Of a stretch of 64,000 nt of DNA, positions 1 to 64,000 are shown piece after piece. Both the position numbers and the translations under genes were made by a program. Origin of the DNA: Zoroaster sp. YZ-2022 (lineage: Eukaryota; Echinodermata; Asteroidea; Forcipulatida; Zoroasteridae). The notes under the pieces are model-generated. The model worked only from the letters and a program-made list of their open reading frames with translations, was not told the DNA's origin and did not search any database. The stretch spans positions 29,416,288 through 29,480,287 of the forward strand of contig CM055833.1 of NCBI GenBank assembly GCA_029582265.1, in the 5' to 3' direction. Numbering within the stretch: position 1 is the stretch's first letter; each line of letters begins with the position of its first letter.

Positions 1-770
1 ATTTGTAAGAAGAAATATTTGTTGTACAATATGTGAATTCTGAATAGCAAATTTTGTGTAGCATTTTACTATGCGATACATGGGAAATCGTTCACTGTAT
101 ATCACACTGGTTTTGATAGTTGCACACACACACAGTCACGCACCGTAGTTGTGGGGACATAAAAATGTCCCCACAGACACTCGTTCTTGCCTTCCCTTTT
201 GTTATAAGTCCCCACAACCTTGCCGAGTCCTACCCACACACACGTCTTTTGCGACATACTCTGTGTGGACATTCTTTTGTTCTCGTGTACTTAAGGATAT
301 GAAATTCTTAAAACCCTTGCCATTTCCACAGAAGAGTGTTTTTGGAGCGGATTTCGTCTCAGTTTTCCCTTTTCATAATCTACTCCATTTTGAGACAAAA
401 AACCAACCTAGAAAAATGCTTCCTTTTTGAGAAAATTGAACTTTTCTGATTGACAAAAACACTGTGTGGACGTGTGTAAGTCCACATAACGTATCAAGTA
501 CCTACATTCTGTGGACATCTTTTGTTCTCAGGTCCACACAGCGCATGCTACACAAACTCACACACACACACACACATGCATAATGTTTTCCAATGGCCGG
601 CATGCAAATTAGGAGGACAGGGGGCTTTTAATCAAGCATTATCACACACGAATTCACACATCTGTTGATGAGTCCCTCTCCTAGGCAAGCTGGAAGAGGA
701 AGAGTTAACCTTAGTACTGTGGTTGAAGGATCGCTTCATCATACACAAATGATTCTCAACATACATGCAG
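1..770. other. 3' flank of the WD40 gene, no gene recognised
   Basis: AT-rich sequence with a short CA microsatellite near 555-575 and CCACA-rich words. The word at about 73-100 (ATGCGATACATGGGAAATCG) recurs with changes near 60892-60918, so a dispersed repeat extends off the left edge. No coding exon could be supported. Confidence 0.5.
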
Positions 771-776
771 TTTATT
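771..776 (-). terminator. Candidate polyadenylation signal AATAAA of the WD40 gene
   Basis: An AATAAA hexamer on the minus strand lies about 240 nt past the stop codon of exon 26. No closer canonical hexamer was seen between 776 and 1012. Confidence 0.4.
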
Positions 777-1012
777 GGTTGTACGTTAGCTGGTCCAGTC
801 ATCCATTCTGGGGGAATGGCGGACACATCATACCCTGGTCTATTCGGATGAATTTCAGCCATACGTTTCTTTTGAATAAGCCTGGGACAATGACTAATCT
901 AATCAAGCAATGTCACACCACACCGCCATGATGGGAAAATGTTCACCCCACAAACTTGCCACTTTCATGCATTGTGAGCGAAGCATTATTTACGCCTTGG
1001 ACAGATAAAAGC

Positions 1013-1169
1013 CTAGAACTGGAAGCCAAACGGATCCTCCATCTTTTCTCTGGATCGGGATGGGGGAGACATAGGAGGGGTATTGGCTAGGTCAAAACAT
1101 TTCAAATTCTGGTAAGCGTTGGGTCCGCCACGATCCTTGGGAATTGGCTTCAGTTTCTCATGGCGTAAC
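1013..1169 (-). CDS. WD40/EF-hand gene exon 26, terminal
   Basis: Residues 949-1000, LRHEKLKPIPKDRGGPNAYQ through a Pro/Ser stretch to DPFGFQF and a TAG stop at 1013-1015. Acceptor AAACAATCAG. Confidence 0.94.
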
Positions 1170-4100
1170 CTGATTGTTTAGAAGAAGAAAAGAGTAAAAA
1201 AAAGAGTTGAACTGAAAATCATGGAAAACAAAACACCATTTCATCAATTTTTTTGGTTGAAATGAGACGATCTCCCACAGAAACACCCATCTTGTTTGCA
1301 GTCAAATACAGCACAATTTGTAATAGACAGTTCAAGATAATGACAGTACAAAGTCCATAGTACATAAAATCTAATTCCCAGAAGCATTTGGGGTTATTAA
1401 AGCCAAACGACTGTGCTTGGGTTCAAATGTAAGGCCACTGCTATTGCATTTATACTACCGATTTTTTGCTTACTGCAGACCTCCCAACATTCAGTTTTCA
1501 AAAATAGTACTTTCTTCAAGCCGGTAGTCATTGTGTCATTTTGACCAGCTTATACGGTTAACCGCCTTTTAATTGTACAACGTGCAACACAGCATCGTGT
1601 GTAACATATACAACATGTGTGTGTGTACAGTCTGCATACATATCGTGTGTACAGGAGCCACGCTTCCACAGAGTATCAGTTTGCACGCACGTCGTCTATT
1701 CATAAACTAGTTGACAGTCCCTCCTTTGCCCTTCAGAGATCGAACGTATTACAGTGAATGCGATTATGCGGACCGCACGACCGGGAACAACAGACCACAC
1801 AGGAATAGACTGTGTTAAGTCTCGCCCATGAGACTTGCACGGCCTATGGCGCGCGAAATAAAAAAATAACAAATTAAAAAAGATTTTTAAAAAACTTTAA
1901 AAACGGCATTGTCAAAAATCGTACAAATGAAGAATAAAAGCGTAAAATGGGTGAAAAATCGTAAAAAGTACGCCAAAATCGTAATGTTGGGAGGTCTATT
2001 ACTGTATGTTATTTATTTCATAGCGCCGCTAACCGTTAAGCATAGAGAAAGGCACGCTAGCTTGGCGGCCGTCATTGCTAGCAAATGAGTGACGCAACAA
2101 TACAAATCCATGGTGAACAAACGTGCACGCACCGCTCTGAATTTTCTTGCTAACCTGTGAAATACACTTATGCTTAAGCAAAGTTTTCTGCTCTAGTTAG
2201 CATGAAAATTTGCTTACCAGTAAGCGGCGCTATGAAATTAGACCCTGGTCCATTAGGTTGGTAAGCAGTTTGCAACTGCTAATTCATTATTTATCAAAAA
2301 AAAAAAAAAAAATTATGTCAACCGAGACAGAAGGTAATATTCCATGAGGACACCTCACCTTTTACCCGTGCCCTTGTTGAAAGGTTTTTGTTTTAGCTCC
2401 TTAGCAATCTGGTCGTCGTCAAACTGGAACTGGGGTCTGGAGCTGAAGTTAGTCATGCTAATAACGTCACTCTAAAAACAATTGATAACCAAGGGAAATA
2501 TCAAGAGTCTATAATAAATAACATCAATTAATCAGAAAGTATATAGCCTGGTTCATACATGAATGCAAATTGACTTGTGACGTAAACACCTGAGATTCGC
2601 ACAGGTATGATTTGCAAAAGTTGAACACATTTCAACTTGCACTTTCAAAAAAATTCAAGTCAAGATTAATTTCACATTCGCGTGAAGTATAAACCAGTTT
2701 CAAGGTGACTGCAAATGAAAACTGCACACGTTATAACACAAAACAACCTTTTTTTGTGTATTTTTTATTTTTGCAATTTTTTGCATGTGAGGTGGAAAAT
2801 TTCGAAATTGTTAGGTATAGTCAATAAAATCATTGAGGTGGGCCTCCTCACATTTGAATGGTCAGGGGATACACTGGTCACTAACATCCTTCCATCTCTC
2901 CTTGCCTACCTTCTTCTCTTCAATCTTCTCCTTCATCTCTTCCTCCTCCTCCTCCGACTCCTCCTCTGAATCTTCACCGATGGACCCTCCATTGGACATC
3001 TTGATATCCAGTATAGGATGAGTGGGCATACTGACGGGATCTACCAAGACGTCGTATGGAACCATGGGATGGGCAAAGGTGGATGGATTGTAGATATCCC
3101 ATGCTTGCTGCTGCCCAAGTGTACCTATTGTATGAATAAAATAATAGAGTAGTTTTCCCGAAATAATAATAATAATAATAATAATAATGTGTGGACTTAT
3201 ATAGCGCACGTATCCACCAACTGAGTGGTGCTCAAGGCGCATTATATTATTACCCCTGCTCATAAGGCTCATAAATCATTCCTGAAACCATCTCAGCTCC
3301 CTGGGGAGTATACAGCTCAATTGCTGCCATTACAGCGCATATAGGGCTAATCAACCAACTCTGCCCTCACAGGTACCCATTTAACTCCTGGGTGGAGAGA
3401 AGCAATTATGGTTAAGTGTCTTGCTCGAGGACACAAGTGTCACGGCCGGGATTCGAACCCACATTCTGCTGCTAACACCAGAACTTGAGTCCGGTAAGCT
3501 AGACCGCTCGGCCACGACACGCTGTTTTGTATTTAAAGATAAGGTATAGAATTAATAGTTAATGAATAACCAAATGGTTGACTTTTAATGCAAAACTTAC
3601 TTGGTGTAAAGCTGATATCAATCTGCCCTAGAAATTATTTTGTCTGTAGTGCCGTCAATTTGAAAAAAGAGAGAAATGATTCCCAATAAGAAAGAGTACT
3701 CTTTCTTAAATTCCATGAAAGTATGAATATCTGAATGCAATTTCACAAAACGTAATAAGCTAAAACTTTCAGAAGTTGGTTGTGTAAGGTATATCTTGAT
3801 TAAAAAAAATACAAAATACTGGAAAAGCACAAAAAACAATAAATATACTGATGATAAAATACTGTGCATACAAATCAGAAGAAGTTATTAGTTTATTTTT
3901 TAAATGATTTTTTTTTAGGTAGCATTCTTTTAATGATGATGTGCTATTTTCTTGTTTCTATTTGAAATGTAAATGTAAAACATTGATAACAGATCATGTG
4001 TTTCAATTAATTGCATAAATTAATATTTTCTCACCTATATAATGTCCTTCTGTTGTCCATAACCGCACAGTACAATCCAGCGATGAGGTAATGAATACGT

Positions 4101-7100
4101 TATGAGATTCAACAAGGTTCATACTGAAACAATCAAAGAGAAGTAACTATTAGATGTATTCTTATGTGTGCATGGTGCGCATGTAGCAGTACAACAAATC
4201 TCATTGGTCAGTTAGGGATTTTTATTGAAATTGGCAAACTTTTCCTGATACATTTGGCAAACTTTCACTGATACATTTGGCAAACTGTTACCGATACATT
4301 TGGCAAACTTTTCCGATACATTTGGCAAACTTTTATCGATACATTTGGCAAACTTTTCCGATACATTTGGCAAACTTTTCCTGATACATTTGGCAAACTT
4401 TTATCGATACATTTGGCAAACTGTTACCATGGAGGAAGGAAATTCCTTCCTCCATGCTGTTACCGATACATTTGGCAAACTGTTACCGATACATTTGGCA
4501 AACTGTTACCGATACATTTGGCAAACTTTTACTGATATATTTGGCAAACTTTTACCGAAATAGGTAAATGGCACACATAGCAATACAATACATACAATAA
4601 CTTAGTAGTATTTTGTTAAAAAGAAAAATGGCTTCCTTACCTTGTGATGCTTTCAATATGTCCTCTCCATGATCCCAACACTAAGAAAAAATATATACAT
4701 TTGTAACAATCAGTTTACGTCTTTTTATAAGAGAAATATTAATGTGGTTATATAAATTCTACAAAATAAGAACCTTTTTTTTAATATGAAAACACTTCAG
4801 ATAAAAAAATTCTCAGAATAATTGGTACAACATGTACTAACTTTCAACAAAGTAAGTTCTTAGATAACAATTAATTTATTTCATAATCTGGTTAAATACC
4901 AATGTTGTACCTTCCCTTTAATTTACAGTGGTATACAAATAATAGATAACTACCAACACTGGTTTATTGTGACTTACATGATGGTGGATTTGCCTCTTTG
5001 TTAAATAGGCAATAGCCCTCGATGTCCCAAACTGTGATAAAACCTACAAATATACAACAAGTACATGACAATCAATTTGTTTTCAAAGAAGGAAAGTCGA
5101 TGCACTTGTACATCTTCATAAAAATATACAACAAGTACATGACAATCAAGTTGTTTTCAAAGAAGGAAAGTCAATGCACTTGTACATCTTCATAAAAACA
5201 AATTGTCAGGCGTGTGATTTGACAAAAAAGAAAAATCCTGAAAAATGGGTAGCGGGCCTGGGTCTCCCTTTGGTCTAGAGGACAAAGCCCCCTGAACCTC
5301 CTGGATGTATAATTTTGAAGAATTTACAGACTCTCCACATCCCCATAAACAACTAGAGGTTTGGACACAGGCTACTTCTTTCTTTCCTTGGTGGCTACTT
5401 CTCTTCTTTCAAGAAAATTTTGTGGGACTCGGGTATTTTACTAGAGCTGCGGCTCTGGGAACCGTGTATTTAAAGGACTTGGTTCCGGAACCGACTCTTG
5501 CGGGTACCCGGTTCTTTAAAAGAGTGGAACTGCTGTTCCGATTCTCAATTTGGAATCGGGTAGAACCGGGTACCCACCGGAACCGCCCAAGCCTAATTAA
5601 TGTTTTTTATTTAAAAACACAACAAATTAACAGCGCAACAACTTATGAAAAAATAATTCCATCATATACCAAGTACAAAATTAAGTGTGTGGAAATATTT
5701 CTAGAAGGATGACAGGGCACATACCTCTTGAATCTCCTGTAAACAGCGAAGTGTCATCCTCAGAGAGTTGCATTGTTGTGACTGTTGCATTGCTATTTTT
5801 AGACTACACAACAAATAAAGAGATAATAACCTTAAATTATGTTCTACATTATAGACTTTTATATTAGATGTTGCTATTACACAAAATTCCTGAAAAAAAG
5901 TGCCTCAAAGCGCTTGCTACAAGAATAAAAAAAAATCTTTGTTTTACATGATTTTTTCCTTTTCTTATCTGTTTTTATTTCTTTGTAGCAAAATATATTA
6001 AATGAAATGTGATTTTACTTAAATCAGTTTTAATTCACAAATGAAATATTTCTATATAATAAAATAATACTTTTCCTTGTTCTTTAATGATTTGTTAAAA
6101 TCCAGAAAAAACTTGTCAAACTTACTGAGCAAAATTGTGCAAAGAGTACTCCACCATTGTAGACATTCCAAAAGTGGACGGAACCTATCAAGGTATAAAT
6201 GAAATTAACAGAAATTGAATTATAAAAAAGCTGATGACTGAGTGATAATGAAAAATCTTTAAAAATTCTGAAATTATGCTAAATAAAAATGTGTAATTAA
6301 AATAAAAATTACTCAAGAAATACTATGACACGTTAGGCCTCTTGGTATGCTACTGTTAATGTTTGCAAATCTGCTTCTATGAGTATGCTTACAACCAACT
6401 TGTTTAGCTAAATGTGGGTTTTAAGTCATAAGAAAAGTGTGAAAAAGCATTCAAAACTTATCCACAGAAAACTTGGAGCAACATGCCTATTGTTTTCTGT
6501 GGAATGAGAGGTAACTTTATCAACCTCGCATCAAGACAGCTTTGGATAATAATTCAGTTATTTGTAATCAGGTAATTATCAATGTTCTATCTTCTCATTA
6601 ACCCTAACTCCCTAGACAACAAAGCCAGTTGGAGGATTTTGAAGGATTTTTATTGTTTTAGTACAATGCCTAGGGAGTTAGGGTTAAAGGGACAGCAGCA
6701 GCAATGGTAATATGACCTTATCATGTGTCGTATTATTTTCAGTCACTGAGTTATTCTAAATTTAGCAGTCCGATTCCATACCCTGTTGATCGTGATGATA
6801 TTACATTACATTACAACAAGTATTTATCATGCGCCATTCCCGAGAGGCTCATGGCGCTTAAGTTACTGCCCCTTTAAGCTACATGTTCATGTTTGACTAC
6901 TCACCTCTGGGGCCAGAGGCGATGAGTTGACCTGCATTCTTATTGTCTTTTCTGGATGGCATGAAGAGAAGCTTGCAAATACTGTTATCTCCATCCACTG
7001 TATTGTTGATAAATACAAAGTGTAAACAATGTATACACCATCTTTAAGATTTGTTAATGGTAATGTTTAAATTAGATCATTCTAAATCAGGCATGCAACT

Positions 7101-10100
7101 GACTAAAAAATGGGGAAAAAAGGAAAATGTTTTGGTATATGGTGTGGGAGGTAGACTTCTAGACGAGTACTTTTTCATGAGTACAAGTATGAGTACAGAA
7201 AAATGTACTCGACTATGAGCTATGAGTACGAGTACAGAAACACTTGAGTACAAGTACAAGTATTCTGGTGGGAGGGCCCTGGAAATGTTTGCATTCTAGA
7301 TGCTCTGTGGTACATTCTGAGAATTTTTCAATTTAAAAAAATTATAATAAATCTGCCAAAAAACAAATCCTGCTAAATATGGGAATACTTGGTGGATACA
7401 GTTGAATAATATTAGCAGATATATATATATTATTTGACTTACATTCTTCAGTCACATAAGTGTCCGGTACTGGTGATCTGAGATGGCAGTAGATATGACC
7501 TGAAATAAGATTCCATACGATGACCTCACCATCATAGCTAGAGGTCGCTAGCAAGCTTGGTAAACACACGTTAATAGACAAGATATCCTCTTTATGGCCA
7601 TCTCTCTGTAAACAAAAATCAATTAGGCCGTCTTTAGAAATAACATCCCTGCCAAGCGAAAAAAGAACTACTGTCAACACCGGAAAGGACTAAAGCTTAT
7701 AGTCTTTAAGTGTTTAATCTATGTTTTAAAGAGTTTTGTCAATGACAACTCTTTATAAACAATTACTTTTTTACTTAAACAGGACTTGAACCTGTGACCT
7801 CTGGACTACCGTACCAGAGCTCTACTCAACTGAGCTATCCAGCCCTATGGTTGACTGTCTTCCAAAATGTCAATATGTTTGATCTGGGGTCACTAATTGA
7901 ATATAGTTATATTTATCTCACGGAAAGTTTTTTCAATTAACAAGTTAAATCTAAAATTTGTCAAATTTGTCACTTTTTGTAAGTTAATTGTAATTTTATT
8001 ATAAAGAGTGTAGCAAAATAAATTCTCAAAGTCAATAACTTTATAATAGGTTTATAATTTTAAAATAAACATGTGAAACAGACTTTTGTACACAAAGTGA
8101 AATGAGAAAACTCTCACCAAATCATCCGCCCATTTTGGCAGTGGGCATTGCACGTGTCTGAAATCTTCTGAGTTATCTGTGTACATGTTGATATGACGAT
8201 CCCATCCCACTGACATGATGAAACGGTTCTTGTTCATCTCGATGTAGCAGACATCTGTGATCTCGGCAAAATCATCCTCTGTTAAATGAATAAATGGAAA
8301 TGTCAGAGTCAACTGATACTGATGAAGATGCTTAATTTAAAAAAAATGTTTTAAACCCATCTGTACATATTTGTGAGAAAACGCCATTAACCCTTCTGTG
8401 ACTGTAAGGGGCAAAATCAGTCAAAAAATGTATATACTTGCCAGTTATATCTAGTGCACTTAACCAGTTCGCGTCGGGAATAAAAAAGTTTTTCTGGGCC
8501 CCTGTGCGCGTTTCTTTTCCCACACAAACACGTTAATGGAAGCTTCCACAGCGTGTGGCCACGTCTACCGAGCATGTCACTGTACGCTCGGTTCGTTGCC
8601 ACGTCAACCGAGCATGCATACAAATATTCCGGAGTTTCCTATGGCGTGTTTAGACGCTCTCCAATCCGTGGTTCCAAAAAAAATTGCGTGTATACACGGC
8701 CTCCGACGCGAACTGGTTAAAGTCGAATACTGTCAAACCTTACGTGCCAGTAAGTAATTTACAGGTCAAAATGAGTCAACTGTCTTTGACTGGTAAAAAC
8801 ATTGTCTTGTATTGTTCAGGGTTGTCAAAATGACAGTAAAAACCAGTCAAAAATGCCCCTGTGTGCACATTTGGGTCAACAGTCAAAACAGGCAGTTGAC
8901 TGATTTTAACCACTATAGCAACTTGCCACTAAAGTGCAGCTATAGTAGGAGGGTTAACAAGAGAATTTAAAAAAAAGGAGAAAATTTTACAAAAAGTTGG
9001 ATTTGAATGCAAAAAGTGGAATATTCTGACTTAAAGCTGTGAAGTCCATCATATGGAGATGTTAAAAAATTATTATCCACTTTTTACAATTTACATAATC
9101 TATGAGCATTGTGTACATCAATATTGTGCTATTTTCATAAGATTCAGAGAAAGATATTTCATTAGGACTTCAGGAGAAAGTGGATGCTTTTAAACCATCC
9201 ATCTCTGTACATTATCTCTAAGATCATGGAAATAAAAGGTGGATTCTTTGTGGTGACTATCATGTATATTGATATAAGAAACTAACAAGATATTAAAAGG
9301 TTATACACTCATGCGTTGCTAAGATACCCATCTCTAAGTGTCCTTATTTCAAAAAGATAAGACCACTTCAATTGACTAACAATAATAAAAGAGACGTCTA
9401 TGTCAATACTGAACATGAAAGGCCCCCTTGGGAATTTTTATAACTAATATTTAAACACAAAAAACACGATGTGAGGTTTAAGATGGTATGACACATCCAT
9501 TGAAATCTTTCTGTGTGAGAATTTTTGTAAAAATTTTTTCAAACTGAATTGACATCTGATGACAGATCAAAATTCCATGACTAAGCAACATTGACCAGTG
9601 TGAAAATTTAAAAGGAACTTTTGCAGTTGTCTCCGAAATGTTTGGGCAAATTAAAGTGACCATTTCACAGGTTGGTTTCTATCAAGATTTCTTGATCTTC
9701 ATTAAGTTTGAATGCGCATAATGAGACCACAGTGTTTAAATGGGAGAAAATTATCCTAAGCAAGAAACAATTTTTTGAAGAAATCCATACCTCTTTCTAG
9801 TCTCTTTAAACAATGACCATTGTTGTAGTTCCAGATCTTCAGCCGACCATCGCGTCCTCCTGTGATTAGTCTCCGATTGGAGGTGTCAAAGGTCATAGTG
9901 GTGATGGCATTATTGTCATGAGCTTGGGAAAACTCGAAAACTGCACTGCCAGTTTCAAAGTCCCAAATTTTGACAACCTACAAAAAAGACAAATATTTCA
10001 CATTTTCAAACTACACCACAATTTGTCTTTTGACAGTAGGTTTTTGTGAAGATCTGTCTTGGAATTGATTTCAATCCAGGGAAAAATATTTCAAATGAAG

Positions 10101-13100
10101 AAATAATATGAACAAAAGGAGCAAATTTATTAAAGTGTATGAAAGAAAAAAAATAACCCCAATATCTCCATTGGATTGAAGTCTCAGCTTGGCAACCACA
10201 AACATGTTATGTACGCCCAAGCAATTTCAATTCAACTAGCTTCGATTCGACTCAGCATCAGAAGAAAGAAAAACCAATACAGAAAAGAAAATGTTGCCCT
10301 TTACTGAAAAAAATCCGATTGTGGTTTCTAGGGGAGGTTTATATAGGGATGTCAAAGATGTCCTTGCTACACAAAGAAAGTGTCTGTAACACACCTTACA
10401 CCAAATAGGATTAAGAGATTGTGTAAGGATAAGTATGATAGAGCTCACTATTGGATCAATAATGTTCTGAGGTGTGAATAGCCTGACTAGATGGAATGTC
10501 AGGAAGTGATTAAATGGGTGGAATAATCCATTAAAAAACAACCCAAAATAGACAATGTGCCAGTTACCATTACCATCCCCCGTTCAATGGCAGGAGGTTT
10601 GACCCGATTACGCCGGACACAAAGTGCAAATACCTTGTTAAGGCTGGTTCAAACTTAATGCGAATACTGCAGTGAAGTGCATTGCTGTGACGTTAACAAT
10701 GAAATCTGCCTGTACCACAATTGTTGAATTTCGTTTTTGCTTTCATGTGAAATATAGGGACAAATGGGAAAGGCTGACAGGACAAAATAACTGTTCTGGT
10801 GGCTATTTAATCCAATTCTTGAGAAACAATTGCATAGGTATTTTTACTTAGAAAGAGAGGGTGGGATATGAAGAAATCAAAAAGTCACAGTTTGACCGTG
10901 GAATATGGCCAGTCATTGGCAATCCAAAAAGGATAGAATGAGAAAGGTATGTTACCCAATGGGAAAGGTAAAATGCCTGAAAAAAGTTGGCATGAGAGTG
11001 TTACAGCGTTGTCTTATAAGAAGTCTTTGTGTTGAAAATGTTATTTGACCAAAAAACCTAAACTGAAATATTGAGTTTTTGAATTTCCATTTGACAACTC
11101 ATTTAAATGATGTAATTAACTTGACAGAAAGTGCACATATCTGATTGGCGGGGGGGGGGGGATTTTTAGCATTTGCCCCTAAAATGAAGTGAACTTACGG
11201 ATCCATCTGAGCAGCTAACGATGTGTTTGAAGCTGGGGTTATATTTGGCGCAGTGGACTGGTTCCTTGTGTGAGTAAGCTACCTCTCCATGTTGCTGGAT
11301 CCGACTGTAGAGCAAATAAGGAGGAAACACCATGGGTTTTTTTTCAAGACAATTTTTTTTTACTTTGACATCGAGATATTTCACAAAATAATTATCAAAA
11401 ACTTAGTTTAAGAACAGTTAAGTGGCTAATGAATTTATGATGGGACATATAAACTCAAGAGAAAATAGCAATGCTCTGATTTCAGAGAAATTGCCGGGAA
11501 TTAGCTGTAAAATATAGAAAAACTTGGCCAATAATCTTTAATTATCTGTTAATGAGCATACTTTGTTCTGTGACTGAGTAGGGCCATCTGATCCGTTGCT
11601 ATGCAGAATCCCTTAGCAACCCTGTTATAATGACACGCCTGTAGATCACCTCTTATCTTGTGAGTCTTGGGACGGATTGTCAGCATGCAAACTTGATCTT
11701 TTATATCCCAAACCTTCAAGGAACATTTTAAGAAATTAAAATTAGAAAATCTGTAATTCAATGGGCAGGGTACATAAATGTGAATCTTTGAATAATCATA
11801 ACATTCACGTCAATTGGTTTCTTCAACTTTGTCATATTTGTTTTCCAGACTATGAGAAACATTTGACTTATATTTCACATCCGAGAAGAATTTCATTTCC
11901 TTTTTTTGTGACTTGGTATGACATATTGTTCTATTATTTTTCAAGAGAATTTACTGAAATATTTTCAAAGTAGCAATGACATTAGGGTTTGCAATCCAAT
12001 GCATTTAGACAACGCATTTAAACAACCAGGTAAACTTAAAAATGCTCCTAACGTGATTTTGTATGTCAGTTTTGCAAATATGAAAGGGGAAAAAAAACAA
12101 TTCTTTTGTTTATACTACTATCTGACATATCAAAATATTTCAGTAAATTCTCTTGAAAAATAATAGAACAATATGTCATACCAAGTCACAAAAAAAGGAA
12201 TTGAAATTCTTCTCGGATGTGAAATATAAGTCAAATGTTTCTCATAGTCTGGAAAACAAATATGACAAAGTTGAAGAAATTTGCCAGAGGCAGCAAATGA
12301 CAAATTCTTTTCCTGCACTTACTTTAATAGTTTTGTCCTGAGATATGCTGTATATCCTGTTCTCATCTGCAGCGATGTAAAGCGAGAAGATGGGGGCATT
12401 GTGACCTCGTAGCATTCCAGTTGGCTTGCTGTCATCAAGAAAAAATAATAAATTACGTTCATTTTGTCACAATGAAAACAAAGCTGTAACAATTCATGGT
12501 CCAATTTCACAGAGCTGCTTGGTAGAAAATTTTACTCAGTGAAGTTATGTACTTAAGCAACATTTTTGTGAGGACCTGCAACAAGCAATTAATATTATGT
12601 GCCAATTTGGCAAATATGTGGCAATAAAGTCAACTACTTTACTACTGAAGGATTTTGGAGGATTCAGGTTATGTTTAAGCAAATTGGCCTAGGGAGTTAG
12701 GGTTAAATGACTTTTTCACATAGGGGCATGAACGTTTGCCCGATTTGTGAGGCCTCTCGATCTTAGCTACCACACTTTGTATATGGGAAATTTGGTCCCC
12801 GTATTTCCCCAAAAAAAAGATGGCTGAAAAAAAAAAAGCATGTCACCACACCGATTTTGTAGCCGACTGATGACCAGAAACTGGATACTTTTTTTTTGCC
12901 TAAGATGTAGAAGGCGGGCCTTGAAAGAACTAAGGCTAATGCTACTATATTAAGCGGATTGTGTAGAAGCTATTGTCACTGTAGAAAGAAAATATTTTAC
13001 TTTAAAATTACTTCTTTTCTTCATTACTTCTTTTCTTAATGGTTTAACAAAAATATTGTTGAATTTACAAAAAATTGCCAACCCTTAAAACAGAATTGGA

Positions 13101-15035
13101 AAAGCACTCGAGTAAAATTAGGAATCGTTGCGCTACACATTTGGCAGCATGGGCTGTATACTCCCCAGGGAGTTGAGATGGTTCTAGGAATGATATAACT
13201 GGCCCGGTGACAGGGGTAATAATGTTCATGTGCCATGAGCATCAAACTTGGCAGATACCGGCGCAATATAAGTGTCCATTATTATTATAATTATACCACA
13301 ATAAAACAGCCTAATCTTACCTTGGTACGTAGGGGTTCCACATGCGTACAATTCTGTCCATACCACCGGTGATAATCAAATTCTTTTCCTTACAGAAATC
13401 AAACACCTTGACACCCTTGTGTATCCTGAAGGTGGTCTGGTCTGCATCAAGACGGCGCTTGGCATGGGCGTAGTTCTGCTGGGCTAGCTTAAGCTTCTTG
13501 TCCGCAGCGTCTGGGAAGTTGGAGTGTTCTTTGATTTCCTTCAGTTGGGCTTCGACATGCGTGCTACCTGTTGTGCATCCTGTATTATCAAACAAAATTC
13601 AAAAAGCAAACAATGTTACGTTCCTTCTTTAATAATAATAATAAATAAAATAGGAGGATTTATATATAGTGCATATAGTAAGCATACTCATAGCAGCTGA
13701 TTTGCCAACATTACCAATGTTGTACCATCTCTTCAAAGGGACAATATCATCATGATCAACAGGGCATGGAATTGGAATGCTAGTTTTATATTAACTCAAT
13801 GACTGAAAATAATTAAAGACTGTTTGTGGTGACAGCATGTGACAAATTATCTTTTGAGTATTAATTAGAATAGAATTGCTGGTCACAACTCGACGTTTCG
13901 ATCAGTATGCTCTGATCGTCTTCAGGAGAAAATAATTACTAACACCCCACATAATAAGGTCATATTACTGTTGCCGTATTTTTCAGTCACTGTGTTCATC
14001 TTAAACTAGGGACACCAATTCCATGCCCAGTTGAAAATGTCTGCTCTGATCGTGAAGATATCCCTTTAAGAATGATATGAAAAAGTTTTTGTAATTTTAT
14101 TTTGGTTGAAAAGATTTGTCATCAGAAAACATTTATCTACATTATAACCAATGTGAGCGTTTACTTACCTATTACTAAGGCAGAGCTCTCATTGTTACAA
14201 CATGACATTATTGATCTTATCTCATCGTAGTATCGGAGCTCAGCTACCCAGTCATTGTGCACCTTCCATCGTACAAACCGGGTCAAAGGTGAGTGAGCGA
14301 CCTTTTCAAGGGTCACGCTGGCAATGCCCTCTGTCTTAGGCATCTTCTTCCAAGTTCTGTATTTAAAAGTAAATAAATTTTACTCTACTGATTTTGTAGG
14401 ATTTAAAGCTTTGCATGGTGGAAGTACAGCAGGAGTAAGGTTTGTGGTAGCACCATGTAAACAATCTATTAGGAGTTGTACTTTGGTAAAATGTCTGTAA
14501 ATGCATCCATATTTAAAAATAATCAAGATAAGTAAGACTAATTGCGGTGACACCATGTGGAATCTCAATTGAGTAGTAATTAGTTCTGAAAAGAACTGGA
14601 GGTACAACTCGACGTTTCGATCAGTCTGCTCTGATCGTCCTCAGGAGAATGCCGGACTCTGGAAAATGCTGCTACTTAAGTAGACTGCTGGAGGATCATC
14701 CCATGAATGGATGCTGGAGGATTAGTTCGTTGAGACGCGCAGGCGGGAACTGTTGAGACTAGGATCCTAGGGGTTGGGGGAGGGGAGTGTGTGCTCACTG
14801 AACTGAATCAGTTGTTAACAAGCACAGGGGGAAGGAGGGTGGTTGACTTAGGATATAGGAGATCCCTCAGTCTGGGGTGGGTTATGGACTTTGGATATAG
14901 AAGAATATAATCAAGATAGTCTAAATGTATCAAAGCCAACCTGTGAAAGTTTCAGCTTATTACACTATGTCAAACAATGACAAAAAATCATTTGCAAAAT
15001 TATTTGTTTAATTCTAAAATGATAGCACCTGAGAC

Positions 15036-15078
<43 letters not shown>

Positions 15079-18000
15079 TTGTCTGATGATCGCATAACGC
15101 GTGAAACTCGGAGTTACAACTACCAGCGTTCCACTAGTTTTACTACAAGTATATATATATATATATATATATATAGGAATTTTTGATACCATCATCCACT
15201 TTACACCAAGTATGTTTTATGTAAAACTGAGATCATTGATGTTTTTTCAAGATTTAAGATAGCGAGTAAGACAAACTTTCAAATTTCTTTTTTGTTGAGT
15301 CCCTGTTCTGAAGTAATATTTGTAGCTTTGCATGGTGAAAAAGATAAGTAAAGACTGTTTGCGGTGACACCATGTGAGAATGAAGAATGAAGACGATCAG
15401 AGCATACTGAGCATACTGATCGACACGTCGAGTTGTAACCTCCAGTTCTTTTCAGAACTAATTACTACTCAATTTGAGAATTCACATGGTGTTACCGGAA
15501 ACAGTCTTTACTTATCCCTGTACTTACCTGAGTGTTTCACCTGTGCCGTTAATAATAATGATATTGATGCATCCTTCTGAATCTCCATACATGATCAGGC
15601 ATTCATCATACCCTGTGGCACTGAAATATTAAAGTGTATCGGAACAATCATTGTATTGCACCTGCTATAACCACCTGCTCCACTGTCAGATTCAGTGATT
15701 CAATTAGGGAATGAATGCAACGCTGTACAAATGGGCAATTTAACCACAAAGACATTTTATTGTGATTTTGAATTCTGACGGAACATCAAGCATTCACTTC
15801 TTGAAGATAGCATTATGTGAGTCAATCTATCGATGAAGGGTAAAAATCAAATCGATGAACCTTATTGAGTTGTTGGCCTAGAGGTTAGGCCTACTTTCTG
15901 GACAACTTCACCTGTATAACAACAACAACTGCTGTACTATTTTGAACAACAAAAAGGAATTATTTTTAACTTTCAGTAAAGGCAGCAAATTATGCATGCC
16001 AACCCTTTACTTTTATTTTGGTTAAAGCCAGTATTCAGTTTTGGTAAAATAAATGGAACTACATCTCTTCTTTATAAGAACCAAGATATAAGAACCAACC
16101 TGTAAAAGTTTCAGATTATTTCAATAATTTTTCTTAAACGATAGCACGTCCCGAGACAGAGATATTTCAAAGGGAAGATTAATGCTATCATCAACTATAC
16201 ACCAAGTAAGTGTTTCTAAAACTCTGATCATTTATAGATTTTGAGATTACCAAAGTGTGTAGTGGCTTTTAATATAATTGAATTTATTTTGAATTAGCAT
16301 ACATTTATTATGCTTTAACAATTTGTTTTTGTTCAACTTTTAACACCCCTCTCAAAATATGTGGAATCCAACTTGAATGTTCTGTTGCAATAAAGTTGAA
16401 ACCTAAATTTCATTTAATTAAATTTCATGTTTGACATTTTGTTTAAATTTCATGTTTGACATTTTGTTTTATTCTTATCACATATCGCATTTTAAAAAAC
16501 AGTTTTTAAAAGACAGAGTCTTTTGAATACAAAAAAGTAAACAATAAATCCATAAATCCTTACCAATAAGCCATTTTCAATGGTGTTGTCTCCAGCCCAG
16601 TCACCTGACAATATGGCTCAAAGGTCGACAGCTCATAAAACTGAATTTCACGATCGCTGCACAGAATCGACAAAAGTCATGAATTATATGTTTACCAGAC
16701 CTGATATGCTTGCTCCATTTCTATTTGAGCTTCTGCATTGACTGATTTAATATCTTTATTTAAACTATTCTAAAGTATAATGTCTCCTTAACTAAGTTTT
16801 AGGATACTTTTAAAGGGAACATATCATGATTTTCAAAAGATATAGATGTAGTAAACATTGAAAACATTGAAAACAAGTTATTTGTTACCAATACTTTTTG
16901 TAGTAAGCATTTTGTTTTAATTCAACAGTTAGATTCAAGTATGGTTTATGATTTTAAATGGAGTTTTAAATAAAGGCTTTCTGTCTGCCTCATGGGTGAA
17001 GGACCCTATCTTGTTAGAGAGGGCCTGAGATTTTAACCTTTTTTCAGACAAAAATTGCCCAAACACAATATAATTCCATTTTTTGATCTGGCATGTTGGG
17101 GTAACGCCCACATACGTTGACAAACACTTATGGCATGTAAGCTCGTCAACCGGACACGTTTATCCTGCAAAGCAGCATCCCGCAGGACTTATTAACCCAC
17201 TAGGATGTTTATATTTTAACTATTAGAGGGTTAGTTTAAAGTTTCTTATATATATTTGTAAATAAATCAATCAATTTCCCCAAAGTAGTATGCCTGAATT
17301 AACACCCCAATCTTGCTGTGCTATCACAGGATGCCCGCTTCCCCTCCCTCATTGATCATTGATATTGATCATATCCACTCACCCTGTTCCTAAGATGAGC
17401 TTGTTGTATTGTGGCATCAGCACAAAGTCAGTCACCCATTTGGGTTTCTGTCTTGTGCCATTTTGCTCAGTCTGAAAACAGAAAGAAAACCCATAAAAGT
17501 AATTCACTAAGTATCAACTGACCTTGTTTTGTAAAAAAGATGTATTCATAGAGAAATGAAGTAATACATTAATATACACAGGAAAACACTACCACTAGAT
17601 ATCACATTTTTTGGATAAAACAATTAACTTTGTAACATTTTTATTCAACAGTGAAATACAACAATTAATGGGAAGGTACAACATTGGTATTTGATATTGT
17701 ACATTCATTTACAACCCTGTGAATAATTTGTCACAATAGATTGCTCACATTTTTGACAAAAAACAATAAATAGCTGTTTTTTGTGTTTTACAAAAAGGGG
17801 CCGGTTGGCAACTTTTTAAAATATTTGACAAAACAATTCCTTTTTTCTCTATGATAAAAAGTACTTCAGAAAAATAATTTCTCAGTATAATTTCTAAATG
17901 TAAAAACTTCACATCAAGCAAGTTTTTAAATTAAAATTTGGATAATCTGAAAAAAACCTATGTTGCACTTTACCTTTTAAAGTAAAAACACAGAGTTCAA

Positions 18001-21000
18001 ACTCGAAATATTTCGTTTGAATTCCTCTTTATGGAAAGTATACTTTTTTATTTACCTGTATGTCGACAGACTGGTTGCATTTCTATTTAAATTGGATTAC
18101 AATATTAGCCGAGTATCATATGTATATGTTACACATTTGTAGTGAAAACACTTCATAATTCTTCAAAGTATTCATACCATGACGGATCGTGTTCTCTTTA
18201 GTTCCAGGTTTCCACTCCAGAAGGATATTGTACCATCCTGAGTGAAAGGGAAAGAAAGGAATGAAATCAGTTCCTAGAAGCATCCTGGAAAAATACAACT
18301 TCATTATTAATTATTCTGAGGGCTGGTAGACACAACTGCCCTGCATGAGAGGAAATAATCATAATAAAGAGAGATTAGCTATAAAAGTCATCAAATAATC
18401 AACAAGGGAATTATGAAACCACCACTTATATACACTGATCCAGATTGGGCCATAGTCGGATCATGCCACCTGCATTAAAACAAAGTGTTTGACCATCTTA
18501 GTAACAGTTGCCATGGAAAGGCTTAACATTGGTTAATCCATGCTGTTTGATTGACAGGCTGGAGTGGTGTATTGGGAGGTCGCAAGGTCAAGTCCCACTT
18601 CAGTAAATCTTTGTCAAAAAATATAAATTATTTTAAGTCTAAATTAGCAAAACACCATCATACCTGACTTGTAGCCACAAACGTGCCATCAGACATGTTA
18701 GTGATGCGAAGTAGTGGCTCCCTATGAGGCATGTATTCTATACTCGCTGGTGTGTGGATATCCACATCTTTCTGTCTTCTATATGCATCCTCTTTCTCTT
18801 CATACTCTAGCTGCATGTAGGTACAGAACTGATCCTACAAGACACAATCAATCACAACAGACAAAAAAATGAATTAATGATGCGCAGTGATGGCTCCCTA
18901 TGAGGCATGTATTCTATACTAGCTGGTGTGTGGATATCCACATCTTTCTGTCTTCTATATGCATCCTCTTTCTCTTCATACTCTAGCTGCATGTAGGTAC
19001 AGAACTGATCCTACAAGACACAATCAATCACAACAGACAAAAAAATGAATTAATGATGCACAGTGATGGCTCCCTAAGAGCAGGGTTGTAGCTACGCCGG
19101 TCGGCGCCGGTCGGGTCTAACCGGCACTCCCGCTGGCCGACCGGCACCAAACGCAAATTGATGTCTTACCGACCGGCACAAAAATTGTGTGAATATTTCA
19201 TTAAACAGTAATCAAAGTAAAAAAAAGTTCATGTATTCTTCATTTCTTTGAGTTATTTGCCACTATTTTGAGGACTTTAGTCTACAGATCAATTAAAACA
19301 TCGTACGATATTATAAAATAAATCTCAGCTTGTAGCGGTACAAACAAATACACTAATTAGCATTTATTTATGACGTCAGGGAAAAGACCTGGGAATCGCC
19401 ATTATGATTGGTTGTTTGCGCCTGCACGATGAGCTAATGCCACTTGTCTCTACCGCGTGCAAATGATGCGACGTGCTTCGTAATGTCGATGTACGTAAAT
19501 TTCAGGTTGGATAAGCGTGACTTAAAACGTCTAGCTTTCCCGCGATGTGCTCAGCAAAGGAAAAATTATTCACGCAAGGCCCCTCCGCCTATTCATGAAA
19601 AGTTTTGTGAACGTTTTTGGAAGTGTTTTGATCAAAATAATTATGTCGCACTCGCGAAAAGTATCACCAGCTTTTTCTCTTGACCACTAAACGCAAGGGG
19701 CCGGCAGTGATACTGATAGATACGGCAGCTGGGTCAAGCGAGAAACCTGCAAATTCGAGACATTCTTCTGCGACCACACTCTTTGTGTTCGAGTACAACT
19801 GACCCGGGAACTGATCACACTACTGAGTCGTCGGCCACTGTGGATTTAGGCCAAAAATTCGGAGCTGCTATGCCTGACGGCCCCGGTTGCTCAAGTGTTA
19901 CCACCTGTTTTTATTACATCCTCTATACTCTATTACATTTACAATGTCACTGAATCACTGTCATTTCATAATTTCATAAAGCAATGTTGTTAATTCTTGT
20001 ATAATACTATGAAAAATATCATACTATTATACAACAAATTATGTGAAAGGTGAGCCCTCCAAATCCATTCTTAAAAGCTAAAACCCAGGAGGTTCGGGGG
20101 GCTTCGCCCCCTCGACCCCCAGCGGGGCGTTGCCCCTGGACCCCGGCCGTGAGGAGCTGCGCTCTGTTCGCTCCGCTCGCAATCGATAAAATTAGCCGGC
20201 ACTCAATTTGGTCTGGTGACAACCCTGCCTAAGAGGCATGTATTCTATACTCGCTGGTGTGTGGATATCCACATCTTTCTGTCTTCTATATGCATCCTCT
20301 TTCTCTTTATACTCTAGCTGCATGTCAGTACAGAACTGATCCTACAAGACACAATCAATCATAACAATCAATGAATTAATGATGCGCAGTGATGGTTCCC
20401 TGTCAGCTTATTATGTTTTGTCGTGAATGAGAAAACAGTAAAAATGCATCCAGATTTGTTGAATTCATTCTGTTGTGGAATTTAAGACAAAAGACTCCTT
20501 CCAATAAACTTATTAGCAATAATTTTGCTTTAAAAATATTAATGATAGCACCTCAGAAAAAAATTAATTGAAGGGAAATTTTTATACTATCATCAGTTTT
20601 ACACCAATTCAGTTTTTCATTAAATTTCTACTACATGCAATTGATAATTTTTGAATTGTTCAATTCTATATCTTATCTTTACACATCATTTTCTCCTGAC
20701 ATTAACCCTCATACTATTCGCACTGTGAATGAACTGTTGAGGGCACATGTTGTTAGATGACTGTGGGCGAAAGGGCAGCGATAGTGCGTCATGTTTGGCG
20801 TATTTTGCAGTTGATATATGACTTACCCATGCAATGTGGCCTTCTGAGTTGGAGTCAATCTTCATGAATAATGCTGTAATCTGCTCTTCATTCTGAATGG
20901 AATTTCACAATAACATGGAAGAATTTATAAAATAATTCGGTTCTCAGATACATCAAAAAGGCACCTAGTGTTATATCTGAGATATTTATTTATTTATTAA

Positions 21001-23508
21001 TCCTGGATCACCTAAGCACTGAGCAGTGACTCATTAATCATTGGTCTTCCTCAGGGGCCAGCTGAAATGGGAAACTGTCATATAACCACCACACTTCGAA
21101 GAATCGAAAAGAAAGAAAGAAAGGGGCCAGCTTTGAATTTGAAGAATACAAAGTAGACATTTCTGATTCAGAAATGCGAGGAAAACCCTTGACTGTTATT
21201 CTGGAGAAAACCCCATAAGATCACATAAAGTTTCTTCGTCCGAACAACTCATTAAAAAATTCATAAAAACATTGACAGATGAACACAAGAAATCGTTCTG
21301 CCTGTAAACAATGTTAGGATTTGTGATCTATATTGAACAGTTTTGCTTGTATCACATAACAAAACGCTACATAAAATTCACAATTTACTATTATTTGTTT
21401 ATTAAATTTTCAGTGATCAGAATGCATTGCACTCACCTTTCCTCGGAGACCCAGAGACTTACGGATAACACTTTTGAACTGATCAAGCGTCAGAGTTCCT
21501 GAATTCTCTGAATCCTCATTCTGCAAGAGATATATAGAATCACAGGTATCTCAAATTGTATTTATTTTAGTTATTATTTATTTATTTATTATTTCAGGCA
21601 ATTCAATAAAAACAAAGTGACCAACATACTCCCACATGAAAAACAGAGATGCGCCGATCAAGAACAAAAATGTTGGTGAAAAAGTGGAACACACGGTATA
21701 TGCACCCATAAGTGGAACACACGGTATATGCACCCATAAGTGGAACACACGGTATATGCACCCATAAGTGGAACACACGGTATATGCACCCATAAGTGGA
21801 ACACACGGTATATGCACCCATAAGTGGAACACACGGTATATGCACCCATAAGTGGAACACACGGTATATGCACCCATAAGTGGAACACACGGTATATGCA
21901 CCCATAAGTGGAACACACGGTATATGCACCCATAAGTGGAACACACGGTATATGCACCCATAAGTGGAACACACGGTATATGCACCCATAAGTGGAACAC
22001 ACGGTATATGCACCCATAAGTGGAACACACGGTATATGCACCCATAAGTGGAACACACGGTATATGCACCCATAAGTGGAACACACGGTACATGTATATG
22101 CACCCATAAGTGGAACACACGGTATATGCACCCATAAGTGGAACACACGGTATATGCACCCATAAGTGGAACACACGGTATATGCACCCATAAGTGGAAC
22201 ACACGGTATATGCACCCATAAGTGGAACACACGGTATATGCACCCATAAGTGGAACACACGGTATATGCACCCATAAGTGGAACACACGGTATATGCACC
22301 CATAAGTGGAACACACGGTATATGCACCCATAAGTCAAAAAAAAGTCTTCAGTTTCTGTTCATAGGTTGGCTTCAAAATGGAGTGCTATGGTCGAGCGGT
22401 TTAGTGCATTGGATTTGTGTTCTGATGGCTGAGTCGTCAGAATGTGGGTTCGAATCCCAACCGCGACCATGGTGCTTGTGTCCTTGAGCAAGACACTTTA
22501 CCATAATTGCTTCTCTCCACCCAGGGGTAAATGGGTATCTGTGAGGGCAGAGTTGGTTGTTGTGTTTGATTAGCCCTATATGCGCTGTAATGGCAGCAAT
22601 TGAGCTGTATACTACCCAGGGAGCTGAGATGGTTTCAGGAATGATTTATGAGCCTGATGACCAGGGGTAATAATATAATGCACCTTGAGCACCAGTTTGG
22701 TGGATATATGTGCGCTATATAAGTCCACATTATTATTATTATTATTATTATTAAAATCGGTGCGGTGATGCCTTTTTTTTAACCAGACCAAATTTCCCAT
22801 ACACAAAGTATGGTGGCTAAAAGCAATCTCAGGATTCTCCTGAGGACGATCAGAGCACACTGATCGAAACGTCGAGTTGTAACCTCCAGTTCTTTTCAGA
22901 ACTAATTACTACTCAATTGAGAATTTCACACGGTGTCACCGCAATTATTCTTACTTATCTTCCTCACCATGCAAAGCTACAAGTTCTATCTAATAAACGT
23001 CCCATAGATGGACTGTATGGGTTTATACTAGTACATGTACATACAAATGTTAAGAAAACTTGCTTGATACATGTACTTACATGTACCTCAAACGATTGCT
23101 TTAATTTGTGGAGATGCTCAAGATTAATACGCTCTTCAATCTGTGGACAAACAAAATAGAATAAAAACTGAAAAGTTATAACTTGATCATGAAATTTAAA
23201 CCTCACAAATATATGCTGGCAATAAAAGAAAACAGAATCAATTAATACCATAAGGCCAGTTATCAAGCGAAATTTGCAGTAAATGATTAACACATTTTAA
23301 TTGGCGCAAGCATTCACCAAAATTTAAGACGTCAAAATTTACTTCGGGTTACTTAGGTATGCGAATAAGCCTTTAGTAGTCAGTGCATGTTTGGTTAAAA
23401 ATCAACCTTAACCACTACAATTACTTTACAAATCACAAATGTGATAACTAGCAGTTGCACATAGAGTCTTACCTCTGAGTACTTATACCTGTATTTTCTG
23501 AGCGGCAT
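1013..23508 (-). CDS. EF-hand plus WD40 repeat protein, WDR49/WDR64/WDY family, 26 coding exons, 1000 aa
   Basis: The gene is read from 26 minus-strand exons, each listed separately. Every junction is GT-AG, phases agree throughout and the exons total 3003 nt including the TAG stop. Residues 25-95 hold two EF-hand-like loops (DSENSGTLTLDQ, then DSNSEGHIAWDQ followed by FCTYMQLEYEEKED, a family hallmark). About 12 WD40 strand-d motifs follow, among them ISFWSG, VRMWNP, VVKIWDFETG, LKIWNYNNG, VIVWNLISG, VHFWNVYNG, FITVWDIEG and VRLWTTEG, enough for two beta-propellers. An acidic and lysine-rich stretch (residues 885-910) precedes the C-terminal GTGKRLRHEKLKP segment. Relatives are axonemal (CFAP337) or testis-associated (fly WDY), so a role in cilia or sperm flagella is inferred, not shown. 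Paralogue identity (WDR49 versus WDR64) is unresolved. The start ATG at 23508 has A at -3 and an in-frame TAG 12 nt upstream. Introns carry many transposons, but no exon is broken. Confidence 0.93.
1476..1998. mobile_element. Inverted-repeat DNA transposon with 6-bp flanking duplication
   Basis: Ends are YAGACCTCCCAACATT in inverted orientation, about 16 bp each. TTACTG flanks it directly at 1470-1475 and 1999-2004. It sits in the last intron of the WD40 gene. No transposase was found inside its 523 bp. Superfamily not assigned. Confidence 0.65.
2016..2237. mobile_element. MITE with about 27-bp terminal inverted repeats
   Basis: Both ends read TTTCATAGCGCCGCT followed by AACCGTTAAGCA or TACTGGTAAGCA in inverted orientation. 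Length is 222 bp with no coding capacity. It lies just right of the element ending at 1998. Confidence 0.65.
2359..2471 (-). CDS. WD40/EF-hand gene exon 25
   Basis: Residues 912-949, SMTNFSSRPQFQFDDDQIAK and ELKQKPFNKGTGK. The KGTGKR motif continues into exon 26. Acceptor GTTTTTAG, donor GTGAGG. Confidence 0.93.
2886..3124 (-). CDS. WD40/EF-hand gene exon 24, acidic region
   Basis: Residues 832-911. GTLGQQQAWDIYNPSTFAHP and MVPYDVLVDP lead to a Glu/Ser run and a Lys/Glu helix (MKEKIEEKKVGKERWKD). Donor GTTAGT is the only one that keeps phase 0 into exon 25. Read-through reaches a stop 6 codons later. Acceptor ATACAATAG. Confidence 0.9.
3161..3521 (-). mobile_element. tRNA-derived SINE, full length
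   Basis: The minus strand begins with a tRNA-like head (A box TGGCCGAGCGGT, B box GGTTCGAATCC). A body with GAGCAAGACACTTAACCATA follows, then the tail GCGCCTTGAGCACC ... GCGCTATATAAGTCC, ending in (ATT)n. It is in the intron just upstream of exon 24. The same family occurs at 22387, 33253 and 51544. Confidence 0.88.
4035..4123 (-). CDS. WD40/EF-hand gene exon 23
   Basis: Residues 802-832, MNLVESHNVFITSSLDCTVR then LWTTEGHYIG, completing the last clear WD40 blade. Acceptor TTTCAG, donor GTGAGA, phase 1 out. Confidence 0.94.
4225..4560. repeat. 20-22-bp minisatellite, about 13 copies
   Basis: Units read GATACATTTGGCAAACTTTT with variants CTGTTACC and TTTTATC. The array lies between exons 22 and 23 of the WD40 gene. 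A 29-bp palindrome interrupts it at 4428-4456. Confidence 0.9.
4428..4456. repeat. 29-bp palindrome inside the minisatellite
   Basis: CATGGAGGAAGGAA, one A, then its exact reverse complement. It is absent from every other repeat unit of the array. Confidence 0.85.
4641..4680 (-). CDS. WD40/EF-hand gene exon 22 (40 nt)
   Basis: Residues 789-802, LGSWRGHIESIT, the GH start of the next WD40 repeat. It is the second-shortest exon. Acceptor TTTCTTAG, donor GTAAGG. Confidence 0.88.
4978..5043 (-). CDS. WD40/EF-hand gene exon 21
   Basis: Residues 767-789, FITVWDIEGYCLFNKEANPP. Acceptor ATTTGTAG, donor GTAAGT, phase 1 out. Confidence 0.93.
5046..5205 (+). repeat. Tandem duplication of about 80 bp
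   Basis: The segment starting ATATACAACAAGTACATGAC occurs twice in a row (5051 and 5126) with two or three differences, just upstream of exon 21 in the gene's orientation. Confidence 0.8.
5725..5803 (-). CDS. WD40/EF-hand gene exon 20
   Basis: Residues 741-767, SKNSNATVTTMQLSEDDTSL then FTGDSRG. The acceptor TTGTTGTGTAG is required for an open frame. A nearer AAATAG gives a stop. Confidence 0.92.
6126..6184 (-). CDS. WD40/EF-hand gene exon 19
   Basis: Residues 721-740, SVHFWNVYNGGVLFAQFCS: blade end plus first strand of the next. Acceptor CCTTGATAG, donor GTAAGT, phase 0 out. Confidence 0.92.
6598..6687. mobile_element. 90-bp TTAA-flanked palindromic MITE
   Basis: Starts TTAACCCTAACTCCCTAG and ends with its reverse complement. 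The centre contains GGAGGATTTTGAAGGATTTT. Same family as 44295-44450 and the expanded copy at 58442-59487. Confidence 0.75.
6684..6890 (+). repeat. Partial copy of the TTAAAGGGACAG MITE family
   Basis: Carries TATTTTCAGTCACTGAGTTA and the CCATACCCTGTTGATCGTG word found at 13733-14066 and 45115-45336. It abuts the preceding element at a shared TTAA. Confidence 0.5.
6905..6997 (-). CDS. WD40/EF-hand gene exon 18
   Basis: Residues 690-721, DGDNSICKLLFMPSRK then AGQLIASGPRG. Acceptor CAATACAG, donor GTGAGT, phase 1 out. Confidence 0.94.
7443..7605 (-). CDS. WD40/EF-hand gene exon 17
   Basis: Residues 636-690, HKEDILSINVCLPSLLATSS and YDGEVIVWNLISGHIYCHL, a complete WD40 repeat. Acceptor TTTGTTTACAG, donor GTAAGT, phase 1 out. 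Confidence 0.95.
7775..7850 (-). repeat. tRNA-like sequence, probable SINE head relic
   Basis: The minus strand has A box TAGCTCAGTTGAG, B box GGTTCAAGTCC and a T stem ACAGG/CCTGT. The acceptor ends do not pair and the anticodon loop would be 9 nt, so it is unlikely to be a working tRNA gene. Confidence 0.45.
8118..8278 (-). CDS. WD40/EF-hand gene exon 16
   Basis: Residues 582-635, EDDFAEITDVCYIEMNKNRF then MSVGWDRHINMYTDNSED. Acceptor TCATTTAACAG, donor GTGAGA, phase 0 out. Confidence 0.94.
8387..8957. mobile_element. TTAA-flanked element interrupted by a second MITE
   Basis: Begins TTAACCCTTCTGTGAC and ends AGTAGGAGGGTTAA, matching a related uninterrupted copy at 53330-53627. The body includes CCCCTGTGTGCACATTTGGG and GGCAGTTGACTG. 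Without the inserted MITE it is about 314 bp. It lies in the intron between exons 15 and 16. Confidence 0.75.
8464..8716. mobile_element. 253-bp MITE, TTAA target, TIR CCAGTTCGCGTCGG
   Basis: Terminal inverted repeats CCAGTTCGCGTCGG lie directly inside TTAA duplications (8460-8463 and 8717-8720). The copy at 53330-53627 shows the unoccupied site GTGCACTTAAAAGTC at 53391-53403. TTAA targeting suggests the piggyBac superfamily. No transposase is present. A longer relative is at 54675-58108. Confidence 0.85.
9791..9977 (-). CDS. WD40/EF-hand gene exon 15
   Basis: Residues 520-582. Two blade ends, VVKIWDFETG and GRDGRLKIWNYNNG, flank HDNNAITTMTFDTSNRRLIT. This is the clearest WD40 repeat of the gene. 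Acceptor TTTTTTGTAG, donor GTATGG, phase 1 out. Confidence 0.95.
11199..11304 (-). CDS. WD40/EF-hand gene exon 14
   Basis: Residues 484-519, including HKEPVHCAKYNPSFKHIVSC and SDGS, which precedes VVKIWDFETG of exon 15. Acceptor GCTCTACAG, donor GTAAGT, phase 0 out. Confidence 0.94.
11562..11713 (-). CDS. WD40/EF-hand gene exon 13
   Basis: Residues 434-484, VWDIKDQVCMLTIRPKTHK through GFCIATDQMALLSHRTK. It starts exactly at the VWD of the preceding blade. Acceptor TTCCTTGAAG, donor GTATGC, phase 2 out. Confidence 0.92.
11818..12279. mobile_element. Foldback element with 148-bp inverted arms
   Basis: Arms 11818-11965 and 12132-12279 are reverse complements with few mismatches; the outer ends are TTTCTTCAAC and GTTGAAGAAA. 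The spacer is 166 bp. It occupies most of the intron between exons 12 and 13, ending 43 nt from exon 12. Confidence 0.85.
12323..12428 (-). CDS. WD40/EF-hand gene exon 12
   Basis: Residues 398-433, KPTGMLRGHNAPIFSLYIA then ENRIYSISQDKTIK: a textbook GH...D WD40 repeat whose VWD lies in the next exon. Acceptor TGATGACAG, donor GTAAGT, phase 0. Confidence 0.94.
12640..12706. repeat. Fragment of the TTAACCCTAACTCCCTAG MITE
   Basis: Contains GAAGGATTTTGGAGGATTCAGG and ends CTAGGGAGTTAGGGTTAA. The opposite end is not present. Confidence 0.6.
13143..13295 (+). repeat. Old 5'-truncated SINE copy
   Basis: Body words GGCTGTATACTCCCCAGGGA and ACAGGGGTAATAATG and a final ATTATTATT match the full SINEs with many changes. 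The tRNA head is missing. It ends about 25 bp before exon 11. Confidence 0.65.
13321..13579 (-). CDS. WD40/EF-hand gene exon 11
   Basis: Residues 312-398. GCTTGSTHVEAQLKEIK leads to a helical linker (DKKLKLAQQNYAHAKRRLDA) between the two propellers. A blade with FRIHKGVKVFDFCKEKN and MDRIVRMWNPYVP follows. Acceptor GATAATACAG, donor GTAAGA. Confidence 0.95.
13733..14066. mobile_element. TTAAAGGGACA-type MITE carrying an inserted hairpin repeat
   Basis: The two ends (AAAGGGACAATATCATCATG and the inverse of GATATCCCTTTAAG) share inner words such as GGGCATGGAATTGG and CAGTCACTG in inverted order. A copy of the GATCAG-hairpin repeat lies between them at about 13830-13930. Confidence 0.55.
13888..13927 (-). 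repeat. Hammerhead-like hairpin motif, family 1
   Basis: The minus strand reads CTGAAGA, then C, then GATCAG / loop / CTGATC, then GAAACGTCGAG. Part of a dispersed repeat found about seven times in the window. Confidence 0.45.
14169..14356 (-). CDS. WD40/EF-hand gene exon 10
   Basis: Residues 249-312, with HSPLTRFVRWKVHNDWVAEL and YYDEIRSIMSCCNNESSALVIG, a conserved propeller segment of the family. Acceptor AAATACAG, donor GTAAGT, phase 1 out. Confidence 0.94.
14540..14652 (-). repeat. Dispersed repeat with hammerhead-like hairpin, family 1
   Basis: The minus strand carries CTCCTGAGGACGATCAG, loop AGCAGA, CTGATCGAAACGTCGAG, then CAGTTCTTTTCAGAACTAAT and CACATGGTGTCACCGCAATT. It lies in the intron between exons 9 and 10. 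Confidence 0.6.
15039..15176. repeat. Two AT dinucleotide microsatellites
   Basis: (TA)n runs at 15039-15074 and 15150-15175 flank a unique segment with CGCATAACGCGTGAAACTCG. Confidence 0.85.
15350..15515 (+). repeat. Family 1 hairpin repeat, rearranged copy
   Basis: Plus strand GACGATCAGAGCATACTGAG, a repeated GCATACTGATCG and CACGTCGAGTTGTAACCTCC. The hairpin loop is duplicated and the GAAA is changed to GACA. It ends close to exon 9. Confidence 0.55.
15528..15620 (-). CDS. WD40/EF-hand gene exon 9
   Basis: Residues 218-249, containing YDECLIMYGDSEGCINIIII, a WD40 blade without the final Trp. Acceptor ATTTCAG, donor GTAAGT, phase 2 both sides. Confidence 0.92.
16564..16656 (-). CDS. WD40/EF-hand gene exon 8
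   Basis: Residues 187-218. GDREIQFYELSTFEP is a WD40 blade end joined to LGTG of exon 7. Acceptor CTGTGCAG, donor GTAAGG, phase 2 in and out. Confidence 0.92.
17383..17471 (-). CDS. WD40/EF-hand gene exon 7
   Basis: Residues 158-187, including PKWVTDFVLMPQYNKLILGTG. Acceptor TGTTTTCAG, donor GTGAGT after GG, leaving phase 2. Confidence 0.92.
18178..18237 (-). CDS. WD40/EF-hand gene exon 6
   Basis: Residues 138-157, DGTISFWSGNLELKRTRSVM, a typical WD40 strand-d end following SQ of exon 5. Acceptor CTTTCACTCAG, donor GTATGA, phase 0. Confidence 0.9.
18664..18834 (-). CDS. WD40/EF-hand gene exon 5 (functional copy of a triplicated exon)
   Basis: Residues 81-137, from DQFCTYMQLEYEEKED to SDGTFVATSQ, where the first WD40 repeat begins. 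Only this copy has the 3' half of the exon and the donor GTATGA. Two partial copies with the same acceptor lie at 18879-19054 and 19055-20380. Confidence 0.94.
18703..20380 (-). repeat. Exon 5 triplication, 176-bp tandem unit
   Basis: Units start with GATGCG at 18703 and 18879 and GATGCA at 19055, and the run ends at a GATGCG at 20381. Copies 2 and 3 keep the splice acceptor (exon edges at 19010 and 20341) and the first 40 codons. They lack the 3' half of the exon and its donor. The junction pairs GATGCGAAGTAGTGGCTCCC (exon) with GATGCGCAGTGATGGTTCCC (intron), suggesting exchange between short similar sequences. Copy 3 is split by the hAT element at 19081-20227. Confidence 0.92.
19081..20227. 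mobile_element. Non-autonomous hAT transposon, 1147 bp, 8-bp TSD
   Basis: Ends are CAGGGTTGT and ACAACCCTG, flanked by CCTAAGAG at 19073-19080 and 20228-20235. CAGGG ends plus an 8-bp duplication are typical of hAT. The 3' 150 bp are GC-rich (GGGCTTCGCCCCC). A 79-codon open frame at 19444-19683 resembles no known transposase to me. Confidence 0.9.
20827..20892 (-). CDS. WD40/EF-hand gene exon 4, EF-hand 2
   Basis: Residues 59-80, NEEQITALFMKIDSNSEGHIAW. The second loop starts DSNSEGHIAW and is completed by DQF in exon 5. Acceptor TTCCATTCAG, donor GTAAGT. Confidence 0.93.
21437..21520 (-). CDS. WD40/EF-hand gene exon 3, EF-hand 1
   Basis: Residues 31-58. Loop DSENSGTLTLDQ has Gly at position 6, but Gln instead of Glu at position 12, so calcium binding is doubtful. 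The exiting helix is FKSVIRKSLGLRGK. Acceptor CTCTTGCAG, donor GTGAGT. Confidence 0.93.
21682..22335. repeat. 28-bp minisatellite, about 23 copies
   Basis: The unit AAGTGGAACACACGGTATAT plus GCACCCAT is almost invariant. One unit carries a 6-bp CATGTA insertion near 22090. The array lies in the intron between exons 2 and 3. The unit has no stop in any minus frame, which creates long but meaningless open frames. Confidence 0.95.
22387..22753 (+). mobile_element. tRNA-derived SINE, full length
   Basis: Head ATGGTCGAGCGGTTTAGTGC and B box GGTTCGAATCCC. The central box GAGCAAGACACTTTACCATA and the tail GTGCGCTATATAAGTCCACA precede (ATT)n. It is inserted right after the 28-bp array. Confidence 0.88.
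22837..22965 (+). repeat. Dispersed repeat with hammerhead-like hairpin, family 1
   Basis: Plus strand CTCCTGAGGACGATCAG, loop AGCACA, CTGATCGAAACGTCGAG, then CAGTTCTTTTCAGAACTAAT and CACACGGTGTCACCGCAATT. ATTCTC at the start and GAGAAT near 22920 could pair. Confidence 0.6.
23087..23140 (-). CDS. WD40/EF-hand gene exon 2
   Basis: Residues 13-30, IEERINLEHLHKLKQSFE, an amphipathic helix leading into the first EF-hand. Acceptor TTTGTCCACAG, donor GTACAT, phase 0 on both sides. Confidence 0.88.
23473..23508 (-). CDS. WD40/EF-hand gene exon 1, start codon
   Basis: Encodes MPLRKYRYKYSE (residues 1-12). Donor is GTAAGA after GAG, phase 0. An in-frame stop lies 12 nt upstream of the ATG, and AAG precedes the ATG, giving A at -3. 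Because the exon could also be internal (an AG abuts the ATG), more distant 5' exons remain possible. Confidence 0.72.
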
Positions 23509-24249
23509 CTTAAGTGGCTAAATACTTGTCATTACGCGTTACTATGGTATACCAAGTTATTCAGCAATCAGTTCACTTAACGTAAGGAGGATGCGGTGAG
23601 TTTACTCATTGACCAACCCAAATAGGCAGTGCATTTGCTTTAAACTGAATGGTAGGCTTCGTCACTGATTCTACTTGTAGTGCAAACATGGGAATAAAAT
23701 GTTCAAAAATAGAAATCCATCCCTATTTATGGTATAATAGCAGCCTCGCTAATTTCCGTCGCCATGGAATATTTTTTTTAACAGCTGCATCATTAAAATC
23801 CATTCTATGGATTGACAATGGGTATCATTTAACAAACCTCAGGAAATCAGGAAATTACTTTTTTTTATTATCTGCTCTGGGTTATCAGATTTAATGCCAT
23901 ATATTTATTTTTATTATTTGATCATACAAACCTCTCATATAAGAGGAAATTAAAACACCATGTTTGAGCGCCTGACAACCCACGCCACGGATACTGCGAG
24001 CAGATGCTGCTTTGACATCAAAGTGGTGTCTCCATGGTAACGTATGGTGACAACAAATCAAGGTGTTAGGTTGATGTTAACAGCTGTTTAAATCTGTGAA
24101 CTGTTCTATAGTTTGCGCAACCTACATGTACAGCTTGTACACTACATGTACATAAAAAACAACAAATCCGCCATCTTAAATTTTTGAGTTGTCCTATATC
24201 ATATTATAATAATTCATCTGCCACCTTTCACCTGGAACTCTTAATTTCT

Positions 24250-24276
24250 GGTGACATAAACCCAAACCCTGGACCT
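24250..24276 (+). other. 2A-like peptide motif GDINPNPGP in the LINE leader
   Basis: The frame reads LLISGDINPNPGPE. The ribosome-skipping 2A consensus is D-V/I-E-x-N-P-G-P; here Glu is replaced by Asn, which may weaken skipping. Such leaders are known at the start of CR1-like elements of sea urchins and other metazoans. Confidence 0.6.
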
Positions 24277-27200
24277 GAAACACTGAACAACACACCCACA
24301 AACGCCACTCAGCTCCATAAAATTCCTACAGCCGCAATGAACTACTCATTCTTCGCAGTGCTCCATGTACTGATGTAGCTCTATCTTATTCAGCATTGAG
24401 TCAATTGAACTGTCTTGGAATACTTGCCAATCAACTCCAAACATACCGCCGCACACATAGAGGTAAAAAAGCTGGTCGCCATAGAATGGACAGACTTACA
24501 CAACTAGCACTCCGGCCTCACCAACCCCCAACAGCGAACTTAACCACATCAACAAGCGACATTGGCATACATGTAACTTCAACTCCAAATGTTCATGATG
24601 AGTCTAAATTTCAGCTCTGTGTCTTGAATACTTAATCCATATGTAACAAATCGGATGAATTTGTTGACTTTGTACTTCACAACAATTTGGATCTTGTTGA
24701 TATATCCGAGACATGGTTTAAACCTGATGATGACTTGCTACCCTGCGAGTGCACTCCTGCTGGCTACTCTCTCCATCATATCCCCAGACCAAAAAAGACC
24801 GGTGGAGGGGTTGCACTTCTCTTTAGGTCCAGTTTATCTGTCAGTATGAAAAATGTTAACATTGACTACCTAACATTTGAATCTCTGCATGCTGAGGTAA
24901 CGTGCAACACTAGATCTGTTCGCCTTGTTAATATATATCAACCAGAAAGGGATGTTGATGGTAAACATGTAAATTTCTCCATTTTTCTGCAGGAATTTGA
25001 GAAATTAATTGTGGATTATCTCTTGCACCCATCTGACATTATTTTAACCGGCGATTTTAACATTCATATGGACATCACTTCAAACAATTATGCAAATCAG
25101 TTTAAAGATCTGCTCTCTGCTCATGGACTTATCCAGCACATCACAGCACCCACTCATCGATATGGTCACTGTCTTGACCTCATGATAACGCGTGAAAATA
25201 CTTCACCTCTCATCTCGAATATAACTATCCATCCCGGCTTATCTGATCATTATGCAATCATGGTAAATATGAACCTTAAAAAACCTCCCATACCTACCAT
25301 TTCTGTAAACTACTCGCCACTGGAAAAATGTAAATATTAAAGATTTATGTCATGATATTGAATCTCAACTGGAAAATGTAAACTTTGAAGATGGTGAGCT
25401 GGATTCTTGTGTCAGTCTATTTGAATCTACTGTCGTAACATCTTGGACGATCATGCTCCACAAAAAACTCGAACTGTTAAACTACAATCTGAATCCCCCT
25501 GGTTCAATGATGATATTCGTGCTGCAAGGAAAATCCGTCGTCAACTTGAGCGAAAATGGCGTGACAATGGGAAACTTGGAGTACATCAGCAAGAATACTG
25601 TAACCAACGTGATATTGTGAAGAACATGATTAACCAGGCAAAAATAACTCACTACTCATCTCTTGTGGAAGAGAGCTCTGGCGATCAGAAAAAAACTCTT
25701 TAACATTGTTGAAAAGCTGCTTCATAAACCCAAAACTCCAGTGCTTCCATCTACACACTCTGATCAGGACCTCGCAAATGCATTTTCAAACGTTTTTGTC
25801 ACAAAAATTGAGAATATCCGTCGTTCTTTTCCCCCAGTACCTGCCATTCTATCACAAACACCATCACGCAAGGATCCACAATGTAGACTGTATGTTTGAG
25901 CCTACTAATGTTACGGAGATCAAGAAACTCATCATGAAATCGCCATCAAAATCATGTGAACTTGATCCAGTACCAACTTCACTAATAAAACAAAATATTG
26001 ATGTGTTTGCTAAGTATATCACAATTATTGTAAACAGATCTCTTTCTTCCGGTTGTTTCCCTGATAGCCAGAAGGTTGCTCATGTTCCTCCTAAAGAAAC
26101 CCAATTTGGACAAGGAAGTTTTCAAAAATTACCGACCGGTAGCGAATTTAAAGTACCTTGGAAAAGCAATCGAGCGAGTTGTTTCATCACGGATCTCTGA
26201 CCATGTTCGTGCAAATAACCTGTCGGACACATTTCAGTCAGCCTATAAACCATTTCATGGAACGGAAACTGCTCTTCTCCGCATCAACAATGACATTTTA
26301 TCTGCCATGGATGATGGAAAAATCACTGCATTAGTTTTGTTAGACTTAAGCGCCGCTTTTGACACGGTCGATCACAAAATCCTTCTCTCCCGCCTTCAAT
26401 ATCATCTTGGAATACATGACACATCCCTGGATTGGTGTAGGTCCTACCTTTTAAATAGGCCCTAGCAGTTTTGTATTGGTAACGCTATCTCTGAGCCTGT
26501 TATTCTTGACTATTCTGTACCCCAAGGCTCTGTGCTCGGCCCACAGTGGTTTACTGTTTATACCTTTCCAGTTCGTGATATCATTTTGAAGTATAATTTA
26601 AATTACCATGTCTACGCTGATGACACGCAGCTTTACATTACTTTTAAATCTTCTCAAGAACCTGCCGATTCCTGCATTACAACACTGGAGAAATGTATTC
26701 AAGAGATTCGAAGTTGGATGAGACAAAACTTCCTGAAATTGAACGACGAAAAAACAGAATTTGTTCTATTTGGATCACGTCAGCAATTGTCTAAAGTTTC
26801 TCTTCCATTTATTACAATTGGTGACTCGCAGATAACCCCCTCATCACAAGCACATAATTTGGGTGTTATATTTGACTCGACAATGACTTTAAAACCTCAT
26901 ATCTCCAACATTGTTCGCATATCATCATTTCATATCAGGAATATTAGCCGAATAAGGAAATACTTGAATAAAAGTGCTGCTGAATAAATTATATATGCAT
27001 TTGTCACATCACGGCTCGATAACGGGAATGCTCTCCTCTACGGTCTCCCGCAGAATCAAATATCTCGTCTTCAGCACATACAAAACACAGCAGCTCGTGT
27101 TGTGACTTTGTCCAGAAAGTCATGCCATATCATGCCAATTTTGAAAGAACTGCACTGGCTTCCTGTTTCACAGAGAATTGTTTTTAAACTTATGCTAATT

Positions 27201-27552
27201 GTTCACAAATCTTTTAATAACATTGCTCCAATTTATATTTCTGAACTGCTTAAAGTCTACACTCCATCACGCAATTTGTGCTCCAGCAACATGTCACTCC
27301 TAAAGGAACCAACTTCAAAACGGAATTGGGGTGATAGGTCTTTTTCTGTCGTGGCTCCGAGACTCTGGAATCATCTTCCAACTAAACTCAAATCTTGTCA
27401 TAGTATAACTAGATTTAAGTCGATGCTTAAAACTCATCTTATGTCACAATTCTTCAAAGATGATGTATATTTGTAATTGCATTGTAGGTACATGTATCTC
27501 AGTACATAATTTTTTCCCTATGCTATCATTGTATATTGTTTGTATTCATGTT

Positions 27553-27640
27553 TTTTCTTTGTTTCCGCGCCTTGAGCGCCCAGCAGGGTGGATATGTGCG
27601 CGCTACAAATCTTTATTATTATTATATTATTATTATTATT
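27553..27640 (+). repeat. LINE 3' end shared with SINE tails
   Basis: CCGCGCCTTGAGCGCCCAG, GGTGGATATGTGCGCGCTAC and an ATT repeat align with the SINE tail at 33505-33580. Confidence 0.75.
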
Positions 27641-28113
27641 ATGATGGTGTTGACAGAAATATCCCCCTCCCCACCCCCCAACATAGTATTAGCCAGAGTG
27701 GTGTCTGGGTGTCTGGGTGTCTTTTAGACACCCTGTTTCAATTTTGGACATCCTATTCCATCTGTTATTTACATGTAAAAGTATTGTAAGTGAACAATTT
27801 GGACACCCTGTTTTAAAATTTCCAGCAAATTTGGACACCCTAGTTCTAAATCCTGGCTAACCCCTTGCTCCCAACATGTTTGTCCAGAAAATATTTTGAT
27901 AAGTGTCACAAAAAGTCAAACATTAGAATGTATTAATTTTCAAATTTTTCTCATTAATGCCACAATTCACATGTTGGATCTCTTGATTCTATCAAGATTT
28001 TATCAAGATTCTAAGAATAGAATTTTACCAATATTTTACCCAAAGTGTAGGGCCTATACTGGCTGAAATGAAATCTATAAACTTTCTACATGTTTCTGTT
28101 GTACTCACCAGCC

Positions 28114-28170
28114 CATTGAGTGCTACAAGGCCTGCTGATCCACTTTCAATAGAGTAACTCTCCATTACAG
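28114..28170 (-). CDS. Possible 5' exon, MESYSIESGSAGLVALNGL
   Basis: Begins with an ATG, stays open for 19 codons and ends at a strong GTGAGT donor in phase 0, which would join exon 2 of the WD40 gene in frame. It could be an alternative first exon. No homology is known to me. Confidence 0.33.
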
Positions 28171-28199
28171 AACAATATCCATAACACCAATAGATTTAT

Positions 28200-30244
28200 T
28201 TAAACAATACCTAAAATGACTTTATTTAAAAAAAAAAATCACACTTTAAATATTCACAGACATAACATTCACCTCACTGAGGCAGATACATGTACACAAC
28301 TGGTAATACAATCACCATTATCGCAAACAGGCTCTAGTAATTGCTTTGGGACTATTATGGACTATTATTAACTTTAGCGAACTTAATTAACTCTCATACA
28401 GATCTGTAATGATGATTGATGTACAAGTACACTCCAGTTTTTGCCTAACCCCTGAAGGGAATACTTGATACATTTCAGAATCGCTGGGGTTTTTTCCCGA
28501 GGGTAATTCAGATTTCTGTTCAAGAGTTTTTGCAAAGAAAGCACATGTCAATGGGTATTTGACTTTAATGGATTGTGCATTAAGGCCTGTCATTAAATAT
28601 TTAATAATTTATAAACTCACGCATAGTACAGTATTTGTACATAGAGAATATATGAAAAATACCTGAACCTGAAGAAAGACTTTGATTTGAAAAACTTTGA
28701 TTTGAAAGATTTTGAAGCCGACCTACGACCAGAAACTGGAGACCTATTTTGGCCTAAAAACCAACATGAGAAAGTTCCAACTTATTACTTACATGTACTG
28801 TTGTTAAGAAATACAAAATGGTGGAAATTCATTTTAAATTTTTTTTTGGAAAGAATGCTCTTTCCTGAATTCTAACGGGACATGATGTAAAATAAAAAAT
28901 GTCAGCACCTTAAACAAAATTATTTCAGATTATTAAAGATTAATACTATTATCAGCTTTATGCTCAAAATAACCGTACAGTACATTAAAATTCAACCTCT
29001 TGGTAATTTTTTAAAATTACCAATCCCCAACACCTTACCTCAACTTTTTATTATTTTTAAAAATGTTTTTTAACAATCACACCACCATCACCCCATCCCA
29101 TCTCTACAAGATGTACTCTCACTACAAATGCATCCATGCAGGTAATGAAGAAATCAATGATGTTCTGCAATGCAAAAACCTGAACAAGAATCCAAACTAT
29201 GTACACACATGTACAGTACCCACAATTGTCCTTGTTTGTTCAATCAACGTGATCAATATTTCAATTACTTTATTGTTCTGACAAAACAAAGGTTTGGTTG
29301 ATGATTTTGGCACTAGATTTGTTTCAAGAAGTATTTGAAGTAAAGATGAGTGAAGAAGGGCTTTAAGAAAACTGTGTATTCAGTTTAGATAAATGTACAT
29401 GTATGTATCAATTTTAAAGAGAACAACATTGGTAATGTTTGCAAAACTGCTTCTAAAAGTATGCATATTCTCTTTGAATCAAGATGTACATTAATTGAAC
29501 TACCAAACTGTGAATGTTTCAGCTTATTACATTGTGTCATTAATAAGAAAACCCTTCAGATAATGTCTTCTTTACACAGGAAGTTTTATGATAATAATTT
29601 GCTAATTACACATGTGACGGTCATAAAAATTAAGACTAAGTCTAGAGACCCCCCGGTTTATTTTTAAACCGTACACTCTGCATGACGTAATTTCTGATCG
29701 TTCAATTGTGTTTATTCTAATTAGGTTAGCGCCCTCAGCGATATCATTTAAATTATTTCGTGGGCTTCTACCTTCATAACATTCTTTACCGAAGACTAAT
29801 CAGTACATATCCTATTTGTCTTCGTACACAGGTAACTATCTTTTATATTGTATTTTCTGTTTATATTTCTTCAATCTCATTCCACCTAAACCTATAACTG
29901 TCATATTCCGTCTACATTTACTCTATTTGGGGATAACTTCGTGAATTAATTGGCATACCTTTGTAGTGAAAATAGAGAATATATTTGCTATTATTTTGTG
30001 TCCTTCAGACAGGTTGATTTTACTTATTATCATTAAATATATTGTTACAGAAGTTTCCTAAGTTTACACTTGTTAGTATATAGGCTTTAAGCTATATAAT
30101 TGGATTTACCTTACTTTTATTACTTTTAACGTTAGTAAAGATGCAAGATGGCGGACGTCGCCCGGACTTTGGCGCCAACCGCAGGAACTATATTGATTAT
30201 TTACTTTATTAAATAAATGTTAATTGCATGTTTAAGACTATTGT

Positions 30245-30332
<88 letters not shown>

Positions 30333-31430
30333 CATTCTTTACCAAAGACTAATCAGTACATATCCTATTTGTCTTCGTACACAGACAGAAATAAAACTGG
30401 TGCTGAAACCAAAGAAAGTGTCATACCAACGTCTCAAAACTTAATAAGGGTCACACACATACCAATGTTGTACCTTCCCTTTAAGAAATACATGTTTCTC
30501 TCCTTAAAAATACTGATCCCATTTTGACAATTGTCATAGCATTAATCACAAAACTATATTTAAGTAAACAACAAGTTGTTGACTTTACCATGCAGGGGTT
30601 GAAACGATTACCTCAAAAGGTCAACGATAAACAGGGAAGCTTTTTGGACTTTCATGAAATTCTAGATCAAATTCTGCCAAGCCCTACAGTGAACACATTC
30701 TTTTTAAAGTTGGGAAACGGATCGAGTGATTCATATGGGGTCAGATTCAACTAGTCACATATCAGGGGCGGACCAAGGGTCTCAAAATGGGGGAGGGGCA
30801 CACTGCCAAAAAGGAGGTACAACAAAAAGTATGTTGTGTAATGTAATTCCAACATAAAACACGCCCACTTGCTGGCTCCAACGATCACCAGAAGCCCATT
30901 GGAAATGCATTGACCACCCTTTTCTTTAATAATTTACCCAAGAAATTAGAAGGCTTGGGACTTGCCTTTAACAAATGTGTTGTAAAGACTCAAAATCTTT
31001 AAAACAAAGTCAAATTCTGCCTCAAGAATCGCTTTTGAAAGTTAAAAATCAAGGAATTTGGGTTATATTACACATGGCAGTATGCCAGACTTTGGAATGC
31101 ACGTACTACCAATGCACAAGCATATTACATATTGACTTACGAACAGGATAGGGAGGTCATACACCCTTTTCCACCCAGACACTTCCTACATGTATGTAAC
31201 CAAAAGGTTTAGCCCACTAATGAGACAGGAATTAAATATTTAAAACAACATTACAATTGTTTGGATTAAAAAAACAATTAATGACCAGCATTCAATCTAA
31301 AACAAAATACAAAACGGACAAAACAAGACAGGCAATTGAGGCAAAATATTCATTCCAATTCTGAGCTAACTCTAGCTTGAATGATCAAGCCTTCTTGAAC
31401 CAAGGGGAAAAAAAAGTTTGACTGCTATTT
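28200..31430. other. Intergenic AT-rich stretch with dispersed repeats, no gene recognised
   Basis: Contains a (TA)n tract at 30247-30331. ACATTCTTTACC(A/G)AAGACTAATCAGTACATAT occurs twice, near 29778 and 30332, flanking that tract. A 270-bp dispersed repeat at 30843-31110 recurs at about 40254-40530. Open frames here are short and lack splice context. Confidence 0.5.
30247..30331. repeat. (TA)n microsatellite
   Basis: An uninterrupted TA run of about 85 bp. Confidence 0.97.
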
Positions 31431-31433
31431 TAA

Positions 31434-32583
31434 AGGTCCTGTGAAGAGTGTATTTACCAAACTTTATAGTTTGGTGCTGTTATATTGATTGGTATGAATT
31501 AAAAACAATTTTAAATGTTTTTTTTTGTGTCGAGTGGATTATTCATTGTTTATCTAAGAATCAAAAATTGACCCCCCGAATTTTCGATGTTTTAACGAAA
31601 CGTTCGTGACGTAAACAAAGGCAGATAATTTTACACTCGCGGAGCTAGGCGGTATGGTTTAGTGCCAGACTTTGATCAGATAACAGTCTAATAATTATAG
31701 AGTGTCGAGTTGTCCCTGTCACGGTACAATGCACGCTTAGCATTGTCATGCACACACAGACGCATTTTAGGCCAGAAGCACGGGAGAATTACTCTACGAA
31801 AAGCTAGCAGTAACACACGAAAAACATGTCCGAAAGAGAGGAGAGTTATCCGTGAAACGCAGCGCAAGCCCCCATCATGCGGTCGGAACACACACCGAAG
31901 GCAATGCTAACATTACGGTGTTATTTTATGAAATAACAGAAACAGTTGAGTCAAAGTTCTGATCATTTAAAAAAAATTCAAAACAAGCGCAGGCATAATA
32001 AGAAAGGTTTGATGTTTTTATGTTTGTCTTGCCAGGATATAAAAATCAGACACGATGTTTTTATTAATGCGGAAAATCATGGCATGTTTTCATGTTGTGA
32101 ACACTGAAACGGTGAGCATGGTGTGAACATGTCGTTTTGCACGGAAGTGGACTGGGTTATGCATGGGAGTATTACTAAATGGCCACTTATCCCGAGTCTT
32201 TCTCGCTTTAAAAAACACCTCTCTTCTTCGTTGGAGCCTTCACAGCCTTCTTACTTAGCGGGAATATCGTTGGAATTGCATCTGGTAGCAGCATGGCCTT
32301 ATAAGCCATACCGAACTGGCTGTGGAGGCCACGTTCAAAGCATGTCTGCTCGTCTGTCTGCAAGTGCTGTGGATCGCGGATCGGGAATTGCCTCAGTGTA
32401 CGTCACAAATTTTATGTTAATGAGGGGGTATGGGCGTGTCAAAAAGCACCCCCTAAATTTAAAAATTAATATTTGTATGGTATAAACGTGAGGGGAAAAA
32501 TTTACAAATGACAAATATAATGTATGTTCCAGTAGGCATACTTTATTGTATACAATGGAAAAAACACCTATTTCATAGGACCT
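31434..32583. mobile_element. 1.15-kb TTAA-flanked element, TIR AGGTCCTRTGAA
   Basis: AGGTCCTGTGAA after TTAA (31430-31433) and TTCATAGGACCT before TTAA (32584-32587). Open frames of 66 and 120 codons inside (31710 and 32123) look like no transposase I know. Confidence 0.6.
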
Positions 32584-33252
32584 TTAAAGGAAGTAATAGA
32601 TGTGTGAACAACAAATTTCAATGCTTAGTGAATTTGAGTACCCAGGGTCTGCTCAGCAGAAGTTTGGCCTGCTTAATTCCCTACAATGCTAGAGGCATGA
32701 TAAATACAACATTGTAAGTGTCTGCTCGATGTGTCAATATTTGGTCAGCTTCGAGCCTTGTTCAGAATACTCAACATGAAACATACACATGCTGTACATG
32801 ATCAGACCACTTTTTGCCTTCTGTACACCTGAGAAGATTGCAGGGCATACAGATACAATCTACTGAATTTTTTAATGTTTTGCTCTGTATCTTTTTAGGG
32901 TACAAGTAATTCCCAGTGGTTAACAGTGTGGCAAACAGAAAGTCTAGAAAAACAAAATTGGTGCCAAATTCTTCAAAAATTATTAGTTTCTGTTTTTAAA
33001 TATTGGTTTCGGTTAGCCGGTTAGCAATTTTCTAAACGGTTAGTGCAGTTTCGGTTGGTTAACTAGTGAACCATCCCAGCACTACAGTGCATTGAGGTTT
33101 TATCATTGATTCTGACATTCTCATATACTTTTTCAAAGTTGTAAACTTCAATTTTCAACCTGGAATATATACACTCATTGAAAGAAAGCAAAACCATTGA
33201 GTCCATACTTCCATCAGTAAATTTCAAACAGTAAATCATCAGGAAGTGTGGA

Positions 33253-33580
33253 GTGTCGTAGCCGAGCGGTCTAGCTTACCGGACTCAAGTTCTGGTGTTA
33301 GCAGCAGAATGTGGGTTCGAAACCCAGCCGTGACACTTGTGTCCTTGAGCAAGACACTTAACCATAATTGCTTCCCTGTGAGGGCAGAGTTGGTTGATTA
33401 GTCCTATATGCGCTGTAATGGCAGCAATTGAGCTGTATACTCCCCAGGGAGCTGAGATGGTTTCAGGAATGATTTATGAGCCTTATGAGCAGGGGTAATA
33501 ATATAATGCGCCTTGAGCACCACTCAGTTGGTGGATACGTGCGCTATATAAGTCCACACATTATTATTATTATTATTATT
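33253..33580 (+). mobile_element. tRNA-derived SINE, full length
   Basis: Head GTGTCGTAGCCGAGCGGTCT and B box GGTTCGAAACCC. The body GAGCAAGACACTTAACCATA and tail GCGCCTTGAGCACC ... GTGCGCTATATAAGTCC precede (ATT)n. It lacks about 35 bp of body present in the other copies. Confidence 0.9.
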
Positions 33581-36190
33581 AGGAAATCACCTCCTTTCTG
33601 GAAATTTGTTGTTGGTAGTAATTTTCTTAAAGATGTATTGTACATGTATGCTTTCCACTATTTCAACAGCAATTTCCTGATTTTTACATGTACAGGATCT
33701 GCAATAAATTCATTTCAGGAGTCAGGACATATTTACTGTTTTTAACAATTCTTCTCTTGATATTTTGAGAAATGTGTAATTTTCAAGTATTTGTTTTCCT
33801 TTCCTCAAGTAAAATAGCAATGCTCCGATGAAGAAGAAAAATTATCAGAAACTGCTGGTAGAAAAAGTGAAAAACATGGGTGATAGGCCTACATCTCAAA
33901 TTAAATTGACTTACTATAAATATGAAGATCATGTTGACACCTTTCCATTTTCTTGCTGCCATGGCTGTTGCCGTTGCTGTACTCACACATGGTGCAGTTA
34001 CATGAATTGTGAAACCATAAAATAATGCATAGTTGTTTACATTCCGATGGACTACAACTGTCACAAACAACCATGAAGATTCACCAACCAGCACTCAATC
34101 ACAGCAGAAAATCACCAAGCTCAGACTCGGGCGTTTCAACTTAATAGCCAAACAACAATCTGATGGTAGCCAATAAATGCCTTTTCAAGACATTCTTACA
34201 ATCAAGAAGGATTAATTCTGTAAAGGGGTGCGTCGACTTGAGGACAATTTAGAACCAGTTTTGACAGTGTGTGGGGGACAGGTAACCAATGTTTTTTTAC
34301 AATGAAGGTTGATTCCATTTAGGAGTTGTTGTCACGTTGCTAAAGTTTTTTTTTATTCAATTGGAAACCATTCATCCATTCTGAAGAGCCCTGAAGGGTC
34401 AAAATGCCTACCAGTTAAAAACCCTTCATGTATAAAGAGCAGAATAGATCTGAATAATATGCTACTTCCCAGAGCGATGTTTTTTTTTTAGATACATGAG
34501 GGGTTGTTCTGTGTTAAATTTTCTTCTATCAAAAGTTTAAAAGACCATCAATAGTGGAAATAATGAACTTGGTACGGCCAGAACACAAATATCAGGTACA
34601 TGTAATGATGTACGTACACACATGTACATATTGTACACAAAAGACTGGAAAGGCACATCAACTAAAACTATACTACAAAACTGGAGACCTGCTAAATTTT
34701 AAAAGGATTTTTAGTATTGTTTACATCTTTTTAAAGAATGATTGTAAAATTCCTTACAAAATTTGATTTTACACTTAAAAAAAAAAAAAATTTGTTTCAT
34801 CAAAGCACAAAAAGAAGCCTTAGTGCAGGATTCTAAATGAATGATTTTATTTATCTTTATTTTTGCAATTTATACTTTAAAGGGAAGATACACAACAATG
34901 GAAATGTTGGCAAAACTGCTTCAATGAATTAATGCTTGAAACTCTCTTTGAATCAAGATATACATTACACAACCAACCTGTGAAAGTGTCAGCTTATAAG
35001 GTTGTATCGTTAACAAGAAAAATAGCGAAAATGCCTTCAGATTCTTTGTATTCATTCTTATGTGGAATTTAGAAGCCACTCCTTCAATCAAGTTATTGGC
35101 AATAATTGCATATTTCTTAAAAATTACATCACCTTAAATAAAATGATATACTGAGATTTCAAAAGCTCAAAACCAAGTAAGTTTTAAACTAATATTAAAA
35201 TAGAAAATATCGGTCATTTTTAATTACCAATCATTTAATGATTGCCAGTTTATATACAGATTCAAATAAAACTACATGTAAAATACAAAATAAAGCAAGT
35301 AAACAAATAGTAAAATGTATTTAAATGCATCCATACTTTATAAGAATCAAGAAACTATATTTACACTCACTGGCCAAAAGTATTGCAACATGAATTTGTA
35401 CGAGACATTGCCTAGACGGATGGCTGCAATTATCAGGCCACGTGGTTACCCGACAAAGTATTGAAGGACTTTGTTTCCGAGCAAGAACATTAAAAAAGAA
35501 CATTGACTTCAAAACACAGGCACTTTCAAGAAGTCTTAAGTAGTGTAAATAAAATAAAATAATTTATTGTAACACAGTTCTCCAAACTGAACTTTGGTCA
35601 AAATTGGTCAAAATCAATCAAAATTTTGATATATACGTGTACTTGCCAAGGTATACATTATCTAGTGCACTTAAAAGTCGAACACCGTCAAATCTTACAT
35701 GTAGTAGGTACATTTACAACAACAGTTAACCAGGTTAACTGTTGTTGTAATTTAAAAAACTTAACCATTTTTGACTGGTAAAAGCATTGTCTGGTATTGT
35801 TCAGGGTGGTCAAATTGACAGTAAAAACCAGTCAAAAATGTCCCTGTGTGCACATTTGGGCCAACAATCAAAACAGTCAGTTGACTGATTTTGACCTCTA
35901 TAGCTACTTGCCACTTTAGTTGGAGGGTAATAGTAAAAATGCAATCATATTGCAATTTCAGGTTTGAATAATATGTATTTGAAAATTACAAGTTACAGTA
36001 TAACTTCTCTGGATATTTGGTAACATCAACCATCTTAATGAGAGTGTACAACATCAGTAAAATGTCTATAAATTCAAGATGTATTGCCTGTGTTTTTTCA
36101 CTAATTTCCAAAAGTGTTTGTGTTCATCGGAAAAGGAAAACAAATTCTTTAAAATGAGATATTTCATAAAATAATTATCAGAATTTTGTT
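33581..36190. other. Intergenic stretch, dispersed repeats only
   Basis: Positions 33760-33840 match 46216-46300 and, inverted, about 54470-54560. 34879-35010 carries the TTAAAGGGAAGATACA / CAAAACTGCTTC repeat. 35590-35930 is a copy of the TTAACCCTYCT element body. No exon was supported. Confidence 0.5.
35714..35750. repeat. 37-bp perfect palindrome
   Basis: TTACAACAACAGTTAACC, one A, then its exact reverse complement. It replaces about 22 bp of the dispersed element around it. Confidence 0.85.
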
Positions 36191-36195
36191 TGGAA

Positions 36196-36667
36196 AGAAT
36201 GTCGTATCCGACCGGCACTTTTTAAGGATTTTTTGGAATTTTTGTTACAACCACTAACCAGTTAAAAATTGATTCCATCGATTTTTGGGGGTACAGAAAG
36301 TGAAAACTATCTTTAAAATCCACTTTTATGATGGTTTTCGGACTTGATTTCCCTTCTAAAAAATCCTCCTCTTCAGAAAATAGAAGGATCCTATTAGTAT
36401 TACAGTAATCACTGCGCATGTACAGTGACCATGTTGGTCACTTACATGTATGGGGGAGTTGACAAGATCAGACTGACACGACTGAGGAAGTCATCGTATA
36501 CCAAAAATGTCTGATTTTTCATGAAATAAATATCCTGGAATAATTTGAAGTATATGTCCATCATCATCCATATATACATGTATGTTCTCCACCTTACTAG
36601 GTAGGTAAGATTACATTATTGGTTATATTTAATGAGAAAAAGTGGCAGTCAGATACGACATTCTACC
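36196..36667. mobile_element. DNA transposon, tandem copy 1
   Basis: Starts AGAATGTCGTATCCGACCGG and ends with the reverse complement of AGAATGTCGTATCTGACTGC. The inner CACTTTTT also repeats, so the TIRs are about 28 bp. No transposase is present. Confidence 0.7.
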
Positions 36668-36698
36668 CCAAAAATGCCTGAATTTTCATGAAATGGAA

Positions 36699-37153
36699 AG
36701 AATGTCGTATCCGGCCGCCACTTTTTAAGGGCTTTTTTGGATTTTTTTTGCAACCACTAACCAGTTAAAAAAGCATTCTATCGATTTTTTGTGGTACAGA
36801 AAGCGAAAACTATCTTTAAAATCCACTTTTATGATGGTTTTCGGACTTGATTTCCCTTCTAAAAAAATCCTCCCCTTCAGAAAATAGAAGGATCCTATTA
36901 TAGTTGCCACTACGCATACTGTACAATGACTGTGTTGGTCACTAATTGTGAAGTTTACAAGATCAGACTGACATGACTGAGGAAGTCATCGTATACCAAA
37001 AATGCCTGATTTTTCATGAAATAAATATCCTGGAATAATTTGAAGTATATGTCCATCATCATCCATGTTCTCCACCTTACCAGGTAGGTAAGATTACATT
37101 ATTGGTTATAGGCCTATTTAATGAGAAAAGTGGCAGTCGGATATGACATTCTA
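36699..37153. mobile_element. DNA transposon, tandem copy 2
   Basis: Same ends and interior as 36196-36667 (for example GATGGTTTTCGGACTTGATT and TATCCTGGAATAATTTGAAG), separated by about 30 bp. About 90% similar by eye. Confidence 0.7.
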
Positions 37154-37660
37154 CCCTCTTGTTTTAACAGAGTACCTAAATACATTTACGATGGGAATCA
37201 CCATAAATTAATTTATGGGCATATTCTGGTTTTAACCTTGCTTCTCACTATTATTTTAAGTAATGTGTAATTTTTGAACATATTGTTTTGCATTTTGGAG
37301 TGTGCATGAAGTTCGTGTGCCGGGTCGCAACGAATGTTCAAACATATTAATAAACAATTTTGCCCCGTCCACACAAACAAGAAATTAGAGGTTTGGATAC
37401 AACACAGGCTACTTCTTTCTTTCCTTGGTGGCTACTTTTCTTCTTTCAAGAAAATTTTGAGGCAAAGGGAGATTTGTAAAAAAAATCCTGAAAAATCACA
37501 GGACTGTACCAAGCACAATCTGCAGAGAATCTTGCCCGAGCTGTAACACTAACAGCATCTGGTATTATTATCAATATCAGCCACTTAGGTATTTTCTTCC
37601 AAGTTAGAGAGTCTTAATAATTTATAATATTTATATCATTTTATAAGATGCTCCACTTAC

Positions 37661-38068
37661 CTTTCTGACTGGTGCTGAATGTGCAGTGAGTCTAGATCTT
37701 GTAATTTCCGAGTCGGCTCTCTCTGCCAGCCCATCAACTGCACCCACCGTCAGCCGGCGCACTTGGTTCTCAATCTTAGGGATGTCATCGTTTCCTCTCG
37801 TTCCCCAAGCTGCCGCCGGGGACACTTGGCCCCTCGAGCCAGGTGGCGTGTAGCCCGCACCACGCGTCCCTACCGCTGCCGTGGCAGGACGGGTGTCTTC
37901 CAGCACGCTCGGTGTACCGCGAGATTGAAGTTTGGCCTGGGCCGAGGACGGTCTGATCGGTTTACCCATTCGGCGACCTGGTGTTAAGGCTCTTAATCTG
38001 GGATCTTCCTCATTGCCAACGGCCTCTATAAGTTGCCGTTCACTGCTAGTAAGACGGCTATGCGGCAT
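37661..38068 (-). CDS. Unassigned first exon, low-complexity N-terminus, 136 codons
   Basis: ATG at 38068 begins MPHSRLTSSERQLIEAVGN. It runs through a Pro/Thr/Ala/Gly-rich stretch with PRPATAAV-like words to SAPVRK and a perfect GTAAGT donor in phase 0. Local GC is far above the flanks, as in a coding or CpG-rich promoter exon. The frame stays open upstream for about 60 codons. It could be a distal 5' exon of the WD40 gene (exon 2 accepts phase 0) or belong to another gene. Confidence 0.5.
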
Positions 38069-39112
38069 GATGGAGTTATGCCCTGTCCCCCACTTTTGAG
38101 AAGTTAAAACACCACCGAAAAACCTTTGATTCAGTCCCTCGTACTCCTCTGTACTGAGAAACCTGAAGTCATACACAAAATGGTGGTGAGAACCGCGACA
38201 TTTTAATCTTAAATCGCCAACACGAACCGTAAACTTGGGGCTCAACACAATGTAGATTTAGAGGACTGTATTTTATACCAAATATATGGAGCTCGTCATG
38301 AAGATTGATAAAACAATGTAAATTTACTGAACCCCACTTAGCGTGAAGTAGAAGTTACCGTGACCTTCTGGCTTGATGTTGTTATGGCAGCCAAGCCACC
38401 TGTTCAATTGGGTTCCATTGGTTCCCTTCAATGCAAACATATTACGAGTACATATGGAACCGGAACCATTGTCAATAATTAGGCCCGGTCTAACTCTAGG
38501 TGGCGCTATGCACCTGTTACGGACTTTTGTTGTCATTGATTATTTTGATTTCTGCATTTAAAAAAATGTTAATTTTTAATAAATATTATTCTTTATCATA
38601 TTATCACATGTTTTATGTTGGGCTAAGAAAAGCAGAACAGTCGAACTCCTTTTTGGAGGAGAGTAACAGTGTTATTTGCACGTAACTTAATAAACCCCGC
38701 GACAAGCTCAGTTTCATTATTGGAAGTTGGTATAGTCAATAATAAACAAAATCAGTAAACCGTATACACTAGTGACGAAACGAATTTTTTCTCTCTCTCT
38801 TTCATTTGATCAAGTGAATCCTTATTTTTGTCACATTAATCAGTAGAGTTCCTCTACCTCTGTCGCGGGATTCATAATGTGATCGAACGAATTCACACAA
38901 ATACACAATCAGACTGGCTTGGAGGCTGAAATTAATGCTCAAAAAATTTGGTTGACACATTGGAATTACCTTTTATTTACTCTTCGACTGTGCCATATCG
39001 AAGCCCACGCCTGATTCTTTCCATCACTGCAATTTATATGATCATGGCAAAATTATTATTTATTTTTGAAACATAATTATAATTGTTTTAATTAATTTTA
39101 TTTCAGTAAGAC

Positions 39113-39226
39113 GAATTGCGGTGACACCATGTGGAATCTCAATTGAGTAGTAATTAGTTCTGAAAAGAACTGGGGGTACAACTCGACGTTTCGATCAGTA
39201 TGCTCTGATCGTCCTCAGGAGAATTT
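39113..39226 (-). repeat. Dispersed repeat with hammerhead-like hairpin, family 1
   Basis: Nearly the same as 14540-14652: CTCCTGAGGACGATCAG, AGCATA, CTGATCGAAACGTCGAG on the minus strand, ending CACATGGTGTCACCGCAATT. Confidence 0.6.
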
Positions 39227-39660
39227 TATTTCAGAATATAATTTTATAAAATTATATATTAGATGTTCTCGTTGTTAATTAATTAACGGGAAATATTCAC
39301 TGGCCTCTGAATTATTACTTGCCCATAAAAACACACAAACGCAAAACAGCATAAAATTAATGAATTATTAATATTTAAAACAAAATAATAAAAAACACGT
39401 AGGCCTAGTATACACATTGTCCACATCAGGCGCAGGCGATTGTGAAATATTAGCCTCTGCCAACTGAACCGTTTCTGAGCCAGTACCATTTCTCGCTACC
39501 CCTAACAAATAAATAATAAATAAAATAAAATGTATATATAAATACAAAATAATATGCATAACCCAGGAAATATCTTTCAGCATGTATCATCAAATAATTT
39601 ATGCCTCATTTTAACATTTTAATTATTGATCGAACAATTCGACTTTTTTTTTTTACTTTA

Positions 39661-39876
39661 CCGAACATCGTGCCAAGACGATTGAGGAGTTGTCCAAGCT
39701 AGCTTCCGGGCTGCCGTCACAACAGCCACGGCTCCCTTCATTCGCTGTCGGACGGAGACATCATCACCAAAGCTGTCTACGACACGACCATGGCTCTCAT
39801 TTCTACTGGCGCTGTTTACTACAGAGATAATGGTTATTGCCAATGAATCGGCGTCAATGCTATTTAGTGCATCCAT
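39661..39876 (-). CDS. Possible first coding exon of an unknown gene
   Basis: ATG at 39876 begins MDALNSIDADSLAITIISVV. The exon is open for 72 codons to SSWHDVR and ends at a GTAAAG donor. GC and codon use are higher than the flanks. A possible next exon starts at 39507 (acceptor TTATTTGTTAG) and encodes VARNGTGSETVQLAEANISQ. Product not recognised. Confidence 0.4.
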
Positions 39877-40253
39877 TTAAATCACCCGAGTGCATGGACA
39901 GACTGGGCTTTTTGCGCTTGTCACTTTTTATAAACCCATAACTTTATTCTTGATTCGCCTGATTTGACTCCTTCAAAACTAGGCCTAGGTAATTCCTTAA
40001 CTTTCAGTTTGTTATTCTTTGAGGCACTGCGAGGCGTAGCTGTAGTGAGGCATTTGTACTAACAATGTGTATACTAGGACCAACGAAGTAACGATGTTTA
40101 ATTTAATGTTTCATCCCATCTACATAATTTAACTGTTATAATCATGGCAACCACAATGAGATCACATCAATACAAAATCATAAACAATCCACCATGCATT
40201 ACTTATTTGCATAATTCGTTTCACTATCTCCTGTGTGTTCGTAAGTAAGTATG

Positions 40254-40530
40254 ACGTAATTCAAACATAAACCACGCCCACTTCGCACGTGCTGGTGGTG
40301 GTAACGACGATCATCAGAAGCCCATTGGAAATGCATTGACCACCCTTTTCTTTAAGGATTTACCCAGGGCAAGAAATTTGAAAGCCTGGGACTTGCATTT
40401 AACGCGTGTTGTAAAGACTCAAAATCTTATTAACAAAGTCAATTTCTGCCTCAATAATCGCTTGTGAACGTTAAAATCAAGGAATTTAGGTGAAACTTTG
40501 CACACAACGGTATGCCAGCTTTGGAACCGC
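40254..40530 (+). repeat. Dispersed repeat, second copy of 30843-31110
   Basis: Shares CAGAAGCCCATTGGAAATGC, GACCACCCTTTTCTTTAA and GTTGTAAAGACTCAAAATCT with the other copy. Confidence 0.75.
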
Positions 40531-40673
40531 ACAGTAGCGAAACGAATGCGCGTACTGTATGCGCGCGCATTGTTACGTATTGACACTTGAATTTGCGTAC
40601 AGTTGCCATTACAACGTGCACAGTACAGTTTTGTCTCAAATTATATTTTCCTGTTTCTCGGTAAACCATTTTT

Positions 40674-42926
40674 AGGTGTTCGGGTATGCGCCCGAAACAC
40701 CTATTGTTTTTGTTCGGTTTTTTTTTTTTTTTTTTTTTCTTTTTCTTCTCCTTCTTCTTCTTCTTTTCCGGATCGATTGTCTACAAAAAAACACATACTT
40801 GCAAACTTCATATGAACTTGAAACTTGGCATATACTTAGAACATAACACGTAGATGAAACATAATTTGTTACGTCATTATTAGGTCATCAGATATCGAAT
40901 TTCGATAAATCAAAAGATATTAGCTAAAACGTTTCACTTACGTTGCATGAATCAAGCAGCTACATGTATACGCGGCGCTGCACGATCTTTGGTTACAATG
41001 GAGCTCCATGTACAATCGACGCTGTTAGTGTTGGGTCTTGGAATTCGTGTGAAAATGGATTGCCAACGATCTTTGGTTACAATGGAGCTCCATGTACAAT
41101 CGAATCAACGCGCACTGTTTGTTACAGTGTGTTACTGTATTTCGTGTACAAATGGATCGCCAACACAGATACAGTCATAAAGGGTAGGTATCTTGAATTT
41201 AATTTTAAGAGGATTTCCTGTATTTATCTTCGTGTTTTTATAGAAGAAAGGCCATTTCTTTAGAGGGACTACAGAGTTCGTCTCGTTGCATTGTAGGCCC
41301 TACCTGTTTAACTTAACGTTACTCGTTAGTTAGGCCTACGTAGGGAGCTACGTGAACATACTTTGGACGATAAACAACTCCAGTTTTCTAACAAAATATG
41401 AACAGATGTCACCAAAATGTATTTAGAATATAAATAAGGATAGGAAAATTCAGTTGTTAAGGTTATGGCAATTTTTCAGAAGAAATTTTATGCCATATTT
41501 TGTAATTTTGTGGCTCCAAAAATCTTCAGTTTGTGCACAAATTAACATTAACTAGTGATTTACTGCATTCACAATTTTTTGTACCATTGTACAGATCGCT
41601 AATTGTCAAAGATATTTACAAAGATGACTAATTTGGCCTTACTTCCTATCCAAACCGGAAGTCAAAGTTTAATATTTAAAAAAAACCATCTCAACAACCA
41701 CAAGAGGTAAATTCACAATTTTGTACCATTGTACAGACCGATTTGACCTTACTTCCTGTCCAAACCGGAAGTCAAAGTTTAATATAAAAAAATCATATTT
41801 CAACAACCACAACAGGTAAATGGACATTTTTGCACTATTGTATAAATTGTTAATTGTCGAAAAAATATTTACAAAAACATGACCCCAATTTGACCTTACT
41901 TCCTGTCCAAACCGGAAGTCAAAGTTTAACATTAAAAAAATCATATCTCAACAACCACAAGAGGTAAATTCACAATTTTTGTAACATTGTACAGATCGTT
42001 AATTGTCAAAAATATTTACAAAAAAGGTGACCCCAATTTGACCTTACTTCCTGTCCAAACCGGAAGTCAAAGTTTAATATTTACAAAAATAATATCTCAT
42101 GAACCACAAGAGGTAAATTCAAAATTTTTGTACCATTATACAGATTGTTGGTGTCGAAAAATATTTACACAAAGGTGACCCCAATTTGACCTTACTTCCT
42201 GTCCAAACCGGAAGTCAAAGTTTAACATTTAAAAAAATCATATCTCAACAACCACAAGAGCTAAATTCACAATTGTTGTACCATTATACAGATCGTTAAT
42301 TGTCGAAAAATATTTACAAAAGGTGAGCCCTAATTTGACCTTACTTCCTGTCCAAACCGAGTCAAAGTTTAATATTTAAAAAAATCATATCTCAACAACC
42401 ACAAGATGTAAATTCACAATTTTTGAACCATTTTACTGATTGTTAATTGTAGAAAAATATGTACACAAAGGTGACCCCAATTTGACCTTACTTCCTGTCC
42501 AAACCGGAAGTCAAAGTTTAATATTTTCAAAAAATCATATCTCAACAACCACATGAGGTAAATTCACAAATTTTGTACCATTATACAGATCGTTAATTGT
42601 CAAAAAAATATTTATACCCCAATTTGACCTTACTTCCTGTCCAAACCGGAAGTGAAAGTTTATATTTAAAAAAATCATATCTCAACAACCACAGGAGGTA
42701 AATTGACATTTTTGTACCATTGTACAGATTGTTAATTGTCAAAGTATTTACCTAAAGGTGACTAATTTGACCTTACTTCTGTCCAAACCGGAAGTCAAAG
42801 TTTAATATTAAAATAATTTCTAAATTCAGTATTGTATTGTATTCAAATAAACTTCGCGAGAACTTCAACAGACGTTAACATTTGACTTCTCCAACACTTC
42901 GAATTGATGACGTAACCATTTTAACT
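40674..42926. mobile_element. Possible 2.25-kb element bounded by AGGTGTTCGG / CCGAACACCT
   Basis: AGGTGTTCGG at 40674 is followed by a hairpin (GGTGTTCGGG / CCCGAAACACC). CCGAACACCT recurs inverted near 42930. The interior holds most of an array of 145-bp repeats. Boundaries and class are uncertain. Confidence 0.4.
41580..42815 (+). repeat. Tandem array, nine units of about 110-150 bp
   Basis: Each unit contains TTGACCTTACTTCCTGTCC, AAACCGGAAGTCAAAGTTTA, TCATATCTCAACAACCACAA and GTACCATTGTACAGATCG. Units differ by small indels. Confidence 0.92.
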
Positions 42927-44294
42927 TCAACCGAACACCTTGTTTTTGTTGTGACAAAAACTTATATCTAGTATTTTCTTGTATTTTGCTTTGGAGTTAA
43001 AAAGAACGGCAAAATTCCTCAGTATTTTTTCATGTAACCGAGAATTAAATGGCCGCCGCCGAAAAAGTTTTGCTAGTGATAAAATGTCACGTGATCACTG
43101 ATACGCAATGTGATTGGAGATTGCCTCGACAGATTGCCTCAAAGTAGAAAGCCAGTCTACTCAAAAATTAAGTTGCCTTCGTGTTGCCCATTCATTGCCA
43201 CTGGATTGCGTGAAATGCTACACAGGGCAATCTCCGAGCAATCTCATTGCCAGCAACTTTTATTGCCTGAAAATTGCCCGAAAACTGCCCCGTGTGACAA
43301 GGCCTTACAAATCTATTTTTAGCTAGTTTGGCTACTGGTGCGGCTAATTTAATTGTTTGTATCACAATAAACCTCAGAACAAAAGTGCACCAAACGCTAC
43401 ATTTACAAAGCGCGCGTGTACGCGTGTAGCTCAAAGTCGCCGCCTTGCTCAGTGCACATCGTAGCCTTCTAGCGGTGAATTTGCACCCAATGCCTTGATG
43501 ATAGCCACTTTTGCGTCATGTGAGCATTTAGGCTAGTGAGCGTTGTGCGTACGCTTTATGTGCGTATGGTACTAAGCGCACATGTACTTCTGCCAGCCAA
43601 TGATCACTGGAGATATTCCGCGCGTACGCACATCAACTGCAAAATACGCCAAACGCAACGCATTCTGCCCTTCACCCACAGTGGTCTAACAATAAATTGT
43701 GCCCTTAACAGCCCATGCACGGTGCGAATATCTATTTCTGCCAAGTTTTTGCTTATATGAAATCATTGAAAATACACTAAAGTCATTACATTTGTTCAGC
43801 AGTTCTGATTTGATGTGTCTAACCCTCTTTGGATAAATAAGATATTTTAGTTATTAAATTCAAATATTCAACAGGGGAAAGGGATATTGGTGTAACTATA
43901 TCCAGGACATTAATAATGTAGCCCTGCATTGCAACATAGTGTGCACTCATATTTTGCTCATTTATTCCAACACAGTTTAACATGATTAAAATTTTGTAAT
44001 TCTCTTTATACATATATGTTATTTTTCTTCATCCTTGTTCAACTAGCTTTTAAAACATGATAGATTGAAGATAACAAGAAAACCAAAAATTAAATTGCTC
44101 AAATAACCTTAATGATTACATCAAGAAGTTAGAGATTTAGAACAACTTTGATAATTAATCAAAATTGCTTTCGTTGCTTTACTCAACATTAGTTTATGTT
44201 AAAGGGAAGATACACCATTGGTAATTAACTTATTACATAATTACTGAATTGTTATTGGAAAGCTATCTTGATGTAAGGTTATTAAAGGTACCAA

Positions 44295-44450
44295 TTAACC
44301 CTAACCCTTCCAAATCCTCCAAAATCCTCTTTGCCAAAGTGAAGGATTTTGAAGGATTGAGGCTACATACTACATGCTCTTTGCTAAAGTGAAGGATTTT
44401 GGAGGATTCAGGTTATGTGTAAGCATGTGGGCCTAGGGAGTTAGGGTTAA
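44295..44450. mobile_element. 156-bp TTAA-flanked MITE of the TTAACCCTAAC family
   Basis: Begins TTAACCCTAACCCTTCC and ends CTAGGGAGTTAGGGTTAA. GTGAAGGATTTTGAAGGATT and GTGAAGGATTTTGGAGGATT are an internal duplication. TTAA lies at both ends. Confidence 0.75.
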
Positions 44451-44659
44451 TCTATAAAAAAAAATCTGCTCTCATATTACAGAAACACACACACACACAC
44501 ACACACACAAATGCACATTTACAAAAACTTGCCACGTTTTGTTCCATTTGTGTTTTCTGCACAACATTGTGAATGCTTTTTTACACTTTCTCGTGACTTA
44601 GACTCCCATTCAACTTTCACAGGGTTGGTTGTTAATCAAGATTTCTATGATTTAGATTT

Positions 44660-44970
44660 AAAGAGTAAGCATACTCATAGAATATTTTTGCCAACATTAT
44701 CAATGTTGTACCTTCCCTTCAATGTATATCTTGATTCAAAGAGAGTAAGCATACTCATAGCAGCAGTTTTGCCAACATTACCAATGTTGTACCTTCCCTT
44801 CAATGTATATCTTGATTCAAAGAGAGTAAGCATACTCATAGAAGCAGTTTGGCCAATATTACCAATGTTGTACCTTCCCTTCAGTGTATATCTTGATTCA
44901 AAGAGAGTAAGCATACTCATAGAAGCAGTTTTGCCAACATTACCAATGTTGTATCTTCCCTTTAAATCTT
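44660..44970. repeat. 81-bp tandem repeat, about four units
   Basis: AGAGTAAGCATACTCATAG recurs at 44662, 44742, 44823 and 44904. Each unit also has ACCAATGTTGTACCTTCCCT. The length is a multiple of three, so both strands stay open; the frames are by-products. The unit matches a repeat dispersed through the window (for example 4902, 17670, 49780). Confidence 0.9.
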
Positions 44971-45114
44971 GCATTGTCACCGATGATATAATGGCTTTGA
45001 GTTCGTAAATATTTTGTTTTTCAAAAATCCTGTGGTACCATTAAAAGATTTTTTTTAAATAATGTCACTTCAATAAAGATTCACAAAATCTGCATGAAAG
45101 TTTGTATCAGTTTT

Positions 45115-45336
45115 AAGGGGGCAGTATTGTCACGATTACAGCAGACTTTCAACAGGGCATGGAATCAATGTCCTAGTTTAAGATGAACACAGTGACTGAA
45201 AATTACTGGATCATTTATGCAGCAGCAACGGTAATATGACCTTATCATGTGGGGTATTATTTTCAGTCACTGAGTTAATCTAAAACTAGCAATCCAATTC
45301 CATGTCCTGTTAATCGTAATGATACTGTCCCTTTAA
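45115..45336. mobile_element. 222-bp palindromic MITE with TTAA(A)GGG ends
   Basis: The left half (TTAAGGGGGCAGTATTGTCA, AACAGGGCATGGAATCAATG, ACAGTGACTGAAAAT) is mirrored by the right half (ATTTTCAGTCACTGAG, CATGTCCTGTTAATCG, GATACTGTCCCTTTAA). Confidence 0.7.
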
Positions 45337-46358
45337 ACATTGTTAAATTACTGCTCATTTTTGCTTTGTACTATAAGCCTCTCCATTTAAGTATCGATAT
45401 ATTTGTTCAAACATTGGAAGACAACTATATATGTATATATAACTGGCCAGATAACTAGAATGTGTGCTGCTTGCTCACTAAACACTTTACTCTTTAGGTT
45501 CAGTGATCACAGGAACCAAATAACCATCATTTTATTCGACTAATTTCAACAGCAGCAAGTAAGGGCAACAACAGAACTTGAGACCTAATAATCAGTCCCA
45601 CAGCAATATTAATTATGAATGAATAAGGTTTACTACGCGTTAAATAATCTCTTCTATGAAAAAGTGTGGTTCTGAGAAAAACCTTGGTGAGGATTGATCT
45701 TGAAACACCAACACACTTTTCTAACCCCCTAGGTATTCTGGCTAGGAACCTTCCTGAATCCTCCAAAATCCATCAGTGCACTTTTGGAAACATGCCCTTA
45801 CCTTTAAAATGTACCATGCATTTTCGTTAATCTTTCATATTCAGCACTTATGGCCTGTACTTCTTGCCAGGTAGTAATTTTGTCCCATTTGAAGAGGTGA
45901 AAGTACCAGTTTCCAATAGTGCTGATTTTTTCCCAAAAAGTGACTCTTGGAGGATTTTGCAGGATATGAGGTGTTTAGGGTTAAAGAAGTATATTTCACA
46001 TGGTCTTCACAGAAAAACAAATTATTTCACCTGCAAACCTAATTCATTTTTATTCATACCACTGAAGAGCTTTTACTCTAATACATATGCGTCAATATGT
46101 TTGGAACCATATAGCATTTTGGGAACACGAGTACTCCCGTTATGTGCTGGAATTTATGACAACCCATGGACAATTAATTTCAGGACATTATTTACTTTAA
46201 AAGCATGCTTCTCATGATTATTTTGTGAAATGTATCATTGTAAAGTATTTGTTTTTCCTTTCCTCAAATAAAATGGCAATGTTCCGATGAAAAAATTAAT
46301 TGCTAAAAATAAACCACAGCCCATTCATTTTATGATCTTTCTTGACAAGTGACTGTAG

Positions 46359-46420
<62 letters not shown>
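46359..46420. repeat. (TA)n microsatellite
   Basis: An uninterrupted TA run directly abutting the MITE at 46422. Confidence 0.95.
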
Positions 46421-46421
<1 letters not shown>

Positions 46422-46425
<4 letters not shown>

Positions 46426-46642
46426 ACAGCAAAAGAAACGTCACCCCCTAAATTTTGTTAAGTAATTATATTATGATAAATATACAATGTTGTGGGATGG
46501 TTGGCTGCCAGGTCAACCAAATTTGCCACATTGTGTTCGTGTTACACTCCATACTCATAATATTCTTCATTAAACAAATTATATTAATTATAAAATGAAA
46601 ATAATAAATATTTTTAGGGGTGACGTTTCTTTTGCTGTTATG
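46422..46642. mobile_element. 221-bp MITE with about 30-bp TIRs in a TA tract
   Basis: CATAACAGCAAAAGAAACGT plus CACCCC at the left is matched inverted at 46612-46642. TATATA lies on both sides, fitting TA-target (Tc1/mariner-type) insertion. Confidence 0.75.
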
Positions 46643-46728
46643 TATATATATTATCTATTGCTCTATGGGGCCAGGTCAGAGGCCAAATATATATATGGTC
46701 AAATATGGTCAATATATGGTCAAAGCCT

Positions 46729-46757
46729 CTGATGAAGGTCCGGATTGGATCGAAAGC
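46729..46757 (+). repeat. Hammerhead-like motif, family 2
   Basis: CTGATGA, A, GGTCC / loop GGATT / GGATC, then GAAAGC. An inverted copy lies at about 47315-47347. Confidence 0.4.
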
Positions 46758-46796
46758 TAAGGCCACCCTCCCGATTTAATTTATATATATATATAC

Positions 46797-47201
46797 GTGA
46801 TGCGATCTGGGAAAACCCGTCGGATGTCGGCGAACTTGTTTTGAAGATAATGGCAAAATAGTCCCCTAATTTTTTTTTGACAATTTGAGTTTTTGCTACC
46901 ATTTTAATTGTTAATATCTAAATCATCATTCTTGAAAATATTAAATAAAAATTCCATCGTTTTATATGTAAAAACATAGTTTTATGATGACAGATAATTA
47001 AAAAGCCGTCTTTGTTTTTCGTTTCCGTCATCGTTTTTTAAGGACAGTGGCAGCTAACTTCCTGAGAGCATAACTCAAGTTACAGACAACCTAGAATCAT
47101 GAATAAAACAGTTTTGAAAACAGCAGTGTCCTCGTTAATTTGATGTATATAACACAAAAATGACAAATTTCACCATGTGAAAGGGTTTTCCCAGATCACA
47201 T

Positions 47202-47206
<5 letters not shown>
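46797..47206. mobile_element. 410-bp MITE, TIR GTGATGCGATCTGGGAAAAC
   Basis: The left end at 46797 is mirrored by GTTTTCCCAGATCACATCAC at the right. TATATA flanks both sides. It is nested between inverted copies of the family 2 motif. Confidence 0.65.

Positions 47207-47292
<86 letters not shown>
47205..47292. repeat. (TA)n microsatellite
   Basis: An uninterrupted TA run of about 88 bp. Confidence 0.95.
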
Positions 47293-47294
<2 letters not shown>

Positions 47295-47542
47295 ATTAAA
47301 TCGGGAGGGTGGCCTTAGCTTTCAATCCAAACCGGACCTTCATCAGAGGCGTAGACAAGATACAAACATAAAAAACACATCCATTTTTAGGGAAAGGGGG
47401 AAAATGGGGCGGGATCCAAAAGAAGCTGGAAAATAGTAGCCAATTAAAGATAAGCATCAGTCTAGAAAAGCCAATAGGAGTATCAGAAGTGAACAAAGGA
47501 GGGATTATTGAGCCACACAATAGGTAGATGTGGCAGCTTGTG

Positions 47543-47545
<3 letters not shown>

Positions 47546-47629
<84 letters not shown>

Positions 47630-47670
47630 TATATACATATATACATATATACATATATACATATATACAT
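47546..47670. repeat. (TA)n and (TACATA)n microsatellite
   Basis: A pure TA run followed by a compound TATACA region to about 47670. Confidence 0.95.
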
Positions 47671-47699
47671 ACATATACACACATTTGTTTTGCATTGTT

Positions 47700-49680
47700 A
47701 CAATAATTTCTATTAAAAATAAAATATATCATGAAAGATACTGGCCATTCTTGAAATTTGAAACAAATAATTGAAAGAAAAATCTTGAGTTGTCTGAAAG
47801 GCTCTTATAATCAAGTTCAAGAAATCCTGGCCATTTTTATGATTGATGCACACTGGCACATTGGTTGCCAGCTAAACTTAATTGAAATACTTCAGTTGGC
47901 TGGTAGACAATTATATGATGCTCACCAAAATTGTTTTGCCAAGTAAAATTTTCAGATTACCAGGTCTGTGTAATTGGGCCTGCGTTACTAGTTGTTTCAT
48001 TTGATTTTGCTCTGTGACTGGAAAATTACCTGGGGCTGTCAGTTTCAATTTATCATCTCTAAGGATCCCAATTCCACCAATTCCTGCCTGCCAAAACAAC
48101 GCACTCATCTCCCAGCATCCAGTGTTAGCACAAATCCCCCAGCAGTTTACTTAAGCAGCAGCGTCTCCCTGAGTCTGGCATTCTCCTGAAGACAATCAGA
48201 GTTGTAATCAACCACTTCTTTTCAGAACTATTTACTACTCAAAAGAGAATTTTCACATGGTGTCACAACAGTCTTTACTTATCCTTTTCACCATGCAAAG
48301 CTACAAATCTTAGTAATTTATCATCAGTTGTTATAACAAATAACATAATAAGGTCAGTTAACTTTGATTTTAAAGACACACTTGAACGGACGGAAAGTCC
48401 TAAAAAAAAGATGAGTTTTGAACCTTATGTTATATATTAAGGTATTATTTCATTGTTAACATGATGTTATTATGCTCATGGTTTTTTCGTAATTTTGATT
48501 GAAAAAATTGGCCACCTTTCTTCGGTTTTTGAAAACCTTTCTCCACTCCCGCCGTTGGCGGTGCGCTTCCATGGCACCCTACAAAATAAATACTGAAGCA
48601 CCAGCAGCCATGAAAACCAGTGTAAAATTCTCGGATGTACGATTACATGTGACGTCATTGGAGTCATGTAGCGAGTCATAAACCCGGAAGTGGCCATCTT
48701 TTTCCATTGTGTTTATGGCTGACAAGCAACTCGCCTTCGCGGGAGGACACCTCAATGACTAATGTATGAGACTGATGACGCGGGGGACTTTTTGCAAAAC
48801 TCGCTGTGAGGGAGACGTGGAATGCTGGTTTTAATGATTTTTTTTTACATTAAGGAATCATCTTTATTGAACATTAACTTAAATATAGTAATCATTAAGC
48901 ATATATTGAATGAATTTTGGTGAGAATTAGCCGTGCCCAGTGCCGTTCAAGTGTGTCTTTAACTATTGTTGTAAATAAAATGGTAACTAGATGTAAGTTT
49001 GTCATGATGAATTGGCAATAACAAACTGATATGTAGATCAGTTTCCAAATTTGAAATTCATTTTGTTTCAGTTGGTTGATGCAAATACACCCATCTGGCC
49101 TGTCAATCAAACAGCACAGATTTGACCAATGATAATAACCAATAACAATATACCTGACAACTATTGCTATCCGCCATTATGTCGGTCAAGATTTCATGTG
49201 TTATGTGGTCTTATAGTATCCACTTTTATGGAGAACAAAATCATCCTTTACCAGGGTATCGTGAAACCCTTCCTCCATGGTAAAATGATACACTTTGAAT
49301 CCATAACCAATTTGGAGAAAGTCATTCTATTCTTTCATCATCACCAGTCTGGTAACATTAAGAATGAAGTTGACTGCACATATACGAATATATTTCTCAT
49401 AAATGTCTTGGTGAAAGACTAGAGAGACTAGTGTGTGTTTCAGGGTTGCTAAGATTGGGCAAGAAATATTGCCAAATTTGCATAATTATATGTTTTTATC
49501 ACCTCGGTGCAACAAGATCGTGATACCTTGTCTTCAGGAGAAGATGATCAGGGTATATTGATCGAAAGGTAATTTTTTTTTCACCTGGTTCTTTTCAGAA
49601 CTAAAACACTACATTGTTTTACAACTAATTAAAGATATTACACAATGCTACTGCAAACGTCCTCTTAATACTGTTCTTTA
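47700..49680. other. Intergenic, no gene supported
   Basis: AT-rich with short open frames only. A GC-richer patch at 48530-48820 has no consistent exon. A weak family 1 hairpin (GATGATCAGGGTATATTGAT then CGAAAGG) lies at 49531-49575. Confidence 0.45.
48182..48300 (+). repeat. Degenerate copy of the family 1 hairpin repeat
   Basis: CTCCTGAAGACAATCAGAG is recognisable but the return arm and GAAAC are lost. CTTTTCAGAACTA and CACATGGTGTCAC remain. Confidence 0.5.
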
Positions 49681-49750
49681 ATGCGCCTTGAGCACCATTC
49701 AGTTGGTGGATACATGCGCTATATAAGTCCACACATTATTATTATTATTC
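49681..49750 (+). mobile_element. SINE 3' tail only (5'-truncated copy)
   Basis: ATGCGCCTTGAGCACCATTC, GTTGGTGGATACATGCGCTA, TATAAGTCCACAC and (ATT)n. Nothing of the tRNA head or body is present. Confidence 0.75.
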
Positions 49751-49881
49751 CACAATGCAAAGGGTCAAATCCTCCTTATTACCAATGTTGCACCTTCCCT
49801 TTAACCTATGGAGATTTTTAAAGTGATGAAATATCCATCAAGAGTGTACCAGTTACTAAGGGATGACGTAGTACTTTTTGA

Positions 49882-49979
49882 CTAGACTGATGTTGAGCCT
49901 AGACATGGTGTGTCACTCGATGTGGGGCTGGGGCAGTTTCTGTGCAACTCTACTGTCGTTGTCACTGGGGGTAGAATAC
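49882..49979 (-). CDS. RING gene terminal exon
   Basis: Acceptor GTTTTTTTTAG. It encodes [20 protein letters not shown] then [11 protein letters not shown] and a TAG stop. The G|GT junction keeps frame with the preceding exon. Confidence 0.8.
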
Positions 49980-52900
49980 CTAAAAAAAACAAAAAAACAG
50001 AACCCCTGAAAAAATGTTATGAAGTTTGTCATCTGCATCACAGGTAGCAGCCAATTATGTTCCAGGATGTGATGTGATGAACTTCAGGAGGCTTCCTTTT
50101 GAGAATCAAGGCGGTGCGAAAACAACTCATTAAAGGGAAATTATACATTTACTCTAGCTACTTTAGAATAAGTAAGATGCACCATTAACATCATGTGCTC
50201 TAAATCAAACCTCTTAAAAGTATTGTTCTCCAATAGACAAATCTATGTAACCAAACTGAGACTGAAAAATAGTCTGGTCCCTTTTTGCATAATGAGCATC
50301 AGCACCTGTATGTATAGGGAATCAGACAAACAGAGCGTCAACGTAATAAAGGTCTATTATTAAGTGTACACATGTAATGTACCTTCTGAACTAGATGAGC
50401 CGTTCCTACTCTCATCTGATCTGCCGTCTTCCGATTGGGCATCCTCGGCAACGGCCATGACGCGTACACTCTGTTGTGTATTCGACGGCCATCGAGTGAG
50501 ATGGGATGTCCGTAGATTTGATGCTCTCATGTTCCAATCCTCTCCTTCCATGCTGGAGTTAAATATGATCTGACCTAGCTCAAAGACGTAGAGAGCCTCT
50601 TCGCTCGCTCGCATTGTTAGTTGCTTCTGGAGGTCAAACAAATTGAAATGAAAAGGTGTTAATGTTTTCACTGAAATATTATTTTATTTTCAAAGTAATA
50701 AAGTGAAGATTTAGTTGTGTCCTTCAATAAATTATAATTGAGAACAAAATAAATTGTAATGAAACATATTATATTCTGCAGTTTGAAAGTATGCATACTT
50801 TTATTAAGTATGTACATGTACATTTGTAATTTTCATTCACTTAAAACTCAATATAAAATACCTTTTTTGCATCTAGAAAAGATTTGACAGCCATTACTGC
50901 ATGAAATAATACATAAATTGAATAATTTGAGTAACTGACTGCAATCAAGTTACTTTTGGGAGAATCGTTCTCTAAGCCAAAGAGCTGATGTGTTTTTGTT
51001 TGCCAACTAGACGTAGAAAATAGCCACAGGCATGGAACTCAGACACATTCTTAAATTTCAAACGAGCAAATGCCAGGTAATAAAATCATAGGGCAGACAT
51101 GAGGATACTGTGATGCGTGCATGATGCACAGCGGATATTCATCGCTGAAATGCTTATACAAAAATCGGTACCCTAAAAGGTTATCAGAACCATGAAGCTT
51201 TCAGCCTACGGGCCAGTTCATACTGCACTAGAATGTGAAGCAAAATGTGACGTTAAACATCATTTGTTGCAAATGATTTACAATTGCACACATTCCTACT
51301 TACGCGAATCATTCCCACAAAATTTATGATGCAAACATTTTTGCAATTCCTGTTCCGGGAAATATAAAATGGCATTGATACTAACGGTAACACACATATA
51401 TGGGTCATTCCACCAGGTTGGGGCAAGCTTTGTGACATGGTGTCCTTGTTACGTAGCTAGATGTACCATTCATTATCCATATTATGAGTGCACATTCTCA
51501 ACTGTTCTTCAAATTAAAATGAAATTAATTTCTGTACCTTGAAATGCCATGGCTGAGCGGTTTAGTGCATCGGATTTGTGTTCTGATGGCCGAGTCGTCA
51601 GAATGTGGGTTCGAATCCCGACCGCAACCGTGGTGCTTGTGTCCTCGAGCAAGACACTTTACCATAATTGCTTCTCTCCACCCAGGAGTAAATGGGTACC
51701 TGTGAGGGCAGAGTTGGTTGTTGTGTTTGATTAGTCCATATGCGCCGAAATGGCAGCAATTGAGCTGATACTTCCCAGGGAGCTGAGATGGTTTCAGCAA
51801 TGATTTATGCGCCTGATGAGCAGGGGTAATAATGTACAGCGCTGTGATACGTACCTCGTGTAAGAGCGCTTTAAAAATGCCTCCATTATTATTATTATTA
51901 CCTTGAATAGGAAGTTACAATAATGTTAATGTCATAATAAATGGTACATTTACCTATGTAACAAGGGACACCTATCATAAAGCTTGCCCCCAACTTGGTG
52001 GAATGACCCACATGCATGTAACTTATACTACATACCCCATAGCCAAGAGCTTTTAGAATATTCAGTTTGCACATCGGACATGTTCTGTGTTCTATGAGCC
52101 ACTGGTCCACACAAGATTTATGATAGAAATGCCTATTGAAAAACAAGAAAATAAAATCGGAATTACACGTGTATATATACAAAAACATAATTCAGCCAGT
52201 CAATAGGGCATATTCTCTGCACCAAATTCTAATTCGGACTCTTTGCAGATTCTAAATGATCAGTGCTTAAGGCACTTGCTACACTTTGTTACCACGTTCG
52301 TTTTATACAGCATTTATTCAATGGATGAATATTTTTGTTTTGAGGTCACTGGGCACAACCATATTACCACACACTATTAAAGCATAATGCATTTAATTTA
52401 TTTAGGGCATCACATGTTTAGGCCATGATGGATGACGCTCACTCAACATTCTTCCAATTCCAGGTTGATGCAGGGAATTAGCCTGTGAATACATTGTGCA
52501 TGTATGTCTACTTTTGTACAGAAATGTTCCAGTAGTGGATACAACATTGAGATGACATCATCCCTACAAGTATCATGACACGACATCAGCTACATGTAAT
52601 CCTGCATCCACCTACACAACCTTGTGTACTCTATCTACTTGCATATATTCTACGGTTTTACATTTCTGATGATACATATGGTTTTATTAATAGCAAAATT
52701 CAATATCTGCTCCATGCATGACCAGCTGAGGGCGCCCTTCACTCAGGAAGCGGCTGTCACTTAGAAATGTAGCATATTGCTGGTTAGGGTGTGCTTTTGG
52801 GCCCATTTTACATTCAGACATGCAACTGACCAATTGAAGAAAGCAAAAAAAAGGAAATGTACAGATTTAGACTGCAAGTGTTAAGCCCATATGGTGTAGA

Positions 52901-53985
52901 AAGGCTCTGGAAGATTTTGCATTCTAGATGCTCTGTGGAACATTCCCAACATGTTTTATGAGAAATTTAATCAAAAATTTTGTTTTTACAAACAAAACTG
53001 CAGACTGATTCTGTTATATGGTTGTACAATATGTCAACACTAATACATGTGAAGAGAATTTTGCTGAATATAAAATACTTCTTGTGTATACAGGCTAAGG
53101 ATTTTTTGTGCACAATGCTCTAGCCTCAGATACAGGGTGCATATTGATCTCTAGAGGGCTACAATGTGCATAGACCAGATACAAAGCATTAGGCCCTACT
53201 TACTTGCAAGGTAGAACACGGACTAACTCGGACACTTTGTAACCCTCTAAACAAACCGGGCAGAAATCACCATCTACCAACTCCTGCGAGCAACATAATA
53301 AACACATCAAATATAATTATTATCGAGTATTAACCCTTTTGTGACTGCAAGGGTCAATATCAGTCAACATGTTGCCATGGTGTATCTAGTGCACTTAAAA
53401 GTCAAACACTGTCAAACCTTACGTGTAGTAAGTACATTTACAGGTCAAAATGAGTTGACTGTTTTTGACTGGTAAAAGCATTGTCTTGTATTGTTCAGGG
53501 TGGTCAAAAATGCTAGTCAAAAATGCCCCTGTGTGCACATTTGGGTCAACAGTAAAACCAGGCAGTTGACTGGTTTTGACCACTGTAGCTACTTGCCACT
53601 AAAATTCAGGTGCAGTAGGATGGTTAAATTTCATTTTAACAAGATTGGATTGACAAATTGCATTTGCACACCCAACAGACATTGTTTAATGTACAAGCAA
53701 CATAAATAACAAGACATGGCAATTTGAAATATCAACAAAAAAAATTGATATTTTTTTGTTGAAATTCAACATAACAATTCCTGTTTTCTCTAAGATGAAT
53801 TCACTTCAACAGAATAATTTCTTAGGCTGATTAATACTATTTCCAACTTTTAAGCTTTCCCTTGTCTTGCCACATTGACGGTATAATATACATGTACATA
53901 CATATGTACTTACATCATCCCCTTCTTTAAGATGTTTGGATGGGAGTTTAGCAATAGCTTTTTTGGCTGCCCGACTCAATCGTTT
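49882..53985 (-). CDS. Goliath-type RING-H2 E3 ubiquitin ligase (RNF130/RNF150-like), 3' half
   Basis: Five minus-strand exons (53914-53985, 53204-53283, 52036-52132, 50383-50626, 49882-49979) join in phase and give 196 residues plus stop. The C3H2C3 RING is complete: CPVC, then LPC-K-H, FYH, KSC and RTCPMC, with the E2-contact Trp in [28 protein letters not shown] precedes the RING and [10 protein letters not shown] follows, as in the goliath/GRAIL group. The tail is Ser- and acid-rich and ends TPCLGSTSV. Family members are endosomal or Golgi single-pass proteins with a PA domain. Signal peptide, PA domain and membrane segment are not in these exons, so the gene runs past the composite transposon at 54.67-58.11 kb and probably out of the window. 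RNF13/RNF167 was considered; the NILKALG motif favours goliath. Confidence 0.88.
50383..50626 (-). CDS. RING gene exon, C-terminal tail
   Basis: [20 protein letters not shown] continues to a Ser/Glu/Asp-rich end [10 protein letters not shown]. Acceptor TTTGACCTCCAG, donor GTACAT, phase 1 out. Confidence 0.85.
51544..51901 (+). mobile_element. tRNA-derived SINE with a different 3' tail
   Basis: Head ATGCCATGGCTGAGCGGTTT, B box GGTTCGAATCCC and the body match the other SINEs up to CAGGGGTAATAATG. The tail is instead CAGCGCTGTGATACGTACCT ... GAGCGCTTTAAAAATGCCTC plus (ATT)n. It lies in the intron before the RING tail exon. Confidence 0.88.
52036..52132 (-). CDS. RING gene exon, second RING half
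   Basis: [20 protein letters not shown] then [12 protein letters not shown]: ligands H4 to C8. Acceptor TTTTCAATAG, donor GTATGT, phase 0 out. Confidence 0.95.
53204..53283 (-). CDS. RING gene exon, first RING half
   Basis: [20 protein letters not shown] then VRVLPC: ligands C1, C2 and C3. Acceptor TTGCTCGCAG, donor GTAAGT, phase 2 out. Confidence 0.95.
53330..53627. mobile_element. TTAA-flanked element, uninterrupted copy
   Basis: Begins TTAACCCTTTTGTGACTGC and ends GTAGGATGGTTAA. It aligns along its length with 8387-8957 minus the MITE there. It sits about 47 bp upstream of the RING exon at 53204-53283 in the gene's orientation. Confidence 0.75.
53914..53985 (-). CDS. RING gene exon, pre-RING helix
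   Basis: [20 protein letters not shown] then EGDD. Acceptor TTTTTCCTAG, donor GTAAGT, phase 0 on both sides. Confidence 0.9.
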
Positions 53986-54316
53986 CTAGGAAAAAAAACA
54001 CATAAATAATCACTATCAAACTCATTCCATATCCCAAGGAGGTACATAAATCATCCTGCCCACTTAAATTAAAATGTCATTTGTGGGGGTTTGCTGATGA
54101 AAAGCATGTCCACCCAGTGTAAGTATGTATGTGTGAGGCCAACATCATCCATCATTGAATCTCGAGGGCATGTCATTGTAACTAATTGGTAAAAAAAATT
54201 GCATCCATACTTCATTAGAATCAAGATGTGTCAAAATTTTACATCAAGTAATTGTGAGATCACCAATAGTGCCTTTTAAAGATGCACCATGTGTGGATCT
54301 CAATCTCTTCCATTAC

Positions 54317-54347
54317 TTTGGAGTAAAATCTGTACATCGCTCTTTTC
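54317..54347 (-). CDS. Possible 31-nt microexon of the RING gene
   Basis: A strong acceptor (TTTCTTTCTATTTACAG) and a GTAATG donor frame KRAMYRFYSK. Phase 0 joins [11 protein letters not shown] of the next exon, giving a basic juxtamembrane stretch as expected after the membrane segment. Unproven because it is so short. Confidence 0.4.
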
Positions 54348-54982
54348 CTGTAAATAGAAAGAAAGTAAATCACTTTCAAATCAGTTATTTCATCATGGAT
54401 AGAGGGTAATTAATTAAAAATCACCTGTGTTTTGGGCTTTTTTTAAAGCAATTTCTGAAAATGTTCAACAGAACATTGTAATTTTACTTGAGGAAAGGAT
54501 AACAAATGTTTTAAAATTACACACTTCTCAAAATAATATTAATAAGCATGGCTTTACAGTAAACATTTCCCAGAATGAATTTATAGTGGATCCTGACATA
54601 AATTCATTTCAGTGTACAATCAGTTACCGCTTGTTCATAAATTATCACACATATAGTATCAGATGCTCCCTTAACCAGTTCGCGTCGGAGGCCGTGAGTA
54701 ATATGTGTGCAGCATCACAGGACAGTTTGTCGAGGTGCAGTGTGCAATTTGTGTGTAGTGATTTTGTGCAGTTTGTAATGGCAAGGACCACATTGCACCA
54801 CAGTGCAATGGAGCAATGTGGAGGAGATTTGCACTTTGTGGAGGAGCGTGCACTTTGTGGTGGTGGAGCACCATAATTTTTTTTTTTGATGGCCAACTTC
54901 AATTTTTTTTATTTTTTTTATTTTTTTTTATGACGTCATTTCGGCCAAGTAAAAAAGAAATTGTGTTACCATAGGAGTTCCA

Positions 54983-55318
54983 CCACCACAAAGTGCACGC
55001 TCCTCCACAAAGTGCACGCTCCTCCACAATTTTACCACTGCACACAACTGCACACTACTCCCTCCACACAAACTGCACACAAAATACTGCACACAACTGC
55101 GCACTACTCCCTCCACACAAACTGCACACAAAATACTCCACACAAACTGCACACAAAATACTCCACACAAACTGCACACAAAATACTGCACACAACTGCG
55201 CACTACTCCCTCCACACAAACTGCACACAAAATACTTACTCCCTCCACACAAACTGCACACAAAATACTGCACACAAAATACTGCACACAACTCCCTCCA
55301 CACAAACTGCACACAAAA
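54983..55318. repeat. Irregular tandem array of CTCCACACAAACTGCACACA motifs
   Basis: Units of CTCCACACAAACTGCACACA and AAATACTGCACACAACTGCG in varying order, just inside the left TIR. The words resemble CTCCACAAAGTGCACGCTCC within the TIR itself. Open frames on both strands are artefacts. Confidence 0.88.
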
Positions 55319-56252
55319 TTAAACGCAGCATGCATATTGATGATTTCGGGCAAGTTGAGACATAATGACACAAAAATATAAACACAAAAGAACACATTCA
55401 ACTCTTTTTATTATTTTTTTATTAACTTTTTTTTAAAATTCACGTAACAATGAATGGATTACCGATACAAATCACTATATAAAAGAAAACTCAAAATTAT
55501 TATAACTCAAAATATTAATAATTACCAAGAAAAATGCACATTAAACAAGAATCCCTATATAAAAACAATGTAAATCAAATATCTATTGGACTTAGCTTGT
55601 CAATTTTGTACACGTTATATGGTGATTTTGGGGAGAGGAAATGATGAGGGATGTATAGGACTAGGGTAATCAATAGATAGTCAAGTGAATTATAAGGAAT
55701 ATAACAGAATTAAAAGAAAGTCAACTCACACTGAATTTTACAGGGATTAAGAGTCTACACTCCTTGCAATAAATGTAACACGATAGATTTACACATCTCA
55801 CTCGTTCATACCGAGCACATGGGACGAAGTGTTTTGGATTATATTTCCGCTTCAATGAACTGCTCAGGAACTTGGAATTTCGTTGCGTGTACTGTCAACG
55901 AAACCGCAAATGAAGTCGGATATTAGGGCTCATAATACAGTTGTCTATCTTACATGAAACAACGGCCCGCTTTAGAATGTCAGGCCTGTAGTTCACAATA
56001 CACTGTCTATTTAAAGATGAATAGAAAGTCACCCAGAAGTTTAGAACCCATGCAGAGGCACTCATTTTCTTCGAAATTAAGTTGTCACTGCCCTTGATGT
56101 AACGTAATAGTGTAAAATAACCATAAAGGATTACTGTAAGACTAACAGAGGTGGTTATTTTATAGATTTTTTTATTCCTACCAAAAAACACTATTATAGA
56201 TGTTTTTTTTTTTAATTACAGTAGTCTTTCTGAAACATCTGGTCTTTCATTA

Positions 56253-56882
56253 TCACTCTTCCTCGTTCTCTTCATCCTCGTTCTCTTCATCCTCGTTCTC
56301 TTCATCCTCATTTAGTTGAAGTAGTAGTCCGTCAAATTTGGTATGGTGTTTAGGCATTACTCTGTTCAGAGCTTTGTTTACTTCCATGCCTTTATTTACT
56401 TTTTCTTGAGATCTTCCGCAATATCCTGATGAGTCCCATTATCTTTCAGATGTAGGTAACTTGACAAAAATCCTTGTATTTGTTGAAAAAGATTCGCTTG
56501 ACTGCCCAAAGGGTTTTCCTATTGGCTTTTTCCTTGGCTTGATCTTCACTCATACCCCGTTGACGTACTTTTCATATTTTTCACACCACATCTCTTCAGT
56601 AGCCACTTTAGCCTCTTCCAACCAGTCTCGAAAAGTGGCATTGTCTTCCAGTTCAGAACTAGACTCATCCTCTTCCGATGATTCGTCATATTCCACCTCC
56701 GTATCGGATTCTGAATCATCTTCCTCGAAATCTCCGTCTTCATCCTGCGTAGATTCAGTTTCACAAGTTTCTATTTCCGAATCTTCAAATCTACGCTTTT
56801 TAACATCGGGTTCAGAATTATCGATGTCAGAATTGTCAGATTGGATAGCTTTAATTTCAGAATCATCGTCAACTTCATCCAT
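56253..56882 (-). pseudogene. Frameshifted acidic protein gene inside the nested element
   Basis: An ATG at 56882 starts a 110-codon frame, rich in Asp, Glu and Ser, with a KKRR basic patch, ending NATFRDWLEEAKVATEEMW and CEKYEKYVNG. Protein-like sequence continues in other frames to about 56253, where it ends in Asp/Glu/Asn repeats, so at least two frameshifts have broken it. Product not recognised. Position inside a transposon suggests an element-encoded protein. Confidence 0.55.
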
Positions 56883-56910
56883 GCATGTTCTGCATGCGGT
56901 TTGACAGCAG

Positions 56911-57322
56911 AAATAACATTCATGTTGAATCTCTGATGCTTAATCTCCGATTGACAAGAAACGGAAGAAATAGTTTATATATAGGCCTATAACTACTCAT
57001 TTCGCTGGTCATTTGCAAGCAAAATGAGCAAATGAGCAGCGAAATGAGCAAATGAGCAGCGAAATGAGCAAATGAGCAGCGAAATGAGAAAATGAGCAGC
57101 AAAATGAGAAAATGAGCAGCAAAATGAGCAGCGAAATGAGCAAATGAGCAGCGAAATGAGAAAATGAGCAGCAAAATGAGCAAATGAGCAGCAAAATGAG
57201 CAGCAAAATGAGCAAGCGAAATGAGCAGCGAAATGAGTAGTTATAGGCCTATATATAAACTATTTCTTCCGTTTCTTGTCAATCGGAGATTAAGCATCAG
57301 AGATTCAACATGAATGTTATTT
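56911..57322. repeat. 96-bp perfect inverted repeat around a short satellite
   Basis: Arms 56911-57006 and 57227-57322 are identical in inverted orientation over 96 positions by eye. The 220-bp spacer is made of AAATGAGC and AGCG/AGCA units of 8-20 bp. Confidence 0.93.
57007..57226. repeat. AAATGAGCAGC short satellite
   Basis: Repeats of AAATGAGCAGCG and AAATGAGCAGCAAAATGAGC fill the loop of the inverted repeat. Confidence 0.92.
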
Positions 57323-58441
57323 GTGACCGCATGAATAGACACTGAGACTCTCCTTTCTTTTATGTTTTCTTGTATCGGTATATAGCTTGCCTTATTGATG
57401 ATAAAAAATATATTTTAGACGGGGAGTGTAGCGGCTTCAGTGCCTAGTTTTTCTCATCACGAGAGGGCGCACTCGAGCTCGGCAATTAGCACGGAGCCAG
57501 AAGCACATTTTCCGAGAACCCATTTTCGGCACGACTTTTGTTCAGAAATTCACACTTTTAGCATTCATCCCACCTACCTTCGGTTTATTTTAAGAACACA
57601 GATCCTTGCCTCTGATATATCCTCTGACGTCATAAAAAAAATAAATAAAAAAAAAATAAAAATTGAAGTTGGCCATCAAAAAAATAAAATTATGGTGCTC
57701 CACTACCACAAAGTGCACGCTCCTCCACAAAGTGCAAATCTCCTCCACATTGCTCCATTGCACTGTGGTGCAATGTGGTTCTTGCCGTTACAAACTGCAC
57801 AAAATCACTGCACACAAATTGCACACTGCACCTCCACAAACTGTCCTGTGATGCTGCACACATACTACTGCCGTGTATACACGCACATTTTTTTTTGGAC
57901 AGCGGATCGGAGAGCGTCTAAACACGCCACAGGATTCTCGGGAATATTGTATAGATTCCCGGTCGACGTGGCAACGAGCCATAAGCATACGGTGGAAGAG
58001 CAGTCTCCACGGTCACGCTCTGGTGAGCACCATTGTTCGTGTTTGTGCGGTAAAAATAAACCCGCCATGGGGGTTCAGAAAAACTTTTTTATTCCCGACG
58101 CGAACTGGTTAACACACAAGTGCAAACAGTATGTATACAAGACAAATTAGATTCAACAATTATTTTGACATGACACCAATTTTAGGACAACATGCTGAAA
58201 AGGTCACATTAATTTTAACCAACATATCAGAACAACCCAAATGTGGAAGTTTTAGCTTATTACACTGTGTCGTTCATGCGAAAATAGGGAAATGCTTTCA
58301 GATTTGTTCATATTCATCATAATGCAGATTATGAGTTAGAATATATTTCCCCAAATTCGAAATGGAAATTTGTAAATTTTCCTATATAAGTGACAGAACC
58401 TCAGACAAGATTATTTCTAGGGAAATTAGATTTCCTTACCT

Positions 58442-59487
58442 TTAACCCTAACTCCCTAGGCCCATTTGCTTACACATAACCTGAATCCTTCCTAACTCCC
58501 TTGGCCCATTTGCTTACACATAACCTGAATCCTTCCTAACTCCCTAGGCCCATTTGCGTACACATAACCTGAATCCTTCCTAACTCCCTAGGCCCATTTG
58601 CGTACACATAACCTGAATCCTTCCTAACTCCCTAGGCCCATTTATGCATACATAACCTGAATCCTTCCTAACTCCCTAGGCCCATTTTGCGTACACATAA
58701 CCTGAATCCTTCCTAACTCCCTAGGCCCATTTGCTTACACATAACCTGAATCCTTCCTAACTACCTAGGCCCATTTGCTTACACATAACCTGAATCCTTC
58801 CTAACTCCCTAGGCCCATTTGCTTACACATAACCTGAATCCTTCCTAACTCCCTAGGCCCATTTGCTTACACATAACCTGAATCCTTCCTAACTCCCTAG
58901 GCCCATAACCTGAATCCTTCCTAACTCCCTAGGCCCATAACCTGAATCCTTCCTAACTCCCTAGGCCCATAACCTGAATCCTTCCTAACTCCCTAGGCCC
59001 TTACACATAACCTGAATCCTTCCTAACTCCCTAGGCCCATTTGCTTACACATAACCTGAATCCTTCCTAACTCCCTAGGCCCATAACCTGAATCCTTCCT
59101 AACTCCCTAGGCCCATAACCTGAATCCTTCCTAACTCCCTAGGCCCATAACCTGAATCCTCCAAAATCCTTCAGTAGTAAAGCAAGCATATGACATGTAT
59201 GTATGCACACATGTGTTTCTAATCTGTGATACATGTACATGGCCAGGGACCCTCCCTGCATGCATGGAGCAATAAACAGTGTCCACTGACCAAGCACTGA
59301 CGTTGCAATCACTACAACAAACATGGATGTACATGTACCATGGAAAGGCAAGTATCCCTTTAATAATAACCTCAATTCTCCAAATTCCTTCACTTTAGCA
59401 AAGAGCATGTAGCATGTAACCTCAATCCTTCAAAATCCTTCACTTTAGAAAAGAGGATTTTGGAGGATTTGGGAAGGTTAGGGTTAA
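58442..59487. mobile_element. TTAA MITE expanded by internal 44/32-bp tandem repeats
   Basis: Begins TTAACCCTAACTCCCTAGG and ends GGAAGGTTAGGGTTAA. From 58450 to 59165 the unit TAACTCCCTAGGCCCATTTG plus CTTACACATAACCTGAATCC repeats about 19 times, with 32-bp versions lacking the ATTTGCTTACAC part. The right third is like the unexpanded copy at 44295-44450. Confidence 0.85.
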
Positions 59488-60065
59488 TACAATGCTCATA
59501 ATAATGAGTTCTTAAAAATGCTACACATTTGCGGGGTGAAAATGAACGTCATATAAATGTATTTGTGATGTCCCAGAAGGATGCTTATTCCTGTATGTTA
59601 AGTGTATTGTTTCATGCATGAGTGAACAGCATACTGAGTACTTGTACATAACATCCATACATGTAATGTATAAAAAGAATTAATTAGGACAGAAATCTGT
59701 TGTTTGTCAAGCACCGCCTTGCCAGGATTTAAAAAAACAAATGCTTCATTATATTAAATTGATTTGACATACAGTGTATAAAATCACAATGCGTGATGAA
59801 ATGGAATCATTAATCATTATAAATGTTAATATTAATTCAATTGGTACGTGATTAGAACAGCAGCTTTGTCTTACTGTTGACTGGTTGGAGGCCACAGGCT
59901 TAAGGCAACAGAATGCCAAAAAATGTTGGATCTTATTATTATTATGAACCTTTCTCACTTAACGAAGGTTGAGATACGAGTTGTACGATACGGTTCTTTT
60001 CAGAACCTGTACCTCAGCTTCACGTTAGTTGAGATAAACACATGGTGTTACCGCAAACCGAAACG

Positions 60066-60644
<579 letters not shown>

Positions 60645-60905
60645 GCATTTCTGGCAATTAAACCAAGAATCCCTCAATACCTCGGACCGGCGTGGTCTGG
60701 ATGTATGGAAACAAACCTGGTTGGGATGAAACTCTTGGTATTCTTTGGTCGGAAAAAGGTTTAAAACTGAGCTTTGGGTACAGGAAAGGTTTGTGAATAT
60801 CCACAAGTTGATCGTACATTTCAAAAATGTTTATTATTAAACCACAATGGTGAAAACAAATCTGTCGCAATTTGTATCGCAAATTTTTCGATGCGATACA
60901 GGGGA

Positions 60906-60975
60906 AATCATTCACTGCGGGATTCGAACCCACATTCTGACAACACCAGAACTAGACCGCCTGGCCACAGATCAC
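60906..60975 (-). repeat. SINE head fragment
   Basis: The minus strand carries the B box GGTTCGAATCCC, an A-box-like TGGCCAGGCGGTCTAG and a shortened intervening segment. Confidence 0.5.
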
Positions 60976-61049
60976 AGATCTTCCTGCATTCAGCAGACTT
61001 CACACTTCGACCAGACAACTGATGGATGGTGTTGTATTGATGAGCAGGA

Positions 61050-61431
61050 TTAACCCTCCTACTGATAGACCATTTGAAACCATTCAAAATTTCCCACTTT
61101 CAAAAATGCCCATTGGTTTTGTACACACATGGTGATACCATTTGAACAGTGTTGGTAGCAAGCTTTACTTCCATTCAAATCCATTCAAATACATAGAGGG
61201 TCCATTGATTCACCACTTAGAAGTATCCAAACAAGGTTTTGTATTAGCTGTACTACCATTTGGAAAGATTCAAACAAGGTTTTGTATTAGCTGACCTACA
61301 TGTACCATTCAAAACCATTTGGGGAAATCAATACTGTACACAGTTATTTCACCATTCAAAACCACAAAAGCGAATGGTTTCAAATGGTGCATCAACTTGT
61401 ATGAAAAAGGTACCAGAAGTAGGAGGGTTAA
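61050..61431. mobile_element. TTAA-flanked element, TIR TTAACCCTCCTACT
   Basis: Begins TTAACCCTCCTACTGATAG and ends AGTAGGAGGGTTAA. The interior repeats ACCATTCAAAACCATTT-like words. Its ends match those of 8387-8957, its interior does not. Confidence 0.65.
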
Positions 61432-62675
61432 TGAAGAGGGTTAGGATTAATTAAGTCTCATTTACTAAAATTGATTCAGAACATACTTCACGTGATGTGA
61501 AGCAAACTGTGAACTTATACATGTATATAAAATAAAGGAGATTGAAGAGAATAACTTGCTGAAGTTATTTCAACACAAATTGTATTACACAGGGGCAGAT
61601 CCAGGATTTAAACAAATGGGTGGGGGCAGTCCAGAAGACTCCAGATGGAGTCTACAGAGACTACATGTACATATACTCAAAATCATGTTTATTTGAGAGA
61701 AAAAATAATAAGTTTTTTTTAATAGGTCTGCTCAGGAAGCTCAATAAAAAACAGTCAAAATGGGGGGGGGGGGGGACTCTCTAGAAATTTACTTCGAATT
61801 CATGTTCGCATAAATTATGAAGCAAGCTTCAAGCTTTGTTCATCAGGGGGAGATCTTATCCATGATGAGTCCCCAACAGACTAAAAGCCATGCTGTAATC
61901 ATAGAGACGTGACCAGCTTAAATTGCAGGGAAGCATGCATACAAAATTAATCAATGGCCATTTTGGAGGATAATGTTCAAGGCGAAATGTACATTGTAAG
62001 ATGAATTGCCCGAGTTTTGAGCTTCTTTATTGTAAAATTTCCTGAAATTTTAGTTTTCAACTGAAATATTGACAGTTTCCTTTTAGAATGGAAAACAAAT
62101 ATCTTTGCCCACCTACCCCTCCCCCCCCCAAAAAAAAATACACGTCAACATTGGTAACACGTGTGTCAGCATGTGCCACGCACTGATTAGAGTGGAGTAT
62201 TCTTCAAACAGACTGAGTAAATTTGGGCGCTGATGTACGTATCAATCGTACTTGTTATTCTGCAGATGAAGTCATATCAAAAGTCAAGTCTGGGAGGTCT
62301 TTCCAGAAACTGTTATTAACAGCTCCACTTTTTTTTTGGATCTGTTATCTGAAAAATTCAATTTGAAGATGCAATATGCTTAGAGTTTTAATACTGTCAA
62401 ACCTATCCGCATTGTAAAAATATGAAACAATGTTTGGGAGTTTTTATTTCAGCAAACCTGTAAGTCACTGCCAGTGAGTATCATGTTTAAACATGGGCAT
62501 CTGGTGCTCTTACATGTACATTTGAATTATTTGAATTATTGTTGAGTTCTTATGACCATGTACATGGTGTACCCGTAAGAACTCAACAATATCTATCTCC
62601 ACCATGCAAAGCCTCAAATCCTACATGATTTGAATTGATTTATGCCTTCCTTTAGTTTATACAGATCCTAGAGAC

Positions 62676-63055
62676 TAAGGCTGTGCCGGGTATCCGGATA
62701 CCCGACCGAAATGGTCATTACCCGGTTCCATTTTTCGGTTCCAATTACCCGTAAACGACTTTTTAAAATTCGGACTTAACATTTGAGCAGTGCAAACAGA
62801 AATCTGTGACTCTTGAACAATGTACTTGTACAGACAATTATCTTTAAATTCAAGAGATTACACTCCAATAAAGAAAAGAGCGATAGTATGGTATCCTCTG
62901 TATTATAAAAGTCAATTTGTTACCATTTACAGTACATGTATTTGTACACCACCGGAGACATGTTTTCAACAAAAATGAAAACGGGTATCCGGGTATCCGA
63001 AGTTTCCTGATTTCGGGTATCCGGTTCCAAAAATATCCGAAAACGCACAGCCCTA
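62676..63055. mobile_element. 380-bp hAT MITE, 8-bp TSD CTAGAGAC
   Basis: Ends TAAGGCTGTGC and GCACAGCCCTA, flanked by CTAGAGAC at 62668-62675 and 63056-63063. Subterminal GGGTATCCGGATACCCG motifs occur at both sides. Confidence 0.88.
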
Positions 63056-63557
63056 CTAGAGACTTGAGTTGATGTACACAAAATGGCTGCAGGGTGAAAA
63101 AGATCTATTACAAACCAAATTTACCTGACTATTTTTTCCCTTCTTGATGAAAAACAACACGTAGTCATTCAGATAACTTCACTGACTGCACTAACATGAT
63201 TTAAATTGAATTGTGTGTTCCTGAAGTTAATACAGATTAGCAAGGCAGAAGGTGTCGGTGTCACCCAAGGGTTTCCCCGATTGGGGCATATTGCTATCCT
63301 CAGCGGGGAGAATTGGCAGTCAATCAGGATAAAAATTATCTCCTAATCAGGATAGTTGACATCAACTCTGGGATGTGAACATTAGCAAGTTGACACGTAC
63401 TTAAGATGATAATCATAGTCCTGATTATGTTTGACAGTTTGACAGTTTGATGAGCCTCAAACAGCACTTAAGCCTTCATTGTTATATTATGCTGATTGAA
63501 CTGTACATTGTACCATTGCATACAATTCCATGCATTTTGATTACATTTCATACTTAA

Positions 63558-64000
63558 GGCCCTTTCACACGAGACCGTTTTAACAAGGGACCTTGACTAA
63601 AAATCGCATCCATGTTAAAAAATAGCAAATCCCAGTCGTGTGAAAGCTATCCTTGTTAAATAATTACCACGGACCCTCGTTATTTATAACAGAGATCGAG
63701 ACCTCCTCCAAAAAATCGCATCGATGTTAAAATCGCCACGATAGGTCGTGTGAAACGCTTTGTGCGCCCAAACAGGGGACCCTTGCTTTGGTGGTATCAT
63801 TTCACATGCGCAGAACGCGTCACTAGATCAGCTTGCAATAATCCCGGATGTGTGTTGGTAAACAACTTGTACGTCCCCATCACGTTGATCTGTGAATGAA
63901 ACGGACACGTTTATTTTTCTCGTTGGATGGCCTTACGTTAGAAATCTGGCTCTGTGAATCCGTCTGAATTGTTGCAAGTATACTTGATTCGATATCCATA
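63558..64000. other. Right edge, likely the start of another MITE
   Basis: AAGGCCCTTTCACACGAGAC and repeated GTCGTGTGAAA words suggest a common CACACG-type MITE end. The partner end may be beyond the window. No gene was seen. Confidence 0.4.

Follow-up and report, generated by a model that had tools for sequence, protein, structure and literature searches.

The window (the whole stretch of 64,000 nucleotides of Zoroaster sp. YZ-2022 that was analysed) lies on contig C18 of a 1.00-Gb assembly, and the same assembly was searched genome-wide. The earlier note had described a 3.17-kb transposon of uncertain class at 54697..57869, and alignment confirms its ends, its terminal inverted repeats (TIRs) and its target-site duplication (TSD). 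The insertion comprises 3173 bp. The left TIR (54697..54938, plus strand, 242 bp) starts with AGTAATATGTGTGCAG, and the right TIR (57625..57869, minus strand, 245 bp) has the inward start AGTAGTATGTGTGCAG. The pair thus has the claimed lengths and is 95.1% identical. The claimed ends are exact, with the refinement that the left end motif is AGTAAT and the right one is AGTAGT. A further TIR copy was not found within the window. GCCGTG is present directly outside both ends (54691..54696 and 57870..57875), which is the exact 6-bp duplication that had been reported.

The element splits a host MITE (54675..58108, ends TTAACCAGTTCGCG), which is a separate element flanked by TTAA, as judged by eye. 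The MITE at 8464..8716 had been assigned to the same family, and this assignment holds, as it aligns to both flanks and provides the empty site, an unoccupied relative of the target. Its letters 232-253 correspond to 54696-54675 at 100%, and its letters 1-237 to 58108-57870 at 78%. GCCGTG is single in this uninterrupted MITE and double around the inserted element.

The earlier note had found neither polymerase nor integrase in the window copy, and none was detected upon a Pfam scan of 9 frames and by tblastn. The interior carries a broken gene on the minus strand (56253..56923, with the start position read by eye) for a protein with a C2H2 finger, an acidic stretch and a helical domain (C2H2/acidic gene). 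It is spread over minus-strand frame pieces at 56550-56939, 56446-56571, 56396-56518 and 56253-56438. The frame is disrupted, and a comparison by eye indicates that the finger motif is missing from these pieces. An open relative (P0102) is found in L043. An inverted duplicate of the gene start (57219..57325, plus strand; 107 nt, 98%) has its partner at 56908-57014. The two copies surround a central minisatellite with a 20-bp unit (57018..57227). The earlier note is silent on the broken gene and on this 107-bp inverted repeat. We read the repeat as what is left of a second arm in a once palindromic element; a long second arm, for comparison, is seen in L044. At the left end, a decayed terminal hairpin with outer and inner arm (54723..55124, 68% overall) and a subterminal minisatellite (55037..55319, unit about 25/49 bp) are present. 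The right end has no corresponding inner arm.

The genome contains at least 75 matches to the TIR, a lower bound because 40 of 725 candidates were scored. Facing TIR pairs delimit elements of 3.0 (two), 3.2 (the one in the window), 3.3-3.4 (three), 3.6, 6.3, 6.9 and 11.85 kb, and the inverted repeats of the relatives range from 0.12 to 2.9 kb. The earlier note had suggested tabulating TSD lengths over many copies. The TSD is 6 bp in all 12 elements with both ends read, which are the window element (GCCGTG), ten relatives and one textbook Maverick. The relatives have CCTGGG (L043), AATGCC (L044), AGCGCA (L045-L047), AATGGC (L049), ATGCTC (L050), GCTCTT (the copy on C17), CGCACC (the copy on C16), GGCGAT (L059), TGTATC (L061) and GATGAC (L062), while the textbook Maverick on C1 has GCCCTA. 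Among the readable copies, neither another TSD length nor an unrelated transposase came to light. Outside this count are L055, L056, L057, L058, L060, C9 and C14, where both ends are not readable. L045-L047 are counted as one insertion in three copies because their flanks are common to all three; L016 and L017 also share flanks. For the related locus on C548, it was considered that composite and MITE had moved there together. This was rejected, since the flanks are homologous, so that C548 represents the window locus itself, as an allele or a segmental duplicate. Apart from the ends of the window element, AGTAGT starts all located ends except L060_L (AGTAGA) and one end on C548 (AGTAAT), a list that is no independent test of the motif because the motif partly guided the location of ends.

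Intact vertebrate Mavericks are described as having 6-bp TSDs, lengths of 12.7-24.6 kb and TIRs of 46-1447 bp, with (AGT)2 as their commonest end motif (PMC8097293). The traits on which a Polinton/Maverick relationship had been proposed (6-bp TSD, ends starting with AG, long TIRs) are all present in the window element. A genome search with the TIR had also been proposed, and it led to longer copies with the same or related ends that encode a Maverick-type DNA polymerase (PolB). The copy on C17 (11.85 kb) matches the window TIR at 85% over about 420 nt, with an inner 142-nt stretch at 96%, and its PolB (DNA_pol_B_2, 3.4e-8) is a long frame with N-terminal C2H2 fingers. The copy on C16 (11.3 kb) also has a PolB; its interior is 91-98% alike to that of C17, and its ends are more divergent. 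Besides PolB, which has the C2H2 fingers in both, the two copies encode a WW/PC4 protein and another one of 150-170 aa (p170). A search for p170 homologues gave none at E <= 0.01. Integrase, capsid and packaging genes were not detected in these two longer relatives.

A textbook Maverick is present in the same genome (C1:82.386-82.400 Mb). It has (AGT)2 ends and codes for PolB, an integrase (rve 6.6e-13 and chromodomain 2.2e-10) and a Pox_A32/Adeno_IVa2-like ATPase; a match to the adenovirus protease is below the cut-off. Its 445-aa protein, which lacks a Pfam match, is presumably capsid-like. Its PolB and that of C17 share 65-66% identity in a C-terminal piece.

We consider it highly probable that the window element is dead and non-autonomous and belongs to a satellite family derived from Mavericks/Polintons, which is apparently integrase-free, often has hairpin ends and is presumably mobilised in trans. 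A non-autonomous Polinton derivative was one of two options in the earlier note, and it gains support from the uniform 6-bp TSDs together with the longer, PolB-encoding copies. The family shares with Mavericks the TSD length, the (AGT)2 ends, long TIRs (in several copies inside the published range) and, in the longer relatives, a PolB of the DNA_pol_B_2 family. It differs in that integrase, capsid, protease and packaging ATPase were not detected in it, in its size (3-12 kb versus 12.7-24.6 kb), in the hairpin ends of many copies and in that some inverted repeats exceed the published range (L044, 2.9 kb). The other option was another class with 6-bp duplications, such as a DDE cut-and-paste transposon of a different superfamily without kinship to Mavericks. 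A length of 3.2 kb, far under that of intact vertebrate Mavericks, would fit such an element, as would the lack of polymerase and integrase in the window copy, but a Maverick-type PolB is encoded by longer copies that share the end motif and have related TIRs, and the frames scanned in the window copy and in C17 contain no transposase domain. We regard this option as extremely improbable and reject another DDE class based on the PolB-bearing copies. Ginger1 and Ginger2, with a TSD of 4 bp (5 bp in TDD-4/5) and TGTNR ends (PMC2836005), differ from the 6 bp and AGTAGT of the window family, although integrase-type chemistry is likely common to both. In the literature searched, Polintons termed non-autonomous, nonautonomous, defective or miniature, and Mavericks termed non-autonomous or nonautonomous, are not mentioned. 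Non-autonomous Polintons may well be catalogued already in subscription papers or in Repbase, both of which were outside this search.

Throughout the genome, 107 PolB matches collapse to 91 loci (a lower bound, with 99 of 1931 candidates scored). An integrase match within 8 kb was found for none of 32 C17-type loci (at least 84% identity) but for 27 of 59 other loci (46-78% identity), which are perhaps several lineages (Fisher p = 5.6e-7); this search scored 113 of 3311 candidates, and its query was taken from a Maverick that belongs to the other PolB group. Except at C17 and C16 themselves, a diverged integrase near a C17-type locus could thus have escaped. The apparent absence of an integrase near this PolB lineage itself was beyond the reach of the earlier note. 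Searches by tblastn with proteins of the textbook Maverick gave no match for integrase, ATPase, 445-aa protein, protease and others in C17, C16 and L043-L050, for capsid, protease and packaging ATPase in the window and L041-L052, and for integrase, ATPase and 445-aa protein in L055-L062. An element that combines the exact ends of the window element with an integrase was not found.

The loci on C9 and C14 have integrase and capsid-like genes, and they also code for homologues of PC4/WW (49-50%) and p170 (35-36%). Because these are shared, the C17 type seems to descend from a Maverick by loss of the integration and virion genes. The integrase-free PolB elements might not be a separate kind, all of them tracing back to one accidental deletion of an ordinary Maverick that was amplified, and with the hairpins being ordinary TIR variation. 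The close similarity of the C17 and C16 interiors points to a recent founder for these two, and the distant PC4/WW and p170 homologues of C9 and C14 are consistent with such a deletion. The complete absence of nearby integrases at C17-type loci, among the best candidates scored, argues against it, and so does the distance between the PolB of the two groups (only about 65% identity). Together with the hairpin data below, this makes the accidental deletion a possible but rather doubtful explanation.

For the analysis of hairpins, 28 ends were selected by similarity to the window TIR (L016 and L017, with their shared flanks, are among them), while the two ends of the textbook Maverick were counted apart. 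In 24 of the 28, a self-complementary stretch extends into the first 30 nt. It starts at nt 7, directly after AGTAGT, in 17 cases, and otherwise at nt 1 (2), nt 10-11 (3) or nt 27-30 (2). The four ends without such a hairpin are the right end of the window element, both ends of L045, and L033. Upon folding as a single strand, the ends of C17 (z = -35.7) and C16 (z = -28.0) and the left end of the window element (54697-55142; z = -14.3) form long stems, whereas the end of the textbook Maverick does not (z +0.6). The control consists of this one textbook Maverick, for which both ends are defined. Of two further control loci, C9 has no recognisable ends, and C14 has an inverted repeat (0.8 kb or more) whose edge shows no duplication; its ends are uncertain.

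An inner arm covering at least 80 of the first 100 nt is found in 15 of 29 ends, but in neither of the two textbook Maverick ends included in this set. In the 15 ends chosen for their long arm, the median agreement between the two arms of the same end is 98 of 100 nt (98.9% of the letters aligned), compared to a median of 81 of 100 for outer arms between elements (100 pairs, range 71-100). In 13 of the 15 cases, no other element's arm fits the outer arm better than its own inner arm does. From this difference, the hairpin seems to be actively kept, which speaks against ordinary TIR variation. The arms look like they are under concerted evolution, best explained if one arm is copied off the other during replication. 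L059 has a shorter but perfect arm (66/66), and L061 and L062 have no long arm. As the latter two inserted without it at both ends, the long hairpin is not essential for integration. Parvovirus telomeres are hairpins, and the self-folding ends of the window family resemble them in this respect.

For the largest piece of the window gene (129 aa), 18 relatives were found at E <= 1 (48 candidates), and a profile built from 14 relatives retrieved 96 at E <= 0.001 (with 7991 candidates scored). These are almost all nameless and mostly on short archive contigs; one is source-labelled Patiria miniata (P0091). In complete members, a single C2H2 finger is combined with a serine-rich acidic stretch and, at the C-terminus, a conserved helical domain. 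Constraint on the protein is suggested by five invariant positions in 63 members, despite a mean column identity of 35%. Among 18 members scanned with Pfam, only zinc-finger models recur (zf-C2H2 in 9, best 2.4e-5), and other matches are weak and scattered. The predicted structure (mean pLDDT 76) consists of a C2H2 finger and a helical domain, with no match in BFVD or PDB at E <= 0.001. No relative was confirmed in IMG/VR viral contigs for the C2H2 piece, its profile or the PolB piece, and prokaryote genomes gave no relative. The Zoroaster genome contains at least 175 matches to the gene (149 of 2581 candidates scored). Most of the matches listed lack a stop and 25 have one (hand count), but the list is ranked by score and thus biased to intact copies. 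The gene was not found in the examined integrase-bearing Maverick pieces, where the only fingers are those of PolB.

Ten gene copies found via TIR or PolB (L045, L047 and L048 being omitted as duplicates or as the same locus) have a pN/pS of 0.93 (58 synonymous and 227 other changes, 45 pairs), compared to 0.61 (28 pairs) for eight copies found via protein similarity. The copies found via TIR or PolB are under neutral decay, without purifying selection. For PolB, the comparison of C17 and C16 gives 0.82 in the long part and 0.36 in the C-terminal part (few changes), and the long part compared to the textbook Maverick has a pS of 0.86 and a pN of 0.31. Constraint appears to act at the level of the lineage, and recent copies look dead on arrival. 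'Ziftr' zinc-finger genes are reported for some adintoviruses (PMC11071296) and are similar, by description only, in being regulator-like zinc-finger genes on an adinto/Maverick element. If the C2H2/acidic protein were instead a recombinase or an essential cis factor, the short elements would be autonomous. It is the sole gene recognised in short copies, and many near-identical copies exist (the matches being score-ranked), which would fit. We nevertheless consider this very unlikely, given the modelled finger and helical domain without a structural match and the lack of selection on the copies found via TIR or PolB.

In L055, a C17-type PolB, p170, PC4/WW and the C2H2/acidic gene occur together, with a AGTAGTATATGTGGAGC end beyond the latter. 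L056 has p170, the C2H2/acidic gene and a AGTAGTATATGTGGAGC-type end, and immediately beyond that end lies a piece of PolB that belongs to the other group. Because the gene that is wrecked in the window adjoins PolB in L055, the short elements look like derivatives that arose by internal deletion and often are palindromic. Inverted gene copies are found in the palindromes L043 and L044, and the arms of L044 (2.9 kb) match at 92.5%. In five of 14 elements with the C2H2/acidic gene (the window locus being represented by C548), each strand has a match to it that is longer than 100 codons (L043, L044, the L045 group, L060 and L061). Linear DNA viruses can produce defective (copy-back) genomes that are short inverted duplicates, and the short forms of the window family are alike. 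The family differs from these genomes, and from parvovirus telomeres, in being integrated with a Maverick-type TSD and probably in being replicated by a protein-primed PolB.

A likely mechanism is that PolB copies the linear element starting from AGTAGT and that the displaced end folds back. Copying on the folded end would keep the hairpin arms alike and would also yield short copy-back forms with inverted duplication, of which L043 and L044 would be examples. The window copy would be such a form after most of one arm was lost. For integration, full Mavericks of this genome would supply their integrase in trans; one of them, the textbook Maverick, left a TSD of the same length. The short elements, too, are presumably mobilised in trans. 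We tentatively propose, as a possibility somewhat less probable than its converse, a three-tier chain of parasites: full Mavericks equipped with integrase and capsid-like genes, a distinct PolB lineage with hairpin ends that borrows their integrase and virion genes after losing its own, and numerous short satellites, often palindromic, with the regulatory-type C2H2/acidic gene, with ends replicated by a protein-primed polymerase through parvovirus-like foldback.

The usual description of Mavericks (Polintoviricetes, adintovirus-type in animals) is that of virus-like elements capable of self-synthesis. If the proposal is true, a PolB lineage without integrase and capsid still inserts with a 6-bp TSD and spawns gene-bearing satellites, which would be the counterpart, in an animal genome, of virophage and phage-satellite chains. 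To our knowledge, the completion of Maverick ends is known mostly by analogy with adenovirus, and the arms homogenised within each copy would record in readable form the way in which such linear elements finish their ends. As a minor observation, the pattern of the end motif occurs in 10 stretches of IMG/VR viral contigs.

Among the Maverick-type DNA polymerase B (PolB) loci of the assembly that contains the window (G000), pieces of the other group, that is, of those not of C17 type, form inverted pairs with a few kb between the two members. Such pairs are located on contigs C12 (14048122 (+) and 14050561 (-)), C4 (36268360 (+) and 36274874 (-)) and C1 (63421153 (+) and 63424780 (-)). Inverted duplication may thus extend beyond the short, often palindromic forms.

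In the Maverick-type stretches L041-L042 and L054, PolB carries C2H2 fingers at its N-terminus. Vsr/endonuclease profiles match weakly inside these same polymerases, and a nuclease insert is possible. L042 also codes for a WW + PC4 (p15 coactivator) protein (3930-4637), which has relatives in L051, L055, L060, L064 and L066. It is adjoined in these elements by a protein of 150-177 aa, for which no database homologues were found at E <= 0.01.

In the window itself, LINE-type endonuclease and reverse transcriptase frames were identified by eye at 24636-27473. Several frames are open in a long (ATT)n run of ~0.6 kb (60038-60658), and three in a tandem repeat of ~0.75 kb (21581-22348), which encodes a repeated peptide.
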